Below are positions 1 to 64,000 of a stretch of DNA of 64,000 nt, one piece after another. Every line of letters starts with the position of its first letter. Positions within the stretch are counted from its first letter, which is position 1. Both the position numbers and the translations under genes were made by a program. Under the pieces are notes generated by a model. That model had not been told where the DNA came from. It worked only from the letters and a program-made list of their open reading frames with translations, and did not search any database. The stretch is from Notolepis coatsorum (lineage: Eukaryota > Chordata > Actinopteri > Aulopiformes > Paralepididae), in contig OZ020589.1 in assembly GCA_963971535.1 (NCBI GenBank), positions 69,698,253 to 69,762,252 of the forward strand. The letters are read 5' to 3'.

Positions 1-304
1 CATTTACAGATTACAACCTTTATTTAATGGTTAATATTTTGATAAAAGGTAATTTTCTGTATTTGTGTGGCAAAAGAGTAGAAAAACAAAAGTAATCTGT
101 AAAATAATAGGTGAATTTCCCGTAAAAAAAACATAATTTTTTTACAGTGTACTGTTGTAGCATCCAGCGTTCTGGTATAGCCTGGTTTCACCAAGCTGTT
201 TGGTAATCCATTATCAAGTGCATTAAACTACAGTACACAGTAGCCTATATGCCTATTCAGAGCTGTATCAACTGACAGTATGCTATCTGTCATGGGTAAA
301 TGTC
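1..304. other. AT-rich sequence without recognisable gene
   Basis: I see no coding frame of note, no terminal repeats and no RNA gene here. It is ordinary AT-rich intergenic DNA leading into a microsatellite. Confidence 0.6.
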
Positions 305-618
<314 letters not shown>

Positions 619-722
619 CGACAAATTGGCGACGAGATTAAAAGTACCTACGTTTTTTCATTCATGGAACCACCGGAGGAGGCCACCGGTCACGAAGGAG
701 AGAAGAATAACTTGAGGTTCAC

Positions 723-1480
723 GTGAGTCGGGTGGAAAAGTTTGACAGGAGTAATCTTGGACTGAATGGAAAAAAGATGTCGTTGATTGGCACTTTGGCT
801 GCATTTGATAGCAGTATTGAAGACTGGACATGTTATGTTGAAAGAGTGGAGCTTTATTGCCAGGCGAATCTTATCGGCGATGAACAAAAAGCTGTTGTTC
901 TGTTGAGTGTGATGGGCGCAAAGACTTACGGACTGCTGCGCAATTTGCTAGCACCTGTGAAGCCCATGGAGATGACATTCAAAGAAATTCAGGATACTCT
1001 TCAAAACCACTTGAGCCCCAAACCATTGGTAATTGCAGAGAGATTCAAATTTCACAAGCGAAATCAGGACAAAGGGGAAAGCATCTGAATATGTTGCAGA
1101 GCTACGCAGATTGTCAGAACACTGTGATTTCAGACTAGGCCTAAATGATGCGTTGAGGGACAGACTAGTTTGTGGTATGCATAATGAAGCCACACAAAAG
1201 AAACTACTGTCAGAAAAAGACCTTGATTATAAAAAGGCGCTCAACATAGCAATATCTATGGAAACTGCAGCAAGGGGAGCATCAGAAATACAACAAAAGG
1301 GGATAGAGTATGAAACCAATAAAATGTCACTGAAACCAGGAAAGCAATGTTATCGTTGTGGCAAGACATCACACGATCCAGATGAATGTTGGTTCAAAGA
1401 CAAATAGTGTAGAAAATGTCAAAAGCAAGGTCACATTGAGAGAGTGTGCAAATCAGGAAAAAAACAGTACTCTGACAAAA
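723..1480 (+). pseudogene. gag remnant with two CCHC zinc knuckles
   Basis: The gag-like product packages element RNA. The N-terminal part reads from 723 to 1,088. A frameshift near 1,070-1,088 moves the matching continuation to another frame, open from 1,033. Two CX2CX4HX4C knuckles follow: CYRCGKTSHDPDEC (about 1,348-1,389) and CRKCQKQGHIERVC (1,408-1,449). A TAG at 1,405-1,407 falls between the two knuckles in the same frame. This could be a leaky stop, but with the upstream frameshift it is more simply decay. The frame then continues into pol. Confidence 0.85.
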
Positions 1481-2995
1481 CGCAAAGTAGCAGGAAAGCA
1501 GCACCCAAAGGGAAATACAAAAAGCTGCATAAAGTGACTGAAGAGAGTTCAGATGAACAAGAAAGTGATTCAGAGAGCAGTGACTTAGGATGTCTAGAGC
1601 TGCATCGCATGAAAGAGACAAATGCACGGAAGATAATATGGATCACTCCAGAAGTGGCAGGAGCGAGACTCAAAATGGAGTTGGATACAGGCTCCGCCTT
1701 ATCAGTGATTTCTGAGAACGACTACAAAAGACTGTATCCACAGATAGCTCTGAAAATTACAAAGGTGTTGCTGAAGACTTACACCGGAGAAAGTGTGGCT
1801 CCAAAAGGGAAAATACAGGTCACAGTGAAATACAAAGACAAAACTAAGGAGCTGGACATGTATGTTATACCAAATGGGGGTCCTCCGCTGTTTGGCCGTG
1901 AGTGGCTCAGAAAAATTAAACTGGACTGGCATGCTGTTAAATCTTTGTGTGTGTCAGCAGGAGATGAGAAGAACGCCACGTCTGGGAGACTGTCAAAGAT
2001 ACTCGCAGAGGCACATGAAGTGTTCGGGAAGGAACTGGGAACACTAAAAGGTATAAAGGCAAAGATTGAGATAGAGGAGAATGCAAGCCCGAAATTTCAT
2101 AAAGCCCGGCCCGTGCCTTATGCAATCCGCCCCGCAGTAGAAGCGGAGTTGAAAAGCTTGGAACAGACAGGAGTGCTGTCCAAGGTGGAGTGGAGTGAAT
2201 GGGCAACGCCCATAGTCCCAGTAATGAAGAAAAACATAGACACAAAGCCAGGAAGTCAAAGTAAAGTGCGCATTTGTGGGGACTTTAAAGTAACTGTAAA
2301 TGCAGTGCTCCACACCGTACAGTATCCTCTGCCCCGTATAGAGGACATCTTCGCCTCCCTTTCAGGAGGGGAACGTTTCACTAAAATTGACCTGGCTCAA
2401 GCGTACCTGCAGATGGAGGTTGAGGATTCATCAAAGCCGTATCTGACTATCAACACACACAAAGGCCTTTACCAATACAACCGCCTTGTGTTTGGTATAG
2501 CTTCAGCCCCAGCTATCTGGCAGAGGAGTCACCAGGTACTACAAGGAGTCCCAGGTACACAGTGTTACCTTGACGACATTCTTGTTACCGGCAAGGATGA
2601 TCAGGAGCATCTATCAAACCTGGAACAGGTGCTCACAAGGCTGCGGGAATATGGACTTCGAGCTAACCAACCAAAATGTGAGTTTTTCAAAAAGGAAATA
2701 TCCTACTGCGGACATGTGATCAACAAGAACGGCCTACACAAGTCTCAGGACAAGATTGAAGCTGTGCTTAAAGCACCACCACCAGAGAATGTGTCTCAGC
2801 TCCGTTCTTAACTTGGACTTGTAAACTACTACCACAAGTTTTTACCCAATCCATCAACTGTGCTGCACCCTCTGAACACGCTGCTGCAGGCAGGAACACA
2901 CTGGAAGTGGACTGACAGCTGCAAGAAGGCTTTTCAGGAGTCTAAGAGTCTCATCACGTCAGAACAGGTGCTTGCTCACTTCAATCCATCTTTAC

Positions 2996-3287
2996 TAGGG
3001 ATGCTCGATATTGGCTTTTTTACCGATACCGATATTCCAATATTGTCCAACTCTTAATTTCCGATACTGATATCAACCGATATCAACCGATACCGATATA
3101 TGCAGGGTTTCCCCGTCCAAAAAACTGAATAATTTCAGGTAACTAATAATTTCACTGGATATATATATAACAAATATTGTTATTGTTTTTTTTTGTTTTT
3201 AAACCGATACCGATATTTTCCGATATCACATTTTACTGCCGATATCGGCCGATAATATCGGTCGGCCGATAATATCGGACATCCCTA
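2996..3287. mobile_element. hAT-type MITE inside RNase H
   Basis: 292 bp with terminal inverted repeats: tagggatgctcgatatt on the left pairs with the right end at 15 of 17 positions. It is flanked by a perfect 8-bp duplication ATCTTTAC (2,988-2,995 and 3,288-3,295), the hAT signature. The interior is repeats of CCGATA/GATATCGG and has no coding capacity. Confidence 0.93.
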
Positions 3288-4256
3288 ATCTTTACCCATT
3301 AAATTAGCATGTGATGCCTCACCTTATGGCATTGGAGCAGTGTTGTCACATACATTTCCAGATGGCTCAGAGAAGCCAATAGCCTTCGCCTCAAGATCAT
3401 TGACTAAAGCTGAGCGCAACTACGCTCAAATTGACCGAGAGGCCCTCAGTCTCGTATGGGGGGTCAAGAGGTTTAACCACTACCTGTATGGTCAAAAGTT
3501 CACGCTTCTGACAGACCATCAGCCTCTCATATCTATCTTCAATCCCCGGAAAGGCGTTCCGATAATGACGGCGCAGCGGCTACAGCGGTGGTCACTCTTC
3601 CTGGGGGCACATCAGTATGACATCGAGTTCAAGGGGACGAAACAGCATGGGAATGCTGACGGACTGTCACGTCTACCCCTGCAAACCGCAGAGACAGCCG
3701 CAGCTGTAGACCCAGCAGAGGTGTTTCACACCACAATCGTCAACCAGCTGCCAGTGACCAACGCTCTCATCCAAAGAGAGACACGCAACGACCCCACACT
3801 GTCACAGATCTATGACATCACTGTGAAGGGGTGGCCACGACACGGTAACTCAATATATCCAGCATTCTCAGCGAGGAGAGAGCAACTGTCAGTGTGCCAG
3901 GGAACGCTGATGTGTGGTTCACGAGTAGTGATTCCGTCTAAGCTGCGCTCCAGAGTGTTAGAAGCATTACATGAAGGACACCTGGGAACCGTAAAGATGA
4001 AGAGCCTGGGCCGCAGTTATATGTGGTGGCCAAGAATCGATAAGCAAATCGAGGACATGGCAAAGAGCTGCCCCGGATGTCAGAAGATGCAGAATGCACC
4101 ACCACAGGCTGCTCTACATCCATGGGAATGGCCATCATCACCGTGGCAGCGAGTACACATTGATTTTCAGGACCATTCAAAGACTCGATGTTCTTGATCG
4201 CTGTAGATGTGCATTAAAAATGGCCGGAAGTGATAAAAATGAAGTCAACTACATCT

Positions 4257-4348
4257 GAGAAGACCATTTCTTTTTTTGTGTTTTATTTTTTTTATTATTT
4301 TTTAAACAAACATATAAACAAACATGACAACATGAGAAGACCATTTCT
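4257..4348 (-). mobile_element. Short poly(A)-tailed retro-insertion in integrase
   Basis: A 62-bp insert (4,272-4,333) is flanked by a perfect 15-bp duplication GAGAAGACCATTTCT (4,257-4,271 and 4,334-4,348). The T-rich start reads as an A-rich tail on the minus strand. This is the footprint of target-primed reverse transcription, probably a severely 5'-truncated LINE or SINE. Confidence 0.8.
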
Positions 4349-5247
4349 GTGCTGAGGACTGTGTTCGTCAGGAATGGTTTAGCACAACAGATATGCACAG
4401 ATAATGGACGCCAGTTAGTTTCGGATGAATTCCAGATGTTTGTAAAGAGAAATGGAATCAAGCACTTCACATCTGCACCATACCATCCAGCCACGAATGG
4501 CTTAGCAGAAAGATTTGTGCAGACATTCAAGAAAGCAATCAAAGCGATGGATAATGAAGATCTACCGATCCAGCACAAAATCGACAAATTCCTCTTTGCA
4601 TATCGCAATGCCACACACGCCACTACCAACCAGACGCCAGGTATGCTGTTTCTCAAAAGAAACCTAAGATCTCACATGGACCTTCTCAAACCAGATGTGC
4701 GACGTGATGTGGAGGACAAACAGTTCAAACATCTTAATGACAAACCAACAAGGAGCTTCAAAGTAGGACGGACGGTTCTCGCTCGTGATTATCGGAAGGA
4801 CAAGTGGAACACCGGAACAATCACTTCACGTGATGGACCACTGATGTATACTGTGGACATGGGAGATGATTTATGGAGACGTCATGTTGACCAAATCCTG
4901 GACACTCAGGTACAGAGCAGTGTGTCACCTGGCCTGGACTCACCTGAGCAGGAAATAGACAATCTTTGCTCAGACAATCCAGTTTACTCAGCACCACCCA
5001 CCGCAGCTCCGTCCGAAACTGAGAGCTCTAGTGCTGATACCTCACCACCTGCGATGTCTCCACAGCCTGGTTCCCCGCTCTCAAGCGAGCCAGTGAGGCG
5101 CTACCCAGAGAGGCAGCGTAAACCGCCTCAGAGACTTGATCTGTAGCCTAAAGGCCATGTTGTTGTGTATTCAGACATGTTTGAAAACATAATATCATAG
5201 TTATTTTGTTTATTTTTTGTTATTATATATAGGCCTACCGTTAAGCT

Positions 5248-5450
5248 AAAGGGGGAGGATGTGTAATGTATGGAGTTAGTACAGGGACTACTTAACGTTA
5301 GTCTACATACGGCCCTCTGGTCATGCGTGCTTACGTTACACACAGGTCGTATAAATGTACTGCCGGGTTGGGGTACGTCATTAAAGCCATGGGTTCAACG
5401 CTAACAACATGATTATTGTAGTATGTAGTTGTGTAAATAGACAACATACA
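5248..5450 (+). repeat. Polypurine tract and 3' LTR
   Basis: The purine run AAAGGGGGAGGA at 5,248-5,259 primes plus-strand synthesis in such elements. The 3' LTR follows at 5,262-5,450 (189 bp), matching the 5' LTR apart from four substitutions and loss of six bases after AACAT. Confidence 0.93.
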
Positions 5451-5610
<160 letters not shown>

Positions 5611-6367
5611 TGTAAAATGATTATGAAACAGTGTCTACAATATGCCATATCTGCTGTTGAGGTTCCATGGTAACCGGCATTCCATTTGTAGGCCGACCTT
5701 GAGAGTTATCTCTCTCTGTCGAGGGAGGGCCAGGAACTCCTACGTTTTGCTATATATGACAGACTCACTGGACAGACGGGAGCTTCTTGAGGCGAACTGC
5801 TGGACAGCTAACTGGACCCAGCAGTCTGTGTGGCATTTCGTCTTAGGGACTCACTGGCTCGAGAATATATTCTGTTGTCTTTCATTCTTTCTGCATCAAC
5901 TGCTCTGTTATTCTTATTCATTTTGTATAATTAAACTATAAAAGAAATCCACATCTGAATAGAACTAAATGATTTGTCGCGAGGATCTGATCATGGTCGG
6001 AATCCCCGACACTAGCAACCACTGCTGTCCCTGTTGTCCACTGTCAGCACCATGCCTCCCAGGTGTCAGGCTCCTCATTCACTTCCATTCTGTGTGTTCC
6101 ATGTTCCAATTCCATGTACCTCTCCTCTCCCCCTCTATCTCTCCCTTTGTTTGTGTGTGCCCCCAAGATGAATGGAAGTGAATAAGGAGCCTGTGAAGAC
6201 GTCACTAGCTTACTTGTAGATGGACATTGGATAGAGGTAAGACAGCTGAAACTTGACAGGTTCTACTAAAGTGAAATATTCCTTTAAAGTCAAGCATCGA
6301 GGGTCAGCATCAGTTTTGTGTTGGTTCTGCTTCAGACCCCCTCTGTGTACCAGACACACTGTAGCAC
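5611..6367. other. Unassigned stretch with a 24-bp fold-back
   Basis: No convincing gene. Arms at 6,067-6,090 and 6,170-6,193 (caggctcctcattcacttcc and its complement, one mismatch) are separated by 79 bases and could form a hairpin. It may be a small MITE, but I found no target duplication. Confidence 0.45.
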
Positions 6368-7736
6368 TTAACCCTTTCACTACCACACTACACACTACTA
6401 CGGAACCGTCTGTAGTGTGGTAGTGAAATGTAACTGAGGGGTTACAAAACCCTGACTGTATTAAAGATTGTGATAGATTAAACCACTACTACATATTATT
6501 ATTATTATTACTTGCCAGACAGTACAGTTAATTATGGCAGACACTCAGAATAGACGGCACGGTGACAAGGAGATATCATTTACAGTATTTATTATTATGC
6601 AGCAAATATACAAATGGGAATGACTTGGTCGCTCTTTTATGGCGAATGATATTAGAAAGTCAGCGAGTAGCAAAGTCAGTGGGAATGAATAATTCCTAGG
6701 CTAGGTATACTAGACCAAAACGCTGCCTGGCGTGGGATGGCAATATAGGGGGGCAAACGAGGGTACCGCTGGAGACTGGTGATATCCTCCCAGAGTTGTA
6801 AGCTCCAGAGGAACGAAGAATGTACGGATACTCAGCTGTAATCCAATGCCCGATAGCAATGATGATAGCCAGCCAGCTTCGTCCCCGAAGCTAGCCCGAG
6901 GTAAGATCTTCAAGGTAGTTAAATCCAAACGACGAGGGTATTAACGATGCTCTTCTCCACGGTACTACGTTTCCACAATCACTATAATCCAACCAATAAT
7001 GGTTCTACAATATCGCCGCGGTAGGTTCCAATGCGCACATGTCCAATAGTTCTGCTACTAGGCCCACCTCGTGTGCTGGCACTAATTACTTTAAGTCCAC
7101 ACACACTTGCTAAGGTTCACGCTAGTTACTAAACGAACAAACTGCTTGTTAATGCTGCACACCGAACGAACTGCTGTAATACGATTCACACTAAATGACA
7201 ACTCTTTACTTCACATTAAGTTAGGTCGAACTTGACTCTGCTATACACTAGGTTCAACTACTGCTGTTGCATTACTCCGGACGAACTTCACGTTACTGCA
7301 TTAGGTTGAACTTCACCGTTGTACTGACGAACGAACCAACCGTGTTTGCTTGCTAGACGAACCGCTACTGTTCGCGCCCTCCACAATATATATACTTAGA
7401 GGGCTTTCTAGTGCGCAGCCGAAGCTCTTGTTTGGGATCAATGCGCTGGCCCCAGGCATGTCCCAACATGTCCAGACTCGTCTTTGAACTTGTCTCAGGG
7501 GCACGATTCTAGGCGCCGCTGACGTCAAGGGCATTATCCAATGAGGAAAGCGAATAATGCTATGATTCAAACGAAGGCTTAAAGGGATATAGCTTATATA
7601 TATAAATGATATACAAGTTATATAAAACAATAAAACGTAGATTCTCAATGTTAATCTGGCCCTTCACAACAGTTAACCTTCTGTAGTGTGGTTGGGAAAG
7701 GGTTAACCCTTTGTCGTGTGGTAGTGAAAGGGTTAA
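6368..7736. repeat. Block bounded by 24-bp inverted repeats; possible solo LTR on minus strand
   Basis: The motif ttaaccctttcactaccaca at 6,368-6,391 recurs inverted at 7,683-7,706 and 7,713-7,736, with a partial copy near 6,410. Inside, the minus strand from 7,671 starts TGTTGTGAAGGGCC and has a TATA-like ctaagtatatatattg near 7,385-7,401, which looks like an LTR promoter; its left limit may be TGTGATAG at 6,468. I did not find a clean target duplication, so solo LTR is tentative. Confidence 0.35.
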
Positions 7737-7844
7737 CCACCATATCTTAAAACAGCAACAGCTCCTTGTTGAAGTCGTAGACTTTTACTCAGTAGTGGGC
7801 CCCACTTTAACCCAACCAAGGGATGATTCAAGGCCCCTTTCTCA

Positions 7845-8821
7845 CATTGATTGATTGATTGAAAAGTTTATTAACAGATTGCAGAATGGGTACAGTACAG
7901 TACAGCTCAATACATACAATTGTTAAGGGGATGCAGACCAGAGAAAGACTTTCGTCTTGTTTACATCAGGGTCCCCCATTTTCAATTCATCATAACATAT
8001 ATGACATACATGACATACAGATAGACAGTACTGCTACATCTATACATTTATGACATATCAGATTTGCAAATATAGTACTGTTTGTGATACAAAAGTGTCC
8101 AGAAAAAGAGTGTATATACATTTGATGTAGAAACTGTACATTGGAGGAGGTTGGGTGGGTGGGGTGGGGTTGGGTGGGGGCTGTACATTGGAGGTGGGGG
8201 GGGGGGGGTTGGGTAGGGGGGGGGACACACTGTACACTGTACATTGGAATACTGACAAAGCCATACTTGGTCATTTACTGTACAACTGGGTTAGGACATT
8301 TGTAGGGGCCAGTTTCGAATTGCAGTCTCCCGTAGGTGTTTTTTGAGAGTGTTTTTGAAAGTGGGTAGTGATTCACATTCCTTTACAGCTTTGGGTAGGG
8401 CGTTCCACATTGATGTGGCATAATTGCGAAACGTGTTTAGTCCCTTGTTTGAGCCGAATCTGGGTTTAACATGATTTGTGGAGCTCCCTCTGGTGTTGTG
8501 ATCGTGGTATTCACTGACCTTTGGGAAGTATTTTGACATGTACATGGGTACCTTGGTCACGTAGTGTATCTTGTAGACCAGGCCCATTGCAAGTTGCTGT
8601 ACTCTGTCGTCTACTCTAAGCCATCCTAGGTTGTCAAAGTGGGCAGGGGTGAGGTGGGTTCTAGGAGTCAGGTCAAGCAGTAGTCTGACTAGCTTGTTTT
8701 GAGATGTTTGTAATTTGTTTTTTAGTGCCTTTGAGGTGCTTTGGTACCATGAAGTGCAAGCATAGTCGTAGTACCCTTGAAGGCCCACTATAATTAGCTT
8801 GCCGTCCGGGGCGAGACAAAT
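7845..8821 (-). pseudogene. CR1/L2-like LINE, 3' end with RT C-terminus
   Basis: On the minus strand about 8,821 to 8,291 encodes the region downstream of the RT catalytic core: YACTSWYQSTSKALKNKLQ, then LGWLRVDDRVQQLAMGLVYK, then NTRGSSTNHVKPRFGSNKG and SMWNALPKAVKE. This block occurs at the C-terminus of CR1/L2-type LINE ORF2 proteins. The 3' UTR follows to 7,845, broken by a G-rich tract at 8,139-8,226. The element ends in (TCAA)n (7,845-7,863 on the plus strand as TTGA repeats). The 5' end is truncated at 8,821, so only the tail of the protein remains. The same 3' UTR occurs at four other places in the window. Confidence 0.85.
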
Positions 8822-9231
8822 CGGTAACACTTTATAATAACCAGGGGTGCAGTGCTGGGCATACGCGGTCAAACGACGTTTGGGCTTCGTCACTGAGGCA
8901 GAAGTACGCACATCCTATTATTATGCAAAGTCTAGGTGATAAGTGCCGGCCGGCCACACAAAAATGACTTGTCGCGCCGTATACCCCGGCCGCCGGCACT
9001 TATCACCTAGACTTTGCATAATAATAGGATACCGACAACCAAATACAAGCCCTGTAGGTGGGGGGTTGCTTGATCTCCCGACTGGAAGGATGAGACAAGT
9101 TGTATCATCTGTTCTGTGCGCAACCGAGGGAACGTGGCGTTTGGCCTTGGCCCATATTACGACTGCACCACTGATAATAACACTCAGTTATAAGACCTTT
9201 ATAAGGTATTTGTAGATAATGAACTAATTAT
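8822..9231. repeat. MITE-like segment with perfect 38-bp palindrome arms
   Basis: Starts with GGTAACACTTTATAATAA, a motif I associate with abundant teleost non-autonomous DNA elements. Arms 8,913-8,950 and 8,992-9,029 are perfect 38-bp reverse complements around a 41-base GC-rich spacer. No open frame is convincing. Confidence 0.6.
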
Positions 9232-9884
9232 GAACAAATCATTTATATACATTCGTAAATTATTATTAAATCATTTATAATTATATTTGTATAATATTTA
9301 CAAATTAGTTCTACATTATCAACATTGTTTGTACTTGATTTGTTCATCATTAAATAATGTTGTTTAATGTGTAGTAACACATTTGTAGATGCTTTGAAAA
9401 ATGGATATGAAAAAACGACTATACTGTACCTCCATTTATTTGTTCATGTTCAACAAATGATTTGTTAAGACATTCATAAAACATCTATAAATCCATTGCA
9501 CGTGCTATTGTGTGCCCTAATCTAAAGTGAAGCCTATTCATCATTAACAAATGTCTAATAGTTTGTTTATTTTTGGACTTTTATGAATACACACGAAGCA
9601 ATTACCAGACTTGTCTTTTCATGTTTAACAAATGATTTGTTAAGACATTCATAAAACATCTATAAATCATTTGCAGATGCTATTGTGTGCCCTAATCTGA
9701 AGTGAAGCCTATTCATCATTAACAAATATCTAATACAGTTAATTATTTGTTAACTTTTTCATCACCTGTTACAAATGTTGTAGACAGCTTTCGGATACAC
9801 CCTTCTTTTTGACATCAAACAGTGACAGAATTAGGACTATAGATAAATGCAATTTTATTATATAAAATACATAATATGACATAT

Positions 9885-10504
9885 AGTGTAACATGGGGCA
9901 CTAGGACCCAGGAGTACCCTGGCCAGATATTGAACCTGGTGGTTCCAAACTTCTTCCATTTGTGAATGATGGAGACGACTGTGCTCGTTGGCACCTTCAA
10001 TGCTGCAGAATTTTTTTTGTACCCTTCCCCAGATATGTGCCTCGATATAATCCTGTTTTGGAGGTCTACAGACAATTCCTTGGACTTCATGGCTTGGTTT
10101 GTGCTCTGACATGCACTGTCAACTGTGGGGCCTTATATAGACGGGTTGTGTGCCTTTACAAATCATGCCCAATCAATTGAATTTACCACAGGTGGACTCC
10201 AATCACGTTGTAGAAACATCTCAAGGATGATCAGAGGAAACAGAATGGACCTGAGCTAAATTTTTAGTTGCATAGCAAACGGTGTGAATACTCATGTAGG
10301 CCTACATGTGATATTAAATCTTTTTATTTTTAATACATTTGCAAAAAATGCTAAAAATCTTTTTTCATTTTGTCATTATGGGGTATTGTGTGTAAAAGTT
10401 TGAGGCATTTTTTTTTAATCCATTTTGGAATAAGGCTGTAACAACAAAAAGTGGAAAAATGTGGAAAAAGTAAAAGGGTATGAATACTTTCCGGATGCAC
10501 TGTA
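9885..10504 (-). pseudogene. Tc1/mariner relic with transposase N-terminus
   Basis: The minus strand from 10,090 encodes MKSKELSVDLQNRII, then SGEGYKKNSAALKVPTSTV and IIHKWKKFGTTRF, the first helix-turn-helix of Tc1-like transposases that binds the terminal repeats. The protein stops near residue 55-60; the catalytic DDE domain is absent. The end at 10,502 reads tactttccggatgcactg followed by TA, a Tc1-type terminus with its TA target. The other end is truncated near 9,885. Confidence 0.85.
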
Positions 10505-10754
10505 TGTTGTGTAGACGTACTTGATGTGGTGGGTGCTAACGTTACATTTTAATTATGTGTTTGTTCCTAATGTGTGCTCAGTATATGATGAACACGAGGG
10601 TAATAATTATTTGTATTTTCAGGCTATATAGGCGCAGATACAGCCTGAAAATACAAATAATTATTACCCTTGTGTGTCGTGTCATCATCACATACCGCAA
10701 TATACTGAGCACACACATTAGGAACAACAAACACATAATTCAAATGTGACGTTA

Positions 10755-10986
10755 GCGCCCACCACATCAAGTATGTCAAGCACATGTATTTTATATGTTA
10801 ATAAATTTGCATTTATCTATAGTCCTAATTCTGTCACTGTTTGATGTCACAAAGAAGGGTGTATCCGAAAGCGCCCACCACATCAAGTATGTCATGCACA
10901 TGTATTTTATATGTTAATAAATTTGCATTTATCTATAGTCCTAATTCTGTCACTGTTTGATGTCACAAAGAAGGGTGTATCCGAAA
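10755..10986. repeat. 116-bp tandem duplication in fold-back right arm
   Basis: Copies at 10,755-10,870 and 10,871-10,986 both run from GCGCCCACCACATC to GTGTATCCGAAA, nearly identical. The left arm has only one copy. Confidence 0.92.
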
Positions 10987-11545
10987 GCTGTCTACAACAT
11001 TTGTAACAGGTGATGAAAAAGTTAACAAATAATTAACTGTATTAGACATTTGTTAATGATGAATAGGCTTCACTTCAGATTAGGGCACACATCTGCAAAT
11101 GATTTATAGATGTTTTATGAATGTCTTAACAAATCATTTGTTAAACATGAAAATACAAGTCTGGTAATTGCTTCGTATATTCATAAAAGTCCACAAATAA
11201 ACAAACTATTAGACATTTGTTAATGATGAATAGGCTTCACTTTAGATTAGGCCACACAATAGCATCTGCAAATGATTTATAGATGTTTTATGAATGTCTT
11301 AACAAATCATTTGTTGAACATGAACAAATAAATAGAGGTACAGTATAGTCGTTTTTTCATATCCATTTTTCAAAGCATCTACAAATGTGTTACTATACAT
11401 TAAACAACATTATTTAATGATGAACAAATCAAGTACAAACAATGTTGATAATGAGTTGTAAATAATGTAGAACTAATTTGTAAATGTTATACAAATATAG
11501 TTATAAATTATTTAATAATCATTTACGAATAAACAAATGATTAGC

Positions 11546-11892
11546 GAAAATGGGTGGATTTTGTAACTATTTTTTTTTTTACTTCATTTCGGTTTTAGGG
11601 TTAGGTTAGGGTTATGTTATTTAATTATTTTGGGGAGCCAGCCCCCCAAACTCCTGAAATGCATAGAAATCTATGAAATAAATAAAACAATCTGACATTT
11701 ATATTAAAAAGAGCTAGCCCATCAAACCCCTAAAATACATAGAAATCTATGCATTTTGGAACAGTTACTATATATATAGTCAAGAAAGCATTTAGTCATA
11801 CTTAAAGTTTAAAGTGCTTTTTCTTGCATTGAACATTGCATTGAACATTGAACATTGAGGAGACATCATTAGAAAGCACAATGTATGTTTCC
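11546..11892. other. Unassigned AT-rich stretch
   Basis: Contains a short gggttaggttagggtta run and two related copies of a segment around CATAGAAATCTATG. No gene seen. Confidence 0.5.
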
Positions 11893-12035
11893 ATAGTTAC
11901 GCAGATTACACACAATTGTACATCTCCGCTGAACCAAATGATCACACAGCTATAAACTCCATTTCCACCTGTCTCTTAGCAATAAACAAATGGATGACGA
12001 ACAACTTCCTAAAATTAAATGAGGGCAAAAAGACG
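11893..12035 (+). pseudogene. LINE RT fragment around the YADD motif
   Basis: Reads HSYADYTQLYISAEPN, then NKWMTNNFLKLNEGK: the RT palm and following segment of a CR1/L2-like LINE. The second catalytic aspartate is replaced by tyrosine (YADY), so it is dead. It runs in frame into a different LINE fragment. Confidence 0.75.
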
Positions 12036-12800
12036 TATGCTGACAAGATGGAGGCACAAATGGCACAGAATGACACAAGAGGCTCATGGCAGGGACTGAG
12101 GACGATAACTGACTACAAAGTCAGCGCCCCCTCAATGGGGAGCGACGACGCCTCCCTCGCGGACCAGCTCAACACCTTCTACGCGCGGTTTGGTGCAAAC
12201 AGCGGCGCCGCTAGCTCAACGGCTAGTGACGTCACTGGCGCGCCGGCTGTTGTGGGGGGGGGGCATCCGCGGGGGGGCGGGGACGCTCTCTCATTGACGG
12301 TACACAGTGTGAGAAGAGCATTTATGCAGGTGAACACCAGAAAGGCTGCTGGCCCAGATGGAATAACAGGACGCATAATTAAGTCCTGTGCTAACCAGCT
12401 AGCCCCTGTGTTCACCACCATATTTAATCGATCCCTGAAGGAGTCAGTGGTCCCTGCCTGCTTCAAGATGTCCACCATTATCCCGGTACCAAAGAAACCC
12501 TCCCCAGCAGGTCTCAATGACTACAGACCGGTGGCACTCACAACTGTGGCCATGAAATGTTTTGAGAGGCTGGTCAAGGATCACATTTGTGCCTCCCTCC
12601 CCAGTGATATGGACCCTATGCAATTTGCATACAGGCCAAACAGGTCCACTGACGATGCAGTCTCCCAAGTACTGCACAGCACCCTCTCTCACCTGGACCG
12701 TCAGAAGGGGGGCTATGTGAGACTGTTGTTCATTGACTACAGCTCAGCGTTCAACACCATAGTCCCCACCATAGTCCCTCACTTACCTATTGGGATCGAA
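12036..12800 (+). pseudogene. LINE RT N-terminal and finger domains
   Basis: The open frame includes TRKAAGPDGITGRIIKSCAN, then IPVPKKPSPAGLNDYRPVAL, then FAYRPNRSTDDAV and LLFIDYSSAFNTIVP. These are RT motifs 0 to A of a fish CR1/L2-like LINE. The frame ends before the YADD motif, where unrelated sequence begins at about 12,790. The matching C-terminal part reappears at 13,873, so the LINE is probably split by about 1.1 kb of later DNA. Confidence 0.85.
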
Positions 12801-13191
12801 TCACTGCTCCCGGGAACGGGGGGGAGTGTTCTCACTCAGACGGACACACCCCTTTTTGGGATCGAACCGGCGCTGATTAGTTTTACCCCCCGCTGAACCT
12901 GGGACAGTTGGATTAGGTGGTTTCGGAATCGGGCCAGTGGGAGCAGGGGGCGTGACACGCACAACGTCGTTACTGTCATGCTTGCTTGAATTTTGGGATA
13001 AAACCACACTGGACAATACCCACAAAAACGATATTTATGGGCAATTTGAGAGTTCAGACCTCAACCAAAAACAAGCATGTGGAACCTCACAGCTCAGTGG
13101 ATGAAAACATGAAGCCACGTTACAAAGCACAGCACTTCTGGCTCGCATTAGGCCTGGCAAATTTTGTTTGCCATGTTATTTCTATACATTA
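12801..13191. other. Unassigned sequence inside split LINE
   Basis: GC-richer than its surroundings to about 12,980. No gene recognised. It may be part of the insertion that split the LINE. Confidence 0.4.
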
Positions 13192-13560
13192 GTTTCTTGT
13201 TTGAATGCATTTATTTCTATTAGACCAGTGGTGCCCAACCAGTCGGCCGTGGTCGACCAGTAGATCAATGACATGTAATATAATTGCCACGAGCGATGGG
13301 ATAATGTTAGCTGCTGGACAGGCTAAGCTAACTAGCGTTAGCCGTTAGCTTAGTGTTAGCCATTGCTGTATACTATACTTTCTTGTTCTAATGCATTTAT
13401 TTCTATTAGACCAGTGGTGCCCAACCAGTCGGCCGTGGTCGACCAGTAGATCAATGACATTCAATATAATCGATGCAGCAATGTTACTAGTAAAAGGCTA
13501 AGCTAACTAGCGTTAGCCGTTAGCTTAGCGTTATCGTTAAGCCTGCAAACCGCTCAAAAG
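13192..13560. repeat. Tandem pair of hAT-like segments, about 190 bp each
   Basis: The block with ccagtggtgcccaaccagtc and agctaactagcgttagccgt occurs twice (starts about 13,192 and 13,380). The cagtggtgcccaacc motif resembles hAT termini. Rest to 13,872 unassigned. Confidence 0.65.
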
Positions 13561-13872
13561 CGGACTCTACAACACCATCCATTCGTGATAAAATGGGGTG
13601 GGTTATATTGACAAGGCTTGACAACAGAGGTTCAAATATAACTTCATATTTATTGGTTATTTGTTCATTTTATATCAGTCTCCGCCGTCGTGTTAAGACA
13701 CTTCCTGTTTACATTTTCGAACGTGACATCGCCTACGGCAAGCGTAAACGCTCAAAAGGCAAACCGTAAACAGAACCCGGAGCGAACCAAGACTAGTGTG
13801 TACACAAACTAGAGGGGGAGAGGGAGGGGGGAAGTTCGCATTAGATCTCGGAACGGGCTAGAACGGAATGGA

Positions 13873-14337
13873 ATGGAAACGAATATAATGAGTGAGAAAG
13901 GCCCCTCAGTCGTAAAAAAGGCGAAGCAACGCCTCTACCACCTGAGACAGTTAAGGAAGTTCAGAGTATCTGGGAAGATACTCCAGTCCTTCTACTCCGG
14001 AGCTGTAGAGAGCATCTTGACTGGAAACATCACTGCCTGGTATGGAAACAGCACGGCACAGGACAAGAAGGCTCTACAGAGAGTGGTGCGCTCAGCCGAG
14101 CGTACCACGGGTATTGCACTACCACCCCTGCAGGTTCTATACAACAAGAGGTGCAAATCCAGAGCCTGCAGAATAATGAAAGACCCACACCACCCCAACA
14201 ACAGCCTGTTCATGCTGCTGAGGTCAGGCAGACGCCTGCGAACACCAGCTACTAGGACAGAGAGACTTCGGCTCAGCTTCTTCCCCCAGGCCATCAGAGC
14301 CCTGAACACTGAACTCTCCACACACAAGCACACATGA
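13873..14337 (+). pseudogene. LINE ORF2 C-terminal region
   Basis: Encodes KKAKQRLYHLRQLRKFRVSG, then SILTGNITAWYGNSTAQDK, LQRVVRSAERTTG, and LLRSGRRLRTPATRTERLRL followed by SFFPQAIRALN. This is the conserved ORF2 C-terminus of fish CR1/L2-like LINEs. It stops at 14,335-14,337, a normal end for the family. The first codons are not homologous LINE sequence, so the true start is elsewhere. It is probably the downstream half of the LINE at 12,036. Confidence 0.85.
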
Positions 14338-14757
14338 GCACACACACGACACACACACTCTACACGCTCACACACTAGCAGCCACTTTAACATGAGCAAG
14401 CACACACTCGTGCTGCACACGCCCACACTTATGGCCACTAAGGAAAGGTCACTTTAAAAATAGTATAGTATAACCGGAGATTGTATAAATTAGCATACAG
14501 AAAGACCCAGTGTAGTGTATTACACTACCAAAGGACCTAGCATGTCCTCCATGCTCTGTAAATAACTTATGTACATATACTGATATGCCTTACTTTGTTA
14601 CTTGTTTATTGCACAATGTTACTTGTTTATTGCACAATGTTGTTCTATTGGATTCTATTATATGTTATTGCACATCGTTGCGGGCAAGACCACCCGCATT
14701 TCATTGTATACTTGCCGTGACAAATAAAACTCTTGACTTGACTTGACTTGAACTGAA
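14338..14757 (+). mobile_element. LINE 3' UTR with (CTTGA)n tail
   Basis: Follows the ORF2 end. It contains a repeat of gttacttgtttattgcacaa, then gacaaataaaactcttgact and a CTTGA-repeat tail at about 14,731-14,752. Short tandem tails are typical of L2/CR1 elements. Confidence 0.8.
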
Positions 14758-14854
14758 ATCCTACTAGTCGGTCCTATAACAAAAAGAGAAATGTTACAGA
14801 GCAATATGGGGCAACTTACTCCTTGGATCAAACCCGAAGTTACAAGTAAGTAAC

Positions 14855-15109
14855 CTACACTGGCTTCCGGTAACATTTAGAATTGATTTCAAGGTCCTCC
14901 TCCTTATATACAAAGTATAAACATTGCGATCATCTACTACTGGTCTATTGAAGGTTCCAAGCCACAGTCTAAAGAAAATCGGGGATGCAGCCTTTGCTAA
15001 CTATGCACCAAAGTTATGGAACACACTACCTATGGACATTAGGGAAGCTAGATCTCTTAATATTTTCAGAAATAAGCTAAAAACGTACCTCTTCACCATA
15101 GCCTTCTAA
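14855..15109 (+). pseudogene. Second LINE family, ORF2 C-terminal fragment
   Basis: Reads LHWLPVTFRIDFKVLLLIYK, a stop near 14,918, then in the same frame LKVPSHSLKKIGDAAFANYA and KLWNTLPMDIREA to the stop at 15,107-15,109. This is the well-conserved tail of another CR1-like LINE, unlike the two families above. Confidence 0.8.
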
Positions 15110-15459
15110 TACACCCCGCTGTTGATTGTACTGTAGCACTATTTTACTCTGGCCATTCTATTGCATAATTTTACTATCTATTCTACTATTCTATTATTGC
15201 ACTGTATTATTGGTGTGCAAACCAGTCAACTTACAAAAAAGAGCCTGTTGGAGGATTTCAACAAGATAAATGCGACAACAGTGCAAAATATTTCACTATA
15301 ATATTTCAAAGCGAAGTAAAAAATATTATAATAATTATTTGATCATGCTAAATGATCATTTGATTATCAGTGGGGCACAGATGATCATCAGTAGGGCACG
15401 TGCCCTACTGATAGTGGTCTAAATACGCCAATGCTAGATACCTGTATGTCATGTATGTC

Positions 15460-15736
15460 CCTATACCATAAATGTCATGATGTCATATATGTTGTGTATG
15501 TCATAAATGTCACTATGAATTGAAAATGGGGGACCCTGATGTAAACAAGACAAACGTCTTTCTCTGGTCTGCATCCCCTTAACAATTGTGTGTATTGAGC
15601 CGTACTGTATTGTACCCATTCTGCAATCTGTATAAAGTTTTCATCCATTCATTCATTCATTCATTCATTCATTCATTCATTCATTCATTCATTCATTCAT
15701 TCATTCATTCATTCATTCATTCATTCATTCATTCAT
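15460..15736 (+). mobile_element. LINE 3' UTR tail and (ATTC)n
   Basis: Same 3' UTR as the minus-strand copy at 7,845: gggggaccctgatgtaaaca, then attctgcaatctg. It ends in TTCATCC(ATTC)n at 15,645-15,736. The 5' part is truncated. Confidence 0.88.
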
Positions 15737-16185
15737 CTTCTTGAATTTGGTTCCCAGGTGAAAATATTTTATGAATAAATGCCCTGATACAAACATACCC
15801 CAAAATAATCATAGTATCGCTCCAAGACAGTGGTATCAAGACCAATATGACCCAAGAATCTTTTAACATCCTAAGAGGGTTAGTGCAGTGATCTCATCAG
15901 GTTTTAATGTGTCAGCTAGCCTTCTGCTGCAGCAGCCTTGACAGCCTATTGTTCTCCAGACTGTAGAACTAAACACACACGACATCATACATGATACAGC
16001 ACATCATAGGAGTGAATGAGATGAGAGAGAAAAATATACAAATTTTTGTGAATTTAAACTTTGTTGACCTGCCGTCTGTTATAATTCTCTGTCGAGTCAC
16101 TTTACTGTAGGATATTTCACTCATAATTAAAATCTTTAGATGTGAGGCACATCATAGACCTGTAATTTCAATAACTCACTCAATC
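15737..16185. other. Unassigned stretch
   Basis: No coding frame, RNA gene or terminal repeat recognised. Confidence 0.5.
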
Positions 16186-16296
16186 ATTCATTCATTCATC
16201 CACATTCATTCATTCATTCATTCATTCATTCATTCATTCATTCACCCAGTCAGTTAGTCAGTCAGTCAGTCAGTCACTCAGTCACTCACTCAGTAA
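16186..16296. repeat. (ATTC)n then (CAGT)n microsatellites
   Basis: ATTC repeats to about 16,243 followed by CAGT/CACT repeats. Unlike the tract at 15,645, no LINE tail precedes it. Confidence 0.9.
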
Positions 16297-17020
16297 TTAA
16301 TACTGGAACAACACGTTGTGTAACATTGATGTCATGATAAATGCTTTACATCTATGATACTTTGTGTCATTGTTTCTCACCTTCATCTTGTTTCTCACCT
16401 TCATCTTGTTTTTTCCTTGTCATCATTTTCTTTTTTAATGCCATTATGTTCTATCTCACACAGTACTGCTGTGTCTTTCAAGGATTGTTCAATTAAAATT
16501 GAAAAAGCAAACAAACAAAAAACAACAAAAAAACAGCAACACACTTAAGAAAATAAAACGATTTAAATCACACTTTGTGACAAACAGCCATGAAGAAGTG
16601 CCTTTCTATCACCAGTCACCGTGGTTTATTTTCATAAAACGTCTCCTTTTGTTACTGTAATCAAACCATTGTTTGGCAGATCATTAATCACAATGATCAT
16701 CATTCCATTAATCACAATCCCCAAAATATATATACTTCAACCTCATCACATTGAATTCCTCAGATAAAAACTGAGCTCTTCTAAAATGCAGTCGTCCTCT
16801 GTGATTACCACCCGCCTTCCATCTGTGTCGATGATACGTCTGGCCTCCTCTGATGGATTAAATGACTAATCTCTCTAATTGAGGATCCTGTTTTCATTAG
16901 ACCCCCTGTCAGGAAACAAACCCCACTGTACCCCGTCCATACAGATAGAGGAAATCTCTGGAATGTCCAGTTACTGTCATCTCACATACCCCAGGTCACA
17001 TGCCCCATGTCTCTCCTACA
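16297..17020. other. Unassigned stretch
   Basis: Contains a short direct repeat of tgtttctcaccttcatctt (about 16,371-16,409). No gene recognised. Confidence 0.5.
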
Positions 17021-17412
17021 CACTAATGTTCACTTCATTTGAGTGCTTTAGGATTTACTCTGACATTAAGTCCTGTGGGTTATGGAGTTCATTCTTTTCT
17101 AAAGAAAGAACCTATAGAAGCTACCTGAATTGTTTGCCTCATTCACAAACAAGAAGGTTATGTGTTATACTCGGCTAAGATGTGTTATACTCGGTTGTGT
17201 TGATGTGACTCTCTAACACTAATGTTCACTTCATTTGAGTGCTTTAGGATTTACTCTGACATTAAGTCCTGTGGGTTATGGAGTTCATTCTTTTCTAAAG
17301 AAAGAACCTATAGAAGCTACTTGAATTGTTTGCCTCATTCACAAACAAGAAGGTTATGTGTTATACTCTGCTAAGATGTGTTATACTCGGTTGTGTTGAT
17401 GTGACTCTCTAA
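17021..17412. repeat. 196-bp tandem duplication
   Basis: Two adjacent copies (17,021-17,216 and 17,217-17,412), both starting CACTAATGTTCACTTC and ending GTGACTCTCTAA, differ at only two or so positions. Confidence 0.95.
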
Positions 17413-18507
17413 ATGTGTTGTTGTTGGCAATGTTTTATTTTCTTTATATTTGCCTTGAAATGAGGGGTATGTATGTCTTAACTTGCAATAATACGTAAGA
17501 TGCCAATCCACTTTTAACCCATCAATCACCCCATGTCTACTACCTTATAAGATAGGTAGGCTACTTGGTTAGTTGCTTGGAAAGAGCACCTCTGTGACTG
17601 TGCTCTGTTGGTTGGTTTGCTTGCTTGTGTGTTGTGAAAATCCAATCTCTTCAATATCCAGGATGTCACCAGGATGTAGCGCCCATAATAATCATATTCA
17701 CAACGCACTAAGACTGCACTGAAATATTGACAAGTGACATAAAATATGAACGTTAAACCTGAAGGTTATCCTGCTATCCATATCTATCTTGACCACGCAT
17801 ATTGACATTATTGACGGCACCCCAATCAGCGTATTGACATGTGATTGACATGAAATCTCCAATACAAGACTAGAAACAGCTTTGTTTTACTGTCGGTCAA
17901 TAAAACTAAATGTGTGATTTTATGGGAACCTGACATTTGTAGAATTAGAGGCAGGCAGGTCAAAATAATGAGGATGTGAAAGTCAGCAAACATTTTCCCC
18001 ATTCCCAATTACTGAATGTGTCATTCGGAGACAAAGTAGAAGGCATTCTGGAAGGATTTCCCTGCACTGAGACATCAGGTCTGAGACTTTGTTCATCAAC
18101 AGTTTGTATATTTCCTCAGTACTTAAAGCATTATTATTGCACCCACTAAAGTAAAGCGTTAGCAACACATCTATGATATATCAAATAGTGATATACTGCA
18201 GAGTATAGCATGATAAAAGAGAGAGGGGGGGACAGCATAACCCAGACAATCATCTCCAGATGGTCCTTCATTGGTCAGTAAGTAGCCTCACACTGTAAAT
18301 TAGGCTTCTGCAGATCCTCCTCAAAAACACTCCAACAAATGATTCACCGCTGACCACATAGGATTATTAAGTCTTGGAAGAAAATTGTCATTCTTGTTCA
18401 TAGTAGGTTACGTACTGCTGTCAAAAGGTCTTGGCAAAAGATAGTCTGGACTAGACTAGTTGATTTCTGATGGTCAACTACGATTGTTTATATATGACCA
18501 TATGGAT
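17413..18507. other. Unassigned stretch
   Basis: No gene, RNA or element boundary recognised. Confidence 0.5.
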
Positions 18508-18649
<142 letters not shown>

Positions 18650-18675
18650 ACACACACACAAACACGCACACACAG

Positions 18676-19319
18676 ACCAATAGGCAGACGGTTACACCAG
18701 GATACATACAGGCGGGCATAAACAGACCACTCTATTGATTCAATGACTGTATCAATGTGCTCTTATACAGTACGCTTAATACAGTTCCTGTGTTGAAATG
18801 GCTCCTAACAATAGAGTATTGTTGGACAGTAGGCCTGCAGTCCAGTTACCCAGTGGAGTGAGTCAAGCCAGCCCTCTGTCATTGTTTAGCCAATGTCAGT
18901 GGGGTGGAAATGTCTGTCTGTGGCACAGTTATGTGGATACTGGTCATGGGAGTAGGGGCTCTATAGTAGGGGGGGGGGGGGGGTACTAGGACACTACCAT
19001 ACCTTAAAATAATTAGGATGTATTTTTAAAACCATTTTTGTATTTTTAATTATGTTTAATAGGGAAACTGCGCCCAATTTCACAATTCATACATGTTATT
19101 CCTATTGTCTAAGACAGCCCAACAACGGTAGTAAACGAAAGAAAACAGTGCTAAAACTCAAATGTGTGATGTCATAAGGTATTAGAGCTGCTCCATAGAC
19201 AGTGAATTGGGAGAGATGGTACAGATGACACTGAGAGCACCCAGGGGAAAGTTCTGAGTTATATGGGTACATTTTATGTTTCAGACTACATATTAAAGTA
19301 CATTTGGGTATATAAAAAG
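18676..19319. other. Unassigned stretch
   Basis: Includes a 15-base G run near 18,969-18,983. No gene recognised. Confidence 0.5.
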
Positions 19320-20257
19320 TAGTGCTGTCAGGCGATTAAAAAAATATCTAATTAATTACAGGATTTGTAATTAATCTAATTAATCACATTTTAATCGCAT
19401 AACCATTTTATGCCTGATATTCTATATTGTATAATCATATTTCAAATTGCATGTGTCCGGATGGCAGAATTCAGTACTTGTAGGAGCCAAAGCTATATTT
19501 AGGTTATTGTATTATATAATTGTCATAATAGAACATTCTAGAACATTTGTGATGTCACAGTATGATGTCATGGTCGAACATTCTAGAACATTTGTGATGA
19601 TGTCATAGCCAAACATTCTAGAACATCGAACATTCTAGATCATTTGTGGTGATGTCATGACCGAACCTTCTAGTAGTATATTCAGCAATTCTCTCAGCCA
19701 GGTCAGTGTGCATCTTTGGACCATCCATTTCGATATCTTTGTTTTACACTGGAGTGGCTGTGGACAGAATTTTTCTTTATCAACGAACGTACTACTCACA
19801 AGTAAGTAATTTTAACCAGTAGAGTGGAACGTCTGCCCTCATAGTACTGTATCTACAAAACCTTCTGTTGAATCATCTTCCATTGATTAATTTGCTTAGA
19901 TTTTTCAGGTCTGGTCAATTTGAGCATGGTGTTATTCACAGTCAAAGATACAATTTTTTTTATTGATATTCTCATTTGGTTCATTACAATTTACTCAAGC
20001 CTAGTAACAGACACAGTCTTTCTGACACTGGGAATACATTCCCTGAGATCCATAGATATCCCTAGAATCAGATACCAAGAACATGCAAATGGACCATATA
20101 AAAAAAAAGTCTGTAAATGTGTATTCTACGTTCTTATGGAATGAATGAGATTAAAAAATAAAAAATAAAAAGAAATTAATTTTGAGTTAATTTTCATAAC
20201 GCGATAATTTGCTGTGTAATTAATTAATCTAATTAACGCGATAAACTGACAGCCCGA
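19320..20257. mobile_element. Non-autonomous hAT-like element
   Basis: 938 bp. The termini gtgctgtca and rc(tgacagccc) are followed by TTAATTA-rich subterminal sequence on both sides. It is flanked by a 7-of-8 matching duplication (ATAAAAAG at 19,312-19,319, ATAAAAAC at 20,258-20,265). No transposase. It carries an array of heat-shock-element-like motifs at 19,531-19,676. Confidence 0.75.
19531..19676 (+). repeat. Heat-shock-element-like repeats
   Basis: GAACATTCTAGAACA occurs at 19,531-19,545 and 19,576-19,590, with partial copies to 19,676. It fits the alternating GAAnnTTCnnGAA consensus bound by heat shock factor. The copies alternate with GTGATGTCA, close to a cAMP-response element. Activity is unknown. 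Confidence 0.6.
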
Positions 20258-20315
20258 ATAAAAACATAAGAAAAAAAAATTCCACAAAAGCAGTCTCCCA
20301 TTCACTGTCAGTGAA

Positions 20316-20933
20316 GCAGCTCCAGGCGTTATACATGATGACATCACAGGTTTGAGTTCTAGCAGGCGTTATACCTGATGACATCACAGGTTTGAGTTCT
20401 AGCAGGCGTTATACCTGATGACATCACAGGTTTGAGTTCTAGCAGGCGTTATACCTGATGACATCACAGGTTTGAGTTCTAGCAGGCGTTATACCTGATG
20501 ACATCACAGGTTTGAGTTCTAGCGCCTCCAGGCGTTATACCTGATGACATCACAGGTTGAGTTCTAGCAGGCGTTATACCTGATGACATCACAGGTTTGA
20601 GTTCTAGCAGGCGTTATACCTGATGACATCACAGGTTTGAGTTCTAGCGGCTCCAGGCGTTATACCTGATGACATCACAGGGTTGAGTTCTAGCAGCTCC
20701 AGGCGTTATACCTGATGACATCACAGATTTGAGTTCTAGCAGTCGTTATACCTGATGACATCACAGGGTTGAGTTCTAGCAGGCGTTATACCTGATGACA
20801 TCACAGGGTTGAGTTCTAGCAGGCGTTATACCTGATGACATCACAGGTTTGAGTTCTAGCAGGCGTTATACCTGATGACATCACAGGGTTGAGTTCTAGC
20901 AGGCGTTATACCTGATGACATCACAGGTTTGAG
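20316..20933. repeat. 40/46-bp minisatellite, left array
   Basis: Unit aggcgttatacctgatgaca tcacaggtttgagttctagc (40 bp) with 46-bp variants that add GGCTCC or AGCTCC. About 15 copies. The same unit in the same orientation continues at 35,381 beyond the inverted-repeat structure. Confidence 0.97.
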
Positions 20934-21632
20934 AGATTAGGGATTCACCACCACCAATTTGGAGCCCCCTGATTGGTCGAGAGGTTTAAGGGGCGGGACT
21001 TAGGGGTATGTCATACCTTATAAGGGCATATATCAATGTTTGATGGGTTGTAACCACGCCCCCTTTTTTAGATGATTTATGACCCCCTAGGGCTTCTCTG
21101 ATTGGTCGAGGATTCAATGAGGCGGGACATCCGGTTTAGGAGGCGGGACATCCGGTTTCGGAAGGGGAGGGACATCTGGTTACGGAAGGGGAGGATTTGT
21201 AAGGGGGAGGACTTCCGTTTTCAGATTTTTTCAAAATAAAAGTTTAATTTTTTTTTATCAGATTGTGTGTATTCCAAGGTTTTCAGAAAAAACATTTCAC
21301 AATATCTTCAGAAGGTATTTTGTGTGTGTGTGTATCTTCAGAATATAGTTTCACAACAATCTTAAGATTAAATGTGTGTATTCCAAGGATTAAACATTTA
21401 AACTGTGTGTGAGAATTAAGTTACAGAATTAAGAATATATGTATATCTTCAGAATAAAATACATTTTGTGTATTTCTTAAGAATGTATTCTTCTTCAGAA
21501 AGTGTTTTATTTCAAATGGTGAGTGTGTATTTCTTAAGAATGTGCATTTTCTTCCAAGTGGTTGTTCAATAGCCTCTCTGTCTGTTTGCTGTGTCTGTGT
21601 GTGTGTGTCTCTGTTCGGGGGTGTGAACATGG
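20931..21632. repeat. Left outer arm with CCAAT, GC-box and ETS-like motifs
   Basis: ctgattggtcgag (reverse CCAAT box) at 20,970-20,982 and 21,098-21,110, plus GGGGCGGGAC, repeated GGCGGGACATCCGGTTT and CCACGCCCCC. The right arm holds the same cluster inverted at 35,100-35,330. It resembles promoter-type DNA at each terminus. Confidence 0.6.
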
Positions 21633-22800
21633 CAGTGGCGAATCCTTATGGAAGCCAACGGAAGCCATGCCTCCCTAATATTAAAATATGAATTCATATC
21701 AAATATGAAATATGAAAAAAAAATATATATATATAATTTTTTTTAATATAGTTTACATTCTTTTTCATCTGTGCATCTGTGTTATAATTTTTTAATTTTT
21801 TTTGTCTCCCTCTTCTCCTTCTCACTCCCTCTAACACACTGTCAGACTCACTGTGCTCACTGCAGCTAGTATAGGAGAGAGGCAGGGGGTAGGTCTCTTT
21901 CTCCAGGCTTCCAGCATTATAGAGTCCAAATCCGATCCTAGCCAATCAGATTCGAGCTGACTGCCACACCCTAAAAGTTTAAAACGGGGCTGTGAGGAAG
22001 ACACTCAGCATATTTTCCCCTCTGCACTCTGAACATTGTATTAACCCGTAACTGTTCCCACGGGCCGAATATTGCCCCGATCCTCGCGATATTAAATCCA
22101 CGGGGACCTCTCGTCGTGCCGAAGCTTTTCCTAAATCACTTCCATCATCGAAAACGAGGGGAAAAGGTCGGCTCGCGACCTTGAAAATGTCGAGTGATTT
22201 TAAAAGCGCTGTATTAAGTGAGGCTATTATGGGATCCACGCGAGCTTTCTATCGTGGAAACATCTGGGCGTCCCGCAACTTTTACTCATTCACATGTAGC
22301 CCCGAAAATGCTTAGAAAAGGAAAACAGAAAGCGTGGAATAAACTCGCTGAAACGGAAAAGTGTCCCACGGGCGCGCCGTGATTCCGATCCGCGTGAAAA
22401 TATTCACGGCCATAGAGGAGACCGTGGGACACCTTTTTGCAATATGTGTCTCGAATTTGCTCCCACGCGGCGCGCAAAATCGTGCAAGGAAAAATCGGAC
22501 CAAAAATGAACCAATGCTCCAGCAGTATTAATGACCCTGATGTAAACAAGACAAACGTCTTTCTCTGGTCTGCATCCCCTTATACAATTGTGTGTATTGA
22601 GCCGTACTGTATTGTACCCATTCTGCAATCTGTTAAATAAATAAAAAGAAAGTTTGACTGGCCGCCGAGCCATACTGTATTGTACATGGTGACTGCTTGA
22701 CTTAAAAAAAAAAAAAAAAAAAAATATGAATAAAAATATTTAATAGTTTAAAAAAAAAAAAATTGGCTTCCCCTGTTATTTTACCCACGCGACGCCACTG
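21633..22800. mobile_element. hAT-type element inserted in left arm
   Basis: 1,168 bp. The ends cagtggcg and rc(cgccactg) are flanked by a perfect 8-bp duplication GAACATGG (21,625-21,632 and 22,801-22,808). The right arm of the host structure has the uninterrupted site. It contains a LINE 3' UTR fragment at 22,528-22,640 (same family as 7,845). No complete transposase. Confidence 0.88.
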
Positions 22801-23264
22801 GAACATGGGCCTCTCTTAGGTGCTAAAACACAGCATGGGGGCGTGAAGATTAGGGGACATGCAAACTCAACTATAGTCACATTTACAGTCATCATTCAAA
22901 TACAAATGGTTTATATCTTTGTAACATGAAAGTTAGTGTACAACATTTTACTCATAGCATATTTTTAATTCACACAATGGAAGGGGTCGCATGAACAGAA
23001 TTTAAAATATGCAATATGGCCTCCTTAACTTGCTCAATATCTGCATCCTGCAAAGAAATATTTAATCTGTATTCTCTCTCTGAGCATGCTTTGAACAAAT
23101 AATTATATAAAAAGTTATATGTGATAGTGTCCTGAAAATATAAAGTGTTGAAAAGATCCATCTATGTGGGTCTGTGTCTCTGTTCGAGGGGGTGTGTGTG
23201 TAGGGGCCCGGGTAGGTGTCAAAACACTGCATGGGGGTGTGAAAGTTTAGGGAACAAACAACCT

Positions 23265-24977
23265 CTATATATTTGCTGGTAATACTATGCATTTTACTCT
23301 AAACAAAACTAATAAAGTCTGTATTTCAGCTAACACTTTAAGTTTCAATAGTCTGGATTTAATAAATAATTCGTAGGTATGTTCTCTTGAATCTACATTG
23401 TGAACTATTCTTACTGCTCTCTTCTGTAATATAAATAAGGGCTTTATGTTGCTTTCATACGGGTTACCCCACAGTAACTCAAATATGCTAGGATGAGTGA
23501 ACAATATAATATTCGCATAGAATTATAATCAAGCACATTCTTTGCCTTGTTCAAAACAAAAAACACTCTTGGCTACCTTATTTTTTATGTACATTATATG
23601 AGGTTTCCATGTCAATTTCTCATCCAACATAACACCCAAATTTTTTTAACTCAGATACTCTTTCAATATTAACGCCGTCAATACATAATGCAGTGCTTCT
23701 CAAACTTTTTCTGTCAGGCCCCCCTTTGGCGGACCAAAATATTTTGGGCCCCCCCCCCCCCCCCTCGCCCCAACAAAATAGTCATCAAATGGGCCATGTT
23801 TAAATGTATTGATATTTGTATCGTGACCTTTCAAATTGACCCTATATTTTGTTTTCAGAGCTGTCATGGATGAAAAGCCAGCTTCACACAGATACTGTAT
23901 GTGGTGCTGAATGGTATCAACACCTTAACTGCTGCATCATGAGATACTTGGTGGGCCATGAGATGAGATACTTGGTACTCAGGACCACACTCTGAAACTA
24001 GCTCTCTAGGTGGTATCAGATGAGATTTCAAAGTTCTTCCAAGAGTTTGGATGGAGATGTGTCAGCTTTGTCTCAATGTTGTCTGTAAAGGTTTTTTTTA
24101 TCTAGAGTAACTTGGTGATCCTTTTCTGTGTTTTATTAAATAATGATTTTCAGATTTTGAGAAATGGTATTTTCATGGAGAACTGTGCAGCTGCAACAGA
24201 TAGCACTTTAGTGATAATTTTCTGTAATAAAAAAAAAAAAAACGTTTTTTTTTTTTTTTTTTTTATATATAAATCTCAGGGCCCCCCCTATCATGCCTCT
24301 GCGCCCCCCCCTGGGGGGCGCGCCCCCCACTTTGAGAAACACTGACATAATGCAACATTGTCCTTCTTTCGATTAGTGAATATCATACATTTCGTTTTTC
24401 CAAATTTAGGGATAGCTTATTGTTATTAAACCATATCGTAAGTTTACACATTTCATTTACAATGTCATCTGCAAATTTTTTAAGGTATTTTCCTGAACTG
24501 AAGAAATTTGTATCGACAGCAAATAAAACAAATTGCAATATGTTTGACATCACATATATCATTAATATATAAAATAAAAAGTATGGGCCCCAGGACCAAA
24601 CCTCGAGGGTCACCACATTCAATATTCATACATTCAGATGTGTAACCAGAGAGTTGTACATATTGTTGTCTATTTTCAAGATAGCTACTTAACCAGTTCA
24701 TCGCCACCCCGCTCACACCGTATGTTTGTAATTTAGAAATTAAAATGTGATGATCTATCGTATCAAATGCTTTTTTTAAGTCAATAAACACCCCTATTGT
24801 GTAATTCCTCTCATCTACGGTTGTGGTTATTTCTTCATATATATTCATTAAGGCTAAGGTTGTTGATCGATATACCCTGAATTCATACTGACTATCACAC
24901 AGCAGGTTATTCTTTTCAATAAAACTATCTAAGAATCTTGAATCAAGAATCATGGAAAATTGTGAAAGCAAAGACAA
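23265..24977 (-). pseudogene. LINE RT relic, copy 1
   Basis: On the minus strand: MSLLSQFSMILDSRFLDSFI, then CDSQYEFRVYRSTTLALM, GVFIDLKKAFDTIDHHIL, then FAVDTNFF and WFNNNKLSLNLEK. These are RT motifs 1 to D of a CR1/L2-like LINE. The catalytic FADD motif reads FAVD, so one metal-binding aspartate is lost. A hAT MITE at 23,691-24,344 follows, then WGNPYESNIKPLFILQKRAV from the ORF2 tail (about 23,470). Frameshift near 24,500. Non-functional. Confidence 0.87.
23691..24344. mobile_element. hAT-type MITE in LINE, copy 1
   Basis: 654 bp with ends cagtgcttctcaaac and rc(ctttgagaaacactg). A perfect 8-bp duplication ACATAATG lies at 23,683-23,690 and 24,345-24,352. C- and T-homopolymer rich, non-coding. 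Confidence 0.93.
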
Positions 24978-25796
24978 TGGTCTGTAGTTGATAAAGATGT
25001 GTTTGTCCCCAGATTTAAATAGAGGAATAATGTAGTGAATTAATAGAATTTTCCCACAGGGATGAGGTTTATCTTATCTAAGTGTGCTAGTGTTTAATAG
25101 TGTATAGGGACATAGTGTGTAATAGTGTAATATTGTCATAGTGTAGTCATATAATAGTATGTAATAGTGTTATAGTGTAATATTGTGCAAATGTGTAATC
25201 ATGCAATAGTGTAATAGTGTGTAATACTTGACTTAAAAAAAAAAAAAAAAAAAAAATATGAATAAAAATATTTAATAGTTTAAAAAAAAAAAAATTGGCT
25301 TCCCCTGTTATTTTACCCACGCGACGCCACTGGAACATGGGCCTCTCTTAGGTGCTAAAACACAGCATGGGGGCGTGAAGATTAGGGGACATGCAAACTC
25401 AACTATAGTCACATTTACAGTCATCATTCAAATACAAATGGTTTATATCTTTGTAACATGAAAGTTAGTGTACAACATTTTACTCATAGCATATTTTTAA
25501 TTCACACAATGGAAGGGGTCGCATGAACAGAATTTAAAATATGCAATATGGCCTCCTTAACTTGCTCAATATCTGCATCCTGCAAAGAAATATTTAATCT
25601 GTATTCTCTCTCTGAGCATGCTTTGAACAAATAATTATATAAAAAGTTATATGTGATAGTGTCCTGAAAATATAAAGTGTTGAAAAGATCCATCTATGTG
25701 GGTCTGTGTCTCTGTTCGAGGGGGTGTGTGTGTAGGGGCCCGGGTAGGTGTCAAAACACTGCATGGGGGTGTGAAAGTTTAGGGAACAAACAACCT

Positions 25797-27509
25797 CTAT
25801 ATATTTGCTGGTAATACTATGCATTTTACTCTAAACAAAACTAATAAAGTCTGTATTTCAGCTAACACTTTAAGTTTCAATAGTCTGGATTTAATAAATA
25901 ATTCGTAGGTATGTTCTCTTGAATCTACATTGTGAACTATTCTTACTGCTCTCTTCTGTAATATAAATAAGGGCTTTATGTTGCTTTCATACGGGTTACC
26001 CCACAGTAACTCAAATATGCTAGGATGAGTGAACAATATAATATTCGCATAGAATTATAATCAAGCACATTCTTTGCCTTGTTCAAAACAAAAAACACTC
26101 TTGGCTACCTTATTTTTTATGTACATTATATGAGGTTTCCATGTCAATTTCTCATCCAACATAACACCCAAATTTTTTTAACTCAGATACTCTTTCAATA
26201 TTAACGCCGTCAATACATAATGCAGTGCTTCTCAAACTTTTTCTGTCAGGCCCCCCTTTGGCGGACCAAAATATTTTGGGCCCCCCCCCCCCCCCCTCGC
26301 CCCAACAAAATAGTCATCAAATGGGCCATGTTTAAATGTATTGATATTTGTATCGTGACCTTTCAAATTGACCCTATATTTTGTTTTCAGAGCTGTCATG
26401 GATGAAAAGCCAGCTTCACACAGATACTGTATGTGGTGCTGAATGGTATCAACACCTTAACTGCTGCATCATGAGATACTTGGTGGGCCATGAGATGAGA
26501 TACTTGGTACTCAGGACCACACTCTGAAACTAGCTCTCTAGGTGGTATCAGATGAGATTTCAAAGTTCTTCCAAGAGTTTGGATGGAGATGTGTCAGCTT
26601 TGTCTCAATGTTGTCTGTAAAGGTTTTTTTTATCTAGAGTAACTTGGTGATCCTTTTCTGTGTTTTATTAAATAATGATTTTCAGATTTTGAGAAATGGT
26701 ATTTTCATGGAGAACTGTGCAGCTGCAACAGATAGCACTTTAGTGATAATTTTCTGTAATAAAAAAAAAAAAAACGTTTTTTTTTTTTTTTTTTTTATAT
26801 ATAAATCTCAGGGCCCCCCCTATCATGCCTCTGCGCCCCCCCCTGGGGGGCGCGCCCCCCACTTTGAGAAACACTGACATAATGCAACATTGTCCTTCTT
26901 TCGATTAGTGAATATCATACATTTCGTTTTTCCAAATTTAGGGATAGCTTATTGTTATTAAACCATATCGTAAGTTTACACATTTCATTTACAATGTCAT
27001 CTGCAAATTTTTTAAGGTATTTTCCTGAACTGAAGAAATTTGTATCGACAGCAAATAAAACAAATTGCAATATGTTTGACATCACATATATCATTAATAT
27101 ATAAAATAAAAAGTATGGGCCCCAGGACCAAACCTCGAGGGTCACCACATTCAATATTCATACATTCAGATGTGTAACCAGAGAGTTGTACATATTGTTG
27201 TCTATTTTCAAGATAGCTACTTAACCAGTTCATCGCCACCCCGCTCACACCGTATGTTTGTAATTTAGAAATTAAAATGTGATGATCTATCGTATCAAAT
27301 GCTTTTTTTAAGTCAATAAACACCCCTATTGTGTAATTCCTCTCATCTACGGTTGTGGTTATTTCTTCATATATATTCATTAAGGCTAAGGTTGTTGATC
27401 GATATACCCTGAATTCATACTGACTATCACACAGCAGGTTATTCTTTTCAATAAAACTATCTAAGAATCTTGAATCAAGAATCATGGAAAATTGTGAAAG
27501 CAAAGACAA
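25797..27509 (-). pseudogene. LINE RT relic, copy 2
   Basis: Exact repeat of the relic at 23,265-24,977, with the same FAVD substitution and the same frameshift. It arose by the tandem duplication, not by a second retrotransposition. Confidence 0.87.
26223..26876. mobile_element. hAT-type MITE in LINE, copy 2
   Basis: Duplicate of 23,691-24,344, including both ACATAATG flanks. Confidence 0.92.
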
Positions 27510-27758
27510 TGGTCTGTAGTTGATAAAGATGTGTTTGTCCCCAGATTTAAATAGAGGAATAATGTAGTGAATTAATAGAATTTTCCCACAGGGATGAGGT
27601 TTATCTTATCTAAGTGTGCTAGTGTTTAATAGTGTATAGGGACATAGTGTGTAATAGTGTAATATTGTCATAGTGTAGTCATATAATAGTATGTAATAGT
27701 GTTATAGTGTAATATTGTGCAAATGTGTAATCATGCAATAGTGTAATAGTGTGTAATA

Positions 27759-28124
27759 CTGCAATAGTTTAATACATTATTTTGTTTTATTTCCTCAAAC
27801 AGACATGTTCATGTAACTTGCATCAATCCGATCATACTTATTATAATCTATACCCTTAATTTCAGTCACCTTTCAGCCAACTGAGTTGAAGATTTGTAGC
27901 TTGGTCGTGAGTTTTTTTTTACCTACCAGATCATCTGTAGCAGGCTAAATGTGAATAAAACACATTGAAAGCCTGGTCAAGAGGCTAAAAGTGAGGTTGG
28001 GTTTCTTTTTCAGAAACAAATCGTGCTTTTTTTCTTTGAATGTCAAGGATAAACATAAATTATAAACATCTAAAACCATGAAACTGACAAATACATTTTA
28101 ACACACTCACCATAGTTAGTGTAT
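27759..28124. other. Left-arm sequence without a partner on the right
   Basis: AT-rich; not matched by 32,938-33,286 in the right arm. No gene recognised. The preceding 150 bp are degenerate AATAGTGT repeats. Confidence 0.45.
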
Positions 28125-28951
28125 AGTATGGCTAACATGTATGAAAGTAGCATAAAGCCGTTATTAGAGTTGTTGATACAATATTATAATTCATAATAAT
28201 TTTGCAGAAAAAAGCTAAATGCATAGTATTACCGGCGAGGTTGTATGCTCATAGTCCCCAGATGATTGAAAGAAATTCACTTTAAGAACTATTTAACATG
28301 AAACATCTTAAAACAAAGATGTATTATAACCATGAAAATAATACAATGTTAGGTTTTACCGTGATTATAGTGTTCACAGATAGGAATGTATCCAGGACAC
28401 ATTCAGTAACATCATTAACCCTGAACAGACTTGTGAAATCAGAGATAGGAATGTATTATTCACATTCAATTATCCAAATGTACTCAGTTTGTGTGAAATT
28501 TACTCTGTGAAATGTACTCTGCGAAAGCTCCCTGCACTGTGCAGGGTTTTACATAGGCTACTAACAAAAACAATTCATATTGTTTCAGTGATGGTCTTGT
28601 TGTTAGCTACAGGGTCGACATGTCTTATTTCTACATGAAAGATTTACTTCATTCACACAATAAATATGCTATTAGTGTAAAAATAATGTATAATATCTGG
28701 ACTGATTCACTGTATAGTGAATCCAGGGGTATACTGGATCGATTATATTTTGTTTTTATAATATTTTATAATATCAAAACATGTCTTATGTTCTATAATA
28801 TGTTCTTATATATCTACAAGTCTTATAGAATGATGTAAAAAGAGTTCTACTAATATATTTCACTTAAAAAACTTGTACAGAAAGATAAATATCCGACCCC
28901 CGGAGCCCTGTCGGAGTGTATACAGGTTCTGTACAGTATACCACATACAAA

Positions 28952-29022
28952 TCCCATATGGTCTAGCGGTAAGGATGCCCTGGTTTCAACAGGGAGGCGC
29001 GGGTTCGACTCCTGCTATGGGA
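28952..29022 (+). tRNA. tRNA-Glu (UUC), left arm
   Basis: 71 nt with a perfect 7-bp acceptor stem (TCCCATA/TATGGGA). Anticodon stem CCCTG/CAGGG around loop GTTTCAA places UUC as anticodon. The T stem is GCGGG/CCTGC with TTCGACT loop, one G-U pair. Both internal RNA polymerase III boxes are intact (TGGTCTAGCGG; GGTTCGACTCC). A TTTTT terminator follows about ten bases after the end. CCA is not encoded. An identical copy lies in the other arm. Confidence 0.93.
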
Positions 29023-29486
29023 ATAACACCTTTTTCTATACATTAATTTTTATTGTAACTGTTTGTTTGTTTTAGTGCAACACTACTGTCACCAACATCT
29101 AAGAAGGATCTGAGGTGCATTTAAGTCCTATTGATAGGTTTTTCCATACCTTTGCAAGGATATGTATGACTGTGCTACATTCATTTATTTAAAATTTTGT
29201 GGACTTTATGGTATTTTATGGTTTATTTATGATTTATTGTGATACTTCTTATTGAATTGTTTAAATATGATGTGTTTAACCCAAGGGGGCATTAATGTAT
29301 TGTAGGACCTTACAAATATGATTTGATCATGATCCTAACAAATGGTATTGTTTACATAACAGTGTTGACATTTCGAAGTTTTAAGGGGATCACATTCACA
29401 TAGCTGAACTTAAAAAAGTTAGAGAAAAGGTAGAAAGAAGCGCAGTTGTGTATATTATAATTTTTTTTATTAAAGAATATTGCAGA

Positions 29487-29811
29487 TCATGCTGTAACCT
29501 TTTTATCAATAATATAAGCGTGCATAACATCAATAATGTGATTAATATCTAAAGTTTCTAAAGACTTATGATTTTTCAGTTTAAAAGCCGTAACATCCAC
29601 TATTACGGTGTATAAACATAACAGGTGTGCTCTGTTAAAATGACCATTCATATGATCTAAAATAGTAACTAAGCCGTTTTCAGATAGAAGACTTTCATCC
29701 TCTGAGAGTGTCTCTATCATATATTGCCAATTATTTAGCAAGCCTTTCTCTCACCAGCTTCAACATATTTTCAAAAAGCCTTAAGCGCAGGCTATTGACA
29801 TTCCCGGTTAC
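29487..29811 (-). pseudogene. Left-arm partial copy of the 147-aa gene
   Basis: Encodes the same residues as 40-147 of the gene at 31,321, from LNNWQYMIETLSEDES to DKKVTA. It lacks the first 39 codons, which lie in the unique core beside the other arm, and has a 2-bp deletion near 29,752 relative to the right copy. It has no start of its own and is best seen as an arm-borne 3' fragment. Confidence 0.85.
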
Positions 29812-30392
29812 CCATCGATGTACAATTGTCCTGACAGCTCTGCGGCTGTCACTAAGGCTTTAAGAGTAGCTACTTTGATTGGGAAGTGGAGGGTATTTCT
29901 TATAGTAGGACACAGTCTCTTAACCATACCCCGGGTCGGGGATGGCAGTGATGATGTTTTGTTGGTTACATCAGCGATAGGTATTTCTTCGGGGTCAGGA
30001 TGGAATACATCAGATTCTGATGTAAGAGGGGTGTACCAGGGGCTATTAGAAGGGACATCCATACGCCTGACAGGGTTTGGCGGTGATGAATCCGGCGACG
30101 AAGTCTCCCAAGGACCCGTGTACCAGGGGCTATTACGAGGAGGGGGATCCATACACCTGACGGGGTTTGACGGTGGTGAATCCGGCGATGAAGTCTCCCA
30201 AATCGTTGCAAGAGGGCTGTAACTAGTCCTAGGGGTGTCTAGGAGGCTTTGCAATGAAAAAGTTTTAGTTGAACCATACAGGGGTACGGGTAATGTCTCA
30301 ACATCGTCAGGCGTGTATAGTGGAGACAGGCTATCTAGTGTATCCAATGCAGAGTTAGCAGGATCAGCCTCATGTGACACATACAAAGCCAT
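29808..30392 (-). CDS. 194-aa Pro/Ser-rich protein of unknown function
   Basis: I do not recognise this protein. The N-terminal 150 residues are acidic and rich in Pro, Ser and Thr, probably disordered. They contain an internal duplication: about residues 65-92 and 95-121 both read WETSSPDS...NPVR...MD...NSPWYT. The last 40 residues (KRLCPTIRNTLHFPIKVATL onward) are basic and look helical. An acidic disordered region plus a small basic domain would suit a transcriptional regulator; that is inference only. The stop codon (29,808-29,810) sits exactly at the core/arm boundary. The 201-aa gene ends 90 bp upstream in the same direction; a TTTAAAAAG box near 30,430 may be its promoter. The antisense open frame here is a shadow. 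Confidence 0.65.
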   Translation of the reverse strand: MALYVSHEADPANSALDTLDSLSPLYTPDDVETLPVPLYGSTKTFSLQSLLDTPRTSYSPLATIWETSSPDSPPSNPVRCMDPPPRNSPWYTGPWETSSPDSSPPNPVRRMDVPSNSPWYTPLTSESDVFHPDPEEIPIADVTNKTSSLPSPTRGMVKRLCPTIRNTLHFPIKVATLKALVTAAELSGQLYIDG

Positions 30393-30482
30393 GATTGCTA
30401 TCTAAAAGTACAAAATGCACTGTAAGTCTTTTTAAAGGAGGATTTAGGGTTGACACGCCCCATCCTCCGCCCCCTCGCTTGG

Positions 30483-31088
30483 TCACTCCCAATCCATCTC
30501 CTCTAAATCGTCGGCTGAATGGAGCCTTCTTCTAAAATATGCCAGGTCTGTCCTCACCTTAACCCCTTCTTTAGTAATTATTCCGCAAGTCCAAAGACAT
30601 TCTAACCAGGCCGGTACCGGTACTGAGAAGAGGATATACTCATGACTTGTATTAAGGAACCTTGAGAAGATGATTAGATTAGTCTCTACACCAAAAGCCA
30701 GAGTACTTTTTATAGATATCCGCCCGTAATACACATACCCGTAGTCTATTGAGCTTATTACCAGGGTGAATATATGCCCGTCCTTAAGCGTTCTACCCAC
30801 TAATCCATCCATAGCCTCATACGAAGCTTTATTTAGTTGCCAAAATTCACTCTCCGATAGGTCTATCTCAGATCTTCTTCCAACACCCTGGAAATTCTCC
30901 AAGGAGGTCTTGTAGAACAGAACTCTCTCAAATTTAACATCATAACAGAATCCTAGCACACCACCCCTGAGGGGCCATATCTCGGTGTAAAACACGCTAC
31001 CAAATTTGGATGGTGCAAGTAACTCGGCCTTAAAATGTGCTACTCGGGCTGACGTGCGTATAGTAGATGTAGCTAGACTGCTCGCCAT
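30483..31088 (-). CDS. 201-aa protein, possible PC4/SUB1-like ssDNA-binding domain
   Basis: An intact frame from ATG at 31,086-31,088. Predicted mixed beta/alpha: strands at about 30-66, then GRRSEIDLSESEFWQLNKA (residues 70-88) followed by a helix. This order, strands, a GR(K/R)xxIxL turn, a (Q/E)-aromatic-xxL helix, resembles the C-terminal single-stranded-DNA-binding domain of PC4/SUB1 coactivators. The match was made by eye and is weak. A second beta-rich half (about 104-165) and an acidic tail SADDLEEMDWE follow. No signal peptide or membrane segment. It starts 35-45 bp from a TATATA box and is divergent from the 147-aa gene. It may bind nucleic acid for the element. Confidence 0.6.
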   Translation of the reverse strand: MASSLATSTIRTSARVAHFKAELLAPSKFGSVFYTEIWPLRGGVLGFCYDVKFERVLFYKTSLENFQGVGRRSEIDLSESEFWQLNKASYEAMDGLVGRTLKDGHIFTLVISSIDYGYVYYGRISIKSTLAFGVETNLIIFSRFLNTSHEYILFSVPVPAWLECLWTCGIITKEGVKVRTDLAYFRRRLHSADDLEEMDWE

Positions 31089-31320
31089 TTTTCTTTCTAG
31101 GGTCTCTCTAAGAGGGAACTCTCTAAATATATAGGTTTTTATCCAACCCTGACGGCCTATATAGCGTCATACAGACCCGTCCGCAGCTTCGCCCCCACCC
31201 CCATACAGAAATACATCCACCTAGACATACACACCCACACAATCTTTTTGACAGTCACAGTCCTTGACAGAAACTTTGAAGTATCAACTGTTGTTTAAAG
31301 TATCAGGATCGTAGCAGGAA
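31089..31320. promoter_or_regulatory. Divergent promoter region of the core
   Basis: 232 bp between two diverging ATGs. The minus strand has CCTATATATTTAGAG (about 31,121-31,135) placed as a TATA box for the 201-aa gene. A second CTATATAG (31,158-31,165) could serve the plus-strand gene. C-rich stretch in the middle. Confidence 0.5.
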
Positions 31321-31764
31321 ATGGGGAATTTCTTCAGTAGGACTACCAGCTGTATTACGAGCTCTATAAACTATGATATCGCATTGCTTTTAAAACATGC
31401 TATAGCTAATAAAGTCAACGATGCCCACTTGTACACTGTAACCGGGAATGTCAATAGCCTGCGCTTAAGGCTTTTTGAAAATATGTTGAAGCTGGTGAGA
31501 GAGAAAGGCTTGCTAAATAATTGGCAATATATGATAGAGACACTCTCAGAGGATGAAAGTCTTCTATCTGAAAACGGCTTAGTTACTATTTTAGATCATA
31601 TGAATGGTCATTTTAACAGAGCACACCTGTTATGTTTATACACCGTAATAGTGGATGTTACGGCTTTTAAACTGAAAAATCATAAGTCTTTAGAAACTTT
31701 AGATATTAATCACATTATTGATGTTATGCACGCTTATATTATTGATAAAAAGGTTACAGCATGA
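31321..31764 (+). CDS. 147-aa protein with N-myristoylation motif
   Basis: MGNFFS at the N-terminus fits the myristoylation consensus (Gly2, Ser6), so membrane anchoring is plausible. The rest is predicted mostly helical. A hydrophobic stretch HLLCLYTVIVDV (about residues 101-112) preceded by FNRA faintly recalls the BH1/alpha-5 region of Bcl-2-like proteins; this is a guess to be tested, not an assignment. Residues 1-39 are in the single-copy core and 40-147 in the right arm, so the left arm holds only a 3' copy. AATAAA at 31,780-31,785 gives a poly(A) signal just after the stop. Confidence 0.62.
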   Translation: MGNFFSRTTSCITSSINYDIALLLKHAIANKVNDAHLYTVTGNVNSLRLRLFENMLKLVREKGLLNNWQYMIETLSEDESLLSENGLVTILDHMNGHFNRAHLLCLYTVIVDVTAFKLKNHKSLETLDINHIIDVMHAYIIDKKVTA

Positions 31765-32937
31765 TCTGCAATATTCTTTAATAAAAATAATTATAATATA
31801 CACAACTGCGCTTCTTTCTACCTTTTCTCTAACTTTTTTAAGTTCAGCTATGTGAATGTGATCCCCTTAAGCACAGTCATACATATCCTTGCAAAGGTAT
31901 GGAAAAACCTATCAATAGGACTTAAATGCACCTCAGATCCTTCTTAGATGTTGGTGACAGTAGTGTTGCACTAAAACAAACAAACAGTTACAATAAAACA
32001 TACCAACACATTTGCTATGTATAGAAAAAGGTGTTATTCCCATAGCAGGAGTCGAACCCGCGCCTCCCTGTTGAAACCAGGGCATCCTTACCGCTAGACC
32101 ATATGGGATTTGTATGTGGTATACTGTACAGAACCTGTATACACTCCGACAGGGCTCCGGGGGTCGGATATTTATCTTTCTGTACACGTTTTTTAAGTGA
32201 AATATATTAGTAGAACTCTTTTTACATCATTCTATAAGACTTGTAGATATATAAGAACATATTATAGAACATAAGACATGTTTTGATATTATAAAATATT
32301 ATAAAAACAAAATATAATCGATCCAGTATACCCCTGGATTCACTATACAGTGAATCAGTCCAGATATTATACATTATTTTTACACTAATAGCATATTTAT
32401 TGTGTGAATGAAGTAAATCTTTCATGTAGAAATAAGACATGTCGACCCTGTAGCTAACAACAAGACCATCACTGAAACAATATGAATTGTTTTTGTTAGT
32501 AGCCTATGTAAAACCCTGCACAGTGCAGGGAGCTTTCGCAGAGTACATTTCACAGAGTAAATTTCACACAAACTGAGTACATTTGGATAATTGAATGTGA
32601 ATAATACATTCCTATCTCTGATTTCACAAGTCTGTTCAGGGTTAATGATGTTACTGAATGTGTCCTGGATACATTCCTATCTGTGAACACTATAATCACG
32701 GTAAAACCTAACATTGTATTATTTTCATGGTTATAATACATCTTTGTTTTAAGATGTTTCATGTTAAATAGTTCTTAAAGTGAATTTCTTTCAATCATCT
32801 GGGGACTATGAGCATACAACCTCGCCGGTAATACTATGCATTTAGCTTTTTTCTGCAAAATTATTATGAATTATAATATTGTATCAACAACTCTAATAAC
32901 GGCTTTATGCTACTTTCATACATGTTAGCCATACTAT
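31438..32937. repeat. Right inner arm
   Basis: Reverse complement of the left inner arm from GTAACC at 31,438. It ends near GGCTAACATGTATG (32,920s), after which left and right differ. Confidence 0.93.
32038..32108 (-). tRNA. tRNA-Glu (UUC), right arm
   Basis: Identical over all 71 nt to the copy at 28,952-29,022, on the opposite strand. The flanks differ a little (an extra 20-odd bp 3' of the gene here), but the terminator TTTTT is kept. Identity in both arms fits gene conversion or very recent arm formation. Confidence 0.93.
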
Positions 32938-33286
32938 ACGTGGTTATGAGGAGTATTAGAGTATGAGTGTATGGAATGTTGTGCTGTTTTTGAGCACGTT
33001 TTAGTTTTCTCAGAGATGTCTTTGTTGTTTTATTGATATTTGTTGTTTTATTGCTACACGTTAACAATTCTAATGATTTTATGCTACATTCATAAACATT
33101 AACCCCTAGCCCCTTAACTCAGATATATATGTTGTGTGAATTAAATGGATGGAATTGAATGTCCATTGTACAAGTGGCCATATAGGTTAGAATAATAGAA
33201 CGTTTTATTAACCATAGCCTTTGTGAGTAGATTAAGGTTACAGTGGATTTGGGATCTGATCCGTTAATTCTAGTACCTGTTTTAAA
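32938..33286. other. Right-arm sequence without a left partner
   Basis: AT-rich, non-coding. In the left arm this place is occupied by the LINE-bearing block. Confidence 0.45.
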
Positions 33287-35377
33287 TTCTGTTCATGCGA
33301 CCCCTTCCATTGTGTGAATTAAAAATATGCTATGAGTAAAATGTTGTACACTAACTTTCATGTTACAAAGATATAAACCATTTGTATTTGAATGATGACT
33401 GTAAATGTGACTATAGTTGAGTTTGCATGTCCCCTAATCTTCACGCCCCCATGCTGTGTTTTAGCACCTAAGAGAGGCCCATGTTCACACCCCCGAACAG
33501 AGACACACACCCTTACTGACACACAGACCCACATAGACAGATCTTTTCTGTACTTATATATTCTGTACTTATATATTTTCAACACAACTCTTTAAGCTAT
33601 CATATATAGTGTAATATATGTGTAATAATTTATTTGAATAATAATACAATATATGTAATACATCCTTTTTAAAGAATCTATTTTAAATAAAAAACACTTC
33701 ACAGGACCGTATTAACGATATATTCAAACCCTAGACCCTTGCAGGCTAATGAAATGGTGCACTTTGGCACCCAAAGAGCATTAAGGGGATACATTTGTAA
33801 TTTTCTTTTGCTTAAACACAAGTGTATAAAGATTATGTCTTTATCCAAGAAACTAAAATATAGACATACATACATACATACATACATACATACATACATA
33901 CATACATACATACATACATACATACATACATACATACATACATACATACATACATACATACATACATACATACATACATACATACATACATACATACATA
34001 CATACATACATACATACATACTTATTGTGGTTACAAGTTATCACTCTTTTTTTTTCAAACAACATCAACCTATTATTCACTTGCATTTGTATTTTCTTTT
34101 ATTTAGACTTTTGCTTAAACACACTCTTCCATATGAAACTATAAAATATAGACACATTACATTTGTAATTTTCTGAACACAATTATCTAAAGATTGTGAC
34201 ATTGTATTTTACATTTGGCATTTGGAATACACAAAATGTATTTTATTCTTAATTCTGTAGCTTAGACCACATACACGCATAGCCCCACACACACACACCT
34301 TTGGGGGACTGTGAGGTCTACAGAAACGGGAAGTCGCAGGGTCATAAATCTGCTTTTGACAGGAGGTGAATACTCTAGTTTTGAGCCATCCCATTCGCTA
34401 TCGTTAAACACCCTCCTTCTATGACAGCTACGGGGGCTGTCACTTCAGAGAAGCTGCAGTGTTTTCTGAATGTAATTTCAATCTATTGAGAGGAGACAGC
34501 CTACAGTGTGGAGACAAACAGAGCACCAACAGAACACCAACAGCAAACAGACACATTTGAAATGCTTATTCTTAAGATACACTTATTCTGAACACAGATA
34601 TATTGAACATTTCTGAAGAATAATAGATTGTATTTTACATTTGGCATTTGGAATACACAAAATGTATTTTACATTTGGCATTTGGAATACACAAAATGTA
34701 TTTTATTCTTAATTCTGTAACTTAATTCTCACACACAGTTTAAATGTTTAATCTGTAAACCTTGGAATACACACATTTATTGTGAAGATACACAAATACA
34801 TATTGTGAAGATATTGTATTTTTCTGAAAAACCTTGGAATACACAAAAACATATTCTTAAGACTTTGGAATACTTATTGTGAAGATATTGTATTTTTCTT
34901 AAGACTTTTGGAATACAGAAATACATATTGTGAAAACCTTGGAATACACACAATCTGAACATTTAAAAAAAAACTTTTGAATCTAAAAAAAAAAAAAAAA
35001 AAAAGTAATCTTTTATTTCTGACAATAAAAATTTTTTTTGAAAAAAAATTAAAACTTTTATTTTGAAAAAAATCTGAAAACTCCTCCCCTTCTGTAACCA
35101 GATGTCCCTCCCCTTCCGAAACCGGATGTCCCGCCTCCTAAATCCTCGACCAATCAGAGAAGCCCTAGGGGGTCATAAATCATCTCAAAAAGGGGGCGTG
35201 GTTACAATCCATCAAACTTTGATATATTCCCTTATAAGGTATGACATACCCATAAGTCCCGCCACCTTAAACCTCTCGACCAATCAGAGGGCTCTAAAAA
35301 GGGGCGTGGCTGCAATCAATCAAACTAAAATGGGCGTGTTTTGCATAATTAGACAGGTGGTGAATCCCTAATCTCTC
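33287..35377. repeat. Right outer arm
   Basis: Matches the left outer arm inverted at 33,287-33,510 (ttctgttcatgcgacccctt onward) and about 34,540-35,377. About 1 kb between (33,515-34,530) has no left counterpart and includes the TACA microsatellite. Several imperfect copies of TTTGGAATACACAAAATG lie at 34,640-34,960. Confidence 0.85.
33864..34020. repeat. (TACA)n microsatellite
   Basis: About 39 tetranucleotide copies. It gives long artefactual frames on both strands. Confidence 0.97.
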
Positions 35378-35380
35378 TCT

Positions 35381-37506
35381 CCTGATGACATCACATGTTT
35401 GAGTTCTAGCAGGAGTTATACCTGATGACATCACAGGGTTGAGTTCTAGCAGGCGTTATACCTGATGACATCACAGGTTTGAGTTCTAGCAGCTCCAGGC
35501 GTTATACCTGATGACATCACAGGTTGAGTTCTAGCAGCTCCAGGCGTTATACCTGATGACATCACAGGTTGAGTTCTAGCAGGCGTTATACCTGATGACA
35601 TCACAGGGTTGAGTTCTAGCGGCTCCAGGCGTTATACCTGATGACATCACAGGGTTGAGTTCTAGCAGGCGTTATACCTGATGACATCACAGGGTTGAGT
35701 TCTAGCAGGCGTTATACCTGATGACATCACAGGTTTGAGTTCTAGCAGCTCCAGGAGTTATACCTGATGACATCACAGGTTGAGTTCTAGCAGCTCCAGG
35801 CGTTATACCTGATGACATCACAGGTTGAGTTCTAGCAGGCGTTATACCTGATGACATCACAGGGTTGAGTTCTAGCGGCTCCAGGCGTTATACCTGATGA
35901 CATCACAGGGTTGAGTTCTAGCAGGCGTTATACCTGATGACATCACAGGGTTGAGTTCTAGCAGGCGTTATACCTGATGACATCACAGGGTTGAGTTCTA
36001 GCAGGCGTTATACCTGATGACATCACAGGTTTGAGTTCTAGCAGCTCCAGGCGTTATACCTGATGACATCACAGGTTGAGTTCTAGCAGCTCCAGGCGTT
36101 ATACCTGATAACATCACAGGTTGAGTTCTAGCAGGCGTTATACCTGATGACATCACAGGGTTGAGTTCTAGCGGCTCCAGGCGTTATACCTGAAGACATC
36201 ACAGGGTTGAGTTCTACCTGATGACATCACAGGGTTGAGTTCTAGCAGGCGTTATACCTGATGACATCACAGGGTTGAGTTCTAGCAGGCGTTATACCTG
36301 ATAACATCACAGGGTTGAGTTCTACCTGATGACATCACAGGGTTGAGTTCTAGCAGGAGTTATACCTGATGACATCACAGGGTTGAGTTCTAGCAGGCGT
36401 TATACCTGATGACATCACAGGTTTGAGTTCTAGCAGCTCCAGGCGTTATACCTGATGACATCACAGGTTGAGTTCTAGCAGCTTCAGGCGTTATACCTGA
36501 TGACATCACAGGTTGAGTTCTAGCAGGCGTTATACCTGATGACATCACAGGGTTGAGTTCTAGCGGCTCCAGGCGTTATACCTGATGACATCACAGGGTT
36601 GAGTTCTAGCAGGCGTTATACCTGATGACATCACAGGGTTGAGTTCTAGCAGGCGTTATACCTGATGACATCACAGGGTTGAGTTCTAGCAGGCGTTATA
36701 CCTGATGACATCACAGGTTTGAGTTCTAGCAGCTCCAGGAGTTATACCTGATGACATCACAGGTTGAGTTCTAGCAGCTCCAGGCGTTATACCTGATGAC
36801 ATCACAGGTTGAGTTCTAGCAGGCGTTATACCTGATGACATCACAGGATTGAGTTCTAGCGGCTCCAGGCGTTATACCTGATGACATCACAGGGTTGAGT
36901 TCTAGCAGGCGTTATACCTGATGACATCACAGGGTTGAGTTCTAGCAGGCGTTATACCTGATGACATCACAGGGTTGAGTTCTAGCAGGCGTTATACCTG
37001 ATGACATCACAGGTTTGAGTTCTAGCAGCTCCAGGCGTTATACCTGATGACATCACAGGTTGAGTTCTAGCAACTCCAGGCGTTATACCTGATAACATCA
37101 CAGGTTGAGTTCTAGCAGGCGTTATACCTGATGACATCACAGGGTTGAGTTCTAGCGGCTCCAGGCGTTATACCTGAAGACATCACAGGATTGAGTTCTA
37201 CCTGATGACATCACAGGGTTGAGTTCTAGCAGGCGTTATAACTGATGACATCACAGGGTTTAGTTCTAGCAGGCGTTATACCTGATGACACCACAGAGTG
37301 GGGTTCTACCTGATGACATCACAGGGTTGAGTTCTAGCAGGCGTTATACCTGATGACATCACAGGGTTGAGTTCTAGCAGGCGTTATACCTGATGACATC
37401 ACAGGGTTGAGTTCTAGCGGCTCCAGGCGTTATACCTGATGACATCATAGGGTTAAGTTTTAGCAGGCGTTATACCTGATGACATCACAGGGTTGAGTTC
37501 TAGCAC
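35381..37506. repeat. 40/46-bp minisatellite, right array with higher-order pattern
   Basis: About 50 copies of the unit seen at 20,316. The 40-bp and 46-bp forms (AGCTCC or GGCTCC added) alternate in a pattern that recurs about every 300 bp, near 35,470, 35,740, 36,030, 36,430, 36,730 and 37,020. Several units are cut short to TTCTACCTGATGAC. Confidence 0.96.
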
Positions 37507-37985
37507 TCTTACCTCTTACATTTGATTCTCACCTCTCTGGTTTCCTGCTTTGGGGGAGAGTAGCTGATGTTCACAATTATTGACTGAGCTTCACTACACA
37601 TATTAAAATTCTCAATTTGGGTGGTGCTTAATTTAAGTGAAGATGATTATAAACAGAATTCATACCAACTAACACATTCTAGGAGGGTACTCGGGCCAGG
37701 GTCTTGGGCCCTCTGAAGCTCCTGCTTCTCAATGAAACCCATAACTACAAATCAAGACTATAGGCTAACATTCTCCTATACAGTATGCACTCAAACACAT
37801 TTAAACTGCAAATTAGACTGCCATGTCTTATAAATAGTTAAAGTATTTGCCATGCATTATGTGTTGGATATGTGCTTCCTCATCCTTCTCATCTTCCAAT
37901 ATTCGGCACATGTGAAAATATTGACAAATTAGAGTAGACCATTCGTGTAAAGTGATGGGAGCCTATGAGGCTATTTTGTTTCTTT
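37507..37985. other. Unassigned stretch
   Basis: No gene or element recognised between the minisatellite and the LINE tail. Confidence 0.5.
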
Positions 37986-38144
37986 GATTGAATGAATGAA
38001 TGAATGAATGAATGAACATTTTATTTAACAGATTGCAGAATGGGTACAATACAGTACGGCTCAATACACACAATTGTTATGGGGATGCAGACCAGAGAAA
38101 GACGTTTGTCTTGTTTACATCAGGGTCCCCCATTTTCAATTCAT
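37986..38144 (-). mobile_element. LINE 3' tail just upstream of abca1
   Basis: Minus-strand copy of the 3' UTR seen at 7,845. Its (TTCA)n/(TCAA)n tail is on the left (TTGATTGAATGAATG). Truncated at 38,144, about 170 bp before the promoter E-box. Confidence 0.9.
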
Positions 38145-38309
38145 AGTGATTGGCTTTGATGCAGAGAGAGAGCGATAGATGGTATTGGTATAATGAAATT
38201 GCTTCCTACAGGCCTACAACTCTCATTGCTCATGGAATTTATCAATGACCACCACCACACCGATGCATCGATATGGACGCCCCGTGGTCCTTTTAAGACG
38301 TTTTGACTG

Positions 38310-38430
38310 CACGTGCTCGCCTTATATGGGAGCAGCAATAAACACAACCTGGCTTCCTCTCTCTGACCGATAGTTACCTCTCCTCTCCTCCTCTCCTCCT
38401 CTCGCTCCGCACTGGGCAGCGCTATAAAAG
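38310..38430 (+). promoter_or_regulatory. abca1: abca1 core promoter: E-box, CArG box, DR4, TATA
   Basis: E-box CACGTG at 38,310-38,315. CArG box CCTTATATGG, a perfect serum-response-factor consensus, at 38,320-38,329. DR4 motif TGACCGATAGTTACCT at 38,364-38,379: two half-sites four bases apart, the type bound by LXR/RXR. TATA box TATAAAAG at 38,423-38,430. The mammalian ABCA1 promoter is known for an oxysterol-responsive DR4 of nearly this sequence between an E-box and the TATA box, so the order and content identify it. LXR induction by sterol excess is the expected regulation; the CArG role is inferred. Confidence 0.85.
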
Positions 38431-38454
38431 CTTGGTGGAGAAAAGAAAAGCAGT

Positions 38455-38609
38455 TCTGTGACAACTAAGAGACAGAACAGCCGATGACAATAATAACGGT
38501 ACAGGAGAAATAAGAAAAGGAAAGTAGTTTTTACCTTGAAGGAGGATTACTATTTATGAGAGAAGGAGTAAGGAGTGTTGGGTATTCGCAGCGTTCGGGA
38601 TAAAGGTTG
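38455..38609 (+). other. abca1: abca1 exon 1, non-coding (inferred)
   Basis: Transcription is expected about 25-30 bp after the TATA box. A good donor GTTG|GTGAGTTT lies at 38,610. No ATG frame of note. Both ends are inferred from signals, not from transcripts. Confidence 0.55.
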
Positions 38610-39595
38610 GTGAGTTTGGAGTTTCCAGAGTTTTTGGATGAGTTTCTTTGTTAGCTGGTGGGGAGATGACGTGCGTTTCATCATCATGGTAGCCCAATTA
38701 AAACATTTTTATTTGAACACCCGTAGTCTACCTGATATATGTACATGCAGCCAGACAGTATTTCAGTAGTATGCTATTTTTCATTCAGTTCATGCGCTTT
38801 TTACAACCTACAATTATTAACACCTGCGTTCTCTTGTTTTACAATGGCAACGTGTAATGATCGCATTTTATATTTTCAACGAGTTACTGATGATTCAGTG
38901 GAGTGTCTGTGTGTTTCTGTCAGTATGCCGTGCTATGGATGGATTGGCATCATCGCATCTGTTGTCGCTCATCGTAGAGCGAAGCTGCGCTGAATGACCG
39001 AGAGTAACCCCAGTTCACTTGAAAACAATGAACGTAGACGAGTTATTATTTTTCGATCACTGTCTATATCACACTGACATCATTGGAAATAAATGGTAGT
39101 GCATGTGTTAAAACGTCTGTGATAAATACATAGATATTTGTACTACTGTCAAGTGAATTGTCCGCGTCCGTCTTTCGACGATTTTGTATAATTGTGGTTT
39201 GAATGCTATGCATTATGCAAATGCAATGACTGTTTGGACTGATGTGTGGCTTGGCAATGATGCTGACATGTCGACAAATCGTATTTGCTCGAAGTTTTCA
39301 TTCATGCGTTGAATAAGTAATTGTTTATTAATAATAATAATAAGAACATGTTTTTATGCGCTATCAACGCACCATCGCTCTGGCAGTGCAATTGTTATTG
39401 GACGTATGTTCCACCTCTGAATGACCCGTGAAGTAATTTGACAAACAATGGGCGAGAAAGAAAGACTTTAGTGAGCGGGCAGCACTGCTTTATCATTAAA
39501 TGTGGCACGTGAGCGAGAGCGGAGGATAAACAATTGTAGTACTGATGCAGAACACTAGAGGCGCGCTGGCTTTGCACCATTTACCATCAGCAGTG

Positions 39596-39596
<1 letters not shown>
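38610..39596. other. abca1 intron 1, start
   Basis: No coding frame or repeat boundary recognised. A short TAA run lies near 39,331-39,343. Confidence 0.5.
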
Positions 39597-39652
<56 letters not shown>

Positions 39653-39810
39653 AACTGTATTAACAGATTGCAGAATGGGTACAGTACAGTACAGCTCAAT
39701 ACATACAAGGGGATGCAGACCAGAGAAAGACTTTCGTCTTGTTTACATCAGGGTCCCCCATTTTCAATTCATCATAACATATATGACACACACGACATAC
39801 AGATAGACAG
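39597..39810 (-). mobile_element. LINE 3' tail in abca1 intron 1
   Basis: A (TTGA)n tail at 39,597-39,650, followed by the same 3' UTR as at 7,845 and 37,986, truncated near 39,808. Non-coding. Confidence 0.9.
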
Positions 39811-40183
39811 TGTTCCGTATAGACGCTGTTGTTGTGTCAGTCAATTTACATCTTGATTCATCTCGTAGTTTCTCAAGATGTAGAATTGTAATTAGGAAAA
39901 CATGGTTGTCAGAATGAACACGAGCCTCGTCTTGTGTTTGTTTAGCGTGATGCTATATTAGTGGCCCATTCAGTTTGTGTCAAATGCAAGATCTCACTGA
40001 AGGTGTAAAACATAGCCTGCCCTCACATCTGAATAATATGGAATATGCATAGACGGATAGAGGGCTATTGTTGCTTGTGTTTTCCCTCGACATAGACATA
40101 TGATTTAATGAATATGCTACAGTAAATGAAATAGACCCATTATGTTGATTTTATTACTAGTGTGTATTGTGTGTGTGTGTGAG

Positions 40184-40450
40184 CAGGGGTGTAGCTCCAG
40201 ATTCTGGGCCCCATGAAAGAATGTATTTGTAGGCCCTCAGTGAATGTGAGCCCGCGCAAGCGGAATTTTTTTGGGAAATTTTTTTATTGATGAAAACGCA
40301 TAATATGGTTTTTACCTATACATTCGGATCAGCAGTTCAGCACCTGCACTGTTGGTGGGTGAGCCTAGTAAAGGATGTCGCACTGCGTTCATCTTCAATG
40401 AATGGACCAATACAATAGTCTACCAAAGCCCCCCCTCTCTCTCTATATAT

Positions 40451-40529
<79 letters not shown>

Positions 40530-40666
40530 CAGAAACAAACATAGTATCAATGAGAGCATCAATAATACACCTGAGTGAAGTCTAGTAAAAGAAAAAATTT
40601 TGCCCCCCCCCCCAGTGCTGGGCCCTTGGAATCATCCTAAGCTACCCCCCCCCAGCTACGCCCCTG
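40184..40666. mobile_element. hAT-type MITE
   Basis: 483 bp with ends caggggtgtagct and rc(agctacgcccctg), flanked by TGTGTGAG at 40,176-40,183 and 40,667-40,674 (8 bp). It includes a (CA)n tract at 40,452-40,527. A (GA)n tract follows at 40,679-40,791. Confidence 0.88.
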
Positions 40667-40676
40667 TGTGTGAGTG

Positions 40677-41610
<934 letters not shown>

Positions 41611-44018
41611 TTATTCTACCACAGTAGCCACCCTCTATTCTACCACAGTGTAGCCACCCTCTATTCTACCACACCACAGTGTAGCCACCCTCTATTCTAC
41701 CACACCACAGTGTAGCCACCCTCGATTCTACCACAGTGTAGCCACCCTCTATTCTACCACAGTGTAGCCAGGCTCTAGTCTACCACAGTGTAGCCACCCT
41801 CTATTCTACCACAGTGTAGCCAGGCTCTATTCTACCACAGTGTAGCCAGGCTCTAGTCTACCACAGTGTAGCCACCCTCTATTCTACCACAGTGTAGCCA
41901 GGCTCTATTCTACCACAGTGTAGCCAGGCTCTAGTCTACCACAGTGTAGCCACCCTCTATTCTACCACAGTGTAGCCAGGCTCTATTCTACCACAGTGTA
42001 GCCAGGCTCTAGTCTACCACAGTGTAGCCACCCTCTATTCTACCACAGTGTAGCCAGGCTCTATTCTACCACAGTGTAGCCACACTCTATTCTACCACAG
42101 TGTAGCCACCCTCTATTCTACCACAGTGTAGCCACCCTCTATTCTACCACAGTGTAGCCACCCTCTATTCTACCACAGTGTAGCCAGGCTCTATTCTACC
42201 ACAGTGTAGCCACCCTCAATTCTACCACAGTGTAGCCAGGCTCTATTCTACCACAGTGTAGCCACCCTCTATTCTACCACAGTGTAGCCACCCTCTATTC
42301 TACCACAGTGTAGCCACCCTCAATTCTACCACAGTGTAGCCACCCTCGATTCTACCACAGTGTAGTCAGGCTCTATTCTACCACAGTGTAGCCACCCTAT
42401 ATTCTACCACAGTGTAGCCAGGCTCTAGTCTACCACAGTGTAGCCACCCTCTATTCTACCACAGTGTAGCCACCCTCTATTCTACCACAGTGTAGCCAGG
42501 CTCTATTCTACCACAGTGTAGCCACCCTCTATTCTACCACAGTGTAGCCACCCTCTATTCTACCACAGTGTAGCCACCCTCTATTCTACCACAGTGTAGC
42601 CACCCTCTAGTCTACCACAGTGTAGCCACCCTCTATTCTACCACAGTGTAGCCACCCTCTATTCTACCACAGTGTAGCCAGGCTCTATTCTACCACAGTG
42701 TAGCCACCCTCTATTCTACCACAGTGTAGCCACCCTCTATTTTACCACAGTGTAGCCACCCTCTATTCTACCACAGTGTAGCCAGGCTCTATTCTACCAC
42801 AGTGTAGCCACCCTCTATTCTACCACAGTGTAGCCACCCTCTATTCTACCACAGTGTAGCCACACTCTATTCTACCACAGTGTAGCCAGGCTCTATTCTA
42901 CCACAGTGTAGCCACACTCTATTCTACCACAGTGTAGCCACCCTCTATTCTACCACAGTGTAGCCACCCTCTATTCTACCACAGTGTAGCCAGGCTCTAT
43001 TCTACCACAGTGTAGCCACCCTCTATTCTACCACAGTGTAGCCACACTCTATTCTACCACAGTGTAGCCACCCTCTATTCTACCACAGTGTAGCCAGGCT
43101 CTATTCTACCACAGTGTAGCCACCCTCTATTCTACCACAGTGTAGCCACCCTCTATTCTACCATAGTGTAGCCACCCTCAATTCTACCACAGTGTAGCCA
43201 CCCTCTATTCTACCATAGTGTAGCCACCCTCTATTCTACCACAGTGTAGCCACCCTCTATTCTACCACAGTGTAGCCACCCTCTATTCTACCACAGTGTA
43301 GCCACACTCTATTCTACCACAGTGTAGCCACCCTCTATTCTACCACAGTGTAGCCAGGCTCTATTCTACCACAGTGTAGCCAGGCTTTATTCTACCACAG
43401 TGTAGCCACCCTCTATTCTACCACAGTGTAGCCACCCTCTATTCTACCACAGTGTAGCCACACTCTATTCTACCACAGTGTAGCCACCCTCTATTCTACC
43501 ACAGTGTAGTCAGGCTTTATTCTACCACAGTGTAGCCAGGCTCTATTCTACCACAGTGTAGCCAGGCTCTATTCTACCACAGTGTAGCCACCCTCTATTC
43601 TACCACAGTGTAGCCACCCTCTATTCTACCACAGTGTAGCCACCCTCTATTCTACCACAGTGTAGCCAGGCTCTATTCTACCACAGTGTAGCCACACTCT
43701 ATTCTACCACAGTGTAGCCAGGCTTTATTCTACCACAGTGTAGCCACCCTAGTCTATACCACAGTGTAGCCACCCTCTATTCTACCACAGTGTAGCCAGG
43801 CTTTATTCTACCACAGTGTAGCCACACTCTATTCTACCACAGTGTAGCCAGGCTTTATTCTACCACAGTGTAGCCACCCTCTATACCACAGTGTAGCCAC
43901 CCTCTATTCTACCACAGTGTAGCCACCCTCTATACCACAGTGTAGCCACACTCTATTCTACCACAGTGTAGCCAGGCTTTATTCTACCACAGTGTAGCCA
44001 CCCTCTATTATACCACTG
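41611..44018. repeat. 26-bp minisatellite in abca1 intron 1
   Basis: Unit tattctaccacagtgtagcc plus ACCCTC, about 92 copies over 2.4 kb. Three main variants differ after GTAGCC: ACCCTC, AGGCTC and ACACTC. Near the start ACCCTC-AGGCTC-AGGCTC groups recur as a 78-bp higher-order unit (41,750-42,060). The period is not a multiple of three, and stops occur. Confidence 0.98.
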
Positions 44019-44227
44019 AGCTGAAGAATCCAAACCCTGTGGGACCTCCTCCTCTGTTTTATCCGGTCTAATTAGAGGACATCCACCAGGGATAAACAGG
44101 ATACCTTTATTCAAGCCACTGGGGGATGGTCGATTTGAGAGCTTATTCTGATGGCATTTCTGGGGTATTAGATCATGTACAGTGGAAAGAGACAGAGAAA
44201 ATCGAAGAGAGATACTTGTACATTCCA

Positions 44228-44631
44228 GCGTTATGGATGTTACATTCAGAGAGAACATTGGAAACTTAACTTAACATTGACAAGGCATCGATTTGAATTG
44301 GAAGTATAATTTACACATTTTAGTTACACTTATTGAGATAAAGATGAGCCTACAGTAAGAAATGTTTTGACCTTTTGGATTTTGAGATAGGTGACAAAAT
44401 ACACAGCGTTATGGATGTTACGGAAATTGACAAGCTTTTCGGACTCACTGAACACATGATGAAAACTCTGTGAATATCTTTTTCAAAGAATAACATGTTT
44501 ACTATCACTTTGTAGGGAAGGGTTTGAGGTACCCAAAAAGCACATTCAGGAAAACCTGACATTTCCTCTCAAGGAATGAATCACAAAAAAGTGCCGTTAT
44601 GGATGTTACATTTTTGCGTTATGGATGTTAC
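44228..44631. repeat. Four dispersed copies of GTTATGGATGTTAC
   Basis: Copies at 44,228-44,243, 44,406-44,421, 44,595-44,609 and 44,616-44,631, same orientation, irregular spacing. This looks like internal binding sites of a non-autonomous DNA transposon whose ends I cannot place. Confidence 0.6.
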
Positions 44632-44940
44632 ACGTCTGAAATAGACAAAAAACACTATAAAAAATAGGGCTTTACCCACATGTGTTTGACTTCGGTGGAC
44701 CATTTTGAGGGTCAAACCAGTCTGGATTCATGTTGTAGTCTGAAAAAATGCCAGGAAATGCTTCTTCTTCTTCTTATTTGAATTTCCGGCAGAGTAGACG
44801 CATCGTGGCGTATTACTGCCCTCCGCAATTATTTTTATGGGCTCTTCTTCTTCTCCTTCTTCTCCTTCTTCACCTTCTTTTTCTTCTTCTACTGGACCCC
44901 GTCATCAACTACATTGTCCATTGGAGTGCAGCTACTGCTG

Positions 44941-46264
44941 CTACTTCCTGCCTGAGCCCCCCTCCGCGGGACCCTCCTTGCCCCCTGCTATCTTATCCTG
45001 GGCTGCTTTGTCCCTCGCAGCCTTGTCCCTCGCAGCCCCCTCAGCCAATTCTTTACACACCTCCTTCCAGTCCAGACCTTCCAATCCCAGATGTTGAACC
45101 GCTATCCTAACAATCATCTTCACCATCTCTGTTCTACCCGTAACCTCTGCCATACCAGTAACTACCCCTGCCACGAAGGCCACAATACCTAATTTCTCCT
45201 CCCTTCCCCTCTCTCTTTCCACCTGCTCTACCCTCACTGCCAAATGCCCTCCTTCAACCCCCTGCACCCTTTCTTGGCTACCCTGTCCTGCCCTGCTAAC
45301 CGCCCCAGCATACGTCAACTTACCCTCCCTTCTCTCTCTCCGATCCGCGACCTCCTTCATCATCACCTCGCACCCCCGAAACGCTACACTATGCTCCCCA
45401 CCACAACTACAGCACTTCGGCTTCACTCCATCTCCACATTTCCCATATTCATGTTCCCCGCCACACCTAGCGCACCTCATCCCCTTCATACACGTGGTAG
45501 CTATATGGCCAAACCCCTGGCACCTATAGCACCTAAGAGGATTATGAACAAATTCCCTAACCCTATACATCCTACGCCCTACTAACACCTCCCTAGGAAC
45601 AACCCCACCCTCAAACGTAATCACTACCGTCCCCGTCACTGCCCTCTCCGCTCCCCTCTTCATCCTTGCTGCACTCTTAACTATGCCATTACGCCCGTCC
45701 TCCTTTAGCTCTTCCACCAGCTGCTCTACTGTAACCTCGACCGGTACCCCAACTATCACCCCCTTACATCCCCCCCCCCTCTTCTCCCCTACTCTCGCCA
45801 CCTTACTTATACCCACCCCCCCAATGCATCTTCCTAGCCACCTCCACCTGCCCCTCACTACCACACCCTACGGCCAGATTCCCATCCCACAAAACGTTCA
45901 CGTACTTTACCTCTCCTAATCGCTCGGCAATGAGTTTGGGCCACTCGAGCCTACCTACTTTCCTCTCATCCCTCTCCCCCTCAAGCCTGACCACTATATG
46001 GATCACTTCCGCTTTTGCCACATCTTTTCCTGCACCCTCGTCTCCCGGCCCACTTGAGCTATCGTCCCCCCCTTTCTTCCTCTTCCCCCCTTCTCCCCCC
46101 CTCTCCTCCCCCCTACTCTCACTATCCCCATCGCTGTCGTTCCTCTCCGTCCGCTTCTTCCTCTTCTTCCTCACCGTATCCCACCCCTCCTCCTCCCTCT
46201 CTTCTTTCTCCCTCTCCTCCCCACTGTACTCCGACTGATCGCGAATATCGGTCGTTAGCTCCAT
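44941..46264 (-). pseudogene. LINE ORF1 with three zinc knuckles
   Basis: Starts at 46,264 with a charged Glu/Lys/Arg-rich region to about 45,803. The second half begins in another frame and is open to 44,941, so one frameshift near 45,803-45,864 breaks it. Three Cys-rich knuckles follow each other: CYRCQGFGHIATTC, CARCGGEHEYGKC and CCSCGGEHSVAFRGC (about 45,385-45,525). ORF1 proteins with this triple knuckle bind LINE RNA in I/Jockey-type elements. ORF2 is absent; CTT-rich sequence lies beyond 44,890. Unrelated to the CR1/L2 relics above. Confidence 0.8.
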
Positions 46265-46334
46265 TTGCCGTTCTTCCTCTTCCTTCTTCTTCTTCTTTAC
46301 ACCATCCGACTAGAGAATTGTTGAATATATATAG

Positions 46335-46440
46335 AACACAAATGTTCTAGAATGTTCGACTGTGACATCACAACTGTTCTAGAATGTTCTATTATGACAT
46401 CATACTGTGACATCACAAAAATCACAAACGTTCTTTTTTT
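46335..46440 (-). repeat. Heat-shock-element-like repeats, second site
   Basis: TGTTCTAGAATGTTC at 46,343-46,357 and again at 46,375-46,389, separated by GTGACATCACAA. This is the reverse complement of the repeat family at 19,531-19,676. It sits just upstream of the LINE ORF1 start. Confidence 0.65.
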
Positions 46441-47497
46441 TGTCTTAAATAGTTTCAAAATATCAGTCACTTCTGAAAATAAATTACAAAAAGTTTTTGG
46501 AAATAGCTCTTTATTTGATTAACATAAAAAAGTGTTTTCTATACAGAGAACAGCAATATTAATATCGGTTAAATCAGAAAATGAGAGAGAGGGGATGACA
46601 TGCAACAAAGGGCATGATGGGGATTTGACAACATTGTGAATACTGTACATCTTATGAACCGCCACTAGGATGACTCGATGCTAAGAATTTCCCATATATC
46701 ATCACACTTGGCAGTGGACTCACAATGCTTCTTGTGGATTTGTCTCCCTTCAATGACATTATCACTACCTGAAGGAATAGAGGAGTTGGGTAAATCTAGT
46801 ATTTCACAAAAAGGTATTGACCACATGTCCTCGGACTATTGAACTCACAAACCACAAATGCATTGGCAAATGGCATGACATTTTCTTTTGCATTTCAGGG
46901 TGATCCTTTTAAATATATATATTTTTAATCTTTCAGTGGATACCTGGCTGTATATTAAGAGGGGTCGGTTTGTTCAAATTAACTGTGGTTCATGGTTTGG
47001 AGCCAAAGCATTATTCTATCTCAAAATGTCCCTTAAATAACATGTAATTTGTGTCAATAAAGGGGATGCCCCCCTCCTCCCCTCCCGACAGATAGACACA
47101 CCCACCCCCCCACCAGATACCCCCCCCCCCCCACCCATTGAACCGTCTTTGACCTTTGAACAGATGATGAGTCCCAGACATTCAATGGACTTGAACACGT
47201 AAGCTGAATACTGTCCCTTTGTTGCTGTCGTCTGATGACCCTGGTTGTGTTTTTACTTGGTCTCCAGTTGAGAGATGAACCATAGCCTTACGTTTGATAA
47301 GTGGATTTGTGCTCTTCGTTTTTTTTGTTTTATTTACTATTTTATTTTTGTGGCAGTCTTTGACTCTATGGGTGCTTTTTGGTTGCTGTAGCCTACATAT
47401 TTTGGAGTAGGGCCGTAAAGTTATTTAAGGGTAATTGTATTTATTTATTTATTTTTCATTTGAAGTGCCTCTTGTTTATTGTACTGGACTGTAGACA
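46441..47497. other. abca1 intron 1, no gene seen
   Basis: Contains a C-rich stretch at 47,070-47,140. Nothing recognised as coding. Confidence 0.5.
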
Positions 47498-47628
47498 TTT
47501 TGGTGAATCTAAGGTCTTGACGTTCCTTTCTGTCCTCAGTGTTTTGGTGAATCTAAGGTTTTAACGTTCCTTTCTGTCCTCAGTGTTTTGGTGAATCTAT
47601 GGTCTTGACGTTCCTTTCTGTCCTCAGC
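47498..47628. repeat. 44-bp tandem repeat, three copies
   Basis: Unit from TTTTGGTGAATCTAAGG to TTTCTGTCCTCAGTG. Each copy ends in a TTTCTGTCCTCAG splice-acceptor-like sequence. Confidence 0.93.
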
Positions 47629-47833
47629 AGTTTGGACCCGCACCATAGAGTCAGTTCTGTGAGTCTGTGTGTGGTCTTCGCTTATCTTCAGTTACAGTAG
47701 CTAGTTGCTGGGCAGTAGGTCGGCTAATTGTGTTCTTGGTTATCTGTCCTTGGAGATATTCAGAGCTGGACATTCCTTTGTAATCTTTTGAGTTTGAACA
47801 TCTTTTGTATGCCTGACCAGCATACAGCTAACC

Positions 47834-48034
<201 letters not shown>

Positions 48035-48178
48035 ACGTCAACATGTGTTGTGGGAGGGGAGAACAACACTTGTTCCCCTGTCCAGATTCCCCCCACCTTC
48101 TCAGGGACTCAAACCAGCGACCTTCTGGTCACAAGATTTTTCTCCTCCTACATCTGGGTTCCCGCTGCTCTCACTGTC

Positions 48179-48337
48179 TAGTTGTACAGTTGGAGCGTAG
48201 GTTCAGTGGTTTTGTCCTAGCTGTACAGTTGGACCGTAGGTTCAGTGGTTTTGTCCTAGCTGTACAGTTGGACCGTAGGTTCAGTGGTTTTGTCCTAGCT
48301 GTACAGTTGGAGCGTAGGTTCAGTGGTTTTGTCCAGC
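48179..48337. repeat. 39-bp tandem repeat, four copies
   Basis: Unit with CTGTACAGTTGGACCGTAGG and TTCAGTGGTTTTGTCCTAG. It ends about 100 bp before the exon 2 acceptor. Confidence 0.93.
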
Positions 48338-48436
48338 TGAGAGCCTGTTATTTTTCTGTTTGGCTTGCTGTACAGTTGGGAGAGAGAGTTGGTTATCTGA
48401 CGCTGTGTGCTTCTCCTCTTGTCTGTTGTTGCACAG

Positions 48437-48541
48437 TCGGGAGCCGGAGCTCAGTGAGGTCGGCCAGAAGGCGAGATGGCGGTCTCCACACAGCTGGGCT
48501 TACTGCTTTGGAAGAACTTCACATACAGAAGGAGACAGACT
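48437..48541 (+). CDS. abca1: abca1 exon 2, first coding exon
   Basis: Acceptor TTGCACAG ends at 48,436. The start codon is at 48,476, so coding is 48,476-48,541 (22 codons, MAVSTQLGLLLWKNFTYRRR ending QT). The WKN and YRRRQ residues are the conserved cytoplasmic start of ABCA1-type transporters. The donor GTAAGT follows at 48,542. The exon ends on a codon boundary. This ATG is chosen because it gives the family N-terminus. Confidence 0.93.
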
Positions 48542-48704
48542 GTAAGTATGAATAACTATAATATGGGTGTTATATATATAATATAGCAGATGCCTCGCTA
48601 TAGCATGGCTAACATGTAATTTCTATGTAATGAACATTTATCATGTCATTCAAGTTAGGCTACTTTCTAGCAGCAAGTATGACAAATGATAATCATCTAT
48701 TGTG

Positions 48705-48882
48705 GGTGTTCTAGTAGCACACCATGTAACGCGCTGCGTCGCGAAACGGCCGACCCGGGTTCGACTCCCAGACCCGGCGTCCTTTGCCGATTGTCTTCCC
48801 CTGCTCTGTCTCCCATTTCCTCCTCTTCCTCTCTCTCTACCGGACTGCCCCGTAGTACAAACATACAAAAAAAGAAAAGAAA
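48705..48882 (+). mobile_element. tRNA-derived SINE in intron 2
   Basis: 178 bp between perfect 14-bp duplications AATCATCTATTGTG (48,691-48,704 and 48,883-48,896). An RNA polymerase III B box GGGTTCGACTCCC lies at about 48,767. Pyrimidine-rich body and A-rich tail. Confidence 0.9.
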
Positions 48883-48896
48883 AATCATCTATTGTG

Positions 48897-49852
48897 AGAT
48901 ATAGACCATGTTTTCAGTGGATATTTTGAAATACAATGATAACTAGTTAACCACAGGAAGTTTTATTTTTATTTATCCATAATTTATTCTGGTATTACAT
49001 TTACTGGTGACAAAATAAGAAGAAAACAGAAAGAATAGGTTTGTCTCAATAAGACCATGAACCCATTGTGACTCACCTAGCGATTCTATCACAGTGCCAC
49101 ATGTGACAAAACTCCCACAGAAACTTGTGACGTTATTATTATTAACATATTAGAAGAAAACTGAACTCATACATTTTAATAAGCATGACCCCCAGTATGA
49201 TATCAACCCACATCCTTTAATGATTCACAAAAGAAATGATTCACTTCCACATCAGTTGAACAGGAGGTTACTGATGAGTCACAGTGTTCTGCTGTCTGTG
49301 TTCTGAGAGGTGACGATACATCATCAAGTCAAGTGTTCTTGTATTAACCCCTTGGGGAAATTCAGGTGCCATAGCGGCATAGAGGAGGGGGGAGGGAGGG
49401 TAGGTAATGACAGGAAAAAAAGATAATAATAGAGTAGAATATGATAATAATAGTGGAATGGCAGTATATTCTATCAATTGCATTGCATGGAGGCAAGTAG
49501 AATTATCCTACTGTGCAGAATCAAAGTTTCATTAGCACTGTTTCATCATTTTGGAGTGTGATAGGAGCTCCTACTTGCTGGCTTTCCACTGAGAAAAATA
49601 CGGCCTCAAATCTCTTGAAACACCTCCTACAACAGCAGGTTTAAAAATAGTGTAAATCAATTTCAGCCTGCTGTGCTTTTGATCAAGCCTGTAGCTTGAT
49701 ATCTTATCTTCTTATCCTGCAGACATGCGCTCACGTTTTTCTAGATTAGTAAAACAATAGCATCGGCTTTACAGTAATCTTTCTGCCGCTAAATCTGATT
49801 TGGCTCGGAACCACTGTACAGTATTTCAAATATATTTGTTTATCTGAGTCTT
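48897..49852. other. abca1 intron 2, no gene seen
   Basis: No recognised element apart from the left flank of the SINE duplication at 49,837. Confidence 0.5.
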
Positions 49853-50344
49853 TTTTTTTTTTTTTTTTTTATCTTTTTCCCCCTCCATTTTCCTCCAATT
49901 TTCTCCCATCCCAATGTTAGTCGTATGCCAATTCCAAATCCCTTCCTGGTCGCTGCGCACTTACCCCCCACAGTCAGATCATCTGGGAGAGTGGAGGCTA
50001 TCACGTGCTTCCTCCGACACACGTCCAGCCAATCAACCGCTTCTTTTCACCTGGCAGCGCGGATCCTCCCTGAGAGGGCGTAGCGTGTGGAAGGATCACA
50101 CTATCCCACTCAGGTCCTATCCGCGCTTAGCAGGCGCCCCGACCGAACTGTAGGGGTCGCTGTTTACAACGACCCGGACCCACCCCGCCAGCTTCTCCCA
50201 CCCTCTAATACAGCCAATTGTATTAGTGTGAACGGCCAGCCAAGCTGGTGACAACCTCGGAGCTGGGAGCTGGATTCGAACAGGCGAATCCAGCTCTCCG
50301 GGGTTGGTGACGAACGCAATCTCCGCTACGCCACCTAACCGCCC
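49853..50344 (-). mobile_element. tRNA-derived SINE, minus strand, in intron 2
   Basis: 492 bp between perfect 16-bp duplications TGTTTATCTGAGTCTT (49,837-49,852 and 50,345-50,360). The tRNA-like head is at the right: A box TGGCGTAGCGG and B box GTTCGAATCC on the minus strand. The poly(A) tail reads as a T run at the left. A different family from the SINE at 48,705. Confidence 0.92.
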
Positions 50345-50778
50345 TGTTTATCTGAGTCTTAATCAAGTAAAGCATTTGCTTTCTGTACATTCTGTAAGCC
50401 TGGTCCATCACTACAGTCCTTCCTAACACCATATACTGTCAATCAGGCTTTAACAATGGTATTTTGTATTTGTTGAAATACCTTTTTGCAAAATCCTGAC
50501 TCAAAGAATAATTCCTTTAATAATACTAATAATTACTGCTTTTGTTAAATATATATAAAATGTGTATATTCGAGTATACATCTGACCAGTATAACACAAT
50601 CACTATATGTTCCCATAGCCTAGAGTAGACCATTATCTTTATCCCCCCTTCCTGTTTGCCATGCTGGGTTAAGGCTGGTTAAGGCTTATTAAGGCTGACT
50701 AAGGCTGACTAAGGCTGGGACACAGGCATCTGATGCTGGGAGGCCATTGTGGAACAGATGGACCAGTCCAAGTGCTTA
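50345..50778. other. abca1 intron 2, short TTAAGGCTGACTAAGG repeats
   Basis: A few degenerate 11-bp GGCTGACTAA copies at 50,668-50,716. Otherwise no recognised feature. Confidence 0.5.
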
Positions 50779-50846
50779 CACACCTCTCTCTCTCCCTCGC
50801 TCCCTGGCTCGCTTGCTCTCTGAGTCTCTCTGAGTCTCTCTCTCTG

Positions 50847-50905
<59 letters not shown>

Positions 50906-50998
50906 CTCTCTCTCTCTCTCTGAGTCTCCCTCTCTCTCTCTCTCTCTGTGTCTCTGTTTCTCTCTCTCTCTCTCTCTCTGTCTGTCTCTCTCACTCAC
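50779..50998. repeat. (CT)n-rich microsatellite
   Basis: Interrupted TCTC tract with GAGTCTC interruptions. Confidence 0.95.
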
Positions 50999-51139
50999 TT
51001 GTACATTCAATCTCTTTTTCCCTCTATCTAATGTTATTTTGCTCTCTCCTTCTTAACCCATAGACTTTTCACAGACTCATATAGGGGGATTATGAACAAA
51101 GAACAGCTGACACTGCCCGACCCCCACCCCCTTCTGAAC

Positions 51140-51332
<193 letters not shown>

Positions 51333-51335
<3 letters not shown>

Positions 51336-52141
51336 ACATACATCAAAAACCGGGACTGTAAAATACATGGTGTGTGCCAAATGACCCAGTTGTACTGTAA
51401 AAAGGGGGTTGTTTTAAAGAGGTTTAAAGGACGTGTACATTTGGCTCAGTGTACATTTTCTGAAGTGTCAAACATCATGTCATGGAGACTTGATGTTTGT
51501 TCAAAAGAACAAACATAAACTCTTGACATTTTCATTGTGTATTTTATGCCTTTTTGACATTTTCATTGTCATTGGCTTTGCACCTATTTCATATTTGAAA
51601 TTCATCTGCTCTCTCTAGTTGAGATATTTTATGAAGAAGTGTGTGTTTTATGAACAGTATATCTCCACCCTCGCCCTCTTTTCCTGATCCTCCTATCAAA
51701 ACAACAAAAAAAATAAAAAAATCTGAATATTTTCAGCGTATCGCGATATATTTAGTATCGCGATACTATCGCATTGTGACGCAAGTATCGCGATATTATC
51801 GTATCGTGAGGTCTCTGGCGACTGTCGCTTCCCTCGGACAAACTTGGTTTGATATTGTATACTATATGTTGAAATGGTAGTTGTGATTGGAGAATCAAGA
51901 AAAGAGGGCAGAGCTTGAGATTGGTCAATTGTAATTTATTGACTGCTGTTACTCTTTCCTTTTCCTAGACATGTTATCAGCAGTCTTGTGTGTTTTTAGG
52001 AACCGAGAGGATAGCCTACATCTAGGACAGACCTTGTAAAAATTAATTGCCCACCCCTGATCTAGGATGTAACTTCTGTTGGTTCATTGTCTGGTGTAAC
52101 CCCCCTCTTCTCGTGCCTCTCTCCTCTCCTCCTCCTCTCAG
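51333..52141. other. abca1 intron 2, end
   Basis: A MITE-like patch with repeated TATCGCGATA lies at 51,737-51,812. A pyrimidine-rich tract (52,100-52,139) leads to the exon 3 acceptor. Confidence 0.55.
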
Positions 52142-52235
52142 GTCCAGTTGCTGATAGAGATCATCTGGCCTCTGTTCATCTTCTTCATTCTCATCTCTGT
52201 CAGAATGCACTACCCGCCCTATGAACAGCATGAAT
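52142..52235 (+). CDS. abca1: abca1 exon 3
   Basis: 94 bp after acceptor CCTCTCAG. Encodes [20 protein letters not shown] then [11 protein letters not shown] plus one base. The hydrophobic segment is the first transmembrane helix; YPPYEQHE starts the large extracellular domain and distinguishes ABCA1 from ABCA4 and ABCA7. Donor GTAAGT at 52,236. Confidence 0.95.
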
Positions 52236-52247
52236 GTAAGTAGGGAA

Positions 52248-52434
52248 GGAGGGATGGAGGGAGGCAGGGAGGGAGGGAGAGATGGAGGGATAGAAGAATG
52301 TATATGTGTGTGTATAGATGGATGGATGGACAGATGGACGGACGGACGGACGGACGGACGGACGGATGGATGGATGGATGGATGGATGGATGGATGGATG
52401 GATGGATGGATGGATGGATGGATGGATGGATATA
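52248..52434. repeat. (GGAGG)/(GGAC)/(GGAT)n tract in intron 3
   Basis: Purine-rich GGGA repeats pass into GGAC and GGAT tetranucleotides. It starts 13 bp after the exon 3 donor. Confidence 0.95.
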
Positions 52435-54254
<1,820 letters not shown>

Positions 54255-54351
54255 TGAGTAAGGATCCTCCTGGGTGGGTGATGGTCCGGGATGCAACATT
54301 GTCACTGTTCAGTGTATTTTTAACCCCCATCTTCCTTCTTATGTTCCTCAG

Positions 54352-54470
54352 TATCTCCCGACTGTTCGAAGATGCTAAGAAGATCCTGCTGTACAGCCAG
54401 AATGACAAAAGCTTTGAGGGCTTTAAGGGGCTGGTGAGAGCCCTGCGCAAACTGCAGAAAAACACAGCAC
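54352..54470 (+). CDS. abca1: abca1 exon 5
   Basis: 119 bp after acceptor TTCCTCAG. Encodes ISRLFEDAKKILLYSQNDKS, then FEGFKGLVRALRKLQKNTA plus one base. Continues the extracellular domain. Donor GTAAGT at 54,471. Intron 4 is only 98 bp. Frame and phase join exon 4 without a break. Confidence 0.95.
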
Positions 54471-54578
54471 GTAAGTTGCTTTATTTGTCTGCCCATCCAG
54501 TCACTTGTCTGTTAATTCACTAGCACACAATCATTCATTTCTGCGTTAATTGATTTGTGTGTGTGTGTGTGTGTCCCC

Positions 54579-54738
<160 letters not shown>

Positions 54739-54937
54739 TGCTACTGCATATCATGTGGTGTCAGAAAAATATATGGGCTAATGTGAATCCTGTTTTTGTC
54801 AAGGATTATTATGGATATTGTGGATAATTATTAGATAAACTTCATCCAGTTTAGCAACCGAGTCACAGTCACCTGAAATTAAAAATGGAGGACGGATTTG
54901 TAATTCCTAGGATGTTCTGGTCTATCAGACAGCATAA

Positions 54938-55093
<156 letters not shown>

Positions 55094-55670
55094 TGAGTAG
55101 ATGACATATGACAAGCGGAATTGACAAGCCCATGACAGCTTGAGTGTGTGGTATATTCACCTGTACCTCACAGAACATGCCAAACACTCAGCGCCCAATA
55201 GTTTTGGACAGAACGCCTAATATTACATACCCTGACGGTATGCCACTCCAACCACCTCGTCTGCATGCATGATCATGCTGAGTCTAGTCTGACGGCTGAT
55301 TAGCATTATACCAAGGAACCTGGCCAGCGATTCTCCAGTCGCCTGGGAGGCTGGAGAAGCCAGGAGCATTGCTAGAGCAGGTGTAAATGGACGGGACCCC
55401 TTGAGAATCATCATAATAACCTCAGCCTTTGGGATCAACATCAGACACTGACTGGCAGGCCTGGGGACCTGGTGTCAGGGGAGGGACCCCGCCTGTCCCT
55501 TATCTGGCCCTAGCAGCCCTTTGGGCGTTGGGGCCGACCAGGCAGTATTCCCTCTTCTCCTCTCTGTTTATGTGTGTTTTTTCTCTTACAAGACAGGAAA
55601 CACATATTTTTGGGAACCTCCCTGAAAAACAGGATACAGACCTAGAGAGAAATTGACTTTTAACCAGGTC

Positions 55671-58481
<2,811 letters not shown>

Positions 58482-60131
58482 TGCGGTGTTCCTTCTACCC
58501 AAGATGCAGTTTATCAGGTGACTTCCTACGTTTGGTCCGCGTTTGGTTCGATGAAGCCGAACCGAGACCTACGTTTTCAGGCGGACCAGAGTTCGCGTGT
58601 TTGGTCCGCGGGCCGAGTTCGACGCGCATTCACACAAACCCGAAAAACCGAATTCTGGTCCGATAATCCGGACCAAACAGCCCCTGTGTGAAAGCGACCT
58701 AATTGACCAAGAGGTGCCAGCCCTACTTTACACACTCCCCACTGTGTGAAAAGTAACTAAGTACTCAAGCAAGTACTGTATTCAAGAACAATTTAGAGGT
58801 ACCTGTATTTACATTTTAGGGAACTTTCTACTTTTACTCTACTACTTTTCAAAGGAAATATTGTACTTTTTACTCCACTACATTTATCTGAACCCATCAG
58901 TTACTAGTTACTTTGAAGAAAAAGATTCTGCATAGAAAACATGGCATAGATTCAAATTTGAAGCTTGCCACCTTCAAGAGCACGTAGTAAGAGCTAGTAC
59001 AACACAACAATGGATTGTGGTGAATGCTCCCAAGCGCTGGAATACAGAAACGTCATATAATTTAGAATAATAGAATACTTTTACATTTAATATTTAAATA
59101 CATTTAATATCAAATACTTCTCCACTTTTAGAATTTTTAATGGAGGACTTTCACCTTTACCAGAGTACGGTTTTATCTGGGTATTTCTACTTTTACTTAA
59201 GTAAACAAACTGCTTACTGGTTCCAGCACATCATATAGTACCTTCTATATAACGTTCCATGTGAGGCTTATAGGCTTCCAGGTCTCTGACAGACAGCTCA
59301 TTAAACCTCTAGTCCCCTGTCAGACAGCTCATTAAGCTGACGTTTTCTGGCAACAGATACAGATTCCAAATGCAGTAGTTCCCCTGTGTCTCTGTCCATG
59401 TGAGAGACAGTTGATACAAGCCTATCAATTCACAAGGCAAAAAGTGGAGAAGGTAAACTGTCTGTCGCTCCCGGGTGACCCCATTAGAAGTCAGCCTCTT
59501 TTCCCTGTAAACGATGGAGCGTGAGAGATATGAGCGGAGAGCAAGTCGCCTCACATGCGGGTTAATAATTAATCTCTCAGCGGAATCAAAGACTGAGATT
59601 TATAGCCTACAGGGGGGTTCGGTGGAGGTTGTCTTTTCAATTTGACTTTTATCAACAAATCATATAAGAGCATTAAGACCTCAGGGCGGTGCTGAATCAA
59701 GGACCCACACCGTATCCTTGTGGTCAGGCTCGCGTTTTGATCATAATTCTACACATTTGTTTTTGGAGGTAATCCAGTCATGATGCTGTATGAGAAATCA
59801 GATGATTAAAATCTTGAATTGATATGACAAATGGATTGGGTTTCCACAATTTCTTCAACAAAGCCTGGTGTTTCAGCAGCCTTCAAATGGAGGACAGATG
59901 GAGTTGACTTTGGGACACAGTGGGAGCTAAGGCTAAGTTAGCATATTAAAGCTAAGGCTAAGTTATCATACTAAAGCTACAGTAAGTAGCTACTAAAGCT
60001 AATGCTAAGTTAGCATACTAAAGCTAAGTACCTACTAGAGCTAAGGCTAAGTTAGCATATAGCATGTAAAGCACAGTTACCCTGCTACAGGAAGCTTATA
60101 GCAGCAACTTTGCCTTTATTTTGGTAACTAA
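58482..60131. other. abca1 intron 5, no gene seen
   Basis: 58,520-58,700 has repeated and inverted TTGGTCCG/CGGACCAA motifs, perhaps a hAT remnant. 59,925-60,070 has several copies of GCTAAGGCTAAGTTAGCATA. No exon recognised. Confidence 0.5.
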
Positions 60132-62205
60132 CAGCTGAGTCATTCTACAGAAACGCACACTTTTCTGTCCCCAGCCTTTGCAGAAAGCATACACTTTAAA
60201 CAGACTTTGTAGTAGGGCTGTCCCCGACTAAGGATTTGGATGGTCGACTAGGATTGGCCAAAATTTGCTGTTAAAAAAAGTATAATATTTTAATTTTTCT
60301 TTTTCTTTTTTTTTTTCGTTCCATTTGGGCTGTGGGGGTGCTTAATGTCTGAAGGAGTCGACTGAAGGCTTCTTGTCCTCTGCAAAAGCATGCAATTGGT
60401 CCACTGATGGATACATCTTGATATTTGTCTAGTCTAGTGTGTTCATTAGATGGGTGAAATCCTCTTTCAGTGCCTCTGTGCCTGTTTTCGTAGGCAGTTG
60501 GCCTCTGGTATGGGTGCCATTAGCGTTAGCCATGCTTCTAGGCCTCTTCTTTTGGAAAAAAAAAATATTTATTTTTTATTTATTTATTTTTTATTATATT
60601 CGACTAAGAGGTTGGCCAGTCGACTACGGCTCCTTTCGACCGATTAGTCGACTAATCGATTAATAGGGGGCAGCCCTACTTTGTAGTCACATTTAATTTA
60701 TATATTTGAATAATGTAAAATGTTCTTTGAACAATTATACCTATTTGAGGCAAGAATTGGGCAATATTTGTTTTTAATCAATTATATGAAATTCCAAGTA
60801 CAAGAAAAGTGCTTGTCCCCAATGTCATGTATTGAGGTTTAGGGGCATATTTAGAGTTTACAAATATATTTCTCTCCCATTTTAAATGCAAGAATGTATA
60901 CACCACTATCACATGTATGAAGTGGCTAACATAAAAAAAATTAAATACCAACTAAATATTGTAAATAATATAATGGAAATAGCTGTCCCCTGGTGTCATG
61001 TCACTGGTGTTACCGCTTAAAAAAAATCCCTATTCCGAAAAAATCCAAAGACTTGTGACATCACTTCCTACTTCCTACATTGTACTTCCTGAAGAACTGT
61101 GAAGAAAGGTACATTGTCAGTCTGCTGTCTTTTTTCAAATGTTGGAAATGTTCTCATTTATCTCATAATTTCATACGAGACATTTAGCTAGAGTCACTGG
61201 TATGGCCTATTTTTAAAGAAGATATCAATACTCAATAATCAACACAAATTGATTAAATTACATATTTTAGTGAGTTTAGCATGATTAGCAACATGTGGTT
61301 TGAGGTACTGTAGCTGCCATTTTGTAAAATACAGATTTCATGAAAATGGTCACTGGTGTTACCATCACTGGTGTTACTGCTCTTCAATTAACACCAGTGA
61401 CGACCAGTAACACCAGTGACTATCTTGTGTAAATAAGCTTTAGTAAAAGCTTTTAAAGAAGTTGTTATGCATACAATATAACTCATTAGTACCCATTTCA
61501 TGATCACAACTAAATATAAATATAAATTATATAAATAAATATATATAATATATATATAAAATAAATATATAAATAACTAAAGTTATTTGACTTAATGTCA
61601 GTGATAATCTTTGGTTTTGTACTAAATACACCATTTTCTATCTCAAATAAGTAATTGATATTGAATAAAACAATCTTTAGTGTTCTTTGTGTCACTGGTG
61701 TTTTATTGTGTCACTGGTGTTACTGTGTCATATGAAATCAAAAGTGTCACATTTGACTTGTAAATTATTTTATATCAATTGACCTTTGCTTCATTCAAGA
61801 GTTAGGATGTTAAGGATACTATGATTACATTTGTATGACTGTCCTTCAAATATTGTTATTATTATAGCAAAGATATGATGGTGTTAATAAGCAAACGTCA
61901 CACAATCACACTTTTCACTGTGCCTCTGACTATATGTGCAGAATTGATTGTGAAAAAAACATTTCTAAAAATACTTTAATATTGTTAAAGGCATGAGGTA
62001 ACACCAGTGACAAAAAGATGGCACAAGCATTCTTTAAGTCAAAGTAAATATATATTTTTTAATCATTAAGCTCTCATTTATGTGGATTCATAAAGTCAAA
62101 GGGTTAACCAATATTGTAACTTAAGTTTAAATGTAGGAAAATTAACTACATTTTAAGACATGTTGCTATTCCAAAAGTGTGCGTTTCTGTAGAATGACTC
62201 AGCTG
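60132..62205. mobile_element. Non-autonomous DNA transposon with CACTGGTGTTAC repeats
   Basis: Perfect 33-bp inverted ends: cagctgagtcattctacaga and on to 60,164, complement at 62,173-62,205. Inside, CACTGGTGTTAC or its complement occurs about nine times (61,002 to 62,010), in both orientations. Such clustered short repeats are typical of transposase binding sites. No transposase frame. I could not define a target duplication. A hAT MITE is nested inside. Confidence 0.75.
60213..60678. mobile_element. hAT-type MITE nested in transposon
   Basis: 466 bp with ends tagggctgtcccc and rc(gggggcagcccta), flanked by a perfect 8-bp duplication CTTTGTAG (60,205-60,212 and 60,679-60,686). Subterminal GTCGACTA repeats in both orientations. 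Confidence 0.93.
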
Positions 62206-62556
<351 letters not shown>

Positions 62557-63027
62557 TTTGTTGTTTTTCTCACTTCCTAAAAAGTTGATTTAATTAAGGA
62601 AAGTGTTTTTCCCGGACACTGACGCAAGGCAGGGGAAATGCTGTAATGAATTCTGTAGACTAGCTTTTCCTGTCCTATAGCCAGTGGGTGAGTGAGGTTT
62701 CTGAGGTAACTAACCTGTTATACGCTATTTTAAATTGGCTTTGCAAGCTGGTACAGTAGTCACCTCCAACTGATGTGTTTAGACATGTACAGTGTTGACT
62801 CCAGTCTCTGTCTTCTACCCAGCTGGCATCAGGATACACACGCAAGCTTGCATGCACACACACGCACATGCACGCACGTGCAAATGACAGTATGGAACTC
62901 CTTAAGTTATTTTACCCCAATGAACTCATTTGCATCTGTAATTTAGGGGTTTAGTTCACTTAGGCCATACACACACATACACACATACACACAGACGCAC
63001 AGACGCACGCACGCACGAACGCATGCG

Positions 63028-63028
<1 letters not shown>

Positions 63029-63107
<79 letters not shown>

Positions 63108-63138
63108 GTACATTCACAGCAGACACACACACACACAC
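63029..63138. repeat. (CA)n microsatellite
   Basis: CA run at 63,029-63,102 then a second short run at 63,123-63,138. Preceded by CACG/CATG-rich sequence. Confidence 0.95.
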
Positions 63139-63527
63139 CTTTGCGGTCGCCATAGAACACAGAAGACTTTCCATGTAATTTGAGGTGAGGTAACGTGATG
63201 ATATATCACCTTGCTCCTGTGTTACATAATTTCCCTCTGGGCTGTTTGACTGCAATGCACCATGGGAGCTGTAGTTTCCTGCAGGAAGTCTAATTAAGCT
63301 TCATTAGCACTCCCTGGCTGCTCACCCACGGGGCCTTTGGGTCATCACAACGGACATGCACACATATGCATAGGCAGGCATGCACAATCACACACTCACA
63401 TAGACAGAGGCCCGCGGAGAGACAAAGGTGTGTACACAAACACACACAGATGCACACACACACAGACACTGACATTTCAGTTCAGATCAGTAGCAGTGTT
63501 TCCTGTGGTGCAGCACTGTGGGATGAA

Positions 63528-64000
63528 AGACTAGATACTAGTCAAGTCTAGCTGGAGAGGAGGAATAAAGACTAGAGATTAGTCAAGACACACTGGAGAG
63601 GAGGAATAAAGACTAGAGATTAGTCAAGACACACTGGAGAGGAGGAATAAATACTAGAGATTAGTCAAGTCTAGCTGGGGAGGAGGAATAAAGACTAAAG
63701 ATTAGTCAAGACACACTGGAGAGGAGGAATAAAGACTAGAGATTAGTCAAGACACACTGGAGAGGAGGAATAAAGACTAGAGATTAGTCAAATCTAGCTG
63801 GAGACGAGGAATAAAAACTAGAGATTAGTCAAGTCTAGCTGGAGAGGAGGAATAAAGACTAGAGATTAGTCAAATCTAGCTGGAGACGAGGAATAAAGAC
63901 TAGAGATTCGTCAAGTCTACCTGGAGACGAGGAATAAAGACTAGAGATTAGTCAAGTCTAGCTGGAGAGGAGGAATAAAGACTAGAGATTAGTCAAATCT
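63528..64000. repeat. 41-bp minisatellite reaching window end
   Basis: Unit ctagagattagtcaagacac followed by ACTGGAGAGGAGGAATAAAGA, about 11 copies. Two alternating forms: AGACACACTGG and AGTCTAGCTGG. It continues past 64,000. Confidence 0.97.

What the first reader, a model, noticed from the sequence alone, without database searches (positions are those of the whole stretch)
20931..35377. A 14.4-kb inverted-repeat unit with a private gene core and tRNA genes
Seen: reverse-complementary ends, long arms with two large homologous blocks, a 1.63-kb unique core and three protein genes of no family I recognise with confidence. It sits within one minisatellite, so it moved as a unit. Known: large DNA elements such as Polintons/Mavericks and virus-derived elements carry terminal inverted repeats, but normally also polymerase, integrase and capsid genes, all absent here. 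Inference: a non-autonomous derivative of an unknown virus-like element, or a new class of fold-back element.
Basis: partly seen in the sequence, partly recalled or inferred. Interest (0 to 1): 0.9.

Follow-up and report, generated by a model that had tools for sequence, protein, structure and literature searches.

The report
Palindromic satellite of Maverick virus-transposons
This 14.4-kb DNA unit is one of many copies of a largely mirror-image element that carries the end sequences and an accessory gene of a Maverick (a virus-like giant transposon) found in the same genome, lacks that Maverick's polymerase and integrase genes, and therefore likely spreads as a helper-dependent satellite of it.

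Summary
Window 20932-35380 (14,449 bp) belongs to a large palindromic element family in its 3.42-Gb host genome. Relatives show Maverick (AG)n//(CT)n ends and 6-bp target duplications. PolB, integrase, protease and four further Maverick proteins have no match in seven palindromic copies (three of them full-length). The 201-aa accessory gene remains in all seven, its neighbour clearly in one; a private 154-aa gene and, in 9 of 15 copies, a tRNA-Glu gene were added. The two arms of a copy are sisters in 9 of 9 copies with both arms usable; in two full-length copies the 6.4-kb arms are 99.9% identical within and 97.7% between copies. Arms are thus probably copied from each other before insertion, most likely in a folded single-stranded intermediate. 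Fifteen end-paired copies with core genes are all 14.2 kb or longer (Mavericks 15.5-15.7 kb); packaging is suggested, not shown. New variant of a known kind.

The parts
20932..35380 (.). whole palindromic element, 14,449 bp, inserted in a 40-bp minisatellite
   Evidence: ends shared by relatives
20932..21632 (+). left terminal inverted repeat / outer left arm (end slightly truncated: AGAGATTAGGG...; part of the terminal repeat missing)
   Evidence: (four blocks, 83-91% to the Maverick terminal repeat)
33479..35380 (-). right terminal inverted repeat / outer right arm (AGAGAGAGATTAGGGATTCACCACCTGTC read inward from 35380)
   Evidence: (five blocks, 75-86%)
21633..22800 (.). hAT-like insertion CAGTGGCG...CGCCACTG with 8-bp target duplication GAACATGG (21625-21632, 22801-22808), left arm only
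   Evidence: sequence; class assigned from recalled hAT features
22696..27760 (.). 2,532-bp unit in two tandem copies (99.96% identical), left arm only
24480..24977 (-). reverse-transcriptase remnant (RVT_1, LINE-like by eye) in first tandem copy; related pieces lie in BOTH arms of the C45 and C21 relatives
27012..27509 (-). same reverse-transcriptase remnant in second tandem copy
28121..29811 (+). inner left arm
   Evidence: sister of the right arm in the tree
31438..32939 (-). inner right arm (lacks 204 nt present at 29177-29380 in the left arm)
28952..29023 (+). tRNA-Glu(TTC) gene, left arm
   Evidence: 4.2% mean pairwise difference against 13-17% in flanks over the 9 copies that have it
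32037..32108 (-). tRNA-Glu(TTC) gene, right arm
29812..31437 (.). unique core between the arms
   Evidence: 102 matches in the host genome, 412 candidates of which 40 scored
30483..31088 (-). 201-aa gene, homologue of the Maverick accessory gene next to the terminus (window 38% over 204 columns; 36-51% by stretch over seven copies); PC4/PUR-like single-strand DNA-binding fold is only a weak lead
   Evidence: fold lead
29808..30392 (-). 194-aa proline-rich gene in the place of the other Maverick accessory gene (241 aa in the Maverick; C45b relative 55-63% identical to it); likely a truncated, repeat-expanded relative, but no direct match to the Maverick protein
31321..31764 (+). 147-aa version of the private gene (153 residues in most relatives read, called the 154-aa gene here); codons 1-39 in the core, the rest in the right arm; last residues differ in the window copy
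31089..31320 (.). likely divergent promoter region between the 201-aa and 154-aa genes (TATA-like stretches; untested)
   Evidence: sequence; inference
33864..34021 (+). (ACAT)n array, right arm only

Best explanation
The element is a palindromic, non-autonomous derivative of the Mavericks in the same genome: it carries Maverick ends and an accessory gene without the Maverick polymerase and integrase genes, and is therefore likely replicated, integrated and possibly packaged by proteins of those Mavericks. Shown: homologous terminal repeats; 27-bp ends of three PolB-bearing Mavericks that recur exactly on copies with the element's core genes; 6-bp target duplications in four relatives; a homologous accessory gene; no match for seven other Maverick proteins; arms that as a rule match within a copy more than between copies. 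Inferred: (1) helper PolB starts protein-primed synthesis at either end; (2) the displaced single strand folds on its 6.4-kb arms into a hairpin with a 1.6-1.7-kb loop; (3) copying and repair in that hairpin make the two arms identical again, so that an insertion into one arm becomes an insertion in both; (4) the helper integrase inserts the product with a 6-bp duplication, after which the arms drift apart like the LTRs of a retroelement; (5) arm filler keeps the genome near helper size, as packaging in helper capsids would require. The retained genes would act for the satellite on its helper or host.
For: Ends: (AG)n//(CT)n and 6-bp duplications CATATC, ATTGCT, CATGTC, GTGGGG, GGCCTC at the Maverick; PMC8097293 passages give the same marks for vertebrate Mavericks. 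Terminal repeat: first ~570 bp of the C45 copy's arm match the C21 Maverick at 71-91% in blocks, E down to 1.5e-76; the window ends match it too, E down to 7e-39. Pattern search: 45 ends, 20 inverted pairs; three pairs hold a PolB match, 15 hold core-gene matches, and each of the three Maverick end types (GT/G, GT/A, AA/A) recurs on core-gene pairs. Gene content: of nine Maverick protein queries, the 205-aa piece matched 7 of 7 palindromic copies and the 241-aa protein one (C45b); seven queries matched none, and all nine matched their own Maverick piece. Arms: 8 of 6,344 and 6 of 6,420 mismatches within two copies against 141 of 6,268 between them; 9 of 9 copies with both arms usable (of 15 copies) pair as sisters; reverse-transcriptase pieces mirrored in both arms of two copies. 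The palindrome edge lies exactly 117 nt behind the ATG of the 154-aa gene in 5 of 14 loci, 122-151 nt in the other 9: likely one origin. Coding: 133 of 150 listed 201-aa matches and 148 of 150 154-aa matches free of stops. Size: 15 core-gene pairs 14.2-26.7 kb, 7 of them 14.2-14.9 kb, none shorter.
Against: Helper dependence, packaging and the folded intermediate were not observed. In copy C4a another copy's arm is nearer than its own second arm (1.35% against 1.52%), and in C4b nearly so (1.48% against 1.35%). The window copy has diverged outer arms, reverse-transcriptase pieces in one arm only and other one-sided insertions beside near-identical inner arms, which also fits conversion in the chromosome, and it has no readable target duplication. 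Selection on the 201-aa gene is weak (omega-like 0.71 on internal branches, 8 of 1,000 simulations as low; 0.80 terminal, 37 of 1,000) and not significant for the 154-aa gene (101 and 68 of 1,000); these sets hold only frames that are open, and intact frames may mostly reflect youth. Eight of the 15 core-gene pairs exceed 14.9 kb; the pattern search sees only one group of ends, so short copies with other ends could be missed, and the arms of the 15 were not read. ATPase, PM and PZ were not identified or specifically tested. The 154-aa gene has no match in the Maverick pieces held, about 12 of 15.5 kb.
Confidence: 0.77

Rival explanations
1. A Maverick-derived transposon moved by helper integrase as DNA only; its arms are kept alike by gene conversion in the chromosome after insertion, with no satellite-virus life cycle.
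For: Inner arms of the window copy are almost identical although outer arms differ at 14 of 233 positions in three blocks and one-sided insertions are present. In the C45 copy 5 of 8 arm mismatches lie in the outermost 500 columns.
Against: Arms of five of nine copies have drifted by 1.3-1.6%, as expected if identity is set at insertion; two full-length copies are about 99.9% identical over the whole arm.
Confidence: 0.13
2. An autonomous new virus-like class with its own replication and integration proteins among the three core genes.
For: No Pfam match above cut-off for the core genes, no relatives in the protein collection or viral contigs.
Against: The 201-aa gene and, in the C45b relative, its neighbour are relatives of accessory genes of a Maverick that has its own PolB and integrase; the 154-aa model is all-helical at low confidence, without a significant fold match.
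Confidence: 0.04
3. Ordinary decaying defective Mavericks that became palindromes independently many times, with no continuing lineage.
For: PolB matches are abundant here (141), and defective vertebrate Mavericks are common (PMC8097293 passages).
Against: The palindrome edge is compatible with one position (117 nt into the 154-aa gene) in 14 of 14 loci, also in C45b, whose 201-aa protein is only 49% identical to the window's; high copy number with many open frames.
Confidence: 0.05

Closest known systems
Maverick/Polinton of vertebrates (adintovirus-like; PMC8097293, abstract start and passages seen)
   Same: (AG)n//(CT)n ends, 6-bp target duplication, homologous terminal repeat, accessory genes beside the integrase end
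   Different: No match for PolB, integrase, protease and four further Maverick proteins tested; nearly the whole element is inverted repeat (arms about 6.4 kb in two relatives, terminal repeats 46-1,447 bp in the 2021 survey); carries a private 154-aa gene and a tRNA gene
Palindromic defective adenovirus genomes, such as the symmetric recombinants with host DNA in the arms (recalled; no text found)
   Same: Viral end at both termini, host-derived filler mirrored in both arms, protein-primed parent
   Different: Those arose in culture (recalled); here a germline lineage with its own diverging genes and many copies
Virophages and satellite viruses (reviews listed, not read; features recalled)
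   Same: Likely dependence on another DNA virus's proteins; small gene set
   Different: Virophages have their own capsid genes and parasitise giant viruses; this one would parasitise its own parent, and no capsid-position gene of the Maverick was found in it
Fold-back transposons (recalled)
   Same: Long inverted arms around a short gene-bearing centre
   Different: Ends and target duplications are Maverick-type; the arms begin with an enlarged Maverick terminal repeat

Membership tests
Maverick/Polinton | (AG)3//(CT)3 end motifs | tested here: met
   definition from passages of PMC8097293. Window right end met; window left end slightly truncated
Maverick/Polinton | 6-bp target site duplication | tested here: met
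   met in 4 of the 5 palindromic copies with both flanks read; the fifth, the window copy, shows none
Maverick/Polinton | terminal repeats homologous to those of a PolB-bearing Maverick | tested here: met
Maverick/Polinton | own protein-primed PolB | tested here: not met
   425-aa PolB piece has no match in seven palindromic copies (three full-length, four in part); control matched
Maverick/Polinton | own integrase, protease and capsid-position genes | tested here: not met
   integrase, protease, 435-, 272- and 156-aa queries without match in the same seven copies; controls matched. So it is a derivative, not an autonomous Maverick
Maverick/Polinton | ATPase, PM, PZ | not tested
   not identified among the Maverick pieces held; the unassigned 246-aa protein had no match
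Satellite virus | replicates only with a helper | not testable with these tools
   inferred from missing genes and shared ends
Satellite virus | encapsidated in helper or own particles | not testable with these tools
   only indirect: lower size bound near Maverick size
MITE-like non-autonomous transposon | short non-coding copies dominate | tested here: not met
   20 end pairs, shortest 14,219 bp; open frames kept; only one group of end sequences was searched

The most novel reading that the evidence does not exclude
Probability: 0.4. Interest if true: 0.9.

Novelty: new variant of a known kind. Interest (0 to 1): 0.74.

Why it matters
Maverick particles have not been observed (abstract start of PMC8097293). 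A parasite that keeps ends, size and accessory genes but loses the machinery would be indirect evidence that Mavericks run a shareable replication and perhaps packaging system in this host, and would be a natural case of cheating in an endogenous DNA virus. Its arms are a clock for insertion age and a record of how protein-primed linear genomes repair their ends. Among the rows listed by our literature searches (15 of 70 papers, 15 of 31,724, 12 of 92, 10 of 37, 10 of 28) no title or abstract start describes palindromic or satellite vertebrate Mavericks; subscription journals and preprints were not covered.
Full report
What is there. Window 20932-35380 is a 14,449-bp inverted-repeat element inside a 40-bp minisatellite. 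The inner arms (28121-29811 and 31438-32939) show 2 mismatches in 1,489 positions of the four main gapless blocks (two blocks overlap by 6 bp), and 207 of 207 positions match at 22801-23007/33280-33486; the outermost parts are more diverged (14 of 233 in three blocks). The left arm alone bears a hAT-like insertion and a 2,532-bp tandem duplication with reverse-transcriptase remnants; the right arm alone bears an ACAT array. Each inner arm has a tRNA-Glu(TTC) gene. The 1,626-bp core and its edge hold three ORFs without Pfam match.

It is a repeat family, not an artefact. The window lies at G000:C13:69698253-69762252 of a 3.42-Gb assembly. The core DNA has 102 matches (412 candidates, 40 scored). 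The 201-aa gene gave 151 matches (530 candidates, 150 scored; 133 of 150 listed rows free of stops, some rows partial; 19 rows share one identical score, which suggests a recent burst). The 147/154-aa gene gave 150 (734 candidates, 150 scored; 148 of 150 free of stops, all 93% identical or more to the window). The outer 278 bp gave 52 matches (1,198 candidates, 40 scored), and 22 of the 40 best lie within 15 kb of a listed core-gene match.

Relatives are palindromes with Maverick-type insertion. C45:33207989-33222392 (14,404 bp, duplication CATATC), C21:80537795-80552342 (14,548 bp, ATTGCT) and a longer 32,340-bp copy, C45b, at C45:59994140-60026479 (CATGTC; long retroelement-like frames inside, recognised by eye) were read at both ends; a copy on C27 is 14,459 bp with GTGGGG. 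All begin AGAGAG. Passages of PMC8097293 give (AG)3//(CT)3 end motifs and perfect 6-bp duplications as marks of vertebrate Mavericks. The window copy, the fifth with both flanks read, shows no duplication.

The parent. PolB (PF03175) gives 141 matches in the genome (244 candidates, 82 scored), ten with frames of 1,401-1,407 aa. One locus was examined in separate pieces: C21:12017867-12033388, 15,522 bp, duplication GGCCTC, terminal repeats of 1.05 kb at 97.9%, with protease and integrase recognised by Pfam and gene order integrase, 272, 156, 435, protease, as the cited paper describes for the second module (capsid and PW names by position only). Its terminal repeat matches the first ~570 bp of the C45 copy's arm and both window ends. 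Between integrase and terminus it carries a 241-aa and a 205-aa (piece) frame. Nine Maverick protein queries were run against seven palindromic copies: window, C45 and C21 full-length; C3, C6, C1a and C45b in part (L027 and L028 of C45b left out). The 205-aa piece matches the 201-aa gene in 7 of 7 (window 37.7% over 204 columns; 36-51% by stretch), and the 241-aa protein matches C45b alone (55% over 256 columns; 63% over 187). The window's 194-aa gene occupies the same place and is likely a truncated form with proline-rich repeats, but has no direct match to the Maverick protein. Seven queries (PolB piece, integrase, protease, 435, 272, 156 and 246 aa) match none, while each control matches.

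Ends are shared exactly. A pattern for one group of ends finds 45 sites, none for the reversed control, forming 20 inverted pairs. Three pairs hold a PolB match (15,522, 15,591, 15,689 bp) and 15 hold core-gene matches; the arms of these 15 were not read. The three Maverick end types (GT/G, GT/A, AA/A) all recur on core-gene pairs. The 15 lengths are 14,219, 14,265, 14,328, 14,418, 14,485, 14,806, 14,851, 15,080, 16,111, 17,119, 18,026, 20,324, 20,918, 26,130 and 26,744 bp; two pairs hold neither (14,465 and 48,429 bp). None is shorter than 14.2 kb. Longer ones may carry later insertions; none of them was read to check.

Arms are made alike before insertion. In the C45 and C21 copies arms differ at 8 of 6,344 and 6 of 6,420 positions, but the copies differ at 141 of 6,268. 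Over an inner arm piece, left and right arms are sisters in 9 of 9 copies with both arms usable, out of 15 copies; divergences are 0-1.6% within copies, and the nearest other copy is at 1.35-4.3%. In C4a a foreign arm is slightly nearer than the own one (1.35% against 1.52%); in C4b it is nearly as near. Reverse-transcriptase pieces sit at mirrored positions in both arms of the C45 and C21 copies: one insertion copied to the other arm is far likelier than two. In the window copy they sit in one arm only. The palindrome edge lies exactly 117 nt behind the ATG of the 154-aa gene in 5 of 14 loci and at 122-151 nt in the other 9, where mismatches may shorten the exact match. This suits one origin, since the set includes C45b, whose 201-aa protein is 49% identical to the window's. 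At C8:121.16 Mb both core genes are listed twice in opposite orientation, so arms can apparently grow into the core.

Mechanism. The parent's kind is held to replicate by protein priming (PMC8097293 passages). A displaced strand with 6.4-kb complementary arms would fold into a hairpin whose stem end is a complete origin; adenovirus panhandle duplication is the known parallel (title of a 1988 paper seen in a reference list). Copying and repair in this fold would renew arm identity and lost ends at each cycle. Helper integrase would then insert the product. Filler in the arms would hold the genome near helper size; the 2021 survey argues for constrained Maverick size. Fold, helper use and packaging are inferred.

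Genes. The 201-aa gene shows weak purifying selection (omega-like 0.71 on internal branches, 8 of 1,000 simulations as low; 0.80 on terminal branches, 37 of 1,000; 30 sequences, open frames only); dN/dS against the window is 0.43-0.72 in six comparisons, and about 1.1 in 19 pairs with dS under 0.03. The 154-aa gene gives pN/pS 0.36 in 11 of 13 frames (two short ones dropped), but the tree test is not significant. The tRNA was called in 9 of 15 copies; over one arm of each of these 9 it differs by 4.2% against 13-17% in its flanks. Five others keep only 25 bp of its 3' end, so it was probably lost there. It is absent from the Maverick pieces held.

Novelty. The listed rows of five literature searches name no palindromic or satellite vertebrate Maverick; of the papers only passages of three were seen (PMC8097293, PMC6431247, PMC9863843). 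The family is known; the form, the apparent parasitism on its own parent and the mirrored-arm life cycle are new to us.

Noticed in passing
window 1444-5146: Gypsy-like pol remnant (aspartyl protease, RVT_1, RNase H, integrase domains in three ORFs); a 94% direct repeat 421-619/5259-5451 could be its LTRs.
   Followed up: partly
window 9237-11542: Another inverted repeat: 9237-9872 against 10900-11542 at 93%, with an inner self-palindrome 10514-10777.
   Followed up: no
window 41612-44016: 26-bp minisatellite with about 92 copies.
   Followed up: no
G000:C8:121160876-121175955: Copy in which both the 201-aa and the 154-aa gene are listed twice in opposite orientation: the arms have apparently grown into the core. 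C24:52452747/52453891 has the 201-aa gene twice likewise.
   Followed up: no
L025, L034-L037: Copies sharing a deletion that leaves only the last 25 bp of the tRNA-Glu gene.
   Followed up: partly
G000:C21:78227377-78275805: Ends of the same type 48.4 kb apart with no listed core gene or PolB inside: a nested copy or an unexamined larger relative.
   Followed up: no
G000 PolB matches: Ten PolB loci with frames of 1,401-1,407 aa and several identical scores, so Mavericks are probably recently active in this host.
   Followed up: partly
G000:C7:184815910, C29:103988227 and similar: Second subfamily of the 201-aa gene (about 67-70% identical) with longer frames, and some apparent mosaics with the main type (L046, L047), suggesting recombination.
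   Followed up: partly
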